Assembly (NCBI RefSeq): GCF_011065895.1
Contig: NZ_JAALCR010000018.1
Coordinates: forward strand, 1 to 64,000
DNA from: Paludisphaera rhizosphaerae
GTDB lineage: Bacteria; Planctomycetota; Planctomycetia; Isosphaerales; Isosphaeraceae
Direction: 5' to 3'
Length of the DNA: 64,000 nt
Part shown: positions 1 through 64,000 of the stretch, piece by piece
How positions within the stretch are numbered: the stretch's first letter is position 1
Layout: every line of letters begins with the position of its first letter
Made by a program: the position numbers and the translations under genes
Notes under the pieces: model-generated
Databases searched by the model: none
What the model was told of the DNA's origin: nothing
Seen by the model: the letters and a program-made list of their open reading frames with translations, nothing else

Positions 1-6
1 GGGGAG
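1..6 (+). promoter_or_regulatory. Ribosome binding site of the first small ORF
   Basis: GGGGAG lies 4 bases before the ATG at 11. It is the main reason for treating the following 58-codon frame as a gene rather than chance. Confidence 0.45.
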
Positions 7-10
7 AATC

Positions 11-187
11 ATGAACCAACAAGCCCGAAGGCTTCTCGTCGGCATGGGTGGATTTGCGGCGGGCATGCTGGTTGGTCGATCAACGAGTATCTCCCTGGTC
101 CCCAAGGCATTCCTGGTCGGCATGACGACCTTGATCGTGGCAACACTCCTGGACTGGATCACTCGAACGAATCAGAACGCAGGCTGA
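11..187 (+). CDS. Small hydrophobic protein of unknown function (58 aa)
   Basis: I do not recognise this protein. It starts with MNQQARRLLVGMGG and has one or two short hydrophobic stretches (residues about 8-20 and 30-48), with basic residues at the front and a charged tail. It could be a small membrane protein. A GGGGAG Shine-Dalgarno precedes the ATG. Its last 29 bases overlap the 3' end of the convergent phosphatase-like gene, which is unusual but possible for two short genes. It could also be the tail gene of an operon that begins left of the window. Confidence 0.45.
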   Translation: MNQQARRLLVGMGGFAAGMLVGRSTSISLVPKAFLVGMTTLIVATLLDWITRTNQNAG

Positions 188-599
188 TGGCTACGGCCCG
201 AACGTCACGCCACAGCCCGGTCGAAACGTCGGCCGGTCCGACAGCGGCGACAAGAGCCAGCGCCTCCTCCGGCGCAATCCCTCGGGCGATCGCCAGGGCC
301 GCCGCGGCGACGGCCGGCGACCGGCTCATGCCGTTGCCGCAGCAAACCAGCGTCGGAACCTTCTCTCGGATCAGGTCCGCGACGACCCTTACCGCCATAC
401 GCAACAGCCAGTCCGGGTTTCCCTCGCCGTCGATCAGGGGGAACCGGCAGGCGACCAACTCCCGCCCCACCAAGGTCGGGCGCTCGTTGAGCGCCAGATC
501 GACGACCGCCTCGACGCCCGCTTCGGCCAGAGCCGACGTCTCGCGAAGCATCGCCGCCGGGGCCAGCGCCAGCGGCGAATCGGGGATGCGTCTCAACAT
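159..599 (-). CDS. Dual-specificity (CX5R) protein phosphatase-like protein
   Basis: A 146-residue cytoplasmic protein of cysteine-based phosphatase type. The signature C-G-N-G-M-S-R-S lies near residues 87-94 (Cys87 nucleophile, Arg93 phosphate binding), and Asp57 in P-L-I-D-G-E-G-N is a good candidate general acid at the usual distance. Length fits an atypical dual-specificity phosphatase with no extra domain. The frame is open upstream to 908, but the extension runs antisense through the neighbouring CHAP-like gene, so the ATG at 599 (MLRRIPDSP) is preferred. There is no strong Shine-Dalgarno. The substrate is unknown; phosphoprotein or phospho-sugar are both possible. Confidence 0.75.
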   Translation of the reverse strand: MLRRIPDSPLALAPAAMLRETSALAEAGVEAVVDLALNERPTLVGRELVACRFPLIDGEGNPDWLLRMAVRVVADLIREKVPTLVCCGNGMSRSPAVAAAALAIARGIAPEEALALVAAVGPADVSTGLWRDVRAVAISLRSDSFE

Positions 600-672
600 C
601 GAAAGCGACTCTCGACGAGGATGGATTTCGCCCTCGTCAGTATACAATCCCAACCCGAAAGGCCGACCGCGA

Positions 673-1104
673 ATGCCCGACGAAGCCCCCTGGATGAACA
701 TTGCGAAGGTGGAGATCGGCCAGCAGGAGAAGCCGGGGGACGAGCACAACCCTCGCGTCCTCGAATACCTGGCCACCTGCGGAACCCAGTACAAGACGGA
801 CGAGACCCCCTGGTGCCCGGCCTTCGCCAACTGGGTGATGATCCACGCCGGCAAGAAGGGGACGAACTCCGCCCTGGCGCGCTCGTGGCTGAAGTGGGGC
901 GAGCCCATCGAGGAACCCCGCTACGGCTGCGTCGTCGTCTTCAAGCGCGGGACCAGCAACTGGCAGGGCCACGTCGGCTTCTTCGTCCGCACCGAGGGGG
1001 ACAAGATCGTCGTCCTGGGGGGCAACCAGTCCAACACCGTCTCGATCGCCCCCCGCTCCAAGTCCGACCTCCTCGGCTACCGCTGGCCGGGGCCGAAGGA
1101 CTGA
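673..1104 (+). CDS. CHAP-like (TIGR02594-type) cysteine peptidase/amidase
   Basis: A 143-residue protein. The block T-P-W-C-P-A-F-A-N-W-V carries the likely catalytic Cys, and G-H-V-G-F-F the catalytic His. G-T-x-S-A-L-A-x-S-W-L-x-W-G between them is typical of the TIGR02594 family, which belongs to the NlpC/P60-CHAP superfamily of peptidoglycan-cleaving enzymes. No signal peptide is visible, so export or a holin partner is uncertain. The frame stays open back to 187, but that part is antisense to the phosphatase gene, so the ATG at 673 (MPDEAPWMN) is preferred; the ATG at 694 is an alternative. Family members often occur singly or in phage-like contexts; nothing phage-like is adjacent here. 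Confidence 0.8.
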   Translation: MPDEAPWMNIAKVEIGQQEKPGDEHNPRVLEYLATCGTQYKTDETPWCPAFANWVMIHAGKKGTNSALARSWLKWGEPIEEPRYGCVVVFKRGTSNWQGHVGFFVRTEGDKIVVLGGNQSNTVSIAPRSKSDLLGYRWPGPKD

Positions 1105-1117
1105 CTGACGGGCCCGA

Positions 1118-1525
1118 CTATTCCGTCCCACCGACGATCTGTAAACACCGATAGCCGCCCCAGAACGCAGCAGGCATCGTAACGACCGCCAGCGAAAACG
1201 CCAGACCCAGGGCCATGAGAAGCGGCCCGAGCCAGCGGGGCAGGTCGGGATGGCTTCGCCGCGCCAACGCCTCAACCACCCAGCCCAACGTATAGCAGAC
1301 GTCAAACATGATCGGAGCGGCGAGCAGGGCCAGCGGCTCAACCGCGTCCTCGCCGGGCTTCAACTCGCCGCTGCCCGAGAGCCCCCAGAAGAAGATCGCC
1401 AGACAGACGACCCCGTACGCGCCGACCACCAGGTTGACCGGTAGTCGACGGACCTCCCACCAAAGGATGGTGCGCCGGGGCGTCGGGTCGGCCTGCGGGG
1501 CGAACAGCCAGCGGACGGGGCTCAC
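1118..1525 (-). CDS. Small membrane protein of unknown function (135 aa)
   Basis: Unrecognised. After a basic, cytosolic-looking start (R-R-L-P near residue 27) there are three hydrophobic helices, at about residues 30-50, 65-86 and 97-120. It begins with GTG inside a GTGA overlap with the stop of the upstream antitoxin-like gene, so the two are very likely translationally coupled. That overlap fixes the start. The 3' end converges on the CHAP-like gene with a 13-base gap. No motif suggests a function. Confidence 0.65.
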   Translation of the reverse strand: MSPVRWLFAPQADPTPRRTILWWEVRRLPVNLVVGAYGVVCLAIFFWGLSGSGELKPGEDAVEPLALLAAPIMFDVCYTLGWVVEALARRSHPDLPRWLGPLLMALGLAFSLAVVTMPAAFWGGYRCLQIVGGTE

Positions 1526-1764
1526 CCCACACTCCTGGGCTTGCGAGCCGTCCGATACCGTTGCCTGATCTCATCCCAGGTGACGCCCCCGTCGGGCTCG
1601 GCTTCGAGGGCCGCCAGGCGGCGATCGAGGAGATCCCTGAGTTCCGGCGTAAGTTCAGGCCCGGATTCGTCGTCGGCCAGGCTGTCCCAGACTTCCTCGA
1701 TCAGCCGAAGGCGGTCCTCTGGGGGCCAGGCTTGCACTTCGGACAGAACGGACTTGAGGTCCAT
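1522..1764 (-). CDS. Addiction-module antitoxin-like protein (TIGR02574 type)
   Basis: An 80-residue acidic protein. Its pattern is the one seen in TIGR02574 'putative addiction module component' proteins, normally the antitoxin upstream of a ParE/RelE-like toxin: L-x-P-E-D-R-L-R-L-I-E-E-V-W-D-S-L near residues 13-29, a P-E-L x6 L-D-R-R-L-A-A near 41-53, and W-D-E-I at the C-terminus. AGAGGGG a few bases before the ATG gives a good ribosome binding site. The expected toxin is absent: the gene overlapping its stop by four bases encodes a three-helix membrane protein. It may be an orphan antitoxin, or the pair may be an unusual module. Confidence 0.75.
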   Translation of the reverse strand: MDLKSVLSEVQAWPPEDRLRLIEEVWDSLADDESGPELTPELRDLLDRRLAALEAEPDGGVTWDEIRQRYRTARKPRSVG

Positions 1765-1983
1765 GCGTACCCCTCTGTCAGGGATTCGTAAACGCTGACT
1801 GGGAACGACCCCTCCTTACGATCCATCATACCTCGCTTCGCCTACCCATCCCAGGCCGCCAACCGGCCCTGACTCGTGCAAGCCGGACGATCTGGTAGAA
1901 TGGAGGGGTGCGGCCGCGTGGCTGCCGGGGTCGGTGCGAGGTCGGCCCGGCGGGCGGGGTCTCCGGGGTGGGAAACGACGGCC

Positions 1984-4900
1984 ATGAGTGCAACGTACAA
2001 GGACGAGCCCGCGTCGGCCATCGACGCCGGGGATGGATCGTGGATCGCACTGCTGGACCCCCGACGGACCGGGCCGATCCGCGGCGAACTGCTGGGCGTT
2101 GAGCGGCTGGAGCGTCGCGCGCGCGAGCTGGCCGACGTCGCGACGACCTTCCCGCCAAGGTCCTCCGTCAGCCCGCTCCTGCGCCGGTTCGCCGACAACG
2201 CCAAGGTTCTGGAGCGCGTCCACGAGCGGATCGAAAGCGGCGACGTCCATGCGCACGGCATCGACGTCGAGTGGCTTCTGGACAACTTCCACATCGTCGA
2301 CGACGTCATCAAGGAGGTCCGCCGCGACATGCCCTCGGGCTATGACGCGGTCCTGCCCAAGCTCTCGGCCACGCCCCTGAAGACGTATCCCCGCGTCTAC
2401 GCCATTGCCGTCTCGCTGACCGCCCATACCGACGGCGAGTTTGACGAGGCGCGGATCCACCGCTTCGTCGCCGCCTTCCAGGAGAAGGCCGGGCTGACCA
2501 TCGGCGAGCTTTGGGCGCTGCCGACGATGCTCCGCCTCGTCCTGCTGGAGAATCTCCGTCGATTGGCCGAGGAGATGGCCTGGTCGTGGCGGGAGCGCCG
2601 CCGCGCCGACGAATGGCTCGAGGCCGACGAAAACGAGCGTCCCCCCCTCGCCGAGACCTCCGGCCCGTTCGTCGCCCGGCTGATGCAGGCCCCCCGCACG
2701 AGCGAATCGAAGGCGCCCTCGGCCAAAGTCGTCGGCGACCTCCTCCAAAATCAGGGGGTGGACGTCGACGCCGTCGTCGAGCGCGAGAACCACCGCCAGG
2801 CGGCCAACCAGGTGACCGTCGGCAACAGCGTGGTGACGCTCCGGCTGCTCTCGGCCATTGACTGGAACGCCTTCTTCGAGCAGCAAAGCCCCGTCCAGAA
2901 GATCCTGCTCAAGGACCCTTCCGGCTACTACCCGCAGCAAGACTTCCCCACCTGCGACCGCTACCGGAAGTCGGTCGAGAAGGTCGCCCGAGGCGCGAAG
3001 GCCGACGAGCTGGCCGTCGCGCAGAAGGCCGTCGAGCTGGCCGCGGCCGCCGACCCGGCCGACCACCGCCGCGGCCACGTCGGCTTCTGGCTGATCGACG
3101 ACGGCCTCAAGACGCTGCGGTCCCACTTCCCCTACCGGCCCCCATGGCGGGTCTGGCTGCTAGAGACGGTCCGCGCCCATCCCAACGTCGTCTACTTCGG
3201 CTCGATCGTGCTGGTCTGGCTGCTGATCGCCGCCGTCTGTACGTGGTTCGCCGGGGGACTGTCGCTGGGTGTCGGAGCCTTGCTGGGGGTCCTCGCGCTG
3301 CTGGCGCTGCCGGTGGGCGAGGTCGCCGTCGGCTTCATCAACCACGTCCTGACGCTGTTCGTGCCGCCTCGGGTCCTCCCCAAGCTGGAATTCAAGAAGG
3401 GGATCCCCGACGAATACCGGACGTTCGTCGTCATCCCGACGATGCTGGTGAAGGCCCACCACGCCGAGGGGTTGCTGGAGCGCCTGGAGATCCACTACCT
3501 CACCAACCCCGACCCCAACCTGCGGTTCGCCCTGCTCACCGACTTCGCCGACGCCCCCGCCGAGCACATGCCCGAGGATCAGTCCCTGATCGACGACGCC
3601 CTGGCGCGCGTTCGGGCCCTCAACGAGCGTTACGGCCGCGCGAAGGGGGACGACCTGTTCTTCCTCTTCCATCGCAGACGGCTGTGGAATGAGTCGCAGG
3701 GCTCGTGGATGGGCTGGGAGCGAAAGCGCGGCAAGCTGTCGGAGTTCAACAACATCCTCCGCGGCGGGCCGGTCGGCAGCTACAACGTCTTCAGCGCCGA
3801 TCCCTCGACCCTGCCGAAGTTCCGGTTCGTCATCACGCTCGACTCCGACACCCAGATGCCCCGCGACACCGCCGGCCGGATGGTGGGGACGATCGCCCAC
3901 CCGCTGAACCGCCCGCTGTATGACCCGGTGAGCGGCCGGGTCCTCGAAGGTTACGGCGTGCTCCAGCCTCGGGTGAGCTTCCACCTGACGGCCGCGACGC
4001 ACTCGTACTTCGCCCGGCTGCTGGCCTCGGGCGGCGGCATCGATCCCTACTCCACGGCCGCGTCCGACTCGTACATGGACCTGTACGGCGTCGGCAGCTT
4101 CACCGGCAAGGGCGTGTACGACATCGACGCCTTCGAACGGGCGGTCGGCCACATCTTCCCCGAGAACCGGATCCTCAGCCACGACCTGATCGAGGGCAAC
4201 TACGTCCGCTGCGGGCTGCTCAGCGACACCGAGGTCTTCGACGACTTCCCCGCGCGCTACCACGCCTACGCCCGCCGCGAGCACCGCTGGATCCGAGGCG
4301 ACTGGCAGCTCCTGCCCTGGATCACGCCGTCCGTCCCGATGCCCGAAGGGAAGTCGCGGCCCAACCCCCTGCCCGCCCTCGAGCGCTGGAAGCTGCTGGA
4401 CAATCTTCGGCGCAGCCTCACGCCGCCGGCCGTCGTCTTGATGCTGGCCCTGGGGTGGACGGTCATGCCGGGCTCGCCCTGGCTCTGGACGGCCGTCGCC
4501 CTGCTGGTTCAGGCGCAGCCGCTCCTCAAGTGGTTCACGGCGGCTGTGGTCGGCTCGATCCGCAGCGGCTCGATCAGCCCGTTCAAGGGGGGCCTGGACG
4601 CAATCCCGGCGATGGGAGGTCAGGCTCTCCTCTCGTTGGCGTTCCTCCCCGACCAGGCGCGGTCAGCCGTCGACGCCGTCTGCCGCACGCTCTACCGCCA
4701 GTACGTCAGCGGCAAGCGGATGCTCGAATGGGAGACCGCCGCGGCCGCCGAACAACGACTGGGGGGCGATCTCGGCTCGTTCGTCAGGTCGATGTGGCAG
4801 GCGTCGGCGACGGCCCTCGTGATCGGGGCGGCCGTCGCCTGGCTCCGGCCCGGCGCTCTCTGGGTCGCCGCGCCCATCTTGCTGGCCTGGATCCTCTCGC

Positions 4901-7900
4901 CGCTCGTGGCGTTCCTCATCAGCCGGCCCCTGCCGACGACCGAGCACCCCCTGACGACCGAAGAGATCCGCGCCCTGCGACGGCTGGCTCGAAAGACCTG
5001 GCGGTACTTCGAGACCTTCGTCGGCGAGGAGGACCACTGGCTCCCGCCCGACAACTTCCAGGAAGTCCCCGACGCCCGCGTGGCGCACCGGACGTCCCCC
5101 ACGAACAAGGGGCTGCTGCTCCTCTCGACGACCGCCGCCCACGACCTGGGCTTCCTCTCGCTCGGGACGTTGGTCGACCGTCTGGAGCGGACGTTCGACA
5201 CGCTCGACCGACTGGAGCGGCACTGGGGACACTTCTACAACTGGTACAACACGCGGACCCTCGCCCCGCTGCCGCCGCTGTACGTCTCAACGGTCGACAG
5301 CGGCAACATGCTGGGCTGCCTGGTGGCCCTGCGGCAGGCCCTGATCGAGAAAACCCGAACGCCGGTCATCGGCCCCGAGGTGGCCCACGGCCTGTCCGAC
5401 GTGCTCGGGCTGGCGACCGAGTCAGGCGTCGTGGACGGCTCCCGGTTGAAGGCCCTGCTCGACGCCCCGACGCCGACCGACCTCCCCGGCTGGCGGGCCT
5501 GGCTCGACCGCGTCGAGGATGAGGCGGGCCGGCTGGAAGAGGAGATCGCCGCGAGCGACCGCTCCGGCGACCTGGCGACGGCCCAGACCTGGCTCCGCAA
5601 GCTGCTGGAGCAGGCGGTCGACCACCGCCGCAACCTGGAATCGCTGGCCGGCCAGGAGTCCGGCCCCGTCCCCACGCTCATGACGCTGGCGGGCTCGCGG
5701 GCGGCGGCCTCGACGCTGGCCTCGCGGATGGTTTCGCTGGCCGATCGCGCCGAGGCGATGGGCCGGGCGATGGACTTCCGTCCGCTCTACAAGAAGGAGC
5801 GGAATCTCTACACGATCGGCTGCAACCTGTCTCAGGGGAGGCTCGACGGCGCCTGCTACGACCTGCTGGCGTCGGAGTCGTGCCTGACCAGCTACCTGAC
5901 GATCTGCCGTGGCGAGGCCCCTCGCAAGCACTGGTTCCAGCTCGGCCGACCGTTCGTCCGCTCCGCAGGCAGCATCGGCCTGATCTCCTGGGGCGGGACG
6001 ATGTTCGAGTACCTGATGCCCCGGCTGCTCCTGAAGAGCCTCCCCAACACGGTCCTCTCCGAGGCCATCCGCACCGCCGTCGCCCGTCAGCGGGAGTACG
6101 GTCGACAGTTGGGCCTGCCATGGGGGATCTCGGAATCCGCCTTCTCGGCCCAGTACCCGGAGGGAGATTACCGCTACCAGGCGTTCGGCACCCCCGGCCT
6201 GGGACTCAAGCAGGGGCTCGACGAGGATCGCGTCATCGCCCCCTACGCCACGGCGATGGCGACGATGATCGAGCCCGGCGCGGCCGTCGAGAACCTCAAG
6301 CGGCTCACGGCCGAAGGGGGCGAAGGCGCCTACGGCTGGTATGAGGCCATCGACTACACCCCGGACCGGCTTCCGCCTGGACAGAAGTCGGTCGTCTGCC
6401 GGTCGTACATGAGCCACCACCAGGGGATGAGCCTGGTGGCCGCGACCAACAAGCTGCTGGGCGATATCATGCCCCGGCGGTTCCACGCCGAACCGATGGT
6501 CCGCGCCAACGAACTGCTCCTGCAGGAACGGATCCCCCGCGACACCCCGCTGGTCGACATGGAGGCCGAGACCGAAGAAGCCGCCGCCGCCGCGGCCGCC
6601 TCCGAGGAGGACCTCGCGTCCGCCCCCGAGCGTCCCGCCGCGCCGAGCTTCCTCAGTCGAAGGCTGAGCACGCCGATGACCGTCGCGCCCCGGACGCACC
6701 TGCTGTCGAACGCCCAGTATCATGTGATGCTCACCAACGCCGGCTCAGGGGCGAGCACCTGCCGGGGGATGGACGTGACCCGCTGGCGGGAGGACTCCTC
6801 GCGGGAAGCCTACGGCCAGTTCCTCTACATTCGCGACACGGCCTCCGGTGCCTTCTGGTCGGCCGGGTTCCAGCCGACCTGCCGTCCGGCCGATGAGGAC
6901 GAGATCGTCTTCGCCGCCGACAAGGCCACGATTCGCCGCCGGGTCGGCGGAATCGAGAGCCTGCTGGAAGTCGCCGTTTCGCCGGAACAGCTCGCCGAGG
7001 TCCGCCGGCTCACGCTGGTCAACCACGGGCCGACCTCGCGGGAACTGGAGGTCGTCAGTTACGCGGAGGTCGTCCTGGCGCCGCACGACGCCGACCTGGC
7101 CCATCCGGCCTTCCTGAAGCTGTTCCTGGAAACCGAATGGCTCCCCGGCTCGACGGCCCTGCTCGCCCGCCGCCGGCCGCGATCACCCCACGAGAAAACG
7201 CTGTGGGCCACGCACGTCCTGGCCGTCGACGCCACGGCGGCCGGCTGCAAGCTCGTCGGCGAGGTCGGTTATGAGACCGATCGCGCCCGGTTCCTGGGTC
7301 GCGGCCGCTCCGTCGCCGACCCCGCAGCGCTCGATCCGGGCGAAATCCCGACGGGGACGGTCGGCCCGGTGCTCGATCCGATCTTCAGCCTCCGCCGCCG
7401 GATGGTTCTGGCGCCGGGCGGCATGGTCGTCCTGGCCTACACCACGGCCGTCTCCGAGAGCCGTGCGGGGGTCGTCGCCCTGGCCGACCAGTACCACGGG
7501 CCGAGCGCCTCGGCGCGAGCCTTCGAGCTGGCCTGGGCCCAGCGTCAGGCCGAGCACGGTCAGCGCGCCTGGTCCGTCGAGGAGGCCCACCTGTTCCAGC
7601 GACTGGCCTCGTATCTGATCTTCGCCGGTCCAGCCCTCCGCGCCCGGACCACCACTGGGGATGCCGACGGTCCGTCGCCGGGCCCCGTCGGCCGGCTGGG
7701 GATCGACCTGCGCTTCCCCATGGTCGTGCTGCGGCTCACCGAGGCCAGCGGGCTGTCGATGGCCCGCCAGCTCGTTTCGGCCCAGGCCTATCTGAGACAG
7801 AAGGGCCTCGACGTCTCGCTCGTCTTCCTGGACGACTCGCCGGGCTCCGGTCTGGGCGAGGCGATCGCCGGGCTGGCTCGCGAGGCCGGCGTCGCCGACC

Positions 7901-10572
7901 GCCTGAACCAGCCGGCCGGACTCCACGTCGTCCCCGGGGCGACCCTCGATCCCCCGTCGCGCGGGGCGCTTCTGGCCTCGGCCCGCGTCGCCTTCGACGC
8001 CGCCGCGGGAACGCTCGCCGAACAACTTGAAGGGGTCGACTGGACCCCTGAGCTTCCCGAGCCGTTGACCGCCGCGCCCCACGCCGCGGCCTGGCGCGAC
8101 GAGCCTGTCGCCGCTCCCGAGGGGCTACTCTTCGACAACGGTCTGGGCGGCTTCACGGCCGACGGCCGCGAGTACGTCGTCCTGATCGACGCCCCCCCGC
8201 GCGGCCAGGCGATCCCTCGCCCGGCGCTGCCCCCCCTACCCTGGAGCAACGTCGTCGCCAATCCCTCGGCCGGTTTCCTGGTCACCGAGGCCGGCTCCCA
8301 GTGCACCTGGGCGGGGAACAGCCAGATGAACCGGCTGACCTCCTGGAGCAACGACCCGATCGGCGATCCTTCCGCGGAGGTGATCTACCTCCGCGACGAG
8401 GAAGCCGGCCAGGTCTGGTGCCCTACTCCCCTCCCCATCCCGGGCGCATCCCCGGTCCTCGTCCGGCACGGTCAGGGCTATACGACGTTCGAGCGCAACT
8501 GCCACGGCCTGCGCCAGCGGCTCGACGTCTTCATGGATCCGGAAAAGCCGATCAAGTACCTGCGGCTGCGCGTCGAAAACCCCGGCGAGGCCGCCAGGAA
8601 GCTCTCCGCGACGTTCTACGCCGAGTGGGTCCTTGGGACCAACCGCGACCGCACGGCGATGCACGTCGTCACGACGCTCGACCCCGAGAGCGGGGCGCTC
8701 ACGGCCCGCAACAGCTTCCGGGACGAGTTCGCCGACGGCGTCGCGTTCCTGGACGTCGACCGCCGGCCGCGAACCGTCACCGGCGATCGGAGCGAGTTCC
8801 TCGGCCGCCACGGCTCCATCGCCAGCCCCGCGGCGCTCGGCCAGGTGGAGCTTTCCGGCCTCGTCGGCGGCGGCCTCGACCCCTGCGGCGCGGTGCAGAC
8901 GAAGTTCGACCTCGGCCCCGGCGAGACGCTCGAAATCGTCTTCCTTTTGGGATGGGCCGACGCTCCTTCCCAGGTGCGGGACGCGATCGCCCACGTCCGC
9001 GACCTCGGCGCCGCCGGGGCTCTCCAGCAGTCGAAGGCTCGCTGGGACGACCTGCTCGGCGTCGTGCAGGTCCACACGCCGGAGCCCTCGTTCGACCTGC
9101 TCCTCAACCGCTGGCTGCTCTACCAAACGACGAGCTGCCGCCTCTGGGGACGCACGGCGTTCTACCAGTCGGGCGGCGCGTTCGGCTTCCGCGACCAGCT
9201 CCAAGACGTCCTCTCGCTGCTGCACGCCGCTCCCGAACTGGCCAGGAAGCAGGTCCTGCTGCACGCTTCTCGACAATTCGTCGAAGGAGACGTCCAGCAC
9301 TGGTGGCATCCGCCCGAGGGACGGGGCGTCCGAACGCGATACTCCGACGATTACCTCTGGCTCCCCTTCGTCGCCTCGCGGTACGTCGAGACGACCGGCG
9401 ACCTGACAGCGCTCGACGAAACGGTCGGCTTCCTCCAGGCCCCGGAACTGGCCGCCGGGCAGGAGGACGACTACCGCCTCCCCGACGACGCCCCCGGCGG
9501 AGCCTCGCTCTATGAGCACTGCGCCCGGGCGCTTGACCGGTCGAGCCCCCGTGGCGAGCACGGCCTGCCGCTGATGGGGGGCGGCGACTGGAACGACGGC
9601 ATGAGCCGGGTCGGCGTCGAGGGGAAGGGCGAAAGCGTCTGGCTCGCCTGGTTCCTGATGGTCGTTCTACGGCGGTTCGCCCCCATCGCGGAGGCCCGCG
9701 GCGAGACCGAACGGGCGTCTCGCTGGCGCTCCGAGGCCGACGCGCTGGCGAAGGCCGTCGAGGAGGCCGGGTGGGACGGCTCGTGGTACCGCCGAGCCTA
9801 CTTCGACGACGGCACCCCGCTGGGGACCGCCGGGGCCCAGGAGTGCCGGATCGACTCGCTGCCGCAGTCGTGGTCGGTTCTCGCCGGCGGCGACTCAGCG
9901 CGGTCGGCCCAGGCCATGGACGCCGTCGAGTCGCAGCTCGTCCTCGACGCCGACCGGGTCGTCCTGCTGCTCGCGCCGCCGTTCGACCAGTCCCGGCCGA
10001 ACCCCGGCTACATCCAGGGCTACGTCCCCGGCACCCGGGAGAACGGAGCCCAATATAGCCACGCGGCGGCCTGGGTGGTCCAGGCGACGGCGGGTCTCGG
10101 GCGGGGCGAAACGGCCCTAAAATTGTTCCAACACCTCAACCCGATCAACCACGCACTTTGTAAGAACGATCTTCTGATTTACAAAGGCGAGCCGTACGTC
10201 CTGGCCGGGGACGTCTTCGGCATTGCTCCCCACATCGGCCGCGTGGGCTGGTCGTGGTACACCGGCGCGGCCGGTTGGCTCTACCAGGCGGGCCTGGAAT
10301 CCATCCTCGGCCTCCAGCGTCAGGGCGACCTCCTGCGGATCGAGCCCTGCATCCCCGCATCGTGGACTGAGTTTAAGATCGATTACCGCCACGGCCGGAC
10401 GGCCTATGAAATCCACGTCCGTAACCCCCAGGGGTGCGAACGCGGACGGACGCGAATCAGCATCGACGGCGCCGCCGTCACAGCCGGCGGCATCCCTCTG
10501 TCCGACGACGGAAATCATCATCATGTGGAGGTTTTTATGTCTCCATTTGATGAGGCTGTCGCGAATGCATGA
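1984..10572 (+). CDS. Cyclic beta-1,2-glucan synthase-like protein (GT84 + glucoamylase-like + GH94)
   Basis: A 2,862-residue membrane-anchored protein with the architecture of NdvB/ChvB. After an N-terminal alpha-helical region come membrane segments near residues 400-460, then a family-84-type glycosyltransferase region with L-D-S-D-T-Q near residue 618 (metal-binding DxD type) and R-E-H-R-W-I-R-G-D-W-Q near 765. More membrane helices follow to about 980. A glucoamylase-like (PF10091) domain carries Y-M-S-H-H-Q-G-M-S near 1476, and two GH94 beta-sandwich/catalytic units follow. G-G-G-D-W-N-D-G-M near residue 2533 holds the GH94 catalytic Asp. In rhizobia and Brucella such proteins make and cyclise periplasmic beta-1,2-glucan. 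The ATG at 1984 is chosen over an upstream in-frame ATG at 1876 because the first 36 codons look non-coding. The length matches the family, with no visible break. Confidence 0.9.
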   Translation: MSATYKDEPASAIDAGDGSWIALLDPRRTGPIRGELLGVERLERRARELADVATTFPPRSSVSPLLRRFADNAKVLERVHERIESGDVHAHGIDVEWLLDNFHIVDDVIKEVRRDMPSGYDAVLPKLSATPLKTYPRVYAIAVSLTAHTDGEFDEARIHRFVAAFQEKAGLTIGELWALPTMLRLVLLENLRRLAEEMAWSWRERRRADEWLEADENERPPLAETSGPFVARLMQAPRTSESKAPSAKVVGDLLQNQGVDVDAVVERENHRQAANQVTVGNSVVTLRLLSAIDWNAFFEQQSPVQKILLKDPSGYYPQQDFPTCDRYRKSVEKVARGAKADELAVAQKAVELAAAADPADHRRGHVGFWLIDDGLKTLRSHFPYRPPWRVWLLETVRAHPNVVYFGSIVLVWLLIAAVCTWFAGGLSLGVGALLGVLALLALPVGEVAVGFINHVLTLFVPPRVLPKLEFKKGIPDEYRTFVVIPTMLVKAHHAEGLLERLEIHYLTNPDPNLRFALLTDFADAPAEHMPEDQSLIDDALARVRALNERYGRAKGDDLFFLFHRRRLWNESQGSWMGWERKRGKLSEFNNILRGGPVGSYNVFSADPSTLPKFRFVITLDSDTQMPRDTAGRMVGTIAHPLNRPLYDPVSGRVLEGYGVLQPRVSFHLTAATHSYFARLLASGGGIDPYSTAASDSYMDLYGVGSFTGKGVYDIDAFERAVGHIFPENRILSHDLIEGNYVRCGLLSDTEVFDDFPARYHAYARREHRWIRGDWQLLPWITPSVPMPEGKSRPNPLPALERWKLLDNLRRSLTPPAVVLMLALGWTVMPGSPWLWTAVALLVQAQPLLKWFTAAVVGSIRSGSISPFKGGLDAIPAMGGQALLSLAFLPDQARSAVDAVCRTLYRQYVSGKRMLEWETAAAAEQRLGGDLGSFVRSMWQASATALVIGAAVAWLRPGALWVAAPILLAWILSPLVAFLISRPLPTTEHPLTTEEIRALRRLARKTWRYFETFVGEEDHWLPPDNFQEVPDARVAHRTSPTNKGLLLLSTTAAHDLGFLSLGTLVDRLERTFDTLDRLERHWGHFYNWYNTRTLAPLPPLYVSTVDSGNMLGCLVALRQALIEKTRTPVIGPEVAHGLSDVLGLATESGVVDGSRLKALLDAPTPTDLPGWRAWLDRVEDEAGRLEEEIAASDRSGDLATAQTWLRKLLEQAVDHRRNLESLAGQESGPVPTLMTLAGSRAAASTLASRMVSLADRAEAMGRAMDFRPLYKKERNLYTIGCNLSQGRLDGACYDLLASESCLTSYLTICRGEAPRKHWFQLGRPFVRSAGSIGLISWGGTMFEYLMPRLLLKSLPNTVLSEAIRTAVARQREYGRQLGLPWGISESAFSAQYPEGDYRYQAFGTPGLGLKQGLDEDRVIAPYATAMATMIEPGAAVENLKRLTAEGGEGAYGWYEAIDYTPDRLPPGQKSVVCRSYMSHHQGMSLVAATNKLLGDIMPRRFHAEPMVRANELLLQERIPRDTPLVDMEAETEEAAAAAAASEEDLASAPERPAAPSFLSRRLSTPMTVAPRTHLLSNAQYHVMLTNAGSGASTCRGMDVTRWREDSSREAYGQFLYIRDTASGAFWSAGFQPTCRPADEDEIVFAADKATIRRRVGGIESLLEVAVSPEQLAEVRRLTLVNHGPTSRELEVVSYAEVVLAPHDADLAHPAFLKLFLETEWLPGSTALLARRRPRSPHEKTLWATHVLAVDATAAGCKLVGEVGYETDRARFLGRGRSVADPAALDPGEIPTGTVGPVLDPIFSLRRRMVLAPGGMVVLAYTTAVSESRAGVVALADQYHGPSASARAFELAWAQRQAEHGQRAWSVEEAHLFQRLASYLIFAGPALRARTTTGDADGPSPGPVGRLGIDLRFPMVVLRLTEASGLSMARQLVSAQAYLRQKGLDVSLVFLDDSPGSGLGEAIAGLAREAGVADRLNQPAGLHVVPGATLDPPSRGALLASARVAFDAAAGTLAEQLEGVDWTPELPEPLTAAPHAAAWRDEPVAAPEGLLFDNGLGGFTADGREYVVLIDAPPRGQAIPRPALPPLPWSNVVANPSAGFLVTEAGSQCTWAGNSQMNRLTSWSNDPIGDPSAEVIYLRDEEAGQVWCPTPLPIPGASPVLVRHGQGYTTFERNCHGLRQRLDVFMDPEKPIKYLRLRVENPGEAARKLSATFYAEWVLGTNRDRTAMHVVTTLDPESGALTARNSFRDEFADGVAFLDVDRRPRTVTGDRSEFLGRHGSIASPAALGQVELSGLVGGGLDPCGAVQTKFDLGPGETLEIVFLLGWADAPSQVRDAIAHVRDLGAAGALQQSKARWDDLLGVVQVHTPEPSFDLLLNRWLLYQTTSCRLWGRTAFYQSGGAFGFRDQLQDVLSLLHAAPELARKQVLLHASRQFVEGDVQHWWHPPEGRGVRTRYSDDYLWLPFVASRYVETTGDLTALDETVGFLQAPELAAGQEDDYRLPDDAPGGASLYEHCARALDRSSPRGEHGLPLMGGGDWNDGMSRVGVEGKGESVWLAWFLMVVLRRFAPIAEARGETERASRWRSEADALAKAVEEAGWDGSWYRRAYFDDGTPLGTAGAQECRIDSLPQSWSVLAGGDSARSAQAMDAVESQLVLDADRVVLLLAPPFDQSRPNPGYIQGYVPGTRENGAQYSHAAAWVVQATAGLGRGETALKLFQHLNPINHALCKNDLLIYKGEPYVLAGDVFGIAPHIGRVGWSWYTGAAGWLYQAGLESILGLQRQGDLLRIEPCIPASWTEFKIDYRHGRTAYEIHVRNPQGCERGRTRISIDGAAVTAGGIPLSDDGNHHHVEVFMSPFDEAVANA

Positions 10573-10660
10573 TTTCTGCGCAAACCGCCTGGAATTGTCT
10601 CAGCAGACGCGACGCGGGCCCACGATGAGGGTGCGTTGAACCGAAGCCGGCCAAAAAACC

Positions 10661-10932
10661 AGGTCCCCTCTCCCGGCGGGCTGACGACCCGACATTTATT
10701 CAGGAGTAGCGAACCAAACGGCCTTCCCCCCTCGCGGGGGAAGGTGGCCCGAAGGGCCGGATGAGGGGGGATCGGCTCCGCGTTCACGGCAAGGCTCGAA
10801 TGCGCATGCGACGGTGGTCATCCCCCTCATCTGACCGCTTCGCGGTCTGTCTTCCCCCTCCAGGGGGGAAGACGTCTTGATCGCCGCCGCCGTAAATGCG
10901 TCGGGTCGTCAGCTTGGCGGGAGAGGGGACTT
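10661..10932. repeat. Composite MITE-like element with 33-bp inverted ends
   Basis: The 33 bases at 10661-10693 and 10900-10932 are near-perfect inverted copies. Read as top strand for the right copy and bottom strand for the left, both begin GTCGGGTCGTCAGC and end GGGAGAGGGGAC plus two bases, with only about four differing positions. The ~155-bp palindrome family described separately lies between them. There is no coding capacity. The core GGGAGAGGGGAC also appears alone near 24919. Confidence 0.6.
10720..10874 (+). repeat. Palindromic repeat family 1, copy 1
   Basis: The left part runs GGCCTTCCCCCCTCGCGGGG, then a short GTGGCCCGAAGGGCCGGATGA hairpin block. A variable ~50-base centre follows, then CCCCCTCATCTGACCGCTTC, and it closes with CTTCCCCCTCCAGGGGGGAA followed by GACGTC. 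The ends pair with each other and each half also forms its own hairpin. Other copies are at 14971, 35121 and, inverted, 40420. Confidence 0.8.
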
Positions 10933-11010
10933 CACACTCGTTTCCGTTTCAAGCCCGCGCGCGGTCGCAGCCGTCGTCAGCCTCCCGAGTGTAGGGAGCG
11001 GACGGCGGCC

Positions 11011-11100
11011 GCGACGGCGGTCGAAAAAGATTCCTGACGCGGCCGACGGGGTCGCGGGGAGAGTCGCGACGACGACGGTCGAAAAGAAGATCCCGTGACG
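11011..11100. repeat. Short direct repeat, two units of about 30 bp
   Basis: Two imperfect tandem-like units lie at 11011-11039 and 11069-11100. They share GACGGTCGAAAA or GGCGGTCGAAAA, followed by AGAT and ending in TGACG. They sit just downstream of the stop of the leftward small gene at 11151. No function is evident. Confidence 0.4.
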
Positions 11101-11150
11101 TTTCCGTCAGGGTGATGTGCGTGAGCGGGAGATCAGCCGCGGCGGATCGA

Positions 11151-11417
11151 TCAACGCGCCTTGAGCATGGCGCGCATCTGGAGGCGGCTGGCGGGCAGCG
11201 AGGCTTCTTTCAACAGACGGGTGAGCTTGGACTCGACCACGCAGGCGGGACGCTGGCCTGACCGTTCGTCGACCACCAGGGCCTCTTCACGAGGCGCGGG
11301 GGACCGTCGCGCGACCAGGGGCTCGCGGCGGGGTGCGACGAGGTCCACGGAAGGAGCAGCGGCGGTGACGTCGGTGGCGATCAACACGGGACTCAAGTAA
11401 CCCTCTCTTGAAAACAT
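11151..11417 (-). CDS. Small protein of unknown function (88 aa)
   Basis: Not recognised. It is kept because a perfect AGGAGG lies 10 bases upstream of the ATG at 11417, which chance frames here lack. The sequence starts MFSREGYLSPVLIATD, has an Arg/Pro-rich middle (residues about 27-45), and ends with a basic, probably helical tail (K-L-T-R-L-L-K-E-A-S-L then R-L-Q-M-R-A-M-L-K-A-R). There is no signal peptide or membrane segment. It is isolated between the repeat-rich gap and a 476-base upstream region. It may be a small regulatory or nucleic-acid-binding protein. Confidence 0.55.
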   Translation of the reverse strand: MFSREGYLSPVLIATDVTAAAPSVDLVAPRREPLVARRSPAPREEALVVDERSGQRPACVVESKLTRLLKEASLPASRLQMRAMLKAR

Positions 11418-11893
11418 GGAAAGGAAACCTCCTGCAAGACCTGGCGGATAACCGCCTCCTACAGAGCGTATTGCAAACGGCGCGCCGAAGGAACGACAGG
11501 CCGGCCGGAGAAGGCGATGTGCGAGACGTCGGGGACTTCAGCGGGGTTGGGCCGCCGGATCCATCGGCGTCTCCTCGGGCCTGGGTGCGATCGGGATCGG
11601 ACGCCCCCCATCGCTCCACAAGTTTAGTACGCGAATTCCGGCCCAAGCGTGGGAGACTTCCGCGCGGTTTTCCAAATACTAGGAAACGCCTTGGTAGGAT
11701 GGAGGCACCGACTCAGCTTTCTTAAGAAAATCGGCCGATCTCCCGGCGGTACGACTCGCACCGCGGGCGGGGCGGGCCGTACCATACCCAGGGTGACGAA
11801 CGCGGCGAGCCGGCCGGACTCGCCCCCGATCGGCCTCCCGCGCCGACGAGGCGGTTTTCACAGATTCAGGCGAGCCCAAGGGCGGTCAAACCG
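11418..11893. other. Intergenic region, no gene seen
   Basis: This 476-base divergent gap separates the leftward 88-aa gene and the rightward ABC exporter, so it should hold both promoters. It has a slightly AT-richer stretch around 11670-11735. No repeat or convincing ORF was found. Confidence 0.4.
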
Positions 11894-13810
11894 ATGGCGC
11901 GAGAGAGCGTGGCGAAGCGGCTGCGAGAGGTCGGGCGTGAGCTGGGCCGAATCCGCCGCCGGGGAAGGCAGGTCTGGCGGCTGGTCCCCTGGCCGCACAA
12001 GGTCTCGCTGGGGATGGCCCTGATCGTCATGGGCCTGGCCAGCGCCGGCGGGACGGCCGCCGCCGTCTTCCTGGGCAAGCTGGTCAGCGCCATCTCGCCG
12101 GCCGAGGACGGAACTCGTCCCCCGGCCGAGGTCGTCGCCCGCGCCGCGGCGTTCTACCTGACGCTGATCGGCCTGGGCTATCTCGTCCGCGAGACGATGA
12201 ACGTCCTCCGCCGCTATCTCGTCGAACGGGCCTGCACCCGGATCGACAAGGACATGTGCGTGCGGCTGGTCGCCCACCTGATGAAGGTGGACCTGGCCTC
12301 GATCGCCCAGGATCAGGTCGGCGCCCTGTACGGACGCATCACCCGCAGCGCGGAAGGCTTCGTCCGATTCCTGCGCATCAGCTTTCTCGATTTCGTCCCC
12401 GCGCTGTTCACGGGGGGCTTCGCGGTCTTCTACGTTCTGACGCAGCAGCCGTGGGTCGCTCTGGCGATGCTCGGGGTCGTTCCGATTTCCCTGGGCCTAA
12501 CGGTCGCCCAGATCGTCACCCAGAAGGGAGTGCGGCTCGACCTTCTCCGAACCCGTGAGCGCATGGACGGCACGGTCGTCGAGCAGCTTTCGGGCATCGA
12601 CTACGTCCGGGCCTCCAATACGCACCGGCGGGAGATCGCCCGGGTGGCGAAGGCGGCCGAGCGGCGACGGTCGAAGGAGTTGAAGCACCATTTCCAGATG
12701 TCGTTGTTCGGCTGCGGCAAGGCGCTCAACGAGGGCTTCTTCCACCTGGTCGTCCTGGCGCTGGCGGTCTACCTGTACATCCACGGCCGGATCAACGTCG
12801 GCGACATCTTCACCTTCTCCGTCCTGTACCTGAACGTGATGGCTCCCTTGAACGAGGTCCACCGGTTCATCGACGAGGCCCACGAGAGCAGCCTGAGGGT
12901 AGGCGACCTCATCGGCCTGTTGCGCGAGCCGATCGACCCCTCGTTCAAGCCGGTCGATCCCAGGACGCCCGTCCTGGCGCTGGGGGAGCCGGTCTTCGTG
13001 GCCGACGACGTCAGCGTCCAGTATCCCAGGACCATCGAGGGGGGCCGGCGGGCGCTCGACGGGCTCTCGCTGGTGATCCGCCACGGCGAGACGATCGGCA
13101 TGGCCGGTCGTTCCGGCTGCGGCAAGACGACCTGGCTGCGAGTCCTGATGCGTCTGGTGCACCCCACGTCCGGCCGGGTCTGGTTCGGCGGGGTTCCGCT
13201 GGAGAGCGTCACACGCGAGTCGATCGGCGACATGGTCGGCTACGTCGGCCAGAACCCGTTCGTCTTCACGGGGACGATCGCCGAGAACATCGCCTACGGC
13301 TGCAAGGACCCGACTCCGGAGGGGATCCAGGCCGCCGCCGAGGCCGCCTGCATTCACGACGAGATCATGATGATGCCCGGCGGCTACAAGGCCAGGGTCG
13401 CCGAGCGCGGGCAGAACCTCTCGGGAGGTCAACGCCAGCGGATCGCCCTCGCCCGGATCTTCCTCAAGAACCCGCCGATCCTGATCCTCGACGAGGGGAC
13501 GTCCGCCCTGGACAACATCAGCGAGCGCCGCGTCCAGCAGGCCGTCGACGCCGCCCGGGCGGACCGCACGGTGATCCTCGTCGCCCACCGTTTGACGACG
13601 CTGCTGGACACCGACCGGATCCTCGTCTTCGAGGACGGCCGGGTCGTTGAGAACGGCAAGTACGGCGAACTCGTCCGGGCCGACGGCGCCTTCGCCGACC
13701 TCGTCCGATCCGCCGAGATGGGCCGACTCGACGCCCCTCCGGAGCCCGAGATCCCCGACCCCGCCGCGCCGGCCGACGTCGTGGAGGCCATCGAGCGCGG
13801 CGAGGCGTGA
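11894..13810 (+). CDS. ABC exporter, fused permease and ATPase (half-transporter)
   Basis: A 638-residue MsbA/lipid-exporter-type half-transporter expected to work as a homodimer in the inner membrane. A basic N-terminus leads into six transmembrane helices (about residues 33-325). The nucleotide-binding domain has Walker A A-G-R-S-G-C-G-K-T-T near 404, the signature L-S-G-G-Q-R-Q-R near 509, and Walker B I-L-I-L-D-E-G-T near 529 (the second acidic residue is the catalytic Glu), then an H-loop V-A-H-R near 560. The C-terminal tail is acidic and Pro/Ala-rich. The substrate cannot be told from sequence; lipids, glycolipids or peptides are typical. It stands alone, converging on the PDZ gene with a 10-base gap. 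Confidence 0.9.
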   Translation: MARESVAKRLREVGRELGRIRRRGRQVWRLVPWPHKVSLGMALIVMGLASAGGTAAAVFLGKLVSAISPAEDGTRPPAEVVARAAAFYLTLIGLGYLVRETMNVLRRYLVERACTRIDKDMCVRLVAHLMKVDLASIAQDQVGALYGRITRSAEGFVRFLRISFLDFVPALFTGGFAVFYVLTQQPWVALAMLGVVPISLGLTVAQIVTQKGVRLDLLRTRERMDGTVVEQLSGIDYVRASNTHRREIARVAKAAERRRSKELKHHFQMSLFGCGKALNEGFFHLVVLALAVYLYIHGRINVGDIFTFSVLYLNVMAPLNEVHRFIDEAHESSLRVGDLIGLLREPIDPSFKPVDPRTPVLALGEPVFVADDVSVQYPRTIEGGRRALDGLSLVIRHGETIGMAGRSGCGKTTWLRVLMRLVHPTSGRVWFGGVPLESVTRESIGDMVGYVGQNPFVFTGTIAENIAYGCKDPTPEGIQAAAEAACIHDEIMMMPGGYKARVAERGQNLSGGQRQRIALARIFLKNPPILILDEGTSALDNISERRVQQAVDAARADRTVILVAHRLTTLLDTDRILVFEDGRVVENGKYGELVRADGAFADLVRSAEMGRLDAPPEPEIPDPAAPADVVEAIERGEA

Positions 13811-13820
13811 GGCTGGGAGG

Positions 13821-14882
13821 TCACTTCTTCGCTTCAAGCGCCTTTCGGAGCGACTCCACGGCGTCGCGGAGCGCTTTGATCTCGGCTTCGATCCGGTCCT
13901 TCCTGGCCTCGGCGGCGGTGTCGGCCGGGACGTCCTGCAGCTTGGAATCGAAAACCTTGACCTGGAATCCATCCGCATCCGAGCCGACCACGGCGCCGGG
14001 GCGGAATACGTCGACGAACTTGGTCTTCACTCCGGGGGACTGCCAGACCCGGACGCGGTTTTCCATGCCGACCTGATCCAACGTCGGCCGCTTCTCGGCC
14101 GTGACGGTCACGGTTCGTCGTTCGCCGGCACGGAGGATTTCCAGGGTCAACGGCTTGTCGCCCGCCTTGGAAACGCGCTCGATCATGGCGGGGCCGTCGG
14201 CGATAGGAGCGCCGTCGATGGTCAGAACGACGTCGTGAACCTTCAGGCCCGCCTTCGCGGCTGGAGCGTCCTCGACGAGCCGGGAGACGGCCAGGCCCCG
14301 ATCCTCGGGAAGCTCCAGTTGGGCCCGAAGCGCCGCGGGGATCGCCTCGACCGAAGCGCCGATCCAGTGCTTGGGCTCATCGTCGCCCACCGGCCCGAGT
14401 TCGACGTGAACCTGGGACCGGACCTTGAGTTCGACGGGCTTCCGCTTCCGCAGCAGAGTCAACGTGACGGGTTCGTCGCCGGCCTTCTTCAGCAGGCGGT
14501 CGAGGTCGATGGGGTCGCTCAACGGCTGGGAGTTCAGCGAGGTCAACACGTCCTGCGGCCGGATCCCCGCCTCCCAGGCGGGCCCCCCCTCCCGGACCGA
14601 GGACGCCACCAGGCCGCGACCGTTCATGGCCGGAAGTTGAGCGCGGGTCGCGTCGTCGAGCGGTTCCAGCGTCAGGCTGGGACCGTCTGACGCCAGGACG
14701 AAATTGCCGTTCAGCGGGACGGCGTTACTCCACTCGTAGACCGAGGCCTGCCCGTGTGCAGGGGTTGTGTATCCAAACACCGCCTCCACCGGCTTGTCGA
14801 CGACCTTCGGCTGACGAGGTTCCTCCGGAGGGCTCATCGGGGCGAAAAAGGCAAGCAACGAACATGCGAGTGAAAGGATCAT
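13821..14882 (-). CDS. Secreted protein with two PDZ domains
   Basis: 353 residues. An N-terminal signal peptide (M-I-L-S-L-A-C-S-L-L-A-F-F-A) is followed by a ~75-residue leader. Two PDZ domains lie at about residues 85-165 (G-R-G-L-V-A-S-S-V-R-E-G-G-P-A-W-E-A-G-I) and 170-260 (R-G-L-A-V-S-R-L-V-E-D-A-P-A-A-K-A-G-L). The end is predicted coiled (A-E-I-K-A-L-R-D-A-V-E-S-L-R-K-A-L-E). No trypsin-like protease triad is present, so it resembles the PDZ half of HtrA/DegP without the catalytic domain. A role as an adaptor or chaperone binding protein C-termini in the periplasm is likely. AGGAG 8 bases before the ATG supports the start. Confidence 0.85.
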   Translation of the reverse strand: MILSLACSLLAFFAPMSPPEEPRQPKVVDKPVEAVFGYTTPAHGQASVYEWSNAVPLNGNFVLASDGPSLTLEPLDDATRAQLPAMNGRGLVASSVREGGPAWEAGIRPQDVLTSLNSQPLSDPIDLDRLLKKAGDEPVTLTLLRKRKPVELKVRSQVHVELGPVGDDEPKHWIGASVEAIPAALRAQLELPEDRGLAVSRLVEDAPAAKAGLKVHDVVLTIDGAPIADGPAMIERVSKAGDKPLTLEILRAGERRTVTVTAEKRPTLDQVGMENRVRVWQSPGVKTKFVDVFRPGAVVGSDADGFQVKVFDSKLQDVPADTAAEARKDRIEAEIKALRDAVESLRKALEAKK

Positions 14883-14970
14883 CTGTCGATCTCCTGGGAC
14901 GAATGAGGATGCTGCAGAACGAAAGCCGGAAGGGGACGTCTTATGGACTCAGCCATAAGTGAGCAGACAA

Positions 14971-15130
14971 CGGCCTTCCCCCCTGGAGGGGGAAGGTGGC
15001 CCGAAGGGCCGGATGAGGGGGACGACCGCCGTCGGACGTGCGTTCGACGGGTCGTTCTCAATGCTACGCCGGTCGTCCCCCTCATCTGACCGCTTCGCGG
15101 TCTGTCTCCCCCTCAAGGGGGGAAGACGTC
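14971..15130 (+). repeat. Palindromic repeat family 1, copy 2
   Basis: It has the same left block, GAAGGGCCGGATGAGGGGG hairpin, CTCATCTGACCGCTTCGCGG block and closing AAGGGGGGAAGACGTC as copy 1. The central ~50 bases match copies 3 and 4 (ACGACCGCCG, GGACGTGC, TTCTCAA) better than copy 1. Confidence 0.8.
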
Positions 15131-15198
15131 GGAACAACGCCGTTCGATTTACGGGACAGTCACTTAGCGCATACCCATTCAGAAACCGTCGACAACGT

Positions 15199-15223
15199 CC
15201 CTTCTCCCCCGGTGGGAGAAGGG
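15199..15223 (-). terminator. Perfect 10-bp hairpin downstream of the metallopeptidase gene
   Basis: CCCTTCTCCC pairs exactly with GGGAGAAGGG around a 5-base loop. It lies about 115 bases past the stop at 15338. No T-run follows on the bottom strand, so it may be a terminator, an mRNA-end protector, or a member of a GC-rich repeat class. Confidence 0.35.
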
Positions 15224-15337
15224 AGGCCTGTCGGAGCCTCGCGAGGGAGTTTCGGCAAGGCGCGTCGCGCGACCTCGGCGGCCTGCACGGCCCGAATTTC
15301 GTAGTCTGGGCGGCTGGATGGTTCGGCGAGCCCGGTT

Positions 15338-16300
15338 TCAGCCGCCGGCCTCTTCGAACCGCCGCAGGAGGTTGAGCCGTCCGCGGACGAGGTCCGACTT
15401 CATGGGCTCGTAGGTCGAGACGTCGCGGCCGTCCTCGCGGACGACGATGCGATAGGGTTGCTTGAGAACTTCGGTCCAGTGACGAACGGCGACCAGTTCG
15501 GCGATGTCGTCGTGGCAGTTGCTGCTGCCGTAGAGCGAGACGAAGGGCGTCTTGCGGAGGGCCTGGTAGGCGGCCTCGGCCCGGTCCACGGGGAGGACGC
15601 CTCCCCCTCGGCGGTAGCGAAGTCCCTCCAGCAGCGGGTCGCGGAAGCGGGGGGCGTGCGTGAGGCGGCCTTCCCAGACGTCGCGGGTGAACTCGGTCGC
15701 CGGGGCTTCGTCCGAGCGCGGGGTGAGGCCCAGCGACGCGTCGACGACGTGGGTCGCCTCGTGGAGGAGCGCGAAGGCGAGGGCGTCGAGGTCCCCGGCC
15801 TCCACGGCGACGCTCTTCGGCGAACCGGCGGCGTCGAAGCAGGTTTGCTCCTTCTGCGTCAGCCATTCGGTCGCGGTCTCGCCCATGACCGAGGCCCGGA
15901 TGGTGATGTCGAACAATCGATAGGGCTCGTCCGGGTTCACGGTCGAGGTCAGCGCGGTGTTGGGCATGCCGTCCAGAAAGCTGATCGTCCGCAGCCGATC
16001 GCCGAGCATTCGACGATGCAGCGGCGTGAGCGCCTCGAACGCGGCCGACAGCTTGCGGCGCTCGTCGTCGGTCAGCGTGTGAACCGTCGGCGCGGGCCCG
16101 CCCAGGTTCGCGAACATCTTGAGCACCGAGGCGGGCGTTTCCTTCAACCTCGATTCGAGCGCCGAAGCCGGATCGAGCCCGTGGCGACGGCACGCCTCGG
16201 CCCGCTGCTCCGCGGTCGGTTCGTCCTTCGCGATCGCGACCACGGCGGGCGAAGCGACGCAGACGATCAGGCCCGCAAGGAAGAGCGACGGAATGCGCAT
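15338..16300 (-). CDS. Secreted HExxH metallopeptidase-like protein
   Basis: 320 residues with a clear signal peptide (residues 1-24). H-E-A-T-H at 180-184 is a zinc-binding HExxH motif. An acidic block N-C-H-D-D-I-A-E-L-V-A about 80 residues later could give the third ligand, as in gluzincins. I cannot assign a family. AGGAGG 7 bases upstream of the ATG at 16300 fixes the start; an upstream in-frame extension to 16474 runs through the anti-sigma gene and is rejected. It lies 31 bases after the anti-sigma stop on the same strand, so it is probably the third gene of the sigma operon, either a target or a processing protease. Confidence 0.7.
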   Translation of the reverse strand: MRIPSLFLAGLIVCVASPAVVAIAKDEPTAEQRAEACRRHGLDPASALESRLKETPASVLKMFANLGGPAPTVHTLTDDERRKLSAAFEALTPLHRRMLGDRLRTISFLDGMPNTALTSTVNPDEPYRLFDITIRASVMGETATEWLTQKEQTCFDAAGSPKSVAVEAGDLDALAFALLHEATHVVDASLGLTPRSDEAPATEFTRDVWEGRLTHAPRFRDPLLEGLRYRRGGGVLPVDRAEAAYQALRKTPFVSLYGSSNCHDDIAELVAVRHWTEVLKQPYRIVVREDGRDVSTYEPMKSDLVRGRLNLLRRFEEAGG

Positions 16301-16331
16301 GGGGCGTCCTCCTGATTGACCGGGGGTCGGT

Positions 16332-16934
16332 TCAAAGCGACTGCCCGCCGACGTAGCTGACGCCCACGCGATCCACGGGGACGACCACGCGGCGGCCGTC
16401 GGGAAGTCGGGTCGCGAGGATTCGGCGATGCTGTTCAAGACGATAGCCTCGGGCCTCCAGCGCAGCCTGGGCATCGGGAGAGACCGGCGGCGGCTGGTTC
16501 AACACCCACGCCGGCACCGACACGGCAGGCTGCGGTTTCGGTTGCGACCGAGGTTGAAGTTCAGGTTGCGGAAGCGTCGGCGGCTCAGCCTCCGGGGCGG
16601 GAGCAGGAACGGCCGCGACGATCGGTGAAACGGTAGTCTGTTGCGGCCGGCGGCCGGCGAGCCACCCCGAAGCGAAGCAAGCCAGTACGACGGCGGCCGC
16701 CAGCGCCGGACGCATAAATGAACGCTGACGTGGGACGGGGACGGCAAGCCGAATCGTCGCCGGCGCCGGTTCGCGAAAAGCCTCGTCGAGCGCCCGAGCC
16801 TCCAGGAAGGCCAGCGTGCAGCGCCGCCAGCCCTCGGGTTGGGCGGCGACGCCCTTCAGCGCCTGGCGAAGCTCGGCCGGGGAGAGGCCGCCGCCGACAA
16901 TGCGGTCGATGAGGACGTCGAGGTCTTCGGTCAT
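16332..16934 (-). CDS. Putative membrane anti-sigma factor
   Basis: 200 residues. A cytoplasmic helical region (1-70: D-L-D-V-L-I-D-R-I-V then S-P-A-E-L-R-Q-A-L) is followed by one transmembrane helix (about 76-94). A Pro/Gln-rich periplasmic linker (about 104-140, P-E-L-Q-P-R-S-Q-P-K-P-Q-P) and a small C-terminal domain complete it. The zinc anti-sigma HxxxCxxC motif is absent, as is common in planctomycete regulators. Its ATG overlaps the sigma stop by ATGA, so the two are coupled. The proline-rich linker would let the distal domain reach into the periplasm to sense a signal or be cleaved. Confidence 0.75.
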   Translation of the reverse strand: MTEDLDVLIDRIVGGGLSPAELRQALKGVAAQPEGWRRCTLAFLEARALDEAFREPAPATIRLAVPVPRQRSFMRPALAAAVVLACFASGWLAGRRPQQTTVSPIVAAVPAPAPEAEPPTLPQPELQPRSQPKPQPAVSVPAWVLNQPPPVSPDAQAALEARGYRLEQHRRILATRLPDGRRVVVPVDRVGVSYVGGQSL

Positions 16935-17497
16935 GATTCGTGCTCCTCGAAATCGCCCGCCAGATCTGCCAGTTCCATTCGCAGCCGCTTCCGCGCCCGG
17001 GAGAGCCGAGCCTCGACGGCCGGCACTCCCAGGCCCAGGCGATCGGCCAGCTCGCGAGCCGTCCAGCCCTCGCCGTGCTTCAACGCCAGCAGGTCGGCGT
17101 CACGCGGGGGGAGCCGATCCAGGGCCTTGCGGACGATCTCGCGGCGTTCGTCGTGTAGGAGCCAGGCCAGCGGCGAGGGCTCCGGCGTCTCGTCGGTCGT
17201 CGGCCGGACCTCGGCGCAACGGCCGATCAGGGCCCGCCCGCGTCCGGCCTTACGTCGATACATCAGAGCCTGCCGCACCGCCAGCTTGTAGAGCCAGCCG
17301 ACGACGCGGGCGGGGTCGAGCAGCGGGGCCCGCTGGGCGACGACCGCCAGCGCAAGCTCCTGCATCACCTCGTCCACCCCCTGCGGCTCCCGCAGCCGGG
17401 CCGAGACCACGCGCCGCAGCCAGCCGTCATGCCGGGCCAGCACGCCGCCCCAGTCCAGCCCGTCCGAATCCATCCGTTGTGGGCGTCCATCGCTCAT
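16931..17497 (-). CDS. ECF-type RNA polymerase sigma factor
   Basis: 188 residues. A sigma-2-like region (about 20-90, with V-D-E-V-M-Q-E-L and R-V-V-G-W-L-Y-K-L-A-V-R-Q-A) is joined by an acidic/Pro linker to a sigma-4 helix-turn-helix (about 115-175: A-L-D-R-L-P-P-R-D-A-D-L then L-A-D-R-L-G-L-G-V-P-A-V-E-A-R-L-S-R-A-R). It is the first gene of an apparent sigma/anti-sigma/secreted peptidase operon. No good Shine-Dalgarno precedes the ATG at 17497, so the in-frame ATG at 17473 (MDSDGLDWG) is possible. Regulation is presumably by the membrane anti-sigma partner. Confidence 0.9.
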   Translation of the reverse strand: MSDGRPQRMDSDGLDWGGVLARHDGWLRRVVSARLREPQGVDEVMQELALAVVAQRAPLLDPARVVGWLYKLAVRQALMYRRKAGRGRALIGRCAEVRPTTDETPEPSPLAWLLHDERREIVRKALDRLPPRDADLLALKHGEGWTARELADRLGLGVPAVEARLSRARKRLRMELADLAGDFEEHES

Positions 17498-17590
17498 GGT
17501 GCAACGATAGTTGCCGCCCCCCGGCTCCGCCTTGCATCTGAAGAAGGATTTCGACGGAAAACCTCGGCCCTAACTCCCGGCCTTTGCGTT

Positions 17591-17690
17591 CTGGGTGCCA
17601 TGGCCACGCTCGCGTGGCCATCAACCGGCGAGGGAGGGTTGCGAGACCGTCGCCGATCTCATGGCCACGCGAGCGTGGCCATGGCACCCC
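17591..17690. repeat. Palindromic repeat family 2, copy A
   Basis: TGGGTGCCATGGCCACGCTC at the left and ATGGCCACGCGAGCGTGGCC plus ATGGCACCC at the right form a ~100-bp element. Each end is itself a hairpin (ATGGCCACGC/GCGTGGCCAT), and the outermost GGGTGCC/GGCACCC bases pair across the element. It sits between the sigma gene's 5' end and the 3' end of the gene stopping at 17701. Confidence 0.75.
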
Positions 17691-17700
17691 ACGTCCCAGG

Positions 17701-18249
17701 TTATCGTCGATCTCCCAGATCCGGCCATCGTCGACTTTCGATCGGCAGCGAGAAGTGCAAGGCGTCGATGACCGATCGTCGCTCCACGGTCACGGAGTAG
17801 CTGTGGTACCAGGTCGTAATCTCGAAAACACGGGTTCGGAAGGCGAATGCGAATCGTCGAACCGGAGGCTCGGAGCCGTCCCCGACCGCAGTGGGGTTCG
17901 CCGCCTTGGGATCGGATTCGTCGACTACCTCGTAGAAGCGGTTCATCCCCAGGCCAAGAGTGGAGAGCGGATGGCCCGTTCCCTCGTCTCCGTCCCACGA
18001 TTTGACCGACACGTTTTCAACACCGCAAAACGTGATCGTCGCGCTGCACCACTCGTCGGTTGAACAGTTCAGCACGCGGATGCGCATTCCATTGGGATCG
18101 GGGGGCTGGTCGAGGTCGTGATCGGGAGGCTCCAGGACGTGATAACTGAGCTTCGCATGAGTCCCCGCCTGGCCATGGCTGAATACCATGCCCTGGAACA
18201 AAGAGTTCCCCACCGGCCGCGGCAGATCCGTGATCTCGACGAGACGCAT
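17701..18249 (-). CDS. Protein of unknown function (182 aa)
   Basis: Not recognised. The composition is cytosolic and beta-rich (M-V-F-S-H-G-Q-A-G-T, then V-L-N-C-S-T-D-E-W-C-S-A-T-I-T-F), with two cysteines close together around residue 63-68. There is no signal peptide or helix bundle. It lies 25 bases after the SprT-like gene on the same strand, so it is likely the third gene of the lactonase/SprT-like operon. Its stop is only about 10 bases from repeat family 2 copy A, which may form the transcript end. Confidence 0.6.
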   Translation of the reverse strand: MRLVEITDLPRPVGNSLFQGMVFSHGQAGTHAKLSYHVLEPPDHDLDQPPDPNGMRIRVLNCSTDEWCSATITFCGVENVSVKSWDGDEGTGHPLSTLGLGMNRFYEVVDESDPKAANPTAVGDGSEPPVRRFAFAFRTRVFEITTWYHSYSVTVERRSVIDALHFSLPIESRRWPDLGDRR

Positions 18250-18274
18250 GACGTCGGGCCTCTCGACGTGACGT

Positions 18275-19102
18275 TCACAGCTTCCGCAGCAGGGCCAGCG
18301 GGACGTAGAAGGTCTGGTAGCGGCGGCCGTCGGTGAAGAGGACGCCGGAGGGGTGTTCGACGAGCACCGTGGCGCGGCGGGTGATGCGGTTGACGCGGCC
18401 TCGGAGACGGGCGCCTTCCATGAGGAACTCGACCGCGTCGCCCACGCGGACGCCGAAGGTTTCGGCGGCCTGTTCGCGAGGGGTGACCAGATCGTGGCGG
18501 ACCCCTTCGTGGGCGAAGATCCGTCGCGACAGGGCGTGGAAGTTCTCGGCCGAGCAGCTTGATCGCCCCCAGCCCAGGAACTCGGCCAGGTGGAGCAGTT
18601 CGTGCTCGAAGATGCGCTGGAGGGCCTCCAGCCGATCGGCGCAGACCAGGCCGCCGACGACGATCTCGCGGTCGACGTCCTGGAACGTGTTGAACAGCAG
18701 CGTGGTCGAGACCGAGATCTCGTACTCCGGCTGATCCACCACCCGGCCGCCCTGCTTGATCCGGCGCACCAGGCGGATCGTCTGCCCGGCGGCGCGGGTC
18801 AGCCGTCGCGAGAGCCGGAAGGCCATCGGATACGCCCGGTCCTCCTGGAGCATCTCCGCCAGGAAGCCGCGGAAGAAGCCTCGATCGTAGAGATGAAACA
18901 GCCGCTCCAGATCGTCCGAGGCGATCTTCGTGAAGTTGCCCGATCGGACCTGGGGCGACTCGTCCAGCAGAGCCTCGTAGATCCGCCGCGTGCGCGTGCG
19001 GGCCTCCTCGGGCGCGTACAGCAGCGAGGCCAGCTTGGCCTGCCGCCGAAGGCTAGGCCCAAGCGGGTCGTCCTCGCCGAGGCTCAGGCTGAGGCTGCTC
19101 AT
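18275..19102 (-). CDS. SprT-like zinc metallopeptidase-fold protein
   Basis: 275 residues. H-E-L-L-H at 167-171 is a zinc HExxH motif, followed by F-L-G-W-G-R and a possible third ligand in E-N-F-H (His189). The preceding F-N-x-F-Q-D-V-D-R-E-I-V-V-G-G segment and overall size fit SprT/Wss1-like proteins, which in other organisms cut or bind DNA-protein crosslinks or act on DNA. The C-terminal ~60 residues are an SH3/barrel-like segment (F-G-V-R-V-G-D-A-V-E-F). GAGGTGAG before the ATG supports the start. It begins 7 bases after the lactonase stop, so they are probably cotranscribed. Confidence 0.7.
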   Translation of the reverse strand: MSSLSLSLGEDDPLGPSLRRQAKLASLLYAPEEARTRTRRIYEALLDESPQVRSGNFTKIASDDLERLFHLYDRGFFRGFLAEMLQEDRAYPMAFRLSRRLTRAAGQTIRLVRRIKQGGRVVDQPEYEISVSTTLLFNTFQDVDREIVVGGLVCADRLEALQRIFEHELLHLAEFLGWGRSSCSAENFHALSRRIFAHEGVRHDLVTPREQAAETFGVRVGDAVEFLMEGARLRGRVNRITRRATVLVEHPSGVLFTDGRRYQTFYVPLALLRKL

Positions 19103-19109
19103 GCCCGGC

Positions 19110-20300
19110 TCACCTCGCTGAGGACGGCTGGGGCAGGAACCGGATGCAGACCGGCTTGGGGAGCTTGATGGGGGAGCCCGTCGGCGTCAGGCCGCCGGTT
19201 TCCGGGTCGATCTTGAAGACGAGGATCGAGTCCGAATCCTGGTTCGCCGCCAGCAGCCAGCCGCCGGTCGGGTCGATCACGAAGTTCCGCGGGTTCTTGC
19301 CCCCCGTCGAGGTCCAGCCGGCTGCGGTCAGCTTGCCGGTCGTCGGGTCGGCCTTGTAGATCGCCAGCGAGTCATGGCCACGGTTCGAGCCGTAGACGAA
19401 CTTGCCCGAGGGATGCACGACCACCTCGGCGCAGCCGGGCTTGGTCTTGTTGTCAGCCGGCAGCGTCGTGATCGACTGGATCTCCTTCAACTCGCCCTGG
19501 GCCGAGTCATAGGCGAAGACGTCGACAGTCCCGCCCATCTCGGTGATGACGTAGGCGAACTTGCCGGAGGGTGCCCAGGCCAGGTGCCGGGGGCCGCGGC
19601 CGGGCTCGATCTTCGCGGAGGCCGGTTCGTGAGGCGAGAGCTTCCCCGTCTCGGCGTCGACGTCGTAGATCATCACCTTGTCGAGGCCGAGGTCGGCGAC
19701 GAACGCGAGCTTGCCGGCCGGACCGAAGTTGGCCGAGTGCGCGTGGGGCCCCTTCTGACGGCCGGCGTCGACGCTATGCCCCTGGTGCTGGATGACCGTC
19801 GAGGCCGGTCGGAGCGAGCCGTCGGGGTCGACCGGGAGGCAGGCGACGCTCCCCCCCGAGTAATTGGCCGTCAGCACGACCTTTCCCGTGGGGTCGATCG
19901 AAACGTGGCAGGGGTGGGCCCCCTTCGAGGACTGGCGGTTCAGTAGCTTGAGGTCGCCGGTCTTGGGGTCGACGGCGAACGCGGCGATCGAGCCGGCTTT
20001 TTCGCCCTGGTAATCGCCGGTCTCCTCGGCCGCGTACAGGTGCTTGCCGTCGGGGGAGAAGGCGAGGAACGAGGGGCTGTCGGCCTTGCCGGCGACTCCC
20101 AGAGGCGTCAATGCGCCGGTGGCCGGGTCGAACTCCAGCTTGTAGACCCCCTCGCTGGGCGAGGTCTTCGAGTTGGTGTAGGTGCCGACATAGACCAGCC
20201 GCTTCTCGGCGGCGTTCGCCTGAACCATAAGCCCGGCCGCAAGATAGAGGCACGCGGACGCCAACGCCCGCCGCGAAGTCGATCCGTCCCGCATCGTCAT
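19110..20300 (-). CDS. Lactonase-family seven-bladed beta-propeller (6-phosphogluconolactonase-like), secreted
   Basis: 396 residues with an N-terminal signal peptide (about 1-30, ending A-N-A-A-E). The body matches the PF10282 lactonase propeller: Y-V-G-T-Y-T-N at the start, then P-S-F-L-A-F-S-P-D-G-K-H-L-Y-A-A-E-E, H-P-C-H-V-S-I-D-P-T-G, G-P-R-H-L-A-W-A-P-S-G and P-R-N-F-V-I-D-P-T-G-G. Cytosolic relatives hydrolyse 6-phosphogluconolactone. Exported planctomycete versions are common, and their natural substrate is uncertain. GGAGG 8 bases before the ATG at 20300 supports this start over the next Met two codons on. First gene of a probable three-gene operon. Confidence 0.85.
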   Translation of the reverse strand: MTMRDGSTSRRALASACLYLAAGLMVQANAAEKRLVYVGTYTNSKTSPSEGVYKLEFDPATGALTPLGVAGKADSPSFLAFSPDGKHLYAAEETGDYQGEKAGSIAAFAVDPKTGDLKLLNRQSSKGAHPCHVSIDPTGKVVLTANYSGGSVACLPVDPDGSLRPASTVIQHQGHSVDAGRQKGPHAHSANFGPAGKLAFVADLGLDKVMIYDVDAETGKLSPHEPASAKIEPGRGPRHLAWAPSGKFAYVITEMGGTVDVFAYDSAQGELKEIQSITTLPADNKTKPGCAEVVVHPSGKFVYGSNRGHDSLAIYKADPTTGKLTAAGWTSTGGKNPRNFVIDPTGGWLLAANQDSDSILVFKIDPETGGLTPTGSPIKLPKPVCIRFLPQPSSAR

Positions 20301-20494
20301 CGCCCGATCCTCCCGCGCCGAGGGCCCTTCGATCGTCCGGGGCGTCCCCGGACCGAATCGACGTTATCACAGGCCCAGCGCGCTCGCCAGGGGCCGGCCG
20401 CTTGCGAGCGACCCCGGAGTCTGGTCCCATGAGGGGCGACGGACGGAGCCCGTCGCCCCGCCCGTCACTGGGTCGCATTCGAGGTTCCCTCCCC

Positions 20495-22606
20495 ATGAAC
20501 GCTCCCGCCAAGCTCCCGTCCCGGGCCGCCCGGCTCGCGACGGGCCTGATCGCCTTCCTGCCGGCTCTCACCGCGCTCGCCCCCGCCGCCGAACCTCCAC
20601 GGCCAACCACCGTTGAATCCCTGCTCGCAAGAATGAGCGACCCCTCCTGGCTGGCCGTCCCTCCCGCGCCGGGCGAACGGTCGTTCCAGTTCTCCAGCTA
20701 CGACCGCGCCACGAAGCTCGTCGACGGCAAGATCGTCTCCCCGTTCGCCAACGCGGATCGCGGCCACTATTTGCGCGTGGAAGGCGAGGGCCAGCGAAAG
20801 GAATGGGTGCTCGCCGACGCCCAGGGTCCGGGGTACGTCTCGCGGATCTGGTCTCCCAACCCGGCCGGCGAGCTGCGCATCTACATTGATGGCGCGACCA
20901 CGCCGGCGCTTGCCGCCGACTTCGCCGCGATCGCATCGGGCAAGGTGGAGCCCTTCTCGGCCCCCTTCGGCCAGGAGACCTCGCGCGGGTGGAACCTGTA
21001 CTTCCCCTTCCCCTTCGCGAAGTCGATCAAGATCACGACGACCAGGGGGGATCAGTATTATCAGGCGAACGTCACGACGTTCGCCCCCGGGACCGCCGTC
21101 GAAAGCTACTCGTCGGCCGTCCTGTCCCGCGCCGCCGAGGCCGTTGCGAAGGCGCGTCGGTCTATGCTGGAATCCCCTCTGGCAATCCACGCCGACGCGA
21201 TGCCGGCCTCGCAGCCCGAGCGACTGGACCCCGGCAGCCCCCGCGAATTCCTCGTCGAGCCCGGCGGCCCCGGCGCACTCACGGCCCTCACCTGCCAGAT
21301 CCTTCGCGGCGGCCTGGACGACGCGGCTCTCGCGGAGGTCCTCGCGCGCACGCTGCTGACCATCACGTTCGACGACGCGGCCGAGCCCCAGGTCGCCGCG
21401 CCGCTCGGCGACTTCTTCGGTTCGGGTCCGGGGCTGAACCCTTTCCGAAGCCTCTTCCTGGAAGTCGGGTCGGACGCGACGATGGCGTCGCGATGGGTGA
21501 TGCCCTTCAAGAAGTCGGCCCGGATCGTCCTGACGAACCAGTCCGGCCGGCCCGCGCAGTTCGTCCTGCGCTATTCGTATCGGACCGATCCCGGGGACGC
21601 CGGCCGACTCACCTTCCACGCCCGCTGGTCCCAGCGCGACGAGGTCCCCACCGTCAAGGGGGACGGCACGCTCGACTGGCCCGCGCTCCGGATCTCGGGC
21701 GGGGCCGGGAGGTACGTCGGCCTCCTTTGCAACGTCTACAATCCAACCTCCGCCTGGTGGGGGGAGGGGGATGAGAAGGTCTACGTTGACGGCGAGGCGT
21801 TTCCGAGCACCTTCGGCACGGGGACCGAGGATTACTTCGGCTACGGCTGGAGCGACCCCCGCCCCTTCGCCCACCCCTTCCACGCCCAGACTCGCTGCGA
21901 CGGCCCCGGCAACAAGGGGAACACCAGCGTCGTCCGGTTCCAGAGCCTGGATAACATCCCCTTCGACCGATCGCTGGCCTTCGACCTGGAATTGTGGCAC
22001 TGGGAGGCCGTGAAGGTCCAGTTCGCGACGCTCGCCTACCTCTACGCGGCCCCCGGCGCGAAGGTCGAGCCCGCCCCCGTCGCCGATCTGTCGAAGCGCA
22101 TCGTCCACCCCCGTCCAGCCGTCACCCGCGAGCCGGGCGCGATCGAAGCGGAGTCGCTCCACGTCCGGTCGAAGACGGCCGGCGAGGTGACGACCCAGGA
22201 CATGAGCCACTTCGGCGACGTCTGGTCGGGCTACGCCCAGCTCTGGTGGACCGTCCGAGGCCAGGAAGCCGAGCCGAAGCTCGACCTGGAGCTGCCCGTG
22301 GAGAAGCCCGGCCGATTCGCCCTCTGGGCGGGTTTCACGAAGGCCCCCGACTACGCCCAGATCCAGCCGGCCGTCGACGGCCAGCCGCTGGGCAAGCCGA
22401 TCGACCTGTACGCTCCCCGCGTCGCCCACTCCGGCGGCGTCCTGCTGGGCGTGGCCGACCTCCCCGCCGGGCCCAACGTCCTGAGCCTCTCAATCGTCGG
22501 CCAGAACGAGAAGAGCACCGGCCGACTGGTCGGCGTCGACTGGTTCAAACTCATCCCCGCCCCCGCCGGCGACTACGGCCCTGGCCGACTCACGCCCCGA
22601 CGCTAG
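20495..22606 (+). CDS. GH172-type (DUF2961) secreted glycoside-acting protein
   Basis: 703 residues with a signal peptide (about 1-33, ending A-P-A-A-E). The DUF2961 core includes Y-L-R-V-E-G-E-G-Q-R, G-Y-V-S-R-I-W-S-P-N-P-A-G and the hallmark F-G-T-G-T-E-D-Y-F-G-Y-G-W-S near residue 438. This fold was reclassified as GH172, with members acting on fructofuranosyl or arabinofuranosyl linkages. A C-terminal ~160-residue beta domain (from about 540) may bind carbohydrate. Several in-frame ATGs lie upstream; 20495 (MNAPAKLPS) is the one just ahead of the signal peptide. Divergent from the lactonase operon; the substrate is unknown. Confidence 0.8.
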   Translation: MNAPAKLPSRAARLATGLIAFLPALTALAPAAEPPRPTTVESLLARMSDPSWLAVPPAPGERSFQFSSYDRATKLVDGKIVSPFANADRGHYLRVEGEGQRKEWVLADAQGPGYVSRIWSPNPAGELRIYIDGATTPALAADFAAIASGKVEPFSAPFGQETSRGWNLYFPFPFAKSIKITTTRGDQYYQANVTTFAPGTAVESYSSAVLSRAAEAVAKARRSMLESPLAIHADAMPASQPERLDPGSPREFLVEPGGPGALTALTCQILRGGLDDAALAEVLARTLLTITFDDAAEPQVAAPLGDFFGSGPGLNPFRSLFLEVGSDATMASRWVMPFKKSARIVLTNQSGRPAQFVLRYSYRTDPGDAGRLTFHARWSQRDEVPTVKGDGTLDWPALRISGGAGRYVGLLCNVYNPTSAWWGEGDEKVYVDGEAFPSTFGTGTEDYFGYGWSDPRPFAHPFHAQTRCDGPGNKGNTSVVRFQSLDNIPFDRSLAFDLELWHWEAVKVQFATLAYLYAAPGAKVEPAPVADLSKRIVHPRPAVTREPGAIEAESLHVRSKTAGEVTTQDMSHFGDVWSGYAQLWWTVRGQEAEPKLDLELPVEKPGRFALWAGFTKAPDYAQIQPAVDGQPLGKPIDLYAPRVAHSGGVLLGVADLPAGPNVLSLSIVGQNEKSTGRLVGVDWFKLIPAPAGDYGPGRLTPRR

Positions 22607-22999
22607 TACGCCAACCGTTTTGGATTGCACCCGGCGGGAGAGAATCGCGACTGGCTCCCGGCCGCCGTCGGATCTCCGATCGCCGTTGGACGTCCACGGC
22701 GATCAAGGCGCCAACGAGGGCGATTCTACGCATTGGGGCGACCCGATTAGCCAGCGATCGAGAGTCCGCGCCCCTCGTCGACCAAAACGACGACCTTAGG
22801 AATTCGGCGTCGTTCAGAATCGTGTAATGTTGCATGCGATCAAGTCATCATATTCGATAAAAATCTCTTGCGCATTTGATGATTTTTGACTGGACGAGCG
22901 AGGAGGTGAGAGACAAGATGTGACGCGTTCACACGCCTAATCCGGATCGATTTCTTCGTCGTGCAATCCTCTCTCTCTTCGGTCGAACGGAGGTCGAAA
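22607..22999. other. Long leader/promoter region of the DUF1559 gene
   Basis: This 393-base gap contains an AT-richer segment at about 22795-22890 likely to hold the promoter, then the start-stop element described separately. No gene was seen. Confidence 0.4.
22901..22923 (+). promoter_or_regulatory. Strong Shine-Dalgarno followed by ATG-TGA (start-stop) in the leader
   Basis: AGGAGGTG at 22901-22908 is followed, 11 bases after AGGAGG, by ATG at 22918 and an immediate TGA. It lies about 77 bases upstream of the DUF1559 start. Such minimal start-stop codon pairs can hold a ribosome on a leader; here this is inference only. Confidence 0.3.
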
Positions 23000-24031
23000 A
23001 TGCTTCGACGTCGGGCGTTCACGCTCATCGAGCTTCTGGTCGTCATCGCCATCATCGCCGTGCTCATCGCCCTCTTGCTGCCGGCCGTACAAGCGGCCCG
23101 TGAAGCCGCGAGGCGGGCCCAGTGCGTCAACAATCTGAAGCAGTTGGGGCTTGCGGCGCATAACTACGCCAACATCGGTGGATCGTTTCCGGCCAACCTG
23201 TATCTGCATCCGCAGTACGCGAACGCCGGAACGACCTGGAACAACTCCAGTTGGCTGGTGTTCCTGCTGCCGAACATGGAGCAGCAGGCCCTCTACAACG
23301 CTGTGAACTTCATGGTGATGTGGGGGACCAACAACATCGGCTACGACGCGCGCTACCTGGGCAACCAGAATCAGACGGTGCGCGAGACCATCATCAGCGG
23401 CCTCATGTGCCCGTCGGAATCCAGCCCCCAGATCGACACGGTCAACGCCGACGAGATCTCAGGCCTCCGCGCATCCGGCACGTGCTACGTCGGCAATCTG
23501 GGCGACAACTGCCTGTCATGCAATCCGGCCAGCGGAGTGTCGACGTTCTGCACCGCTCAGGGTTACAACTGCCGCGGGGCCCAGCTGGGCGATCCAGCAA
23601 GCACGACCTTCCCGCCGAGCCCCGGAACCGGCAGCGGCATCTACTGGCGGCAGTGCAACGGCGTCACCATCGCCGGGATCACCGACGGCACCTCCAACAC
23701 GTTCATGGCCGGCGAGCAGATCATGCGGGTGACCCAGTGGAACTCCTGGGTCGAAGCCAACCAGTGCGTCGGCTCCACGGCCGTTCCCCTGAACTATCTG
23801 GCGCCCGGCGTGGCGATCACCGCCGGCGGCAGCGTCACCATTGGCACGGGGGCCTCCAATACGGGCGCCTGGAACAACTGGTACAGCTTCCGCAGCCAGC
23901 ACCCCGGCGGCGGCAACTTCCTGCTCTGCGACGGCTCGGTGAAGTTCATCAAGACCTCGATCAGCATGCCGACGTACCAGGCGTTGAGCACGCGCGGCAT
24001 GGGCGAGATCGTCTCCTCGGACTCCTACTGA
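23000..24031 (+). CDS. DUF1559 prepilin-like protein
   Basis: 343 residues. The N-terminus L-R-R-R-A-F-T-L-I-E-L-L-V-V-I-A-I-I-A is a type IV prepilin/pseudopilin leader: the cleavage site is before Phe, Glu lies at +5, and a ~20-residue hydrophobic helix follows. P-A-V-Q-A-A-R-E-A-A-R-R-A-Q-C-x-N-N-L-K-Q then marks the DUF1559 family, which is hugely expanded in planctomycetes. The C-terminus has the family's F-R-S-Q-H-P-G-G and L-L-C-D-G-S-V motifs. GGAGGT 5 bases before the ATG at 23000 fixes the start. It is paired with the lipoprotein gene downstream, a common arrangement. Confidence 0.9.
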   Translation: MLRRRAFTLIELLVVIAIIAVLIALLLPAVQAAREAARRAQCVNNLKQLGLAAHNYANIGGSFPANLYLHPQYANAGTTWNNSSWLVFLLPNMEQQALYNAVNFMVMWGTNNIGYDARYLGNQNQTVRETIISGLMCPSESSPQIDTVNADEISGLRASGTCYVGNLGDNCLSCNPASGVSTFCTAQGYNCRGAQLGDPASTTFPPSPGTGSGIYWRQCNGVTIAGITDGTSNTFMAGEQIMRVTQWNSWVEANQCVGSTAVPLNYLAPGVAITAGGSVTIGTGASNTGAWNNWYSFRSQHPGGGNFLLCDGSVKFIKTSISMPTYQALSTRGMGEIVSSDSY

Positions 24032-24063
24032 GAACTCGCCCTTCCGTTCATCGTATCGACGAA

Positions 24064-24096
24064 CCGGCCGCCGCTTCCCAACGATGCGGCGGCCGG
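24064..24096 (+). terminator. Hairpin between DUF1559 and lipoprotein genes
   Basis: CCGGCCGCCGC and GCGGCGGCCGG form a perfect 11-bp stem around an 11-base loop, followed by ATTTCTCT. It lies 33 bases after the DUF1559 stop and 34 before the next start. It probably terminates or attenuates transcription, or protects the 3' end of the abundant upstream message. Confidence 0.6.
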
Positions 24097-24129
24097 ATTT
24101 CTCTATCTGACGCCAGGGAGATCCCTCCT

Positions 24130-24576
24130 TTGAATCGAATCCCGCCCAGGCTTCGGCGCGCGCCGGCGACGCTGGCCGTGGCCCTGTCCCTCTGCGCCGC
24201 GGGTGCCACCGGCTGCGGCTCCTCCGGCCCCGAGATGGGCCGGGTTTACGGCACCGTCACCCTCAACGGCAAGCCCGTCACGAAGGGGACCGTCTCATTC
24301 GTGACGACCTCTCCCGAGGGTCGCAACGCCACCGGGACGATCAGCGAAGACGGCTCGTACACCCTCCAGACCGAGAACCCGGGCGACGGGGCCCTCCTCG
24401 GCGACTACAAGGTGGGCCTCGTCTCACGAGAGGACGTCCTCCTCGACTACATCCCCAAGAAGCCGATCCCGCCCAAACGGCTCATCCCCGAGAAGTACGA
24501 AAATCCCAACACCTCCGGTCTCACCGCCAAGGTTGAGAGCGGCTCCAACACCAAGGACTTCGCCCTGACCGACTAA
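24130..24576 (+). CDS. Small lipoprotein with carboxypeptidase-regulatory-like fold
   Basis: 148 residues starting with TTG. GGGAG lies 9 bases upstream, and the signal peptide begins immediately (N-R-I-P-P-R-L-R-R, then A-T-L-A-V-A-L-S-L-C-A). A lipobox-like A-T-G-C follows, with Cys about residue 29. The mature part G-R-V-Y-G-T-V-T-L-N-G-K-P-V-T-K-G-T-V-S-F is typical of the small beta-sandwich lipoproteins that accompany DUF1559 genes in planctomycetes. It ends in T-K-D-F-A-L-T-D. It is probably an outer or periplasmic lipoprotein working with the pseudopilin-like partner; the exact role is unknown. Confidence 0.8.
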   Translation: MNRIPPRLRRAPATLAVALSLCAAGATGCGSSGPEMGRVYGTVTLNGKPVTKGTVSFVTTSPEGRNATGTISEDGSYTLQTENPGDGALLGDYKVGLVSREDVLLDYIPKKPIPPKRLIPEKYENPNTSGLTAKVESGSNTKDFALTD

Positions 24577-24980
24577 CCGGCCTCGATCGCCCACGCCGCC
24601 CCGGGGGGTTCTCTTCACATCCCCTGGGATTGCTGGAGCGGTTCGCGAGCCGTCGCGACAAGCGAGCCGCTTTTGATCCAGCGTGGCTATCGACGATCGT
24701 CCCCCTCGACCGTGGGGCTGACAATCAGACGCCCTTCGATGAGGAGTGATTCTTGGGTGCCATGCCCACGCTTGTTGTGGGCATGCGATCGGCTACGGCC
24801 TCGCGGTCGTCCTACGCCGGTTCATGGCCACGCAAGCGTGGCCATGGCACCCAGATCAGTCCTTCGTTCGGTGGCAAAGCCAGAGGCTTTCCAAACGTGG
24901 CGGGTCATTAGCCCGCAGGGAGAGGGGACGGATCAATCCCTCGCCTGTTGGTGGCATCTCTGCGGGGGAATGGAAGGCCG
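24577..24980. other. Intergenic region with family-2 repeat
   Basis: This 404-base convergent gap holds palindromic repeat copy B and, near 24905-24930, a fragment matching the core of the inverted ends seen at 10661/10900 (AGCCCGCAGGGAGAGGGGAC). It has no gene. Confidence 0.5.
24753..24853. repeat. Palindromic repeat family 2, copy B
   Basis: TTGGGTGCCATGCCCACGCT with the hairpin partner GTGGGCATG is at the left. ATGGCCACGCAAGCGTGGCC followed by ATGGCACCC is at the right, with a ~40-base centre between. The left hairpin carries GCCCACG instead of GGCCACG on both arms, so the change is compensated and the stem is preserved. Confidence 0.75.
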
Positions 24981-26705
24981 TTACTTCACCCCGTCGCGCA
25001 GACCCTCGGCGATGGTCTTGTAGAACTTCGCCGACCACTCGGCGAACTTCGGGCCGCCCGTCGATCGCGACTGGGTGATGATCAGGCCGGAGTCGAGGTC
25101 GGCCATGAGCATGCACTGGCTGAGGGAGCCGTGGCCGACCATCCGGGGGCCGAAGAGGAGGTCTTCCGGCTTCTTTGAGTTCGCCGGCGCTCCGGGCTTC
25201 GGGATGCGGAGCCAGTGCATGCCGATCCCCTCGTCGTCGTTGTAGCCGGCCTTCGGCCAGCGCTTGAGGACGGGTTCCGGCAGCATCGAGGCGAAGACCT
25301 CGGGCGAGACGTGGCGGCGGTCGCCGTACGCGCCGCCGTTGGCGAGCCACTGGGCCAGCACGCCGAGTTCGAAGGCCGTGAAATGGCCTCCGGCCGCTGC
25401 ACCGTCGAAGGGGACGTCGCCCAGGCCGAAGGGCTCGCACAACTCGTCGTGGTAGAGCCTGGCAGACGCCTTGCCGGTGATCAGCTCCATCGCCGAGGCC
25501 GACAGGTCGAAGCCCATCCCAGAGTAAGCGTACGTGTCGCCCGGGAAGACGGCGTCCAGACCGTTGAGGACGACGTTGTCGAGGAAGACGTTCCGCATCC
25601 CGCCGAAGTCGCCGTGGCCGGCAAGCCCCGCCGTGTGCGTGAAGCACTGGCGGAACGTGGGGACGTGCGGATCGTCCTTCGGGTAGTCGGGGAGGACGGT
25701 CGAGATCGGGTCGTCGAGCCGGACGAGACCGCTTTCCAGGAACCGGCTGAAGAGGATCGCGGTCGCCGTCTTGGTGATCGAGAAGACCTCGTTGCGATCG
25801 TCGAGGGCCGCGGGACGGCCGTCGGGACGGCGGCCGAACGCCTCGTGGAGCACGACCACGCCGCGACGGGCGACGAGCGTCGTGAACGGCTGCTTGGAAT
25901 CCTCGGCCCACTCGCGGCAGAGGGCGCGGAGCTTGTCGACGAGTTCAGGCGCGACGCCGGCCTCGGCGGCGGTCCCTTCGTGGAGGGCCGGCGCGGGGGG
26001 GCTGATCGCTTGCGGGGGCTTGAGGGTTTTCCCCTCGGCGGGCAACCCGTGGAGCTTCCGCTTCGCGGAGAGGTGCATCTCCTCAACTCGGGCGGCGGCC
26101 GTCTCGAACGTCTTCGGCGGTCGGCCGAGCGCCGGGGCGCCGCCAAGGCCCGCGAGCAGTCTCGCGCCGGCTTCGGAGTCGTTGAAGGCGCGGAAGAGCA
26201 GGTCGTGAGCATCACGGTCGATCTCGGACTGATGCTCGCGCCAAACGGCCTCGACGATCGGGCTGGGGAAGGGCGGAATCGAGAACGTCAGGTTCGTCGC
26301 CGGGAACAGGAAGAGCAGGAACATCGGCGGGCGGACGTAGAAGGTCATCGACCGCCGCGCGACCGTCCCGTTCGGAGCCTTCGACTCGACGACGGCCACC
26401 CACGGGCCCGGCTTGTCGGGCTTGACCGCCTCATTGGCGGCGGCGTCGAACCATCGCACACGGACCGAGCCGTCGCCCCCCAGCCGGCGGACCTCGTCGA
26501 CGTCGCGCCAGATGATCCGCGGCGGGTCGTTCGGATTGATGATCCGGGTCAGCGGCTTCGCGGTGGTCGGCTCCTAGTCCTGAAACGCCTTGCGGTCCCG
26601 ACGGAGTTGCTCGCGAGCCTGTGTCTCGTGTGAAGGTGCAGGAGCCTGCGCCAGAGCGTGACCGGCTAGGATCGCTGCGGTCAGGCCGAAGAGGATCGTG
26701 CGCAT
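24981..26705 (-). pseudogene. Secreted serine hydrolase (beta-lactamase family) interrupted by an in-frame TAG
   Basis: The full reading frame starts at ATG 26705 with AGGAG 9 bases upstream and a good signal peptide (M-R-T-I-L-F-G-L-T-A-A-I-L-A-G-H-A-L-A-Q). It meets TAG at codon 44 (26576-26574), then stays open in the same frame to 24981. The hydrolase domain has S-I-T-K (SxxK Ser-Lys pair), Y-S-G (YxN equivalent) and T-H-T-A-G-L-A-G-H-G. Coding-like sequence continues right up to the TAG (I-I-N-P-N-D-P-P-R-I-I-W), so the true start is not the internal GTG at 26459. It is either a recent pseudogene, a sequencing error, or read through. A protein begun at 26459 would be 492 residues and lack the export signal. 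Confidence 0.7.
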
Positions 26706-26866
26706 GGGATCAAATCTCCTGATGCGAACTACTATAGGGATCGCAACGGGTGAGGGCGGGAGAAATCCCTACGGCCGGCGATCGGAGAAGCCGCGCGGAG
26801 ACCATGGTGAAAGTAGAAGGCGACAGTGCAGCCGACTCTTTCTCAATTCGGTTTCCGGAGGGTGGC

Positions 26867-27221
26867 GAGCGACAAATCCTGTCGTTTCTCGCCGAACGAA
26901 GCCACCGACCGGCGAAGACGTAAAGTCCATAACACCAATGCGTTACCCCCACGACATGGCCTCGCGAGCCCAGCGACCGAAGCCAAATCGAACCGACCGG
27001 CCGGCGTGAGACCGTTGGACGACCGTCGCCGATCGCATGGCCACGCAAGAGCGGCCATGGCACCCAACATTCACCTTTCTTCGGTGGTGATGAGTGACGA
27101 GCGTCGCGTTTTTCGCCGAACGAAGCCAACGCCTTGGCTTGCCGCAAAACCCATAACGCCAATGTGTTGAGCGCCAGGGCAAGGCGTCGCGGCCGCAGCG
27201 ATCGAAGCCAAATCGAGCCGC
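26867..27221. repeat. Direct duplication of about 130 bp flanking a family-2 half element
   Basis: Units at about 26867-26999 and 27096-27221 share TCGCCGAACGAAGCCA, CCATAAC-CCAATG and CGAAGCCAAATCGA in the same order, with scattered differences between. Between them at 27010-27066 lies a partial copy of palindrome family 2. No gene was seen anywhere in 26706-27284. Confidence 0.6.
27010..27066. repeat. Palindromic repeat family 2, partial copy C
   Basis: Only the right half is present: GAGACCGTTGGACGACC, GTCGCCGATCGC, then ATGGCCACGCAAGAGCGGCC and ATGGCACCC. The shared inner segment GAC-GTCGCCGATC matches copy A. Confidence 0.6.
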
Positions 27222-27241
27222 CGCTCACGGGTAACGGCCGG

Positions 27242-27270
27242 CGTCGGAGCCCGAGGATCGGGCTCCGACG
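27242..27270 (-). terminator. Terminator-like hairpin after the phosphodiesterase-like gene
   Basis: CGTCGGAGCCCGA and TCGGGCTCCGACG form a perfect 13-bp stem with a 3-base loop, 14 bases past the stop at 27285. TTTG follows on the top strand. Its position suits the end of the leftward gene, although the T-run is on the other side. Confidence 0.6.
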
Positions 27271-27284
27271 TTTGATCCGTCTCG

Positions 27285-28628
27285 TCACTTGGGCGAGGTG
27301 AGGATCTCGGTCAGGACGCGGCCGGTGGGCTTGTCCAGCGGAGCGCCCAGGAGGTAGGCGGCGGTGGCGGCGATGTCGATGTTCTCGACGAACGGCAGCC
27401 TCGCGCCCGGCTTGATCCCCACTCCCGAGGCGACGAACAGGGCGTTCATCTTGGGCTCGGTTGAGAGGAAGCCGTGGGTTCCCTTCTGCTCGTGGCTCTG
27501 GAGCAGGTCGTCGCCGGTGAAGGCCCCGCCGACAGCGTAGCCGTCTTTCACGGCGATGATGACGTCGGACATGCCGAGGTGGTCTTCGGGCTTCGGCAGG
27601 CCGTACCGCGGGAAGTCGGCCGAGTCGATCACGGCGACGACGCCCTCGGCGTTGTCGAACAGGCGGTGGATCGTCTTGCGGTCCTCGTCGCGGGTGGCCG
27701 GGTCGGTCAGGTAGACCATGCCGATGCCCCCTTCAGGGACGACGAAGGCCCGCGCCGAGGCGACCTTGCCGTCGGCGACGGTGAGGAGCCCTTCCTTGCG
27801 GAGGATCGCGTTGGGGCGGAGGGTCTTGGTGACGGCGATGAAACCGTGGTCGGCCACGACGAAGAAGGTCGTCTTGTCCGTGAGCCCGGCTTCCTCAACC
27901 CCCTGCACGACCCGGCCCACGAGCGAGTCGAGCACGCCGGCCGCGGCGCGGCCCTGCGGGGTGTGGGGGCCGTGCTGGTGGTGGGTGGAGTCAAGCTGGA
28001 GCAGGTGCAGGGCGACGAGGTTGGGCTTGCGTACTCGGATGATCCGCGCGGTGGTGTCGGCCCAGATCTCGTCGTGGACCTCGGCGCCGCCGGCCGCGAA
28101 CTTGTCGGCCTCGCCGGACTTCTGCAGCTCCTCGCGGAGCCGGGGCGTGGTGTAGGTGAACGCCTTGGGGACGTCCGGCCAGTTGTCGCCGATGCTCTCC
28201 GAGCCCGAGGTGCACGGCCAGTTGATCGCGGCCGAGGTCAGGCCGACCGTCTTCAGATGGTCGAACAGGAGAGGGACGTGGACCAACTCTTGCTGCCGGC
28301 GCTCCGGAGCGACGGTCGTGGGCTTGCCGGCCTCGCGCTTCGGCAGGCCGTTGAAAAGCACGCCGTGCTTCTCCGGCCGAACGCCCGACATCATCGAGGT
28401 GTGGTTGGGCCAGGTCACCGACGGATTGGAGACGTGCATCCCTTCCGTCGTCGCGGCGCCGGCGTCTCGCAGGGCGCGGATGTTCGGCAGCGAGACCTGG
28501 GGGTCGTCAAGGTAGTAGGCGGGGAAGCCGTCGAGCGAGATGACCACGACGTGGCGGTCGGCGTCGGCCGCGAAGGCGGACGTCGCCGTCGCCAGGGCCA
28601 ACGTCGCGAGGGCGAGGCGTCGCAACAT
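27285..28628 (-). CDS. Secreted alkaline phosphatase-superfamily phosphodiesterase
   Basis: 447 residues, with signal peptide residues 1-22 (ending S-A-F-A-A). The type I phosphodiesterase/nucleotide pyrophosphatase fold (PF01663) is shown by V-V-V-I-S-L-D-G-F-P-A-Y-Y (metal Asp), H-V-S-N-P-S-V-T-W-P-N-H-T-S-M-M-S-G (nucleophile Thr in the usual T-W-P-N-H context), G-V-R-P-E-K-H-G-V and V-V-A-D-H-G-F (metal Asp/His). Such enzymes cleave phosphodiester or phosphonate bonds in the periplasm. The upstream extension to 28727 is rejected because the signal peptide begins at 28628. Confidence 0.85.
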   Translation of the reverse strand: MLRRLALATLALATATSAFAADADRHVVVISLDGFPAYYLDDPQVSLPNIRALRDAGAATTEGMHVSNPSVTWPNHTSMMSGVRPEKHGVLFNGLPKREAGKPTTVAPERRQQELVHVPLLFDHLKTVGLTSAAINWPCTSGSESIGDNWPDVPKAFTYTTPRLREELQKSGEADKFAAGGAEVHDEIWADTTARIIRVRKPNLVALHLLQLDSTHHQHGPHTPQGRAAAGVLDSLVGRVVQGVEEAGLTDKTTFFVVADHGFIAVTKTLRPNAILRKEGLLTVADGKVASARAFVVPEGGIGMVYLTDPATRDEDRKTIHRLFDNAEGVVAVIDSADFPRYGLPKPEDHLGMSDVIIAVKDGYAVGGAFTGDDLLQSHEQKGTHGFLSTEPKMNALFVASGVGIKPGARLPFVENIDIAATAAYLLGAPLDKPTGRVLTEILTSPK

Positions 28629-28801
28629 GGGGTGGGACCTTTCCGTTGAGGCGGGATGCGTCGATCGGCCCCGGCGATCCAGCGCTGCCGGGACGTCTCG
28701 CAAGCCTAACGGTCTGGCCCCCATCAATGAAAGCCCTGGGAGCGGCGGTTATGGAAACTTCATCGGTTCTTCCGCCACGTCATATCCCGGCCAGGGGCTC
28801 G

Positions 28802-29590
28802 TCACGTCGACGGGGCGAGCACGGCCAGCTTCTGGGGGTCGGCGGCGTTGATCTGCTGCATGCCGACGTAAGCCGCCCATCGGTAGACGCCGAACCGGCC
28901 GAAGTCGATGTAGAGCCAGCCGTCGGCCGCCGCGACGACGCCCTCCGGATCGGCGGCGATGATCTGGCGGAAGGCGCCGGCCGAATACTGCCAGAGGCCG
29001 CTGCTCCCCAGGTCGACGTACAGCGAGCCGCCCGGGCCGGCGACCATCGACTGGGCGTCCGCCGTGTTGATCTGGGACATCCCCGACGCTTCGGTCCACT
29101 TCCAAAGGCCGAACTTGCCGTAGTCGATGTACAGGACGCCGTCGGTCCCCGCGACCATCGATTCGGGGTCGGCGGCGTTGATCTGTCTCATTCCCGCAGC
29201 GGCCGTCCAGCGCCAGAGGCCGAATTGACCATAGTCGACATAGACGACGCCGCCGGGCCCCGTCGCAATCCCCTGGGGGTCGGCGGCGTTGACCCTCGCG
29301 AAGCCCGCGGCGGCCGTCCAGCGCCAGAGCCCTTCCGAGCCGTAGTCGAAATAGACCGAGCCGTCCGACGCAGCGGCCATCTGCTGGGGGTCGGCCGAGC
29401 GCAACGACTGCCAGCCGCCCGACTCGCTCCAGCGCCATGTTCCGAACCCGCCGAAGTCAACGAACACCGAGCCGTCGGCCGCGGTGACGAAGTCCTGAGG
29501 ATCGGCCGCGATGAGCTGCCGCCAGCCGGCGGACTCGCTCCAGCGCCAGAGGCCCGACGAGCCGTAGTCGACGTAGAGCGGGTTCCGGTT
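28802..29590 (-). repeat. Seven 37-codon repeats in the metzincin gene
   Basis: Each unit follows the pattern [VL]-Y-[VI]-D-[YF]-G-x2-G-L-W-[RK]-W-[ST]-x4-G-[MFW]-x3-x-A-A-D-P-x3-x-A-x-x-x-G. Units 3 to 5 are the most alike. Unit 6 is one residue shorter. The number and the strand-turn-strand look suggest a closed beta-propeller or a solenoid. Confidence 0.8.
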
Positions 29591-31225
29591 GGGGGGCGGC
29601 GTGGGGGCGGTCGCGGAGATGGTCAGACGGTAGTCGCCCCCGACGCTCCGCGTCCCCGAGATCGAGAACCCGTCGCCGGAATCGGGCGTGCTGAACCCCG
29701 GATCGACGAGCGACTCGCTCAGCGTCACGACGCTCGCGCCGGCCGTCCGGGCGACCCGGACGTAGTACGTTCCCGACGCCTGGGCCGTCCACGAAAGCCG
29801 GTCGTAGGACGAGGCCCCGGACATGCCGACGACCTTGCGGCCGGCCGCATCGTAGATGGTCGCGACGGTCGGTCCCGAAAGCCCGCCGGCCGTCGGCAGC
29901 GAAGTCGAGATCACGTACGTGTAGCCGGCCAGGGCGTCGAGCCTGAAGACGTCGGCCGCGACGCCGGCCAGAGTCGTCGTGCGGTCGTAGAGCCCGCCGG
30001 CAAGCGTCACCGAGGAGGTCGCCGAGGCGATGTCGTGGGGCTCGTCGGCCGTCGCCCCGGTGAGAGTCGCCTTCAGCAGAAAGCCCGTGGTCGAGACCGC
30101 GGCCGACGAGGGGGTTGTGAACGTGTAGTCGCTCTGGGCGGCCGCGCTGACGCCGACGTAGTAGCGACCGCCGGCCGTGAAGGTGTAACTGAAGTCCTCC
30201 TTGCCCCCCGACGCCGAGTCGTTGTTCCGGGCCAGGAGATTGCCGGCGGAGTCGAAGAGCTTCAGATAGCCGTCAGCCCCCTGGAGGTCGGAGGTCGAGC
30301 CGTCAAGAGTCTGGAGCCGCAGCGAGTCCCCGCCCAGAACGTCGATCGGCATGAGGTACACGCCGTTCGCAGGCAGGATCGTCGTCATCGCCTGTCCATT
30401 CCCCTGGCCGCCGAGGAAGAGATGGAAATCACGGTCGAAGTAGGGAGCGGAGAGCGTCGGCGCCGCGAGGACCGTCCAGCCGAAGTCCTTGAGGAAGCCC
30501 CATTCCAGGTTGGTCAGATCGCTGCGAGTCCCCAGAATCGTGACCGGGTTCATGATCGAGGTCACCGACGAGGCGACGTGCGAGCCGTCCAGCGGTACGG
30601 GCAGGCCGCTGTTGGCGGCCTCGGCGTAAGGACCGAAAAACTGGTTGTTCTGGTCGTAGCGCGCGAAGGTCGGCTGGCTGTCCAGGAACCCCAGCGAGTG
30701 GAGGAACTCATGCCGAGCGACCGTCATGAAGTCGATCTGGCTGTAGCCCAGTCCGGCCAGCGACGAGCCGATATACCAGTTGGACGAGGCGGAGGCGTCG
30801 AACCGCATGTAGGCGATGTCCGGCGCGTAATCGTTCGCCCCCTGGCCGCGCATCGAGTCGTTCGCCCCGGGCGAGTAGTACGCGCCCCCCTGGGCGACGC
30901 TCCCCGTGCCGGTCAGGTTGTCGCCGTAGGCGTAGACCTTGATGACGTTCGCCGGAACGCTGGTGGTGACCGTCCTGGCGCCCGCGGCCAGATCCAGCGT
31001 GTACGACGCCGAGGCGACCGGGGCCAGCGAGTCTCCCAGCCGCGCGGCGATCGCGTTGAGCGTCGATTCCAGGGCGGACCGCCGATCGGCCGTGAAGAAG
31101 CCGAGGGAGTCCAGCGAGTAGTCGAACGTCAGCGAGACGGCCATCAAACGCCGTCCCTCCAGCGTTTCGACCACGGGCGTCGTCTCCCGCCCGCGTCGGC
31201 GGCGTCCGTTCCCGATCCCCGGCAT
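28802..31225 (-). CDS. Secreted metzincin-like protease with seven C-terminal repeats
   Basis: 807 residues. The N-terminus has R-R-R-R-G-R-E and V-E-T-L-E-G-R-R-L-M-A, the planctomycete E-x-L-E-x-R-x-L export-type motif. The protease domain has H-E-F-L-H-S-L-G-F-L-D at 172-182 (HExxHxxGxxD) and a Met-turn S-I-M-N near 223-226, as in matrixin/serralysin-like metzincins with Asp as the third ligand. The middle (about 260-530) looks like pre-peptidase C-terminal domains (G-R-Y-Y-V-G-V-S-A and G-T-Y-Y-V-R-V-A). The last ~260 residues are seven 37-residue repeats, described separately. The ATG at 31225 is chosen; the longer frame to 31603 runs into the divergent gene. Confidence 0.8.
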   Translation of the reverse strand: MPGIGNGRRRRGRETTPVVETLEGRRLMAVSLTFDYSLDSLGFFTADRRSALESTLNAIAARLGDSLAPVASASYTLDLAAGARTVTTSVPANVIKVYAYGDNLTGTGSVAQGGAYYSPGANDSMRGQGANDYAPDIAYMRFDASASSNWYIGSSLAGLGYSQIDFMTVARHEFLHSLGFLDSQPTFARYDQNNQFFGPYAEAANSGLPVPLDGSHVASSVTSIMNPVTILGTRSDLTNLEWGFLKDFGWTVLAAPTLSAPYFDRDFHLFLGGQGNGQAMTTILPANGVYLMPIDVLGGDSLRLQTLDGSTSDLQGADGYLKLFDSAGNLLARNNDSASGGKEDFSYTFTAGGRYYVGVSAAAQSDYTFTTPSSAAVSTTGFLLKATLTGATADEPHDIASATSSVTLAGGLYDRTTTLAGVAADVFRLDALAGYTYVISTSLPTAGGLSGPTVATIYDAAGRKVVGMSGASSYDRLSWTAQASGTYYVRVARTAGASVVTLSESLVDPGFSTPDSGDGFSISGTRSVGGDYRLTISATAPTPPPNRNPLYVDYGSSGLWRWSESAGWRQLIAADPQDFVTAADGSVFVDFGGFGTWRWSESGGWQSLRSADPQQMAAASDGSVYFDYGSEGLWRWTAAAGFARVNAADPQGIATGPGGVVYVDYGQFGLWRWTAAAGMRQINAADPESMVAGTDGVLYIDYGKFGLWKWTEASGMSQINTADAQSMVAGPGGSLYVDLGSSGLWQYSAGAFRQIIAADPEGVVAAADGWLYIDFGRFGVYRWAAYVGMQQINAADPQKLAVLAPST

Positions 31226-31436
31226 GCCGTCATCCCCCCTGACGCCCCACGTCAGCCGTCGACGCGACGACCCAAGAATCGTAGCCGATGAACCTCGCCC
31301 ACGCCCACCAACGTTGACGGATTTCTTCGGAGTCGTGGCGATTCGTCGATGCCGCCCCGGTTGACGCGGCCTTTTCGTGTGAGATAGAACAGCTAGGCTG
31401 CCCCTAGAACACCCCCCCTGTAGGTTCGTCTTCATC

Positions 31437-34400
31437 ATGATGCACGCGCGATGGCTGCCGGGCTTGGTAGGCTGGATCGGGACGGTTGCGGCGATGGCGA
31501 CCGCAAGCGAACCGGCCGCCGACGCGGGACGCAAACTGATCGTCCCCGAGGGCTTCACAATCGAGCGAGTCGCCGGCTCGCCGCTGGTGCAGCGGCCGAT
31601 CACCGCGGCGATCGACGAGGAAGGCCGGCTCTACGTCGCCGACTCGTCGGGATCGAACGAGAAGGTCGAGATCCAACTGGAGAAGAAGCCCCACCGGATC
31701 GTCCGCCTGGAGGACAAGAACGGCGACGGCGTCTACGACGAATCGGTCGTCTTCGCCGAGGGGATGATGTTCCCCGAGGGGACCATGTGGCTGGACGGCT
31801 CGCTCTACGTCGCCGCCCCGCCGAGCATCTGGAAGCTCACCGACACCGACGGCGACGGTAAGGCCGACGAGCGCGTCGAGTGGTTCCAGGGCAAGACCCT
31901 CACCGGCTGCGCCAACGACCTGCACGGCCCTTACCCCGGGCTCGACGGCCGCGTCTACTGGACCAAGGGGGCGTTCGCCGAGCAGACCTACGGCCGTCCC
32001 GACAAGACCCCGTTCGTCACCAGCGCCTCGCACATCTTCCGCTCCCGCCGCGACGGATCGGAGATCGAGCCGGTGCTCACCGGCGGCATGGACAACCCCG
32101 TCGACGTGGCGTTCACGGCGACCGGCGAGCGGATCCTCTCGTGCACGTTCCTCCAACGCCCCGGCGGCGGATTCCGAGACGGCCTGATCCACAACGTCTA
32201 CGGCGGGATCTGGGGCAAGGTGAACCGCGTCCTGGACGCGCCGGTCCACAAGTGGACGGGCCCCGGCGTCATGCCCCCCCTGCTCCACATGGGACCGGCG
32301 GCGCCCTCGGGACTGACCTGCATCGAATCGCCGGCGCTCGGCGATGATGTTCAGGGGAACCTCTTCGCCTGCTACTTCAACCTGCACAAGGTCAGCCGGC
32401 ACGTGCTGACCCCCTCGGGGTCGACGTTCACGACCAAGGATCAGGACTTCGTGACGAGTCCCGACCTGGACTTCCACCCGACCGACGTGGTGGAGGACGC
32501 CGACGGCAGCCTGCTGGTGATCGACACCGGCGGCTGGTACAAGCTCTGCTGCCCGACGTCGCAGCTCTCCAAGCCGGATGAGCTGGGCGGCGTCTATCGC
32601 GTCCGTCGAAAGGGTGCGGCCAAGGTCGTCGACCCGTATGGCAAGTACGTCGAATGGAAGAAGATGAAAGCGCCCGAGTTCGTTGGGCTGCTGACCGACG
32701 CCCGCCCGGCCGTTCGTCGCCGGGCCCTGGAAGCGCTTGGGAAGCTGGGCGTCGAGGCGGTCGGCGATCTGGCCGAGGCGGTCCAGCGATCGCGCTCGGT
32801 GGAGGTCCGCCGCAACGCGATCTGGGCGTCGGCCCGGATCGACGCGCCTGAAGCCCGCGCCGTGGCTCGGACCGGCCTGACCGACAGTGATGAGGGCGTC
32901 CGCCAGACCGCCGCGGCGGTGGTCTCGCTGACGCGGGACGCCGAGGCGCTGCCGCAGCTCACGGCTCTGATCCTGAGCGAATCTCCCTTCAACCGCCGCG
33001 CCGCGGCCGAGGCCATGGGTCGCATCGGCGACCGTTCGGCCGTCCCGACGATCCTCAAGGCTCTGAGCGACGTCACGGCCGACGACCGCTTCCTGCACCA
33101 CGCCCTGACCCTCGCCCTGATCCAGATCGCCGATCCCCAGGCGACCGCCCCCGCGCTCGGTTCGTCCGAGCCCCGCGTCCGACGGGCGGCGTTGATGGCG
33201 ATCGACCAGATGGACGGCGGCGGGCTCGACCCGCAGAAGACGGCCTCGCTGCTGGCCGACTCGGATCCGGGCGTCCGCGAGATCGCCGCCTGGATCATCG
33301 GCCGCCGTCCCGAATGGGGCCAGGCTCTCGCCGGGTTCTTCCGCGATCGGCTCCGTCTCGCTGATCTTTCACCGGCCGACCGCGCCGCGCTGGAGGGCCA
33401 GCTCGCCGGCAACGCCGCCTCGCCGGCCGTCCGCGACCTGCTGGGCGAGACCGTCGCCTCGGCCCCCGACGTCGCCCGCGTCAGCGCCCTGAAGTCGATG
33501 GCCCTGGCCCGGCCCAAGGACGTCCCCGCCGCCTGGCTCGCCGCACTCGTCGACGTCCTGCGCAACTCCAACGCCGCGCTCGCCCGCCAGGCCGTGGCGA
33601 CCGCCCGGGCGCTGGCTCCGCCCGTCGCGACGGCCAGGACCCTGGCTCCTCCCCTGCTCGGCCTGGCCGACCGCGCCGACTTCCCCACCGACGGCCGTCT
33701 GGAAGCTCTTTCCGCCGTCCCCGGGGGGCTGACGAAGGTCGAGCCGGCGACGTTCGCGTTCCTGCTGGAGGGGCTCGATCCGGACGGGACCGTCGCCGTC
33801 CGCGGCCTGGCCGCCGACGTCCTCTCGAAGGCGAAGCTCGCCCCCGCCCAGCTCGACGCCCTCGTGGCCGCGCTGGCGAAGGCCGGCCCGCTGGAGGTCG
33901 ACCGCCTGCTCACCGCCTACGACGCCCAGTCCGACGACGCGCTCGGAAAGAAGCTGGTCGCGGCCCTGCTGGACTCTCCCGCCCTGTCGAGCCTCCGCAC
34001 CGACGCCCTGAAGACCCACCTGGCGAAGTTCGGCCCGGCGACGCGCGACGCCGCCAAGGCCCTGTTCGACCGCCTCAACGCCGACGCCGCCAAGCAACAG
34101 GCGAGGCTCGACGACCTGCTCCCGAAGCTGACCGGCGGCGACATCCGCCGCGGGCAGCTTGTCTTCCAGGGCTCGAAGGCGGCCTGCACCACCTGCCACG
34201 CCATCGGCTACCGCGGCGGCGACGTCGGCCCCGACCTCACCAGGATCGGCGGCGTGCGTACCGAGCGCGACCTGCTGGAGGCCGTCCTCTATCCCTCGGC
34301 CAGCTTCGTCCGCAGCTATGAGCCGGTCGTGATCGCCACGGCCGACGGCAAGGTCCACAGCGGCCTCCTCAAGGGCGAGACCCCCGAGGAATACCTGCTG

Positions 34401-34553
34401 GTCACCGGCGCCGATCAGTCCGCCCGCATCCCCCGCGGCGACGTCGAGGAGATCCGCCCCGGCACCGTCTCCGTGATGCCCGCGGGCCTCGACCAGCAGC
34501 TTTCAACCCAGGACCTCGCCGATCTCGTCGCCTTCCTCAAGGCGTGCCGCTGA
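31437..34553 (+). CDS. PVC-type heme-binding CxxCH protein 1 (propeller + HEAT + cytochrome c)
   Basis: 1,038 residues with a signal peptide (residues 1-24, ending A-T-A-S-E). Residues about 35-400 form a glucose/sorbosone dehydrogenase-like propeller (P-E-G-F-T-I-E-R-V-A at entry, then L-Y-V-A-D-S-S-G and D-T-G-G-W-Y). About 410-890 is a HEAT-repeat array (V-R-R-R-A-L-E-A-L-G-K-L-G and similar). The last 140 residues are a c-type cytochrome domain with C-T-T-C-H near 916 and a distal M-P-A-G-L. This is the family annotated as membrane-bound dehydrogenase/PVC-type heme-binding. The substrate is unknown; carbohydrates are suspected. Its 3' end overlaps the convergent membrane protein gene by 17 bases. 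Confidence 0.85.
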   Translation: MMHARWLPGLVGWIGTVAAMATASEPAADAGRKLIVPEGFTIERVAGSPLVQRPITAAIDEEGRLYVADSSGSNEKVEIQLEKKPHRIVRLEDKNGDGVYDESVVFAEGMMFPEGTMWLDGSLYVAAPPSIWKLTDTDGDGKADERVEWFQGKTLTGCANDLHGPYPGLDGRVYWTKGAFAEQTYGRPDKTPFVTSASHIFRSRRDGSEIEPVLTGGMDNPVDVAFTATGERILSCTFLQRPGGGFRDGLIHNVYGGIWGKVNRVLDAPVHKWTGPGVMPPLLHMGPAAPSGLTCIESPALGDDVQGNLFACYFNLHKVSRHVLTPSGSTFTTKDQDFVTSPDLDFHPTDVVEDADGSLLVIDTGGWYKLCCPTSQLSKPDELGGVYRVRRKGAAKVVDPYGKYVEWKKMKAPEFVGLLTDARPAVRRRALEALGKLGVEAVGDLAEAVQRSRSVEVRRNAIWASARIDAPEARAVARTGLTDSDEGVRQTAAAVVSLTRDAEALPQLTALILSESPFNRRAAAEAMGRIGDRSAVPTILKALSDVTADDRFLHHALTLALIQIADPQATAPALGSSEPRVRRAALMAIDQMDGGGLDPQKTASLLADSDPGVREIAAWIIGRRPEWGQALAGFFRDRLRLADLSPADRAALEGQLAGNAASPAVRDLLGETVASAPDVARVSALKSMALARPKDVPAAWLAALVDVLRNSNAALARQAVATARALAPPVATARTLAPPLLGLADRADFPTDGRLEALSAVPGGLTKVEPATFAFLLEGLDPDGTVAVRGLAADVLSKAKLAPAQLDALVAALAKAGPLEVDRLLTAYDAQSDDALGKKLVAALLDSPALSSLRTDALKTHLAKFGPATRDAAKALFDRLNADAAKQQARLDDLLPKLTGGDIRRGQLVFQGSKAACTTCHAIGYRGGDVGPDLTRIGGVRTERDLLEAVLYPSASFVRSYEPVVIATADGKVHSGLLKGETPEEYLLVTGADQSARIPRGDVEEIRPGTVSVMPAGLDQQLSTQDLADLVAFLKACR

Positions 34554-36507
34554 TCGTCCCCTTCGTCGACGGCTTCCGCCGCCAGACTTCGAGCGTCCCG
34601 AATCGAGCCTCCGGCGCATAGTCGCGCCGGACGGCCTCGATCAGTTTCGGCAGTTCCAGTCGATGATCGACGCGCTTCACGCTCGGCTCCCAGACGACGA
34701 TCGAGTCCGGGCCCGAAGCCTCGAGTTGTCGAGCGAACTCCTCGTCGAGATCCATCCGGACGAGCCACATCCAGCAGATCCCCGAGTCCGCGCGGAACGG
34801 CGAGGGTCGACCCGTCGGCCCGTTGACCGGCGAAAGCGGCAGCCGCCTGAAGATGTTGGCGACGACCGTCTCCGGCCCCGTGGATTCGCGGATGTATCTC
34901 AGCAGTCCGTTGTAATCGTCCCACGGATGCGCTGGGTGGAAGTAAGGATCGAAGTCGAGATAGGCGCCCGGCGGCATGGACGGCCGGCCTCCCCGGGCCC
35001 ACGTACAGACCGCATCAAGGCTCGCCGCGAGGCTGCAGTTCCAGGGCTCTCGCAGCGGGACCGATTCGTACATCAGCGCCAGGATCGCCAGTACCCCCAG
35101 GAACGCCTTGCGAATCGAGGCGGTTCCCCTCCCCCCTGGAGGAGGAGGGTGGCCCGAAGCGTCGGATGAGGGGGCGACCGGCGGCGCAGGGACTTCCGCC
35201 GGAGCGTTCTCAAACCCTCGCCGGTCGTTCCCGCTTCGTGGCCTGTCTTCCTCCTCCAGAGGGGAAGACGTCGGAAGGCCGCCATTCGCGCGCACAGCAG
35301 TCCAAACGACCCATGCGACTGGCACCGCCCAGGCGATCGCCGTCACGAGTTTCAGCGGCATCTGGAGATAGCCGTGGTCGACCGGATGCAACGGCCGGTA
35401 GACGATCACGCCGCCGAGCGCTGCCAGCCAGACGCGGGCCGTCCATCGCAACGGGCCGCGGATGCTCAGCGCCGCCAACGCGACGATGGCCCCCGCCGTC
35501 GTGGGCGTCGCGATCTCTTCTCTGAGAATCATCAGGGCTCGCTCAGGGCTGAACGTGCTGTACGGCCCACCGTAGGAAGCGGTCCGCAGGTTCCGCAGAA
35601 GGTCGTCCAGAATCCCAGCGGCGACCAACGGCGCGAAGCCGATCGCGACGAACACGGCAAACGCGCCGGCCCATCCGACGACCCTCGCCGCTCGCCGCCG
35701 CCAGGAATCGATCTCGCGCTCATCGCCCCCCTGCCAGGCCGCCAGGGCCATCGCGGGGAGGAATACGACGAGGTGCGGCCGGATCGTGAACGCCGCCGCG
35801 GCCGTCGCCGCCGACGCCCATCGACCACCCCTCCCCGGCCACGTCTGCATCGTCATCAGCGCGACGGCGGCCAGGAGCGTTGTATGCCAGTCGCGCTGGG
35901 CGACGATCTGGTAGGGGACGTCGAAGTACGCCGCGAGGATCACGAAATACGCCAGCGACCCCGGCAGCATTCCGCCCAGCCGCCGCCGACTCCATTCCAG
36001 GAGCACGCCGCCCAGCGCCAGCAGAGTCGCGGCGTCCGCGATGTACGGCAACCCCGCACGTCCCCAACCGAACGCCCGGCCGAGCAGCCAGTGGAAGTAA
36101 ACGTGCCCCGGGAAGTTGTACGACCGAATATCGCGATACGGCAGGACTCCCAGGCTCCACGACCGCGCCGTGACGGCGTAGGAGTCCTGGTCTCGAGCCC
36201 AGGGCCAGTAGGGATAATGCGGGAGGAACGCCGCGAGCCGGAAGACCGTCCAGGCCGCCAGAATGAGGAACAGCCCGCGCCGCAAGAGCCAGGTCGAAGA
36301 CGACTCGATGAAGTCTCGCTCCCGCCTGCGGAGGTGCGTTCGTTCCACCCCGATCCAGATCAAGGCGACGGCCGCGAGCCCCCATTCGACGGGGTTCTGC
36401 ACCATCGTCTTCGGCAGATAAGCCGATGCCAGAGCAGGCGCCAGAACAAGCGTCAGCACCGCCGCAGCCAGCCCCACCCCCCAGGCGACCGCGCGTGACA
36501 GTCCCAA
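34537..36507 (-). CDS. Polytopic membrane protein, glycosyltransferase-39-like, with an in-frame repeat insertion
   Basis: 656 residues. It has about ten hydrophobic helices and a periplasmic loop pattern after the second or third helix (Y-P-Y-W-P-W-A-R-D-Q-D-S-Y). D-I-R-S-Y-N-F-P-G-H-V-Y-F-H-W-L-L-G is reminiscent of dolichyl-phosphate-mannose/ArnT-type GT-C enzymes. The C-terminal ~150 residues are soluble. It starts with TTG at 36507 (GAGGA about 9 bases upstream). About 51 residues near position 415-465, low in hydrophobicity and Pro/Glu/Arg-rich, are the translation of palindromic repeat copy 3 and interrupt the polypeptide between two helices. Exact activity unknown. Confidence 0.65.
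   Translation of the reverse strand: MGLSRAVAWGVGLAAAVLTLVLAPALASAYLPKTMVQNPVEWGLAAVALIWIGVERTHLRRRERDFIESSSTWLLRRGLFLILAAWTVFRLAAFLPHYPYWPWARDQDSYAVTARSWSLGVLPYRDIRSYNFPGHVYFHWLLGRAFGWGRAGLPYIADAATLLALGGVLLEWSRRRLGGMLPGSLAYFVILAAYFDVPYQIVAQRDWHTTLLAAVALMTMQTWPGRGGRWASAATAAAAFTIRPHLVVFLPAMALAAWQGGDEREIDSWRRRAARVVGWAGAFAVFVAIGFAPLVAAGILDDLLRNLRTASYGGPYSTFSPERALMILREEIATPTTAGAIVALAALSIRGPLRWTARVWLAALGGVIVYRPLHPVDHGYLQMPLKLVTAIAWAVPVAWVVWTAVRANGGLPTSSPLEEEDRPRSGNDRRGFENAPAEVPAPPVAPSSDASGHPPPPGGRGTASIRKAFLGVLAILALMYESVPLREPWNCSLAASLDAVCTWARGGRPSMPPGAYLDFDPYFHPAHPWDDYNGLLRYIRESTGPETVVANIFRRLPLSPVNGPTGRPSPFRADSGICWMWLVRMDLDEEFARQLEASGPDSIVVWEPSVKRVDHRLELPKLIEAVRRDYAPEARFGTLEVWRRKPSTKGTISGTP
35121..35273 (+). 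repeat. Palindromic repeat family 1, copy 3, inside a coding sequence
   Basis: Recognisable family-1 blocks (CCTGGAGGAGGAGGGTGGCC, GTCGGATGAGGGGGCGACCG, TTCTCAA, CCGGTCGTTCCCGCTTCGTG, GGGGAAGACGTC) lie within the leftward membrane-protein frame and add no stop. It is more diverged than copies 1, 2 and 4. The frame resumes with a hydrophobic helix on either side. Confidence 0.75.
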
Positions 36508-36686
36508 GGTGCCGTGTCCTCGCGAAGTACCCGACGATCATTGTCTCATCGGCGACTCCACATCATACGGCGACTGGGCTTCCCGATCGACGAGGCGCGT
36601 CGGCCGAGCACTCAGCATCGATCCCGATGGCTGAAAGGAGGCGGCAAGGGGGGCCTCGCCGCCTTGAGCGAGAATCGTCGATCGAC

Positions 36687-37892
36687 TCAGGAATTTCTGG
36701 GGGCGAAACTGAAGTTCAGGCCGGCGATCGACTGTCCCTGGAAATTGACGTCGTAGTTGATTTCGTTGAGTTGGCGGCCGTCGGTCGGCTGCACAGGGCG
36801 AGCGTTGGGCAAAAAGTCGTTGCCGTCGGCGAGGGTCTCGTACTCTTGAAGCTGCGCGAAGTCGAGAGTGATCGGGGTGGCGAAGACCATCCAGTTCAAC
36901 GGCTGCGCCAGCGGCGGAGTGGTCAGCGACCCCTGGAAGTACCAGCCCGTCATGTCGGTCGGCAGGAGCTTGGAGAAGTCGAGGACGCCCACGTTGCTCC
37001 CCGGCGTCGAGGTGCCGGCCGGCGTCTCCGACAGATGCTCCGTCGCCGCCGCGAGGATCGGGTCGAGCGCGTCGTTGTGCGCCCCCAATTGCAGGAAAAC
37101 CGCCAGGACGGTCGCACCGCCTTCGGCGCTCGTGTTCACGAAGTGGACTTCCATGTTGTACGTGTGGCCGTCGACCTGATTCTCGGACGGGTCGTGGAAA
37201 TGGAATTCGGTCAGGGAGAACGTCCGGCCGGCCAGCGTGATCGTATCCGGGTTGGCAGCCGTCGCGCCGGGGAAATTGAGCTGGAGCTGCGAACCGGTGT
37301 TCGTCATCGACGTCGGCGCGGCGGCGGCGTACGAGACGTTCAGAACCCGGCTCAGATCGGTGGTCGGCCCCACAATGTTGATCGGTGACTGGAACGGCAG
37401 CGTCCCCGCCGAGGCGACCGTCCACCAGCTCGTCGGGCCGACTGGCCCCTTCGACGGGTCGCTGTTCCCCGTCCTGTAGTTCCACGACGATCTATCGAAG
37501 CCCGGCTCCATCGAGCCCGTCGGGACGGCGTTGGTGAAGGTCGGGGCGACCTGCACCCCGTTGCGCGGGGCCACAGCGCGGACGACGTAAGCGCCCTTGT
37601 CGTGGACACGGAACGAATAGCGTCCGCGGGGTCCGGTAAGGACTGTCCACTCGACCTGGCCGTTTGCGTCGACCAGTTGGATCGGCACGCGCCCGAGGGG
37701 CCGCCCCGTCGCCGCGTTGGTCACCTGGCCTGAAAGCGTGCTCGTCGCGGCCCCCCCGTGCAACGCAGCCGCCCAGGACGTCACGGTCGAGGCGTTCAGC
37801 ACGACGCGGCGGTCCAGCGCCTCGACGGTCGGCTCGTAGGCGCCCCGACACTTCCGGCCTGGTTCGCAGGCCCCATACGTTCTCGTCTTCAT
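36687..37892 (-). CDS. Secreted alpha-carbonic anhydrase with an N-terminal beta-sandwich domain
   Basis: 401 residues. The N-terminus carries V-E-A-L-D-R-R-V-V-L-N-A, the planctomycete surface-protein motif. Residues about 52-120 are a carboxypeptidase-regulatory/Cna-B-like domain (L-S-G-Q-V-T-N-A-A-T-G-R-P-L). The rest is alpha-carbonic anhydrase: W-N-Y at 137-139, Q-S-P-I-N-I at 168, F-H-F-H at 230-233 and M-E-V-H at 247-250 supplying the three zinc histidines (231, 233, 250), Glu237, and the G-S-L-T-T-P-P-L active-site loop. It hydrates CO2, here probably on the cell surface. The ATG at 37892 is preferred to the extended frame at 38048. Confidence 0.9.
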   Translation of the reverse strand: MKTRTYGACEPGRKCRGAYEPTVEALDRRVVLNASTVTSWAAALHGGAATSTLSGQVTNAATGRPLGRVPIQLVDANGQVEWTVLTGPRGRYSFRVHDKGAYVVRAVAPRNGVQVAPTFTNAVPTGSMEPGFDRSSWNYRTGNSDPSKGPVGPTSWWTVASAGTLPFQSPINIVGPTTDLSRVLNVSYAAAAPTSMTNTGSQLQLNFPGATAANPDTITLAGRTFSLTEFHFHDPSENQVDGHTYNMEVHFVNTSAEGGATVLAVFLQLGAHNDALDPILAAATEHLSETPAGTSTPGSNVGVLDFSKLLPTDMTGWYFQGSLTTPPLAQPLNWMVFATPITLDFAQLQEYETLADGNDFLPNARPVQPTDGRQLNEINYDVNFQGQSIAGLNFSFAPRNS

Positions 37893-38314
37893 GGATGACG
37901 ACTCCAGAAGCCGCCGGAACAGCCGGTCGGCCGATCGGTCGGTTGCAATCCCCCGGAACGACGCCGTCCCGGGATAGCCTGAAACGAGGTGCGCATCGGC
38001 AAGACCGAACGCCCCCCATGGAGGCTGAAGCGTGGGAAACCGAGTCAAAATCTGCTTGAGGACACCCCTGAATCTCCCAAACTAAGACTTAATAGACGCT
38101 CGCGCTCGATTCCACTCACTTCCCGAGAGGGAAAGCTGTTTTTCTTGAGAATATGGTCCGCTAATGTTCGACATCGCCCTCGACTTCGACCCCATGGCCG
38201 AATGGCACCCTCTTTGATCGAGACCCGGCGGCGGCTACCCTGGTTAGCATGGCGCCGATAGGGTCGGTCGGGGCCGACACCATTCCGGGTCCATCGCGAA
38301 CGGAGGGCGGGTCG
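37893..38314. other. Divergent promoter region
   Basis: This 422-base gap lies between the carbonic anhydrase and FAD-oxidoreductase starts. It is AT-richer at about 38080-38170. A weak hairpin TTCCC-gaga-GGGAA at 38120-38133 precedes a run of five T (38139-38143), possibly the end of a small transcript. No gene was seen. Confidence 0.35.
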
Positions 38315-40315
38315 ATGAAGCGCGAGCGCGACGGTCTGTTGGGGCGCCGAGAGTTTCTGGCGACGGCGGCGGGGGCCTCGGCTTATTCGCTGTTCGTCTT
38401 CGCGGACGGGGCCTCGGCCCTCGCGGGGGAACCGCAGCGATCGCCGGAGCAGATCCGAGGCGTCTTCGAAACGCTCGCCCCGAGCGATCCGGCGGCCGTT
38501 AAGCGACGGTTCGAGGGCGAGCCGAACATGACGCTCGTCGACCTGGAGTGCGACCTCCTCGTCGCCGGCGGCGGCCCGGCCGGCGTCATGGCGGCGCTCG
38601 CGGCGGCGCGACACGGGGCTAAGGTCGTGCTCGTCCAGGACCGCTCGCGGCTCGGCGGGAACTCGTCGAGCGAGGTCAAGATGCACATCGTCGGCGCCAA
38701 CTGCCATGGCGGCCGGCCCGGCTGGCGCGAGGGCGGCATCCTCGAAGAACTCCGCCTCGACGACGCCGCCAACAACCCCCAGCGCTGCTGGGAGCTTTGG
38801 GACCTGCTCCTCTACGACAAGCTGGTCTCCAACCCCAACATCACCCTGATCCTCGAAACCGCCGTCGTCGCCGCCGACGTCAAGGACGGCCGCATCGAGC
38901 GCGTCCTCGCCCGCTGCGACAAGTCCGAGCACCTCTACCGGATCAAGTGTCGCTACGCCGCCGACTGCACGGGCGATTCGCGGCTGGCGCTCGAGTCGGG
39001 CGCGACGGTCCGCTGGGGGCATGAGGCCCGCGACGAGTTCCGCGAGTCGCTCGCCCCGCCTGAGCCGAACCGTGAGACTGAGGGCTCCAGCATCCTGTTC
39101 ACGGCTCGCGACTACGGCAAGCCGATGCCCTACAAGGCCCCCGCCTGGGCCCGCAAGATCGGCCCCGAACAGCTCAATCACCGGCCGGTCGGCAAGAAGA
39201 GCTGGGAATACGGCTACTGGTGGATCGAGTGGGGCGGCGGCCACGACATGATTCGCGACAACGAGCGGATCCGCTTCGAGTTGCTCTCGATCGTCACCGG
39301 CGTCTGGGACTACATCAAGAACTCGGGCAAGTATCCCGACGCCGCCAACTGGGCGCTCACCTGGGTCGGCATGATGACCGGCAAGCGCGAGAGCCGACGC
39401 ATCCAGGGAGACCACATGCTCACGCAGAACGACTGCATGAGCTTCACCGACTTCGACGACGCCGTCGCCATCGGCGGCTGGCCGCTCGACGAGCATCCCT
39501 CGCCGGGCTTCGACGATTCGAGCCAGCCTCCCTACGTCAGCACCAAGCTGGCCGAGGTCTACAACATCCCGCTGCGGTCGCTCTACAGCAAGGATATCTC
39601 GAACCTCTTCATGGCCGGCCGCAACGCCAGTTGCTCGCACGTCGCGTTCACGTCGACGCGCGTCATGGCCACCTGCGCCGTGATGGGTCAGGCCGCCGGC
39701 ACCGCCGCCGCGCTCTGCTCGCGGTACAACCTCACGCCTCGCGAGCTGTATCGCGACAAGCCCAGGCTGAAGGAGCTTCAGCAGACGCTCCTCCGCGACG
39801 ATCAGACCATCAAGAACCTTCGCGCCGACGACCCGTCGGACCTCGCCCAGCAGGCGAAGGCCTCGGCGTCGGCCGTCGGCGAGGGTTCGAAGGCGGAGAG
39901 CGTGCTGGACGGCTTCGTCCGCGACATGCCGGGCTCGCTGGAGCACCGCTGGTCGGCCCCAATGTCCCCCGACGGCGCCTGGCTGGAGCTGACCTGGGCC
40001 GAGCCGAAGACGATCAAGCACGTCCAGATCACCTTCGACAGCGGCTTCCACCGCGAGCTGACTCTCAGCTCGGCCGGCCTCGGCGACAACGACCACGGCA
40101 TCCGGGCCCCCCAGCCCGAGACGATCCGCGACTACCGTCTCGTCGCCGAGACCGCCGACGGCAAGCGCGTGGAACTCGCCCACGTCGAAGGCAACCACCA
40201 GCGCCTCCGCCGCCACGACTTCACCCCCGTCGCCGCCTCCAAGCTCCGGATCGAAGTCGCCGCCACCAACGGCGCCGACTCCGCCCGGATCTACGAGGTC
40301 CGCGCGTACGGCTGA
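38315..40315 (+). CDS. Tat-exported FAD-dependent oxidoreductase (PF12831 type)
   Basis: 666 residues. A twin-arginine signal, G-R-R-E-F-L-A-T-A-A-G, lies at 10-20. The dinucleotide-binding V-A-G-G-G-P-A-G-V-M-A-A-L-A-A-A is at 83-98 and D-R-S-R-L-G-G-N-S-S-S-E near 106. A second FAD contact, F-M-A-G-R-N-A-S, is near 430, followed by A-T-C-A-V-M-G-Q-A-A-G-T-A. The last ~120 residues are a beta-sandwich resembling F5/8-type carbohydrate-binding domains. CGGAGGG before ATG 38315 supports the start. The substrate is unknown; planctomycete members are thought to act on sugars. It stands alone, divergent from carbonic anhydrase. Confidence 0.85.
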   Translation: MKRERDGLLGRREFLATAAGASAYSLFVFADGASALAGEPQRSPEQIRGVFETLAPSDPAAVKRRFEGEPNMTLVDLECDLLVAGGGPAGVMAALAAARHGAKVVLVQDRSRLGGNSSSEVKMHIVGANCHGGRPGWREGGILEELRLDDAANNPQRCWELWDLLLYDKLVSNPNITLILETAVVAADVKDGRIERVLARCDKSEHLYRIKCRYAADCTGDSRLALESGATVRWGHEARDEFRESLAPPEPNRETEGSSILFTARDYGKPMPYKAPAWARKIGPEQLNHRPVGKKSWEYGYWWIEWGGGHDMIRDNERIRFELLSIVTGVWDYIKNSGKYPDAANWALTWVGMMTGKRESRRIQGDHMLTQNDCMSFTDFDDAVAIGGWPLDEHPSPGFDDSSQPPYVSTKLAEVYNIPLRSLYSKDISNLFMAGRNASCSHVAFTSTRVMATCAVMGQAAGTAAALCSRYNLTPRELYRDKPRLKELQQTLLRDDQTIKNLRADDPSDLAQQAKASASAVGEGSKAESVLDGFVRDMPGSLEHRWSAPMSPDGAWLELTWAEPKTIKHVQITFDSGFHRELTLSSAGLGDNDHGIRAPQPETIRDYRLVAETADGKRVELAHVEGNHQRLRRHDFTPVAASKLRIEVAATNGADSARIYEVRAYG

Positions 40316-40419
40316 GCCGAAAATCGGACGAGGCCGATCGCCGACGCAAGGAGGCCGACGTCGGTGGTCCGAACAGCCAGGCAAGGAGCGGCGGATTTCG
40401 GATCGAGCGATACCGAAAA

Positions 40420-40577
40420 CGGTCTTCCCCCCTCGCGGGGGAAGACAGATCGCGATGATCAGATGAGGGGGGACGACCGCCGCTGGACGTGCTTCCGGCG
40501 TTCGGTTCTCAAGGCGACGCCGATCCCCCCTCTTCCGGCCCTTCGGGCCACCTTCCCCCGCGAGGGGGGAAGGCCGT
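40420..40577 (-). repeat. Palindromic repeat family 1, copy 4 (inverted)
   Basis: In inverse orientation: the GAAGGGCCGG-containing half is at the right (TTCCGGCCCTTCGGGCCACC) and the GACAGATCGCGATGATCAGA half at the left. The centre keeps ACGACCGCCG, GGACGTGC and GGTTCTCAA. It lies between the convergent FAD-oxidoreductase and SnoaL-like genes. Confidence 0.8.
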
Positions 40578-40600
40578 TATGGAGACCGGATCGGGCTCCA

Positions 40601-41005
40601 CTATCCCAACGGCAAACCGATCTGCCGGGCCTGGGAGGCGGCGTCGCGGGCGCCCCAACGGCGGGTGATGAGGCCGTCGCGGAGAGTGAACCATTCCATC
40701 GCGATGAGTTCATACGACTTGCCCGTCGGCGGGTGGCCGAGGAACTCGCCGCGGAACGTCCCGCGCTCGGTGTAGCGGACGGCGACATGGTCGTCCTCGG
40801 CGATCATCTCCTCGATGGTCAGGTTGATGGCCAGCCCCTCGATCAACTGGCGCCAGATCGACGCGGCCCGATCCATCGTCCCGGCGCCGAGAACGCCCTG
40901 GATCTCCGCGTCAGGGGCGAAGAGGGCGCGGAGGGCGTCGAGATCGCCCCGGTTGAATGCGGCGACGTAATCGCGGACCACCTGCTTGTTCGACTCTTCG
41001 GACAT
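40601..41005 (-). CDS. SnoaL-like ester cyclase/NTF2-fold protein
   Basis: 134 residues. The NTF2-like pattern is clear: N-K-Q-V-V-R-D-Y-V-A-A-F-N-R-G-D-L-D-A-L at the start, F-A-P-D-A-E-I, W-R-Q-L-I-E-G, V-A-V-R-Y-T-E-R-G-T-F-R-G-E-F-L-G-H-P-P-T-G-K and L-I-T-R-R-W. Members cyclise polyketide esters or, more often in environmental bacteria, have unknown roles. The ATG at 41005 gives the standard length; two in-frame upstream ATGs exist. It is the last gene of the leftward series and starts 28 bases after the patatin-like stop, so cotranscription is plausible though functional linkage is not evident. Confidence 0.75.
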   Translation of the reverse strand: MSEESNKQVVRDYVAAFNRGDLDALRALFAPDAEIQGVLGAGTMDRAASIWRQLIEGLAINLTIEEMIAEDDHVAVRYTERGTFRGEFLGHPPTGKSYELIAMEWFTLRDGLITRRWGARDAASQARQIGLPLG

Positions 41006-41033
41006 CACCCGCGAATCTCCTCCAGTCATCCGA

Positions 41034-43997
41034 TCAGAGACGGACGTGATCGGAGGCGTGGACGCCGCCTCCCCGCCGCCGCCACCAGTCGAGCAGACTC
41101 TCAAACCTCAGGTGGTTGCGACTCCGGCCCGTGAGCCCGTCTTCCGAAAGGTCCTCCATATTACGACGAATTCGGGCGAATTCGACGGGGTCCATGTACC
41201 AGTTCAAGGTCTCCACGTTGGGCGCGTTCGAGTCGCGCGGGGTGGTGTCGCAGGTGAAGACGACGGATCGGAAAAACTCGGGGTCGTTCTCGCGAAGCCG
41301 GCGGAACGTGTCGTGCAGGCCGTTGAGCTGAGCGTCGTTGCGGAAGTACATCGAGGAATCCCGCACATGAGCGAGCCCCTCCACCGGGAGCACCAACGAC
41401 TGAAGCCCGCCGAAGATCAGCCCGACGGACCTCGGGACGGCGTCCAGGACCGCTTCGATCCGGCCCCACATGGAAGGCGTCGCCCCTGGTTCCGAGGGAG
41501 GGGCGGCCAGAACCTCGCGGTCGAGCTTCTTGAGTCGGGCCTCGTTGGGGAACGCGCGGACCTGGATGAACAGAACGCCCGCGGCGTTCTCGGCGAGCCA
41601 GCGGGCGTGGCTGGCGACCCACGCGCCTGCGAGGTTCACGCCGTAGTTGTCGTAGTAGCCGGCGTCGACGACGTGCCTCGGCGGGAACGTCGGCAGGACC
41701 ACGGACGAGGTGACGTACGGGAACGTCGCGCTCATCCGCACCGCCGCCGCCAACCGGAGCCGCTTCCGATCGGTGGGGAACATCCGGAAGAACTCGACGG
41801 CTGAGACCGACGCCAGTTCGGGATACTCCAGATCGTAGTCGTCGGGCGTTCGGGCGTTGTCGCGCCGGTAGTCGTCCGCGAGACGACCGGCGTCCTCGAC
41901 CAGCAACGAGCGGGCGGGCGTGTACGTCAGGTCGGCCAGGGGCAGGTTGCCGATCAACAGCCGGCGGCCGTCCTCGGTCGTGATCGGAGAAAAGACGATC
42001 GATGGGACCAGCCCCTGCTCCTCGGCGTCCCGAAGCTGCTCAAAGGTCGTGTCCAGCCCCCGGTCGACGCGCCCCCAGGCTTCCTCCAGAGCGTTGCCGC
42101 GGTTATACAGAGCCGTGGGGATCAGCGAGTTGGGCAGGAAGTCGCGAAAGGCGATCTGCCAGGCGATCGGCGAGAGATAATCCGGCGGTCCTTGCAGCGC
42201 TCCTCGCGTCCCGACCGGACCGCCCGGCAGCCCGTGGCCGTCGCACTGGGAGACGACGAACCTCGCCGCGCCCAGCATCCCCCCGGACGCCCCGGTGATC
42301 AACCGGACGTGGTGCGAGAAATCATCGAGGAAGGCGTCAAGATACCCCAGAACCGTCTCGGCCCAAACTCCCGCTCGAAGGGCGCCGCCGCTGACGGCGA
42401 CAACCACCAAAATGGGCTTCGGCGAGGGACGCGAAGCGGTCGCGAACGAGCGCCGCCAGTTCTCAAGCCACCGCTCGCGATGCGATGCGTCCCGCAAGGC
42501 CGCCGCGGGCGCGGAGGCTCCGTCGGCGAAGTCCAGGGTGCGGCGTTCGAAGCCCTGAAGGTCCACAATCCCCGTGTAACTCGCCGGCATCCCGCCCTGA
42601 ACGGAGAGCTGTCGCGCGAACTGCTCCAGAGTGCCCGGATAACGGTCGGATAGATCGTCCAGCCGGACCTCGTAGTCGAGCGAACCAACCAGCGACAGCA
42701 GCATCGCGGTGGCCGCCGCGATCCCGACCCGCCAGCGCAGCGGGCGAGTCCCAAGCCAGGTTACGGTGGTCGCCAGCAGCCCCAGCGCCGTGCAAAGCGA
42801 GAACGCGGCCGGGAACCGCGACCGCAACACGTCCGGGCCGGCGACCCAGTACGGAATCAGAAAGACGGCCGAAAGGACAAGGAACAGGTTCCTCATGTTC
42901 GCGTGGGCGTCGAGCCGATCGCGGTCGAGTCTCCAGACCGTCCACCAGGCCGGGTCCTCGCGACGCGCCCAGCGCTTCAGGGCGTGCCAGAGTTCATGGA
43001 GCCGGGTCGCCGGTCGAATCGTCGCCAGGGCCCCCAGTGTCGCCGCGCCGGCCGCAATCCCGATCAGCCAGGGCTCATCGACGACCGACTCCGGGACCAA
43101 GGGCCTCGCCACGGGAATCAACGCCGGGATCGCCAACGCCAACGTCGCCGGGACGCCGAAGACCGCCATGAACCACGAGAGACGGCCCGCCGCGTTCGAC
43201 CTTCCCAGCATTCCAGCCGGTCCGCCGTCCGGCGTTCCCCGCATCGACCGGGGGATCGGCAGCCCGCTCGCCCTCGCCGCGGTCGCGAACCGGGGCCAGA
43301 TCTGATGCTCGGGCTCGTGGCGATGGATCTCGTGATCGCGGGTGAACAACAGATAGACCATCCAGCCGGTGAACAGCGTCACGCCGAACGCGGCCCATCC
43401 TCGGGTCGTCGCGTCGAAGTGCCAGAAGAGCCCCGGCATCCCGACTCCCGCGAGACCGCCGTAGACAATCCAGTACACCAGGGCGATCTCCGCCGCGATC
43501 AGCAACCCGGACAGGCTCGACAGGCAGAGAGCCCCCAGCACGGGCGCCAGCCTCCACATCCGGCCGACCGCCAGGACGATCACCGCAACCGCCGCCGTCT
43601 GCTGCCAGTGGTCGACCATCAAGGCGACTTCGTCCTCGCCCCGGCCGAGGACCCGGCTCCCCAACCGATCCTGAGCGAGAAACAGGCAGATCGGCGCCGT
43701 CGCCAGCAAGGCCCCCATCGCGAGCCAGGGGAGTCGTCCCCAGGGCGTCAGCCTCCTCGTCGTCCGAAGCGCCCGTCGGTGCAGCGCGACGACCTGTCGC
43801 CGTCGCGTTCCTCGCGCGGGAACCTCCCTGAGCAGCAGGCAGACCGGCGCCGTCGCTAGCAGCGTGATCATCGCGACCAGCGGGATGCGACCCCACGGCC
43901 GAGGCCGCAAAACCACCGCCCGAGCCTGCTCATACAGCGCGACGGCCCAGAGCCATTTCGACCCGCGACCGACCTCGCGAGGCGTGGAGCCGATCAT
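41034..43997 (-). CDS. Membrane patatin-like phospholipase
   Basis: 987 residues. The N-terminal ~480 residues hold about eight to ten membrane helices, beginning with a duplicated unit (two copies of P-W-G-R-[IL]-P then L-L-A-T-A-P-[VI]-C-L). The C-terminal half is patatin-like: S-G-G-A-L-R-A-G-V-W near 537 (oxyanion loop), G-A-S-G-G-M-L-G near 569 (nucleophile Ser in GxSxG), and V-D-A-G-Y-Y-D-N-Y-G near 778 (catalytic Asp of the dyad). It would hydrolyse membrane lipids. GGGAGGTGG before ATG 43997 fixes the start. It lies 68 bases downstream of the isoamylase stop. Confidence 0.8.
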   Translation of the reverse strand: MIGSTPREVGRGSKWLWAVALYEQARAVVLRPRPWGRIPLVAMITLLATAPVCLLLREVPARGTRRRQVVALHRRALRTTRRLTPWGRLPWLAMGALLATAPICLFLAQDRLGSRVLGRGEDEVALMVDHWQQTAAVAVIVLAVGRMWRLAPVLGALCLSSLSGLLIAAEIALVYWIVYGGLAGVGMPGLFWHFDATTRGWAAFGVTLFTGWMVYLLFTRDHEIHRHEPEHQIWPRFATAARASGLPIPRSMRGTPDGGPAGMLGRSNAAGRLSWFMAVFGVPATLALAIPALIPVARPLVPESVVDEPWLIGIAAGAATLGALATIRPATRLHELWHALKRWARREDPAWWTVWRLDRDRLDAHANMRNLFLVLSAVFLIPYWVAGPDVLRSRFPAAFSLCTALGLLATTVTWLGTRPLRWRVGIAAATAMLLSLVGSLDYEVRLDDLSDRYPGTLEQFARQLSVQGGMPASYTGIVDLQGFERRTLDFADGASAPAAALRDASHRERWLENWRRSFATASRPSPKPILVVVAVSGGALRAGVWAETVLGYLDAFLDDFSHHVRLITGASGGMLGAARFVVSQCDGHGLPGGPVGTRGALQGPPDYLSPIAWQIAFRDFLPNSLIPTALYNRGNALEEAWGRVDRGLDTTFEQLRDAEEQGLVPSIVFSPITTEDGRRLLIGNLPLADLTYTPARSLLVEDAGRLADDYRRDNARTPDDYDLEYPELASVSAVEFFRMFPTDRKRLRLAAAVRMSATFPYVTSSVVLPTFPPRHVVDAGYYDNYGVNLAGAWVASHARWLAENAAGVLFIQVRAFPNEARLKKLDREVLAAPPSEPGATPSMWGRIEAVLDAVPRSVGLIFGGLQSLVLPVEGLAHVRDSSMYFRNDAQLNGLHDTFRRLRENDPEFFRSVVFTCDTTPRDSNAPNVETLNWYMDPVEFARIRRNMEDLSEDGLTGRSRNHLRFESLLDWWRRRGGGVHASDHVRL

Positions 43998-44065
43998 GAC
44001 GCCACCTCCCGAACACGTTGCGATGGCGAGACTCTTATGTGAGACGACACGCAAGGCGCGTCGGT

Positions 44066-46429
44066 TCAGGGTTTCTCCACAAAGACCGCCACCGATCGCG
44101 ACGTCGTCTTGTAAGTCGACGCGTCGACCCGCAGCGGCGGGTTCGCGATATTGTCATGGTTTTCGAGCGCGGCCGAGGTGTCGACGACGAGGTGCCAACG
44201 ATTGCCAGGCAGGTTGGCGGGGAGCGTCGCCGTGATGTCGGCCGAGAACGCGTTATAGGCGACGAGGATCGACGGCGACGCATCAGCGGCCTCCGTCCCA
44301 TCCAGGCGAAAGGCGATAAAGTGGTTCTGGGTGTTGTCCAGATAGGCGCCGTCGGCCTCCTGACCGTCGTCGCGAATCCAGGTGACGTCCTTAAGGCCGT
44401 TGGCGTTGTGGTCCCGACCGTCGAAGAACTCCCCTCGCCGCAGCGCCGCGTGGTCGCGACGGAACTGGAACATGGCTTTCGCGTAGGCGAGGTGATGCGG
44501 GAACCTCGTCTGAAGGTCGTAGTCGAGATAGAACCGGTCGTTGTCGAGGTTGAACGGGTTGTTGTTGCCGAGCTGCGAGCGGTACATCTCGTCCCCACCG
44601 ACGATCATCGGGACGCCGGCCGAAACAAGCAAGAGGGCCAGGCCGGTACGCGCCGCCTGCCGCTGAAGCGCCGGGTCGCCTCCCTGGTCCCACGAGATGT
44701 TGCGGTCGTCGTCCGCCCCGCCCGCCGACGGACCAAGCGGGAAAGGCTGGTTGTTTTGCTTGTGCAGGAAGCTGTAGAGATCGCGGAGCGTGAAGCCGTC
44801 GTGGGCGACGATGTAATTGACGCCGTTGTAGGGTTTCCGACCGCTGGCCTGGAAGATGTCGGACGAGCCGGCGAACAGGGTGATGAGCTGGGCCGGAGAA
44901 ACTTCATTGCCGCCGATCCCGAGCTTGTTCTGCTTCTGCCGGATCGGGTAGCGGAATCGGTCGTCCCACTCCGTCCAGCCGAACGGAAACTGGCCGAGTT
45001 GGAAGGTGCCGAACCCTTTGGCGCCGTAAGGCTCGGCGATCAGATCGACGCCTGAACCATCGAGACCGCGCGCGGGCAGGTCGGCGACGGCGCGTTTGAG
45101 GAAGCCGTCGGTCGAAGAGTTGTCGAAGCTGAAGTCGCCGTGCGTCTGGCTGTTCCCGAGCACAGCGGCCAGATCGAACCGGAAGCCGTCGACCCCCATC
45201 TGCTCGGTCCAGTATTTCAGGGAATCGAGGACGAGGTCGCGAGTGACCGGGGCGGCGGTGTTGACGTTCGGCCCCACGCCGTTGTTGTTCGCGTAGTAGC
45301 CGTTGCGAAGCCATCGGTTGGGCCGGCCGTCGTCCTGATACGGGGCGTTGTCATCGCGAAGCTCGTAGTACGTCGCGTTGTCGAGGCCCCGCCAACTGAG
45401 AATGGAAGCGATGGAGCCGGTCTCCTTGTCGACGTCCCCCTCGCCGGTGTGGTTGTAGACGACGTCGAGGATGACCTTGATCCCCGCGTCGTGGAAGGCG
45501 CGGACCATCTGCTTGAACTCGCGGGTCGGTCCTCCCCAGGACTTGTTGGCCGCGTAGCGACGGTCTGGCGAGAAGAAGCTGTCGGGGTCGTATCCCCAGT
45601 AATTGTCCCCAACGGCGGAGCCGGGGGTGAGGTCGTTCTGGTCGTTCTGGAGTTCGTAGATCGGGAGGAACTCGACGGCCGTGACGCCGAGATCCTTGAG
45701 CGCGGCCGCCTTGCGTGCCGCGCCCGCGTAAGTGCCGCGCTCGGCGGCCGGAACGCCGGCGTCCTGGGCCGTGAGGCCGCGAAGGTGGACCTCATAGATC
45801 AGGTCGTCCTTGAGCGTACGCTGGGGATGGACGCCCACGTCGACGGCGACGTCGGCGAGGACGACGCCCTTGGGGGCTATGATGCCGGTGTCGTCGGCGC
45901 GATGGGCTGAGCCCGAGAGGTACAGGTCGCCGTTGGGGTGCAACTGGTTGCGGGCGTCGTGGCTCACCTCGCGGGCGTAGGGGTCGAGCAGCAGCTTGTT
46001 GGGATTGAAGCGGTTCCCCTTGTCGTCGACGTCCGACACGAACCCGTCGGCGGTCCCCTTCTTCCAACTCGCGACGTACGGCCAGTTCGGCCCCCAGGCG
46101 CGGTAGCCGTAGAAGACGGCCCCGGAGAGGCCGGCGCTCTGGAGGTCGGCGGCGGAGACGGTCTTCGACCAGACGTGGGACGTCGGGTCGTTATCCAGAG
46201 GGAGGGCGAGTTTCTCCGCTTCCCCCTCGGGGTTCGCGTAGATCCAGACTTCGATGCGAGTCGCCGGAGCGGAATAGACCCGGAAGGTCACGCCGCCCGT
46301 GGCGTCGAGCGAGGGCCCGAGCGGAGCAGCGAGCGCGGCGTTGGCGATACCCACAAGCGAGGTGACGACGGCCAGAGCCGTCAAAAGGCGACGGGCGAAG
46401 GACCGAGGGAGTCGTCTTGAGAAGGACAC
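44066..46429 (-). CDS. Secreted isoamylase-type glycogen debranching enzyme (GH13)
   Basis: 787 residues starting with GTG (GGAG about 7 bases upstream). A signal peptide with an Arg-rich front spans about 1-35 (A-N-A-A-L-A-A-P). An N-terminal CBM48-like sandwich (V-T-F-R-V-Y-S-A-P-A-T-R-I-E) precedes the GH13 barrel with D-V-V-Y-N-H-T, G-F-R-F-D-L-A (nucleophile Asp419), L-I-A-E-P-Y (acid Glu466) and V-A-H-D-G-F-T (Asp544). The length and secretion match bacterial extracellular isoamylase, which cuts alpha-1,6 branches of glycogen and amylopectin, rather than cytosolic GlgX. It follows the GH31 and small beta-rich genes in the same leftward operon. Confidence 0.9.
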   Translation of the reverse strand: MSFSRRLPRSFARRLLTALAVVTSLVGIANAALAAPLGPSLDATGGVTFRVYSAPATRIEVWIYANPEGEAEKLALPLDNDPTSHVWSKTVSAADLQSAGLSGAVFYGYRAWGPNWPYVASWKKGTADGFVSDVDDKGNRFNPNKLLLDPYAREVSHDARNQLHPNGDLYLSGSAHRADDTGIIAPKGVVLADVAVDVGVHPQRTLKDDLIYEVHLRGLTAQDAGVPAAERGTYAGAARKAAALKDLGVTAVEFLPIYELQNDQNDLTPGSAVGDNYWGYDPDSFFSPDRRYAANKSWGGPTREFKQMVRAFHDAGIKVILDVVYNHTGEGDVDKETGSIASILSWRGLDNATYYELRDDNAPYQDDGRPNRWLRNGYYANNNGVGPNVNTAAPVTRDLVLDSLKYWTEQMGVDGFRFDLAAVLGNSQTHGDFSFDNSSTDGFLKRAVADLPARGLDGSGVDLIAEPYGAKGFGTFQLGQFPFGWTEWDDRFRYPIRQKQNKLGIGGNEVSPAQLITLFAGSSDIFQASGRKPYNGVNYIVAHDGFTLRDLYSFLHKQNNQPFPLGPSAGGADDDRNISWDQGGDPALQRQAARTGLALLLVSAGVPMIVGGDEMYRSQLGNNNPFNLDNDRFYLDYDLQTRFPHHLAYAKAMFQFRRDHAALRRGEFFDGRDHNANGLKDVTWIRDDGQEADGAYLDNTQNHFIAFRLDGTEAADASPSILVAYNAFSADITATLPANLPGNRWHLVVDTSAALENHDNIANPPLRVDASTYKTTSRSVAVFVEKP

Positions 46430-46486
46430 GGCTCGCTCCGGAGGGAGGATGTTCGGTTCCCGAATCGGCGAGAGGATTTTTTGCGC

Positions 46487-47248
46487 TCAGTAGCCGGCTT
46501 TCTTGCGGACGTCGGGAAGCGCGGCGACGAAGTAGCGTCCCTGGTTGTCGTCTCGAAACGGACGACCCTCGGCGTAGTAGATGAGGTCGTAAACGACGAC
46601 GGCCTGGTTGGGCACCTGGACTCCCTGAGTCGTCCAGATCACATGCCCGTGCTCGTCGAGCTTCTCCGTGCGGACGAGGTCGACGGCCGTCTCGGCGAGG
46701 GGCGTCGGCGAGTTCAAAATGCGATAACGCGCGATCAGGCGATCGACGACGGGAGCGGCGGCGACGGTGGCGAGGAACTCGTTGAGAGGCCGAGAGGGCT
46801 GCACCACGATCGTCGAGTCGATGACGTGGATCTCGATCTGGTAGAACCGGAAGCGGTAGTTCTTGCCCCAGTTGCTGTCGTAGTAGATCCGGCCGCCGGC
46901 GTCCTGGTAGGTGAAATAAACTTCCACCCAGTCGGCGTCGGCCGGAATGTCGGCGTCTCCCAGGAGCTTGGGAGCGCGAATGACGGCCATCTGAGGAATA
47001 TGGTCGGGCTCGCCGACCCAACTGACGAGCCGGGTGGCCTGGAAGGGGGCGTTCTCCTTGTAGCGGAGGTGGGCCTCGACCGGCCGCGCAGGGTCGCCGA
47101 ATTTGTAGTCGTCGTGGGGAGGGACGACGCGGAACGGGTCGAAGCGGATCAGGGCCGTCGAACCGGCCCGGAAGGCGCCCCGGATTTCCTCTCGGAAGTT
47201 CCGGGTGAAGATCATCTGGGCTCTCGAATCGGTTTCAACGTGTTGCAC
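46487..47248 (-). CDS. Beta-rich protein of unknown function, possibly carbohydrate-binding (253 aa)
   Basis: I do not recognise a named family with certainty. There is no signal peptide. The start is GTG with GGGAG about 9 bases upstream. Y-Y-D-S-N-W-G-K-N-Y at 122-131 resembles the D-x-N-x-G-x-N-Y loop seen in CBM25/CBM53-type starch-binding modules, and the surrounding strands (V-E-V-Y-F-T-Y-Q-D then F-R-F-Y-Q-I-E-I-H-V) fit a beta-sandwich. It lies between the GH31 (60-base gap) and isoamylase (57-base gap) genes, which supports a role in alpha-glucan handling. This is inference. Confidence 0.6.
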   Translation of the reverse strand: MQHVETDSRAQMIFTRNFREEIRGAFRAGSTALIRFDPFRVVPPHDDYKFGDPARPVEAHLRYKENAPFQATRLVSWVGEPDHIPQMAVIRAPKLLGDADIPADADWVEVYFTYQDAGGRIYYDSNWGKNYRFRFYQIEIHVIDSTIVVQPSRPLNEFLATVAAAPVVDRLIARYRILNSPTPLAETAVDLVRTEKLDEHGHVIWTTQGVQVPNQAVVVYDLIYYAEGRPFRDDNQGRYFVAALPDVRKKAGY

Positions 47249-47308
47249 GATGGGTCTCCCTCGTCTGGACCGGGGTCGCTTGGGCGTCGAGAGGCGGCTC
47301 GGGCCGGC

Positions 47309-50134
47309 TCACAGGAAGAGGGCCGTCACGGTGACGTCGGGCAGAGAGTCGAACACCTTGATGAACGTGACCTCGATGCTCGGATTCCAGTAGTAAGCGT
47401 CGGCCGCCGAGCCGGTGAGGTTCTCGGGACTGCCGACGTCGGGCAGGGCGGCGCCGCCGACCGACACCGTCGACGGACGGCGAGTCCCCGGCAGGGCGAT
47501 GAAGTAAAAGGGCTCGCGAGGCGTGAACCCGTCCTTGAGCCGGTGGACGCGAATCTCCTGGCCGCCGGCGACGCTCTTGTGGCTGACCTCGGTGATGCGG
47601 AAGACCTCGTTCTCCGCGGCGTCGGTGGTAATCCCGTCGTCCAGGTAGAGGCGGTAGGAGCTGTCCGGCCCGGGGTAGATGTTCAGGGTCAGCGGGTTCT
47701 GCGGCAACTGACCCACGTACTGCTCAAGCTCGCGGGTCGGCAGGATCGCCCCGGCGCGGACGTAGATCGGCACCAGGTCGAGGGGCGCGAAGTAGTCGAA
47801 GGCGGGTATGCCGCCGGTCACCGGAGCCTCGAGCTTGGCTCGATTGTCCTTGAAGGAGTACCAGTCGCTCCTGGCCGGGAGGTAGACCTGCCGGATCGGC
47901 GGGGACGGGGGCGAAGCGGTCTCGTGCTGCTCGATGATCGGGGCGATGAGCAGGTCTCGCCCGACGAAGAACTCGCTGTCGGCCCAGCGCGGGTCGTAGA
48001 CGTTCGGGTCGTGAGGGTCGTTGACGAACAGAGCCCTGCTGACGGGTACGCCCGTCTGGGTCCACTCGAACATGGCGTCATAGAAGAGCTGAAGGAGCCG
48101 ATACCGCAGCTCGACGTACTTGCGACAGTTCGTCGGCACGGGCTCCTGGTAGCGGAAGGCCTCCTGGAACTCCTTCACGTAACCGTTGTAGTGGTTGCGG
48201 AACCAGGGAAGGAAGGCCCCGGCGTGCATCCAGCGCGTGAAAAGCTCGTAGTTGGTGATCTGACCGACGACCTTCGAGCCTTCGATGCGGCCCTGGCCGA
48301 CCGATCCGGAACCCGTGGCGAAGCCGCCGATGTCCGCGCCGTTGATCGGGATGCCGGAGAGGCCCAGGTTGAGCACCTGGGGGACGTTGACACGGAGATA
48401 ATCCCAGCTCGACGGGGAGTCGCCCGTCCAGAGGCCGGCGTAGCGCTGCATGCCGGCGTAACCGCCCCGGGCGATGATGAAGTTGCGCGTCTTATCGGCG
48501 ACCTCGCTGCGGAGGGTCTGAATTCCGTCCCAGGTCCCGATGAGGAGCGTGAGGGCGTAAGCGTTGTGGATGACGGCGTTGGGCACGGGGGGGCCGGCGT
48601 CGGGGTTCTGCATCAGCGACAGCGGGAAGGTCTTCGGTTGAGTCGCTCCCACGACGTTCAGGGCCGGACATGTCATGTCTTGCCAGATCATGTCCATTTT
48701 GAGGTCCTGGATCAGGTGCTTGTACTGCCGCCCCCAGGCCTTGCGGACCTTCGCACGCGAGTAGTCGCTGTAGCGCCCCTGGGCGCCCAGCGCCATCGAC
48801 CCGTTCCTGAACACCTTGGGGGGATAGGCGGTGAAGTAGGTGTTGCTCCCGAAATTGTCGCCGTAGCTGACGTCGCCGAGAAAGAGGGGATCGGGGTTTG
48901 AGGGGGCCGGGTCCTCGCCCGGGAAGAACTGGCTCGCGAGCAGACCCCCGGCGGTGTTCATCGCCTGGAGTTGATCGTAGGCCGCCATGTCGCCCTTCTC
49001 GTCGAACATATTGTCGGTCAGCAGCGGGGTGATGTTGGTGCTGCACTTGAAACCGTGGTCGTGCAGGCCGGAGAGGTATCGGGCGGCGTTCGGAAACTTG
49101 ATCTCGCTATGGGTGAAGGTGCGATAGTTGTCCTGAAAGTCAACGTCGATATGAAGGCCGTCGAGCGGGATCGCGGCGGCGCGGTAGCCGTTGGCGGCGG
49201 CCGAAAGGGTGGCGGAGTCGAAGTAGCCGTACGCCCCCTGGTGGAAGCCGAAGACGTACTTGGGCGGCATGGGCGACCGGCCGGTGAGCGTCGTGTATTG
49301 CGCGAGGACGCCGCGAACGTCGTCGCCGGCCATGAAGTAGTAGTCCATCTCCCCGTAGAGCGCGCCGAAGTAATACTTGCCGTACATATCGGAGTAGTCG
49401 CTCGCCCCGATGTTGAAATAGGACTGAGCCGGATTGTCGAAGAAGACGCCGTACGCGTACGGGTCGCCCGCGAAGTCGCCGATCGGGCTCGGATTGACTT
49501 CGAGCAGCAGCGGGACCGAGCAATACAGGGGCTCGGAGGGATTCAACGGATTGTTCCCCTCACTCTCGGGGAGCGCGGGCGCGCTGTTGTAGGAGAAGTT
49601 GTCGAAGTTGAAGAACGTCATCGTGAATTCGTTCTTGAACAACTGGGCGCCCGCCTTCGAGCCGAACCCGCAATAGCGCGCGTTGGCGGGGTAGGTCTTG
49701 AAGTTCGCGACGACCTCCTGAAAGGGAATGTAGACGAGGTTGTAGCCCGGCATGTCGGCGCTGATCAACTGGCCGCCGCGGAAGACCTGGATCCCGTACG
49801 GCTTCAGGTTGATTCGGACCTGGATCGAGCCGGTGTCGACGTCGAGATGATCGCCCCCCTTGTTGACGACCAGAGAGAGCGGCACGCCCCCCGTCAGGTC
49901 GCGTTCGACGACCGCGAAGGAGGTCTCCGTGGTGTAGTCGGGAGTGACGACCGGTCGGAAACGGACCCGAAAGCAAGTCGGCCCGAGGAAGGAGACGCGG
50001 AGGCTCATCCCCGGCGTGGACATGTCGAGGTCGATCGCGTCGCCGGTTCGACGCGTGTTGACAATGTCGCCGATCGGCTTCCAGTCGCCGTTGTTCGGCG
50101 TAAAGCTGTGGACGTAGACGTACTGATGGGGCAC
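47309..50134 (-). CDS. GH31 enzyme resembling alpha-1,4-glucan lyase
   Basis: 941 residues from GTG 50134 (AAGGGA upstream); a GTG at 50188 would add 18 residues but lacks a ribosome site. GH31 signatures in order: F-G-F-H-Q-G-A-Y-G-Y; D-G-L-H-I-D-V-D-F-Q-D-N-Y-R-T-F-T; C-S-T-N-I-T-P; I-W-Q-D-M-T-C-P-A-L (nucleophile Asp486); A-R-G-G-Y-A-G; L-W-T-G-D-S (acid Asp572); A-D-I-G-G-F; F-L-P-W-F-R-N-H-Y. GH31 hydrolases usually have N-E after D-M; here it is T-C, as in the D-M-T-V-P-A I remember from algal/fungal alpha-1,4-glucan lyases. Lyases release 1,5-anhydrofructose from starch ends. No signal peptide. Alternative: a divergent alpha-glucosidase. Confidence 0.75.
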   Translation of the reverse strand: MPHQYVYVHSFTPNNGDWKPIGDIVNTRRTGDAIDLDMSTPGMSLRVSFLGPTCFRVRFRPVVTPDYTTETSFAVVERDLTGGVPLSLVVNKGGDHLDVDTGSIQVRINLKPYGIQVFRGGQLISADMPGYNLVYIPFQEVVANFKTYPANARYCGFGSKAGAQLFKNEFTMTFFNFDNFSYNSAPALPESEGNNPLNPSEPLYCSVPLLLEVNPSPIGDFAGDPYAYGVFFDNPAQSYFNIGASDYSDMYGKYYFGALYGEMDYYFMAGDDVRGVLAQYTTLTGRSPMPPKYVFGFHQGAYGYFDSATLSAAANGYRAAAIPLDGLHIDVDFQDNYRTFTHSEIKFPNAARYLSGLHDHGFKCSTNITPLLTDNMFDEKGDMAAYDQLQAMNTAGGLLASQFFPGEDPAPSNPDPLFLGDVSYGDNFGSNTYFTAYPPKVFRNGSMALGAQGRYSDYSRAKVRKAWGRQYKHLIQDLKMDMIWQDMTCPALNVVGATQPKTFPLSLMQNPDAGPPVPNAVIHNAYALTLLIGTWDGIQTLRSEVADKTRNFIIARGGYAGMQRYAGLWTGDSPSSWDYLRVNVPQVLNLGLSGIPINGADIGGFATGSGSVGQGRIEGSKVVGQITNYELFTRWMHAGAFLPWFRNHYNGYVKEFQEAFRYQEPVPTNCRKYVELRYRLLQLFYDAMFEWTQTGVPVSRALFVNDPHDPNVYDPRWADSEFFVGRDLLIAPIIEQHETASPPSPPIRQVYLPARSDWYSFKDNRAKLEAPVTGGIPAFDYFAPLDLVPIYVRAGAILPTRELEQYVGQLPQNPLTLNIYPGPDSSYRLYLDDGITTDAAENEVFRITEVSHKSVAGGQEIRVHRLKDGFTPREPFYFIALPGTRRPSTVSVGGAALPDVGSPENLTGSAADAYYWNPSIEVTFIKVFDSLPDVTVTALFL

Positions 50135-50225
50135 GATTCGGTCCCTTGCTTCTTGAGTGTCGATGCTCGGATAAGTCAACCGGCGCACCGTCGGCGGGAC
50201 GCCGGGACCAGAGTGGGCGACTCGG

Positions 50226-52115
50226 TTACTTCGGCAGGTTCTTCTCGGGGTCGGAGCCTGGGTCGTTGAGGCTCGCGGCCCCCTTCACGCCGCGGACGGC
50301 GGCGGGAACGGCGGTGGACTTCGGAGCATCCTCCGACTGGGCCTTCATCTGGAGCAACCAGGAGAAGTCGGCGTTGCCCGTGCGGCCGGCGTTGGAGTTG
50401 ATGCCGAAGATGGGAACCTTGTTCCCTTCGTTCATGAGCAGCTTCCCCTCGGCGTCGCGTTTGAAGCCGAGGCACATGCCGGCCGAATAGTGGCAGCCGA
50501 CGCAACTCTCCGTGCCGAAGACGAGGGTTGGGTCAGCGACCTGCTTGGGAGGGAGCCGGTCGTCCTGAGCCAGCGGCCCGGCAGCCTGAACGCCGAGTTG
50601 GAAGAAGGTTTCCATCGTCGTGTTCGCGACGTAGACCGGGACCATCTGGCCGGGCGTCTTGAAGACGATGCTCTCCGGGGCCGAGTTGTTCCCCGACGGG
50701 AAGGCTGGGAAATTCGGTCGGACCGGCCACTGGGCGCCGATCAGCTCGTAATACTGGAAGACGCTCCCCAGGCCGGCCAACGCGCGTTGCGACTCGCGGT
50801 TCACCTGCTGAGTGGCGAGCGGAATGGGGATGACGCGAGTCACCTGCACGGGGGTCGTGGTGAGCGACTCGTCCCAGTCGGTCGGCGCGCCCGTCGCGTC
50901 GGGTCGGCTGTTCTTGGGGGCGAGCACGTTCGGGATCTTGGTCGGCAGGTCGGGGTTGTTGAAGATCGGACGGAGCCGCTGCTTCTTTCCTCCGATGTGC
51001 ACGAACGACAGGTCGTTCGTCTGGACGTTGTCGACGTGCTCGAACGTGGCCCAAATCCACTCGGGCGAGGAACGCGTCTTGGTGGCGATGTGCATGCCGA
51101 CCATCCCCATCGGCACCGGGACCGGATCGGGCTGGGGCACGCCGTCCTTGGTCGGGGCCTCGTTGTGGATGATGTACGACCAGCGGACGAGGAACCGGGA
51201 GGGATCGGAGTTCCAGGTCATCTTGGAGGCCAATTGCTTGAAGCCGTCGTTCTTGGAGAAGTCGTAGTCGCGGGCGACGAACGGGCCGTTGGCCTTCTCG
51301 TCGTAGGTCGCGAGTTGCTTCCAGGCGAACTTCACCTCGGTCGTGCCGGCCGTGAAGGTCTCGCCGTCGATCTTGTCGCCGTCGACGGGAAAGGAGACGG
51401 TGCGGTCCGCGGCGAATCGGGCCTGGCCTTCGAGGCTGTAGAGGCCGTTCCGGCGGATGTACTCGTAGGAGGTGCGGTTGACGTAGACCTTGTAGCGGAC
51501 CCAGAGGCCCTGCTGGTCGACGAGCGGACCGGTAAACGCCTGAAGTGACTCGTCGACGATCTGGGTCCGGTTCAGGGCGTGACGGTTGTTGATCTTGGAA
51601 TACATCCAGAGCGTCAAGGGCTCGTAATGGTCGGCCTCGAACGTTCCCGGATAGGCGCCCGACGTCCACGGCTGGGGAGCGGCGCCGTATCGCTGAAAGA
51701 GGGAGTTCGCCTCGGCCAACGTCTGCCAGACGCGCGGCCGCCAGGCCCCCTCGACGGCGTCCTGCTTCAGGCTGATCGCTGGATCCGGCTGCCCGTCGGC
51801 CTTCGTCGGCCAGTTCATCCCCACGAACAACCGCCACGCGAAGCGATCGAAGATTTGCTGAGCTTCGGGGATGTTGGCGGGATCGTGAATGAAGGAAAAG
51901 TCGCCGGTCCCGTCGTTCACGTCGACGGGCAGCTCGGGCTTGAACTCGATCGTTTTCTCAGCCTCTCCCGGCTGCTGGGCGTGAGCCGGTGGAGAAGCGT
52001 CGAGGGCGGCGAGGGACCACCCGAGGGTTAACACGGCGGCGAATCCTCGCCCGGCCGTCCGCAAACTCATCCGTTCCGTCCGCGACCACGCTCGAACTGT
52101 TGTCGCAGTCATCAT
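50226..52115 (-). CDS. Secreted mono-heme cytochrome c-like protein (629 aa)
   Basis: A signal peptide follows a basic front (about 1-46, ending A-H-A-Q-Q). The body is large and not assignable: F-A-W-R-L-F-V-G-M-N-W-P near 92 and repeated beta-rich stretches. One c-type heme site, C-V-G-C-H, lies near residue 537, followed by Y-S-A-G-M-C-L as possible distal ligand region. Similar ~600-residue single-heme proteins occur in environmental proteobacteria without a known role. It is the first gene of the leftward cluster, with 91 bases to the GH31 start. An electron-transfer or scaffold role for sugar oxidation would be speculation. Confidence 0.7.
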   Translation of the reverse strand: MMTATTVRAWSRTERMSLRTAGRGFAAVLTLGWSLAALDASPPAHAQQPGEAEKTIEFKPELPVDVNDGTGDFSFIHDPANIPEAQQIFDRFAWRLFVGMNWPTKADGQPDPAISLKQDAVEGAWRPRVWQTLAEANSLFQRYGAAPQPWTSGAYPGTFEADHYEPLTLWMYSKINNRHALNRTQIVDESLQAFTGPLVDQQGLWVRYKVYVNRTSYEYIRRNGLYSLEGQARFAADRTVSFPVDGDKIDGETFTAGTTEVKFAWKQLATYDEKANGPFVARDYDFSKNDGFKQLASKMTWNSDPSRFLVRWSYIIHNEAPTKDGVPQPDPVPVPMGMVGMHIATKTRSSPEWIWATFEHVDNVQTNDLSFVHIGGKKQRLRPIFNNPDLPTKIPNVLAPKNSRPDATGAPTDWDESLTTTPVQVTRVIPIPLATQQVNRESQRALAGLGSVFQYYELIGAQWPVRPNFPAFPSGNNSAPESIVFKTPGQMVPVYVANTTMETFFQLGVQAAGPLAQDDRLPPKQVADPTLVFGTESCVGCHYSAGMCLGFKRDAEGKLLMNEGNKVPIFGINSNAGRTGNADFSWLLQMKAQSEDAPKSTAVPAAVRGVKGAASLNDPGSDPEKNLPK

Positions 52116-52964
52116 CGGCTCCAGAACGCATCAAATGACGATCACTGATTTTACATTCAAATGCAGTCCCCCGGAGGCCGCTCATTGAGAGCGCCCTCGT
52201 CGTATCGAAAGGAGAGGAGAGTCGCGCAATCGCTTGCTCGAAGGCGTTCGAACCTCCAGGCCCGCGATCCATCGACCGGCCCGGAATTTCAACCACGCCA
52301 AGAATTGCTCAGAGATTAATATCGCGAGAGCAAAGAATTAACAACAAAAATCCTTCTAAATAACAACAAGGCGGCATGGCCTCATATCGGCCGTATCGTC
52401 CCATGCGTTAATGCTCCCATCGCCGCGCGGTTCTTGCCCGGTGCGTCAAGACGGTGGAAATCGTGGGTTCCGAGCGAAAACCGGGCACCGGGATCGAGCA
52501 AAATCCACGGCCGCATCACATAACCACACACTCAGCGACAGATCGCCGGAGCTTCCGGCCCGTAGCCTCGCGCCATTGTCTGCGGATTTATACGCCGCCA
52601 CCGTCCATATATTACCGACCAAGCGAGTCGACGGCCGCGAAGGCGGACTGAACCGGGATCGGGCGATCGGGCCGGATGGGCGGCGGAGTGATCTTCTTGA
52701 GGCGGAGGCGAACGTCGTCGAGGTCGCGACCGCGCGTTCGTCGGCGGAGAGCCTCTCAGCGATTCGTCGAGAGGACCGATGCAAAGCTTGGTCGGGGCCT
52801 ACCTCTCGTCCAGCAGGAGATTGCCTCATCCTGGACGAGGGGGAGTCTTCAGGCGCGGGCTCTCGATCGCGCCCGGCAGTCGGACGCTGCGCGGGGCTCT
52901 GTCACACGAGAGGAGAAGCGTCGTCACGAGCCTTTCGTACGCCCTCGGCGGGGCGGTCGGCCGT
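52116..52964. other. Long intergenic region with an AT-rich segment
   Basis: 849 bases upstream of the leftward alpha-glucan cluster. It includes an unusually AT-rich patch at about 52300-52370 (for example TTAACAACAAAAATCC), likely promoter sequence of that cluster. Open frames exist here on both strands, but none shows a ribosome binding site, domain or composition I would trust. Confidence 0.5.
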
Positions 52965-54431
52965 TCAACCGGCCTTCCTCGCGGCCTGGGCTCCGGCGAC
53001 GGCCGCGTTCATCAGCTTTCGCCAGGCCTCGAAGATCTTCGCGGTCTCGACGGCGGTGGCCAGGGGGCGGACGGCGGAGGCGTCGAAATCGACGTACAAC
53101 GGCTTGGCGAGCGCGGGCTTGAAGTCGGGGTTGGGCGTGTTGAACTGAGCCCCGATCGACGTCCGCCAATCGGCCAGCTTCAACTGCATCACCTTCGCAC
53201 GGTCGAGGTTCCTGGCGGCGAGGTTGGTCCGTTCGTCGGGGTCGGCGGCCAGGTCGTAGAGTTCGAGATGGCCGTCATCGTAATACTCGATCAGCTTCCA
53301 GTCGCCTTCGCGGATGGCGCCGGCGGGCTTGCTCCCCTGGTTCGTGTAGTGGGGGAAATGGAAGGCGAAGGTGCGAGGCGATCCGGCCGATCCGCCTCGC
53401 AGGCGGGGGGCGATGCTCAGGCCGTCGAGACCCGGCTCAGCCGGCGCGGGGAGGCCGCAAAGCTCCATCAGGGTCGGCGTCAGGTCCATGTTGACCGTCG
53501 GCTCGGCGATCACCGCCGAGGGGATCCGTCCCGGCCATGAGACGATCAGCGGAATCCGCAGACCCCCTTCATAGAGATAGCCCTTGCCCGCGCGGAACGG
53601 CGTGTTGTGGGTGGAAACCACGCCCCCTTCCAGGACGTGGAGGCCGCCGTTGTCGGACGTGAAGATCACGACGGTGTTCTTCGTCAGGTCGTTCTTCTCG
53701 AGCGTCGCCAGGATCAGGCCGACCGTGTCGTCGAGCGTCTCCAGCATCGCGGCGTAGACGGGGTTGAAGGCGTCGGCGTGCTTGGGGATCAGTTCGGGCT
53801 TCGCGGCGAGCCTGATGTGGGGCGTATGATGCGCGACGTAGGCGAAGAAGGGCTCCGCCTTCCGACGTTCGATGAAGTCGATCGCCCGATTCGTGATCGC
53901 GTACTCGTTCTTGCCCCCCTCGGTCGCCGACGGCTCGGAGTCGCCGCCCGGCAGGAACGCCTCATCGAACCCCTGATCAGTCGGATTCGAGCCCTTCGCA
54001 TTGCCGAGGTGCCACTTCCCGAAGATCCCCGTCGCGTAGCCGGCCGCCTTGAACCGCTCCGCCAGGGTGACCTCGGACGAGGGGAGGTTCATGGTGATCT
54101 CAGGATGCAGCAGCTTCTGCGACGGGGCGTTCGGCCGGCCGGGGAGGAACGTGGTGATATGCACCCGCGCCGGCGCCTTGCCCGTCATGATGGCCGCTCG
54201 CGAGGCCGAGCAGATCGAGAGGCCGCAATACGCCGAGGTGAATCGCGCCCCACCCGCCGCCAGACGATCGAGGTTCGGGGTCGGCTGGTCCTTCCGCCCG
54301 TAGCAGCTCAGGTCGTCCACCCCCAGGTCGTCGCACAGGATGAACACCACGTTGGGCCGCTCCTGCGCCCCGGCCGAGGCAGCGGCGAACAGGAAGGCGA
54401 TCGAGACCGGTAGGGCTCGGAACGGGTTCAT
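52965..54431 (-). CDS. Secreted sulfatase
   Basis: 488 residues, with signal peptide 1-22. Sulfatase family S1 features: N-V-V-F-I-L-C-D-D-L-G (metal Asp34/Asp35), C-S-A-S-R at 74-78 (CxAxR formylglycine site with Cys74), T-G-K-A-P-A-R, G-K-W-H-L-G, H-H-T-P-H and T-S-D-N-G-G. A formylglycine-generating enzyme must be encoded elsewhere. Cys at the site means aerobic FGE-type maturation. Substrate unknown; planctomycete sulfatases usually act on sulfated polysaccharides. It is divergent from heme protein 2. Confidence 0.9.
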   Translation of the reverse strand: MNPFRALPVSIAFLFAAASAGAQERPNVVFILCDDLGVDDLSCYGRKDQPTPNLDRLAAGGARFTSAYCGLSICSASRAAIMTGKAPARVHITTFLPGRPNAPSQKLLHPEITMNLPSSEVTLAERFKAAGYATGIFGKWHLGNAKGSNPTDQGFDEAFLPGGDSEPSATEGGKNEYAITNRAIDFIERRKAEPFFAYVAHHTPHIRLAAKPELIPKHADAFNPVYAAMLETLDDTVGLILATLEKNDLTKNTVVIFTSDNGGLHVLEGGVVSTHNTPFRAGKGYLYEGGLRIPLIVSWPGRIPSAVIAEPTVNMDLTPTLMELCGLPAPAEPGLDGLSIAPRLRGGSAGSPRTFAFHFPHYTNQGSKPAGAIREGDWKLIEYYDDGHLELYDLAADPDERTNLAARNLDRAKVMQLKLADWRTSIGAQFNTPNPDFKPALAKPLYVDFDASAVRPLATAVETAKIFEAWRKLMNAAVAGAQAARKAG

Positions 54432-54548
54432 GAGTTCGCTCCTCGGCGGACGTCAGGAGAGGACAGATTCGCGACCCCAGAGCCTAATGGCCCTACGACC
54501 CGTTGAAAAGCCTCCCCCAATCCGATCCACCGCCTTCGAAACGAGGAC

Positions 54549-54584
54549 GGCGGCCCCGGATGCCTTGTCTCATCCGGGGCCGCC
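54549..54584. terminator. Perfect 14-bp hairpin in the divergent region
   Basis: GGCGGCCCCGGATG pairs exactly with CATCCGGGGCCGCC around an 8-base loop. No T-run follows on either side. It could be a structured leader element or terminator of a short transcript. Confidence 0.4.
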
Positions 54585-54704
54585 GCGACCAGGACGGTCA
54601 TTGGGAAATGATGCGGAAGGTCGCCGACGCCGCAAGCCTCGGCACTTCCGGGGAGGGACCACACAACGCCGATGCCACTCTGAGCGTTGCGGGGTATTTT
54701 GCAA

Positions 54705-54721
54705 TTGAGATTCAGTCTCAA
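54705..54721. promoter_or_regulatory. Inverted repeat TTGAGA-N5-TCTCAA, Fur-box-like
   Basis: TTGAGATTCAGTCTCAA is a perfect 6-bp inverted repeat with a 5-base centre. It resembles Fur-family operators of the TGAGA-x-TC-x-TCTCA kind, although it is only 17 bases long and the match is by eye. It lies 184 bases upstream of the heme-protein gene start, next to an AT-rich stretch (54721-54735). Confidence 0.35.
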
Positions 54722-54904
54722 CACATTGAATATATCCAGCGGCTTAACCCGAATCAAGAGGGGAATCGAGGAAATTCCGCCACGGTGAGGGAGGGTGGGC
54801 CGGGCTGCGGGAGTGGATTGACGGAGCCCTGCGACGGCCTTAGGCTGCAGGTCCCCGCCGGTTGGTCGCCGGCCGCTGATCCGCCCCACCGTCGGAGCCC
54901 TGTC

Positions 54905-57900
54905 ATGCCCTCGCGACGATTCCTCCTCGCCCTGGCGGCGACCGTTCTGGCGTCGATGGGAGCGGACGACCCGAAGCCGGCCCCTGCCCCGACGCCTCCG
55001 GCGCAGGCTCCCTCGCGGATGACGATCCCACCGGGGTTCTCGGTGAAGCCGTTCGCGGCCGAGCCCGACGTCGTCCAGCCGATCGCCTTCACCATCGACC
55101 CGAAGGGGAGGCTCTGGGTGGTGGAGAACTACTCGTACCCCATCTGGCTCAAAGGCCCGACGGGCAAGGACCGGATCCTGATCTTCGAGGACGCCGACGG
55201 CGACGGCCAGTTCGACTCCCGCAAGGTCTTCTACGAAGGCGGCACGAGCTTCACGGGGATTGAGCTGGGCTTCGGCGGCGCCTGGGTCTGCGCCACGCCC
55301 AACCTGCTGTTCATCCCCGACCGTGACGGCGACGACGTCCCCGACGGCGCGGCCGAGGTGGTCCTGGACGGCTGGGACGTGAAGGCCCAGCACAACATGT
55401 TCAACGCCCTGAAGTGGGGCCCGGACGGCTGGCTCTGGGGATGCAACGGCATCCTGTCCAACTCGCGCGTCGCCGCTCCGGGGACGCCCGACGCCGACCG
55501 CACGGCCATTAACACGGGCGTCTGGCGGTATCACCCCACGCGGAAGGTCTTCGAGGCCGTCGCCCACGGCACGACGAACCCCTGGGGTCTGGACTTCGAC
55601 GACCACGGCGAGGCGTTCATCACCAACTGCGTGATCCCCCACCTGTTCCACGTCGTCCCCGGGGCCCGCTACGACCGGATGTTCGGCGAGGACTTCAACG
55701 CCAACACCTATCAACGCATCCACACCTGCGCCGACCACCTCCACTGGGCGGGCGGCGACTGGACCGAGTCTCGCGAGGGGGCCGGGCACGACAAGCACAG
55801 CCAGGCCGGCGGCGGCCATGCGCACGTCGGGGCGATGATCTACCTGGGCGACCAGTGGCCCGACGCCTACCGCGACGCCGTCTACACGTTCAACATCCAC
55901 GGCCACCGGGTCAACCACGACCGCCTCGAACGCAAGGGGTCCAGCTACGTCGCCCACCATGAGCCCGACCTCCTCCGCGTGGACGACGTCTGGTTCCGCG
56001 GCCTGGAGCTGAAGTACGGTCCCGACGGATCCGTCTACTTCACCGACTGGGCCGACATCGGCGAGTGCCACGAGAACGACGCCGACAACGCCCACCGCGA
56101 GAACGGCCGCATCTACAAGATGACCTACGGCGAGCCCAAGCCCGTGAAGGTCGACCTGTCGAAGCAGTCCGATGAGCAGCTCGTAGCACTTCAATCCCAT
56201 AAAAACGACTGGTACGTCCGCACGGCTCGCCGGCTGTTGCAGGAGCGGGCCGCGAACGGCGACCGCATGCTCAAGACCAGCGTCATACGGCAAGATGTGG
56301 TAACCGGCGGCCCCATGGCCAAGATCCCCGTCATGTTGAGAGAGGCCTTCCACGACGCGGCCGACTCGCCCCGCCGGCTGCGGATGCTCTGGGCGTTGAA
56401 CGCGATCGGGGCTCTCGACGAGGACGCCCTGTTCGGCCTGCTGACCCACGCCGACGAGTCGGTCCGCGGCTGGGCCGTCCGGCTGCTGGTGGATAACACG
56501 TCCGTCGCGCCGGGCGTCGTGGCGAAGCTGACCGAACAGGCGAAGGTGGATAAGTCTCCCCGAGTCCGGCTGGCGTTGACCTCGGCCTTGCAGCGAATCC
56601 CCGTCGCCGACCGCCGGCCGCTGGCCGAGGTTCTGGCCACCGCGGAGATCGACCCGGCCGATCCGATGCTGCCGCTGATGACCTGGTACGGGATCGAGCC
56701 CCTGGCCGCGTCCGAGTTCGACCGCTCCGCGGCGCTGATCCCGACCGTCAAGCTGCCGATGCTCCGCAACTTCCTGGCCCGACGCATGGTCGCGGTCGAC
56801 CCGTCGAAGGCCCTGGGCGCCCTCGCGCCGGTGCTGGCGCTCGACCGCGACGACGTCCGTTCGGACGTGCTCGACGGCGTCCTGACCGCCCTCCGGGGCC
56901 GAAAGAAGGTCCCCCGGCCTGAGGGCTGGAGCGACCTCTACGCCGGGCTCTCGGCCGTGAAGTCGTCGGCGGTGCTTGACAAGGTCCTGCTCCTGGCCGT
57001 GATCCTGGACGAGCCCAAGGCGGTGGAGGCCCTGCGGACCGTCCTGCTGCAACCGACCTCCGACGCTTCCCGCCGCGCCTCGGCTCTGTCCACGTTGGTC
57101 GAGCGTCGGACGCCCGGACTGGAGCGGGACCTCCGCAGCCTGCTGGACGACCCTTCGCTCCGCGCCGCGGCCATCCGCGGCCTGGCAGCGTACCCTGATC
57201 CCGAGACGCCGAAGGTCGTTCTGGCCCGCTACCCCGCGCTCGCGGCTGCCGAGCGGGAGAACGCCGTCGCCACCCTGGCCTCGCGGCCGGCCTGGGCGAT
57301 GGCCCTGCTGGACGCCGTCGAGCGCGGGACCGTCCCGCGCCGGGAGGTGAGCGTCCCGATCGCCCGCCAGATCCTGGCCCTCAACGATGCCCCGCTCGCC
57401 CGCCGGCTGGAGGCCGTCTGGGGGAGCGTGCGGGCGACCTCGGCCGACAAGGCGGCGCTCATCGGCAAGTACAAGTCGGTGCTGGGCTCGGGCGAGTCGA
57501 ACCCCTCCGCCGGCCGCGCGGTGTTCCGTCGCACCTGCTACAACTGCCACAAGCTGTTCGACGACGGCGGCGACGTCGGCCCCGAGCTGACCGGCTCCGA
57601 CCGCCGCAATGCGGACTACATCCTGGAGAACGTCCTGGACCCCAGCGCCAGCGTGGCCCGCGAGTACACCGTGACCAACGTCGCCACCGCCGACGGCCGC
57701 CTGGTCTCGGGCATCCTTCGCAGCCAGACCGACGCCGTCCTCACCATCCAGACGGCCAACGAACGCCTCCTCATCCCCCGCGAGGACGTCGAGGAGATCA
57801 AGACCTCCAAGCTCTCCATGATGCCCGAGGGCCAGCTCGAAGCCCTCACCCCCCAGGAGATCCGCGACCTCTTCAGCTACCTCGCCTCCCCCGGCCAGGT

Positions 57901-57916
57901 CCCCGCGCCGAAGTGA
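54905..57916 (+). CDS. PVC-type heme-binding CxxCH protein 2 (propeller + HEAT + cytochrome c)
   Basis: 1,003 residues, with signal peptide about 1-20 and a Pro/Ala-rich stretch (about 22-37). A dehydrogenase-like propeller follows (P-P-G-F-S-V-K-P-F-A-A-E-P-D-V-V at entry; W-V-V-E-N-Y-S-Y-P; F-N-I-H-G-H-R-V-N-H-D). HEAT repeats occupy the middle. A C-terminal c-type domain holds C-Y-N-C-H near 878, with D-V-G-P-E-L-T, L-D-P-S-A-S-V and a distal M-M-P-E-G. The same architecture as heme protein 1, but of a distinct subfamily. The ATG at 54905 is used because the signal peptide begins there. Divergent from the sulfatase. Confidence 0.9.
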   Translation: MPSRRFLLALAATVLASMGADDPKPAPAPTPPAQAPSRMTIPPGFSVKPFAAEPDVVQPIAFTIDPKGRLWVVENYSYPIWLKGPTGKDRILIFEDADGDGQFDSRKVFYEGGTSFTGIELGFGGAWVCATPNLLFIPDRDGDDVPDGAAEVVLDGWDVKAQHNMFNALKWGPDGWLWGCNGILSNSRVAAPGTPDADRTAINTGVWRYHPTRKVFEAVAHGTTNPWGLDFDDHGEAFITNCVIPHLFHVVPGARYDRMFGEDFNANTYQRIHTCADHLHWAGGDWTESREGAGHDKHSQAGGGHAHVGAMIYLGDQWPDAYRDAVYTFNIHGHRVNHDRLERKGSSYVAHHEPDLLRVDDVWFRGLELKYGPDGSVYFTDWADIGECHENDADNAHRENGRIYKMTYGEPKPVKVDLSKQSDEQLVALQSHKNDWYVRTARRLLQERAANGDRMLKTSVIRQDVVTGGPMAKIPVMLREAFHDAADSPRRLRMLWALNAIGALDEDALFGLLTHADESVRGWAVRLLVDNTSVAPGVVAKLTEQAKVDKSPRVRLALTSALQRIPVADRRPLAEVLATAEIDPADPMLPLMTWYGIEPLAASEFDRSAALIPTVKLPMLRNFLARRMVAVDPSKALGALAPVLALDRDDVRSDVLDGVLTALRGRKKVPRPEGWSDLYAGLSAVKSSAVLDKVLLLAVILDEPKAVEALRTVLLQPTSDASRRASALSTLVERRTPGLERDLRSLLDDPSLRAAAIRGLAAYPDPETPKVVLARYPALAAAERENAVATLASRPAWAMALLDAVERGTVPRREVSVPIARQILALNDAPLARRLEAVWGSVRATSADKAALIGKYKSVLGSGESNPSAGRAVFRRTCYNCHKLFDDGGDVGPELTGSDRRNADYILENVLDPSASVAREYTVTNVATADGRLVSGILRSQTDAVLTIQTANERLLIPREDVEEIKTSKLSMMPEGQLEALTPQEIRDLFSYLASPGQVPAPK

Positions 57917-58344
57917 TCGCCGGACGGCTTCGGTTGGGTTCGCTCGCGCAACGCCCAAACGGCCTTGCGCCCTCACAACGTCTTTTCAAAGAACGATTTA
58001 CCGCGATCCGCAACGTCTCGACTTTTGGCTTCGCTCGGCGACTTTTGAAGTCTCTGGCCCCGCCGGCCACCATGCCCACGCCCGTCGTGGGCATGCGCCC
58101 GATGCCGGCCGCGCCATCGCCCCATGCCGACCCTGGCCCGCCCGGAGTCTTGAGCCCCTCACCTATATAGTGGCGCAGAATCCACAAATTTGATTTGCGG
58201 ACCCCGTCGCAAGTAGGCCGGATGTCATGGCCATGCATCGACGGAGGACCATGATGTTCATCCCTTGCGATCGGCCGGGGTCGCTGTACGATGGGCCCAG
58301 CTCTTCTGATCCTGTACGGTCTCCTCTCCCGACTCGAGGCCACC
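57917..58344. other. Intergenic region with a family-2 half palindrome
   Basis: 428 bases. It has the 25-base palindrome at 58071-58095, and TATATAG near 58162 that could belong to the serine hydrolase promoter. No gene was seen. Confidence 0.4.
58071..58095. repeat. Palindromic repeat family 2, half copy D
   Basis: CATGCCCACG and CGTGGGCATG form a perfect 10-bp stem with a 5-base loop. It equals the left hairpin of copy B without the flanking GGGTGC bases or the right half. Confidence 0.5.
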
Positions 58345-59526
58345 ATGAAGCGACTGGCGACCGCGATCCTCGTCCTCGCCCTCACGGCCGTCCCTTCCCG
58401 AGGCCAGGTCGCTCCGGGTTCCTACCCCGAGCTCGCCGCAATCCGCGAACGGATGCAGCCGCTCGTCGAGAAGAAGGAAGTCGCCGGCGTCGTGACCCTC
58501 GTGGCCACGCCCGAGGGGATCGTCCACCTGGGTGCGACCGGCGAGGCGGACATCGCCGCGGGCCGGTCGATGCGACCGGATTCGATCTTCTGGATCGCCT
58601 CGATGACCAAGCCGATCACGGCCACCTCCGTCCTGATGATGCAGGACGAGGGCAAGTTGTCGGTCGACGACCCGGTCGAGAAGCACCTGCCCGAGTTCAA
58701 AGATCTCAAGACCGTCGACGGCAAGCCGGTCCGGCTCACGATCCGCCACCTGCTGACGCACACCTCGGGCCTGGGCGAGGCCTCCCCCGCCGAGGCCCGC
58801 GAGATCAAGGACCTGGCCGGCCTCACGCCGATCTACGTCAAGAAGCCCGTCCAGTTCGAGGCGGGGTCGAAGTGGGCCTACTGCCAGTCGGGGATCAACA
58901 CCGCCGCCCGAATCGTCGAGGTCGTCTCAGGCCTGCCGTTCGACCGGTTCGTCGAACAGCGCCTGTTCGCCCCGCTGGGTATGAAGGACACGACCTTCTA
59001 CTTGACCGAGGAGCAACTCCCGAGGTTGGCGGCGTCGTACCGCCGGAGCAAGGAGGGAGACCTGACCCCGACGCCTGTCAGCATCCTCTACGGCAAGTCG
59101 GCGACCAGCCGCGACCGCTTCCCGGCGGCCAACGGCGGCCTCTTCTCCACGGCCCCGGATTACGCGCGGTTCTGCCGGATGATCCTGAACGGCGGCGAGC
59201 TGGACGGCAAGCGGTACGTCAAGCCGGGATCGGTCGCGCTGATGACCTCGGTCCAGACGGGCGACCTGAAGACCGGCTTCACCCCCGGCAATGGCTGGGG
59301 GCTGGGCTGGTGCGTGGCGCAACAACCTCAAGGCGTCACCGCCGTGCTCTCGCCCGGCTCCTTCGGACACGGCGGCGCGTACGGCACCCAGGCGTGGATC
59401 GACCCGGTGAAGAAGCGGGCCTACATCCTGATGATCCAGCGGGCCGACTACCCGAACTCCGATGCGTCCGAGGTCCGCAAGGCGTTCCAGGAGGCGGCGG
59501 CCGCCTCGTTGACCGAGGCGAAGTGA
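58345..59526 (+). CDS. Secreted serine hydrolase (beta-lactamase/EstB family)
   Basis: 393 residues. Signal peptide 1-21. Class C beta-lactamase-like fold: S-M-T-K (SxxK, near residue 90), T-H-T-S-G-L, Y-C-Q at the YxN position (Asn replaced by Gln, Ser by Cys), and F-G-H-G-G-A-Y-G (HxG at the KTG position). Such enzymes are esterases, D-aminopeptidases or unknown hydrolases rather than true beta-lactamases. The ATG at 58345 starts the signal peptide; the longer frame from 58291 is not preferred. It is a close functional relative of the interrupted gene at 24981-26705. Confidence 0.85.
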   Translation: MKRLATAILVLALTAVPSRGQVAPGSYPELAAIRERMQPLVEKKEVAGVVTLVATPEGIVHLGATGEADIAAGRSMRPDSIFWIASMTKPITATSVLMMQDEGKLSVDDPVEKHLPEFKDLKTVDGKPVRLTIRHLLTHTSGLGEASPAEAREIKDLAGLTPIYVKKPVQFEAGSKWAYCQSGINTAARIVEVVSGLPFDRFVEQRLFAPLGMKDTTFYLTEEQLPRLAASYRRSKEGDLTPTPVSILYGKSATSRDRFPAANGGLFSTAPDYARFCRMILNGGELDGKRYVKPGSVALMTSVQTGDLKTGFTPGNGWGLGWCVAQQPQGVTAVLSPGSFGHGGAYGTQAWIDPVKKRAYILMIQRADYPNSDASEVRKAFQEAAAASLTEAK

Positions 59527-59892
59527 GCGACGTCGGTCGCGCCGCGCGACACTCCTTGTCCCTCAGCCTCTTCCACTTGATGACCAGATGATCCGGCGGC
59601 AGTTTGATCAATATGACGCCGTCCCAGGCGGGTCGTCGAACTTCATGCCATTCCCCCTGGGCCCTTCCGATCCCCATTACCAGCGCCATCGCCTTGTGCC
59701 AGGGCCGCGGGAGGACGGCTAGGGCGAGGGTAGTGCGCGTCGGGTCTTGCCAGATATCGCTGCGTGCTGGATGCGGCCCCCTGCGGGCGGGAATCACCGA
59801 GGATCCTTGAAACGCTGTGGCTTCTACGTTTCCATAGGTCGGACGTCGCTCGTCGAGAACACCGACCCGTGATACGGAAAGGCCGTGCATCT
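59527..59892. other. Intergenic region, possible gene remnant
   Basis: 366 bases with no confident gene. On the bottom strand a frame running from about 59760 to 59540 reads like protein (W-Q-D-P-T-R-T-T-L-A-L-A-V-L-P then I-L-I-K-L-P-P-D-H-L-V-I-K-W-K) but has no start signal and continues into the serine hydrolase. It may be a decayed gene fragment. Confidence 0.3.
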
Positions 59893-61161
59893 ATGAACGC
59901 AGAATCGAATCTTCATCGCCGTGGTTTTTTGGGTGCGGCGGCGGTCACGGCCGGCGGGTTGTTGGGGCCGGGATTGAGGATCTTGCGGGCGGGCGAACCG
60001 GGGAAGGTCGGCGAGACGCCGCATTTCTGGTATCGCCTCGCGCCGGAGGGGCCGTACATCGACTCGCAGCGCGGGGATCGGGCCTTCGGGTTCAAGGACG
60101 ATCGGATCTATCTCTCGGAAGACAACGCCAAGACGTGGAGCCGCAGCGCGTCGTTCCCCGAGGCCGAGAACATCACGTTCAGTTGCTTCCTCAAAGATGG
60201 GAACATCCTCTTCGCCACCCGCGAAAAGTTGTTCCTGAGCACGGACGGCCTCCAATCCCACCGCCAGATCATCGTCAAAGACCAAAAGGGCGGCGACTAC
60301 CTGCCGCACACGCCGAAGGACCCGAACCTGCCCGGTTGGTACTTCCACCCGCTCGACGGCGTCCACACCTGGGACGTGGACGGCCGCGAGATGCTCGTCT
60401 GGGGCAACTACTGCAACGTGGTGGGCGGCCCCGTTCCGGTGAACATCTATTACTCGGTCGATGGCGGCAAGACCGTCAAGATCGCCTACTCCTTCGGGCG
60501 GAACCCGTCATTCCAGGAGAAGGGCGTCGCCCCCGGATCGTTCCTCGGCGATCCTGCAAATCCGGCCGTGGCCCGGCACGTCCACTGCGTGTCGTTCAAC
60601 CCGGCGGAAAAGGCCTTCTACGCCTGCACCGGCGACATCGACCGCAGTGCCGGTCACGAATGCCACTGGCTGCGCGGGGAGTATGACGCGAAGGCCGACG
60701 CCTGGTCGTGGAAGACCCTCGTGTCGGTGAACTCGAACTCGCGGTACAAGTCCGGCGGGATCAACTTCGTCGACGGCCAGGTCTACTGGGCGGCCGACGC
60801 CAACGGTCCCAAGCCGGCGGACCAACCCTACGACCGGGGCGTCTTCCGATGCGCGCCGGCCGACATCGCCGATCCGTCCAGGCACACCCGGCTGTTCGCC
60901 GCCCCATTCGAGATGGCCAACATGCTCATCCAGGACGGCGTCATGTTCGCCGGCCATTGCGCCCCCGCGTCGACGCTCAAGACGGGCATCGCCTACTCGC
61001 CGGACATGGGCAAGAGCTGGGTGGAGTACGACCTGGCCGAATACGGCCCGCGTTCCCCGGTCCGCTTCCAGACCAAGAACGGCGAAGGCTGGTTCCGAAT
61101 GGACCTCCGCAAGGGATGGATCGACCGCGGCGAGGTCCTCTTCCTCAAGCCCAAAGCCTGA
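59893..61161 (+). CDS. Tat-exported BNR/sialidase-like beta-propeller protein
   Basis: 422 residues. The twin-arginine-type leader H-R-R-G-F-L-G-A-A-A-V-T-A-G-G-L-L-G spans about 8-25. The body shows bacterial-neuraminidase repeat features: Y-L-S-E-D-N-A-K-T-W-S, Y-Y-S-V-D-G-G-K-T and Y-S-P-D-M-G-K-S-W are Asp-box motifs (S-x-D-x-G-x-T-W). No complete sialidase active site was verified, so it may bind or cleave glycans, or only form a propeller. GGAAAGG lies upstream of the ATG at 59893. Confidence 0.7.
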   Translation: MNAESNLHRRGFLGAAAVTAGGLLGPGLRILRAGEPGKVGETPHFWYRLAPEGPYIDSQRGDRAFGFKDDRIYLSEDNAKTWSRSASFPEAENITFSCFLKDGNILFATREKLFLSTDGLQSHRQIIVKDQKGGDYLPHTPKDPNLPGWYFHPLDGVHTWDVDGREMLVWGNYCNVVGGPVPVNIYYSVDGGKTVKIAYSFGRNPSFQEKGVAPGSFLGDPANPAVARHVHCVSFNPAEKAFYACTGDIDRSAGHECHWLRGEYDAKADAWSWKTLVSVNSNSRYKSGGINFVDGQVYWAADANGPKPADQPYDRGVFRCAPADIADPSRHTRLFAAPFEMANMLIQDGVMFAGHCAPASTLKTGIAYSPDMGKSWVEYDLAEYGPRSPVRFQTKNGEGWFRMDLRKGWIDRGEVLFLKPKA

Positions 61162-61302
61162 CGCCCCCCTGCAACAACCTCACGACGTCCTGGTCCCGCC
61201 GACGCGCGGAGCAGGACGACGGCATGGGGCTGATCTCGTCGCATCACGCCCTGGCGCGTTCGTGCGTCCCGGGCGACGAGCGAATTGGGCGTGGAGATGA
61301 AC

Positions 61303-63213
61303 ATGTCGGTCCTGGATTACTTATTCGGGCGCCCTCTGGCCAGCGATGAGGAGGGGGAGCAACGAGTTGGGGTTTGGGCGGGGGTTCCGATGCTGGGGCT
61401 CGACGCCCTGGCTTCGGCCGCCTATGGACCGGAAGCGGCGCTGACGCTCTTGATCCCGCTGGGGATCCTGGGCGTCAGCCACATCGTCCCGATCATCGCC
61501 CTGATCATCGCCTTGCTCGCGGTCGTCTACGTTTCGTATCGACAGACGATCGCTGCCTATCCTCACGGCGGCGGCTCCTACACCGTCGCTCGCGAGAACC
61601 TGGGAACGGCCGCGGGCCTGGCGGCGGCCGCCGCCCTGATGCTCGATTACGTCCTGGTCGTGGCGGTCGGGATCTCGGCGGGAGTGGGGGCTCTCGTCTC
61701 GGCCGCTCCGGCGCTCCAGCCCTACACGCTTCTGCTCTGCCTCGTCATCCTGGCCACGATCACGGGAATCAACCTCCGTGGCGTGCGCGAATCCGGCCTC
61801 GCCTTTTCGGTCCCGACTTATCTCTTCGCGATAACCATGCTGGCCATCCTGGCGATCGGCCTGGTGAAGACCGTGGCCGCCGGAGGAAGCCCCACGGCGA
61901 TCGAACCTCCGGCGCCGCAGGAGTCGACGGCCGCGGCGGCGGGGCTCTGGATCCTCGTCCGCGCCTTCGCCAGCGGCTGCACGGCCATGACCGGGGTCGA
62001 GGCGGTCAGCAACGGCGTCGCCGCGTTTCGCGAACCGACCGTGGTCTACGCCCGTCGCACGCTTACGGTGATCATCGTGCTCCTGGGAGTGATGCTCGCC
62101 GGGATCGCCCTGCTCTGTCGGGCCTACGGCATCGGCGCGACCGAGCCGGGGAGCCCCGGCTACCAGAGCGTTCTCTCTCAGCTCGTGGCCGCCGTCGTGG
62201 GCCGAGGCATGTTCTACTACATCACGATCGGCTCAGTGCTGGCCGTGCTCTCCCTCTCGGCGAACACCGGATTCGCGGACTTTCCCAGGCTTTGCCGGGT
62301 GATCGCGCAGGACGGCTATCTCCCCAACGCCTTCGCGCACCGGGGCCGTCGTCTCGTCTACACCTGGGGGATCCTCGTCCTCGCCGCCCTCGCGGGGGCC
62401 CTGCTCGTCGTCTTCGACGGCATCACCGACCATCTGATTCCGCTGTTCGCCGTGGGCGCGTTTCTGGCGTTCACGCTCTCGCAGGCCGGCATGGTGGTGC
62501 ACTGGCGGCAGGTCGGCGGCCCGCACGCGGACCGATCCGCGGCCGTGAACGCCGTGGGCGCGTGCTGCACGGCCGTTACGCTCGTCGTCGTCCTCGCCTC
62601 CAAGTTCGTCGAAGGCGCCTGGATCATGGTCCTGCTGATCCCGACCCTCCTGGCGTTCTTCGTGGGGATCCGGGCTCATTATCGGGGTGTGGCGAAGGAA
62701 GTCGCGACCGACCTCCCGCTCGACGTGGGGGGCCTCCAGCCTCCCCTGGCCCTCGTACCGATCCGGGGCTGGAGCTCAATCACGCGGAAGGCGCTCCGGT
62801 TCGCCCTGAAGGTCTCTCCAGAGGTCTACGCCCTGCACGTCGCGGACGACGAGAACGCCATGCTGGCTCTGGAAGAGAACTGGGCAAAGAACGTCCGTGA
62901 GCCGGCGAAGGCGGCAGGCCTCATCGCCCCCCAGTTGATCGTCGTGTACTCCCCCTACCGACTCCTCTACGCGCCGCTGAAGCAGGCGGTTTCAGACCTT
63001 CAGGCGGCCCACCCTGGCCGAGATCTGGCGGTCGTCGTCCCCGAGTTGGTCGCCACGCGGTGGTATCATTACCTGCTGCACAACCAGACGGCCACGGCGA
63101 TCAAGTTCTACCTGCTCCTGAGCGGCTTCCGCCGGGTGTTCGTCGTCACCGTTCCGTGGTACCTCTCGGACGGCTCGCCGGCTCCGCCGTCGACGGAGTC
63201 GCCCATCCGCTGA
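61303..63213 (+). CDS. APC-superfamily permease, KimA-like (potassium or amino acid)
   Basis: 636 residues. Twelve membrane helices span about 30-460, beginning L-D-A-L-A-S-A-A-Y-G-P-E-A-A-L, then Y-P-H-G-G-G-S-Y-T-V-A-R-E-N-L-G, T-G-V-E-A-V-S-N-G-V-A-A-F and S-A-N-T-G-F-A-D-F-P-R-L. These blocks are those of KimA-type high-affinity potassium transporters and related APC permeases. The C-terminal ~150 residues are a cytosolic alpha/beta domain of universal-stress type. GGAG 6 bases upstream favours ATG 61303; in-frame ATG 61297 and TTG 61285 also exist. Confidence 0.8.
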   Translation: MSVLDYLFGRPLASDEEGEQRVGVWAGVPMLGLDALASAAYGPEAALTLLIPLGILGVSHIVPIIALIIALLAVVYVSYRQTIAAYPHGGGSYTVARENLGTAAGLAAAAALMLDYVLVVAVGISAGVGALVSAAPALQPYTLLLCLVILATITGINLRGVRESGLAFSVPTYLFAITMLAILAIGLVKTVAAGGSPTAIEPPAPQESTAAAAGLWILVRAFASGCTAMTGVEAVSNGVAAFREPTVVYARRTLTVIIVLLGVMLAGIALLCRAYGIGATEPGSPGYQSVLSQLVAAVVGRGMFYYITIGSVLAVLSLSANTGFADFPRLCRVIAQDGYLPNAFAHRGRRLVYTWGILVLAALAGALLVVFDGITDHLIPLFAVGAFLAFTLSQAGMVVHWRQVGGPHADRSAAVNAVGACCTAVTLVVVLASKFVEGAWIMVLLIPTLLAFFVGIRAHYRGVAKEVATDLPLDVGGLQPPLALVPIRGWSSITRKALRFALKVSPEVYALHVADDENAMLALEENWAKNVREPAKAAGLIAPQLIVVYSPYRLLYAPLKQAVSDLQAAHPGRDLAVVVPELVATRWYHYLLHNQTATAIKFYLLLSGFRRVFVVTVPWYLSDGSPAPPSTESPIR

Positions 63214-63223
63214 GGCCAAGCCC

Positions 63224-63256
63224 GGCGGGGGCGTGACGTGACGCTCCGCCCCCGCC
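63224..63256. terminator. Bidirectional terminator hairpin between convergent genes
   Basis: GGCGGGGGCG and CGCCCCCGCC form a perfect 10-bp stem around a 13-base loop. It lies 10 bases after the permease stop and 12 before the stop of the leftward aldo/keto reductase. It has no T-run, as often in high-GC genomes. Confidence 0.6.
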
Positions 63257-63268
63257 TTCGCCTTCGCG

Positions 63269-64000
63269 TCAAACGTCCAGGCTGTCTCCCAGGCCGCCGT
63301 AGACGAGGTTCTTGACCATCGGCAGCGAGTAGAACTCGTGCGGGAAGCCGAGCGGGACGCGGCTCACCGCGTTGAGGCGCTGGAGTTGGGATTCGTCGAG
63401 TTTCACGTCGAGGCAGGCCAGGTTGTCCTGGACCTGCTCCAACCGTCGGGCGCCGATGATCGGGATGATGGGGATCGGACGGTGTCGCAGCCAGGCCAGG
63501 GCGACCTGCGCGGGGGAGCGACCGACCTCGGCGGCAACGGCCAGGACCTCGGCGACGACGGCGTGCGCCTGGTCGTCGGTCCGCTGCCACTCCTTCATCA
63601 TCTCACTGTTCAATCGCGCGTCGGCGCCGGCCTTGTTTCCGACGTACTTGCCGGTGAGCGCGCCGCCCGCCAGGGGGGACCAGGCCGTCACGCCCAGCTT
63701 GAGGGCCTCGGCCATCGGCAGCAACTCGCGTTCGACGGTTCGTTCGAGCAGGCTGTACTCGATCTGCAGGCCGACGAACGGCGACCACCCGCGCAGCTCG
63801 GCCAGGGTGTTGGCCCGGGCCACGGCCCAGGCGGCCATGTCGGAAACGCCGGCGTGCAGGATCTTCCCCTGGCGGACCAGGTCGTCGAAGGCCCGCATCA
63901 CCTCTTCCAGCGGGGTGATCCGATCCCAGATGTGCAGCCAGTAGAGGTCGATGTAATCGGTCTGCAAGCGTTTGAGGCTGGCCTCGACGGCTCGCATCAT
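63269..64000 (-). CDS. Aldo/keto reductase, 3' part only (truncated by window edge)
   Basis: 243 residues of a ~330-340-residue (beta/alpha)8 oxidoreductase using NADP(H). The frame runs off the right edge, so the N-terminus with the catalytic Asp/Tyr is missing. Visible: S-L-K-R-L-Q-T-D-Y-I-D-L-Y-W-L-H (active-site His region), G-K-I-L-H-A-G-V-S, Q-I-E-Y-S-L-L-E-R, A-W-S-P-L-A-G-G-A-L-T-G-K-Y and the coenzyme-binding P-I-I-G-A-R-R-L-E-Q-V-Q-D-N. It is of the YajO/general stress Gsp69 type. It converges on the APC permease with a shared terminator. Confidence 0.85.
   Translation of the reverse strand: MMRAVEASLKRLQTDYIDLYWLHIWDRITPLEEVMRAFDDLVRQGKILHAGVSDMAAWAVARANTLAELRGWSPFVGLQIEYSLLERTVERELLPMAEALKLGVTAWSPLAGGALTGKYVGNKAGADARLNSEMMKEWQRTDDQAHAVVAEVLAVAAEVGRSPAQVALAWLRHRPIPIIPIIGARRLEQVQDNLACLDVKLDESQLQRLNAVSRVPLGFPHEFYSLPMVKNLVYGGLGDSLDV

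Follow-up and report, generated by a model that had tools for sequence, protein, structure and literature searches.

A GH31 gene of Paludisphaera rhizosphaerae resembling alpha-1,4-glucan lyases, its gene neighbourhood and its bacterial relatives

The window analyzed here, a stretch of 64,000 nucleotides from the planctomycete Paludisphaera rhizosphaerae, carries a series of minus-strand genes, the first four of which are separated by short gaps. In the order of transcription they are:

50226-52115, minus strand: CxxCH heme-type protein of 629 aa, predicted to be exported (putative signal peptide), neighbour of the lyase-like genes of group 1 (see below)
47309-50134, minus strand: GH31 alpha-1,4-glucan-lyase-like gene, assigned from the open reading frame list, Pfam, the PDB match and trees
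46487-47248, minus strand: DUF6209 protein with a CBM21-like YDSNxGxNY motif, a conserved neighbour immediately downstream of the lyase-like gene
44066-46429, minus strand: GlgX/isoamylase-type debranching enzyme, its N-terminus judged by eye to be a putative signal peptide
41034-44054, minus strand: membrane protein of 1006 aa with no family found, 11 bases after the GlgX-type gene

The membrane protein is not conserved in other loci and probably lies outside the cassette. GC content is 63-66% in the cassette and 64-72% around it; this slightly low value was considered as a sign of recent transfer and set aside as not telling.

An earlier note, made from the DNA letters, had proposed that positions 47309-50134 encode a bacterial alpha-1,4-glucan lyase, without giving a strand. 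The frame is intact and lies on the minus strand, where it is open from 50188 to 47309 (959 aa). A GTG at 50188 offers an alternative upstream start, from which the residue numbers used here are counted; however, GTG 50134 is the likelier start, since relatives begin approximately 7-9 residues ahead of a conserved F-x-P-N block and AAGGGA lies 7 bases upstream of it. No signal peptide is visible in the N-terminus. The protein belongs to family GH31: Pfam detected an N-terminal mutarotase-like domain, the TIM barrel (PF01055, 1.3e-72), a C-terminal domain and DUF5110, the three domains besides the barrel all being GH31-associated, and both catalytic aspartates are aligned. In NCBIfam, models of alpha-glucosidases and xylosidases matched, but only below threshold. 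The complete GH31 fold described in the earlier note agrees with the full domain set and with an AlphaFold2 model of high quality (pLDDT 89.9, pTM 0.92).

Among PDB sequences, phmmer gave the highest score to the red-algal alpha-1,4-glucan lyase of Gracilariopsis lemaneiformis (isozyme 1, GH31, EC 4.2.2.13, 2x2h; hereafter GlAGL), at 1e-70 and 242 bits, followed by MGAM at 238 bits (a score from two domains) and the dextranase FjDex31A (6jr6) at 206 bits. A Foldseek search with the model also placed 2x2h on top (E 3e-70, TM 0.86; runner-up TM 0.77), and VIA-align superposed more residues on it than on any other listed structure (876 at 2.1 A), at a Z score of 38.8 among listed rows of 42 to 36 that include hydrolases. 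Because these Z scores tie, fold comparison was dropped as a means of separating lyases from hydrolases. Apart from the window gene, the genome contains one other GH31 gene, whose best PDB matches are a cycloalternan-forming enzyme and YicI.

The residues on which the lyase assignment turns were located by alignment as follows:

49034-49036, minus strand: N385, the counterpart of GlAGL N459; MGAM and most of the WNDMNE-type paralogues tested have Ile here
48677-48679, minus strand: nucleophile D504 (WQDMT), equivalent to GlAGL D553
48419-48421, minus strand: general acid/base D590 (WTGDS), an Asp aligned in all GH31 rows

All aligned catalytic residues of the window protein match GlAGL, and its nucleophile block is W-Q-D-M-T rather than the W-x-D-M-N-E of hydrolases, which is the D-M-T context that had first suggested a lyase. 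The blocks quoted at that time (WQDMTCPA, DVDFQDNYRTFT, CSTNITP and LPWFRNHY) are all present and are aligned with WQDMTVPA, DVDMQDNLRVFT, CQTNITC and LPWFRNHY of the algal enzyme. In GH31 lyases, N459 assists the nucleophile D553, whereas glycosidases have Ile at this site (PMC12441222); the window protein retains the Asn as N385 and also matches GlAGL at T458/T461, Q416 and G650, the lyase-type columns around its active site including Q352, T384, N385, T387, Q503, T506 and G575. The catalytic Asp pair and the GH31 fold are common to FjDex31A and to alpha-glucosidases such as MGAM, but in these DM is followed by Gly-Glu or Asn-Glu, and the Asn is replaced by Ile or Ser. Domain architecture and tree side unite the window protein with GlAGL, although the window protein is shorter, is only approximately 25% identical to it, and belongs to a separate group of bacterial proteins that has accessory genes of its own.

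Relatives were sought in 84,980 species genomes, using an alignment of the window protein, its nearest relative (L004) and GlAGL as the query, together with the patterns D[MF][IV]WQDM and [TA]MT[FN][FY]N[FY]D. The scan yielded 49 loci encoding relatives; since the patterns contain WQDM, its conservation among them is partly built in and more distant relatives were missed, whereas the Asn, Gln352, Thr506 and Gly575 positions lie outside the patterns. Considering these loci and the 1e-70 match to 2x2h, the lyase likeness is far beyond chance. No fewer than seven phyla contain relatives (Planctomycetota, Pseudomonadota, Myxococcota, Cyanobacteriota, Acidobacteriota, Verrucomicrobiota and Bacteroidota), in addition to which there is a single SAR324 metagenome-assembled genome (MAG); many of the records are MAGs, in which contigs may be misassigned. 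Named isolates among the hosts include Pyxidicoccus fallax, Azospirillum halopraeferens, Nostoc sp., Dyadobacter, Lewinella and Reichenbachiella. Within the window's own family, the gene or a fragment of it was found in 3 of 45 genomes (L004 at 69% and L005 at 67%), and none of five other genomes of the genus that were searched has it; two queries against viral contigs returned no relative. The planctomycete host had been part of the original proposal and is supported, the nearest relative in the same GTDB family being a Planctomycetaceae bacterium. Possession of the lyase-type gene is not confined to a single planctomycete, however, since the gene occurs here and there in many phyla and in few genomes of the window's own family.

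The relatives fall into two groups. Group 1 comprises the window protein and relatives at about 38-67% identity. Group 2 (L048, L050-L054 and L061), its sister, has the same lyase-type residues and is mainly found in alphaproteobacteria, with members in Pseudohoeflea, Aestuariivita, a Rhizobium anhuiense plasmid (L061) and others. Its similarity to the algal enzyme is much greater than that of group 1: one member (L053) matches 2x2h at 697 bits over nearly the whole length, no other PDB chain reaching 1e-40. The Asn is found in every row of both groups that spans the site, except that L004 has Asp and L028 has Val. These natural variants, one of them among the nearest relatives of the window protein, indicate that the Asn is not absolute; nor is it diagnostic of a lyase by itself, as hydrolase-side rows have Ile, Met, Ser, Val or Trp here but two of them (L082 and L083) carry Asn. 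Over the whole alignment, 19 columns are common to group 1 and GlAGL/group 2 and absent from the ten hydrolases first used, as against 12 columns joining group 1 to hydrolases against group 2 and 3 joining group 2 to hydrolases against group 1. A Verrucomicrobia MAG (L019) has two tandem, diverged lyase-like genes (4874-7885 and 7920-10847) that belong to different parts of group 1.

GH31 trees were built from 61 rows and, more carefully, from 32 and 44 rows, the last including 11 GH31 paralogues added from host genomes. They are unrooted and contain up to 21 other GH31 proteins, with GlAGL as the sole characterized lyase. A branch with 100/100 support in the 32- and 44-row trees (SH-aLRT 100 in the 61-row tree) separates groups 1 and 2 plus GlAGL from all other GH31 proteins, FjDex31A and MGAM lying on the opposite side from the window protein. 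GlAGL itself nests within bacterial group 2. AU tests rejected the union of group 1 with alpha-glucosidases (p 6e-5) or with the dextranase/xylosidase set (p 1.4e-4), as well as that of group 2 with alpha-glucosidases (p 1.4e-6). Placement inside a hydrolase clade, named in the earlier note as what would speak against a lyase, was thus not observed: the window protein lacks the W-x-D-M-N-E block, lies outside the hydrolase side and resists being moved there (p of 1.4e-4 or less), and it is the WNDMNE-type paralogues of several host genomes that fall among the hydrolases (44-row tree). Given that the hydrolases are diverse, the GH31 root is likely to lie among them, in which case the lyase side is a clade.

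The gene neighbourhood of group 1 is conserved as well, by counts that include related loci but span several phyla. Of the group 1 loci, 39 extend far enough upstream to be scored for the CxxCH gene, and 31 of these have it (28 within 400 bp upstream); 40 extend far enough downstream to be scored for the DUF6209 gene, which 25 of them carry. A GlgX-like gene forms part of the window cassette and of L011 (in the order CxxCH, GlgX, lyase, DUF6209), and in L022 one lies approximately 6.6 kb from the lyase-like gene, cut by the end of the locus. All 15 DUF6209 proteins analyzed match PF19714, two also weakly match the starch-binding family CBM21 (best 1.7e-4), and most have a [YW]DS-x-x-G-x-N motif. 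Group 2 differs in this respect: CxxCH and DUF6209 neighbours were seen in none of its six flank-scanned loci, several of which adjoin a small protein of another family, here called C6, instead.

In the CxxCH proteins, C538-x-x-C541-H542 is invariant, as are many Trp, Gly and Pro positions, and their N-termini appear by eye to be signal-peptide-like (lipoprotein-signal-like in Bacteroidota). No Pfam family was found in 28 members, the PDB contained no sequence relative (one chance match at 0.0018), and Foldseek gave no match to an AlphaFold model with a pLDDT of only 67.7; for these reasons, we claim no fold for this protein. Distant plasmid relatives lie one gene away from a tyrosinase gene in Paracoccus, beside a sorbitol dehydrogenase and a GMC oxidoreductase in Azospirillum, and beside a ferritin-like gene in Bradyrhizobium, and a relative in the window's own family adjoins a tyrosinase-like open reading frame (by eye). 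At L033, a LodA-type lysine-oxidase-like protein (11171-13306) directly follows the lyase-like gene, and an FAD-type open reading frame comes next. In view of such neighbours, a role in electron transfer is at most a reasonable guess.

A more specific hint about the product comes from a Marinilabiliaceae MAG (L049), in which a lyase-like protein 38% identical to that of the window is directly followed by a homologue of aldos-2-ulose dehydratase (AUDH; PF22301 2.3e-61, PDB 4a7k 1.5e-81). Aldos-2-ulose dehydratase also dehydrates 1,5-anhydrofructose, and of all the evidence gathered here this neighbour hints most specifically that a group 1-like protein makes that compound. The arrangement was seen in this locus only: the window has no such gene, its genome gave weak matches, none as strong as in L049, and other genomes outside L049 gave weak matches of 38-67 bits, which were left out of account. 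The homologue (11465-13620) corresponds to the propeller part only and is followed by a small C6 protein. C6 proteins also follow the lyase gene in L050, L051 and L052 of group 2 (twice in L052); they have H-x(2,3)-F-x-E-x-H-T-Q as a conserved motif but no known relative. The idea that they supply the AUDH cupin domain was discarded, no PDB sequence match having been found. Four group 2 loci (L050, L052, L053 and L054) share an SDR, a DUF993 protein and a xylose-isomerase-like TIM-barrel protein, except that in L052 the locus ends and no SDR was observed; this set is a candidate route for 1,5-anhydrofructose use.

Taking together the GH31 fold, the placement within the family, the conserved residues and the conserved neighbourhood, we consider it probable that the window gene encodes an exo-acting alpha-1,4-glucan lyase of glycogen, starch or maltodextrins. 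By analogy with GlAGL, such an enzyme would take terminal glucose units off these alpha-1,4-glucans from the non-reducing end. D590 would protonate the leaving group and D504 would form a covalent glucosyl ester; D504, helped by N385, would then take the C2 proton in place of an attack by water, and the resulting enol would tautomerize to keto 1,5-anhydro-D-fructose. The GlgX-type enzyme could remove the alpha-1,6 branches that stop an exo-enzyme, the CBM21-like DUF6209 protein may hold the glucan, and the exported CxxCH protein may handle electrons in an oxidation that comes later or runs in parallel. It is possible, though we would put it below an even chance, that bacteria of no fewer than seven phyla possess an anhydrofructose cassette not described before, made up of the cytosolic lyase, the DUF6209 protein and the exported heme protein (in planctomycetes also the GlgX-type enzyme), which would convert glycogen or starch to 1,5-anhydrofructose and pass it to an undescribed oxidation.

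It is improbable, in our judgement, that the protein is a hydrolase or transglucosidase that shares ancestry with GlAGL but releases or transfers glucose. The nucleophile, the acid/base, an Arg and a His are common to all GH31 rows, L004 manages without the Asn, and 1,5-anhydrofructose is a minor by-product of GH31 hydrolases (PMC12441222), which makes the line between the two activities thin. Nevertheless, the positions and the clade shared with GlAGL, as well as the AUDH neighbour in L049, argue against this idea, and several host genomes already carry ordinary GH31 paralogues. Somewhat less improbable, but still unlikely, is a lyase of the same mechanism that acts on another alpha-glucoside or serves another biological use, in which case group 1 would have a substrate of its own. 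The difference from GlAGL at approximately 75% of residues, the 12 columns that group 1 shares with hydrolases against group 2, and the unlike accessory genes of the two groups would fit such a specialization; by contrast, the GlgX-type genes in or near three loci, the weak CBM21 matches of DUF6209 members and the positions around the -1 site common to the window protein and GlAGL speak against it.

The use of the product, rather than its formation, is at issue in another reading, which is compatible with lyase activity: 1,5-anhydrofructose or a derivative could be an antimicrobial or a signal, and the cassette would then be non-catabolic. We regard this as rather unlikely. The products of the fungal pathway, ascopyrone and microthecin, are antibacterial (PMC12441222), the genes are patchily spread across phyla, and an exported heme-type protein is encoded next door; on the other hand, no exporter or self-protection gene is conserved, and a GlgX-type enzyme with a putative signal peptide suits glucan breakdown.

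The sources named for alpha-1,4-glucan lyases are fungi and red algae (PMC12441222, PMC6629992). Our text searches of literature readable without subscription turned up no report of an alpha-1,4-glucan lyase from bacteria; GH31 subfamily work may already list bacterial candidates. The chemistry appears to be that of the known enzymes, but the proteins form a bacterial group apart, with accessory genes of their own. If the lyase reading is true, scattered bacteria of many phyla would have a third route of glycogen and starch breakdown beside hydrolysis and phosphorolysis, and would be a candidate source for environmental 1,5-anhydrofructose and 1,5-anhydroglucitol. The trees set the red-algal enzyme among bacterial proteins, and the cassette offers genes without known function that are testable in culturable strains.

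Two further genes of the window deserve mention. A plus-strand gene at 1876-10572 encodes a GH94 protein of 2898 aa that resembles cyclic beta-1,2-glucan synthases; besides its GH94 catalytic domain, it has a glucoamylase-like domain and two supersandwich stretches. On the minus strand, the gene at 36687-38048 encodes a eukaryotic-type (alpha) carbonic anhydrase domain (5e-31) preceded by a carboxypeptidase-regulatory-like domain.
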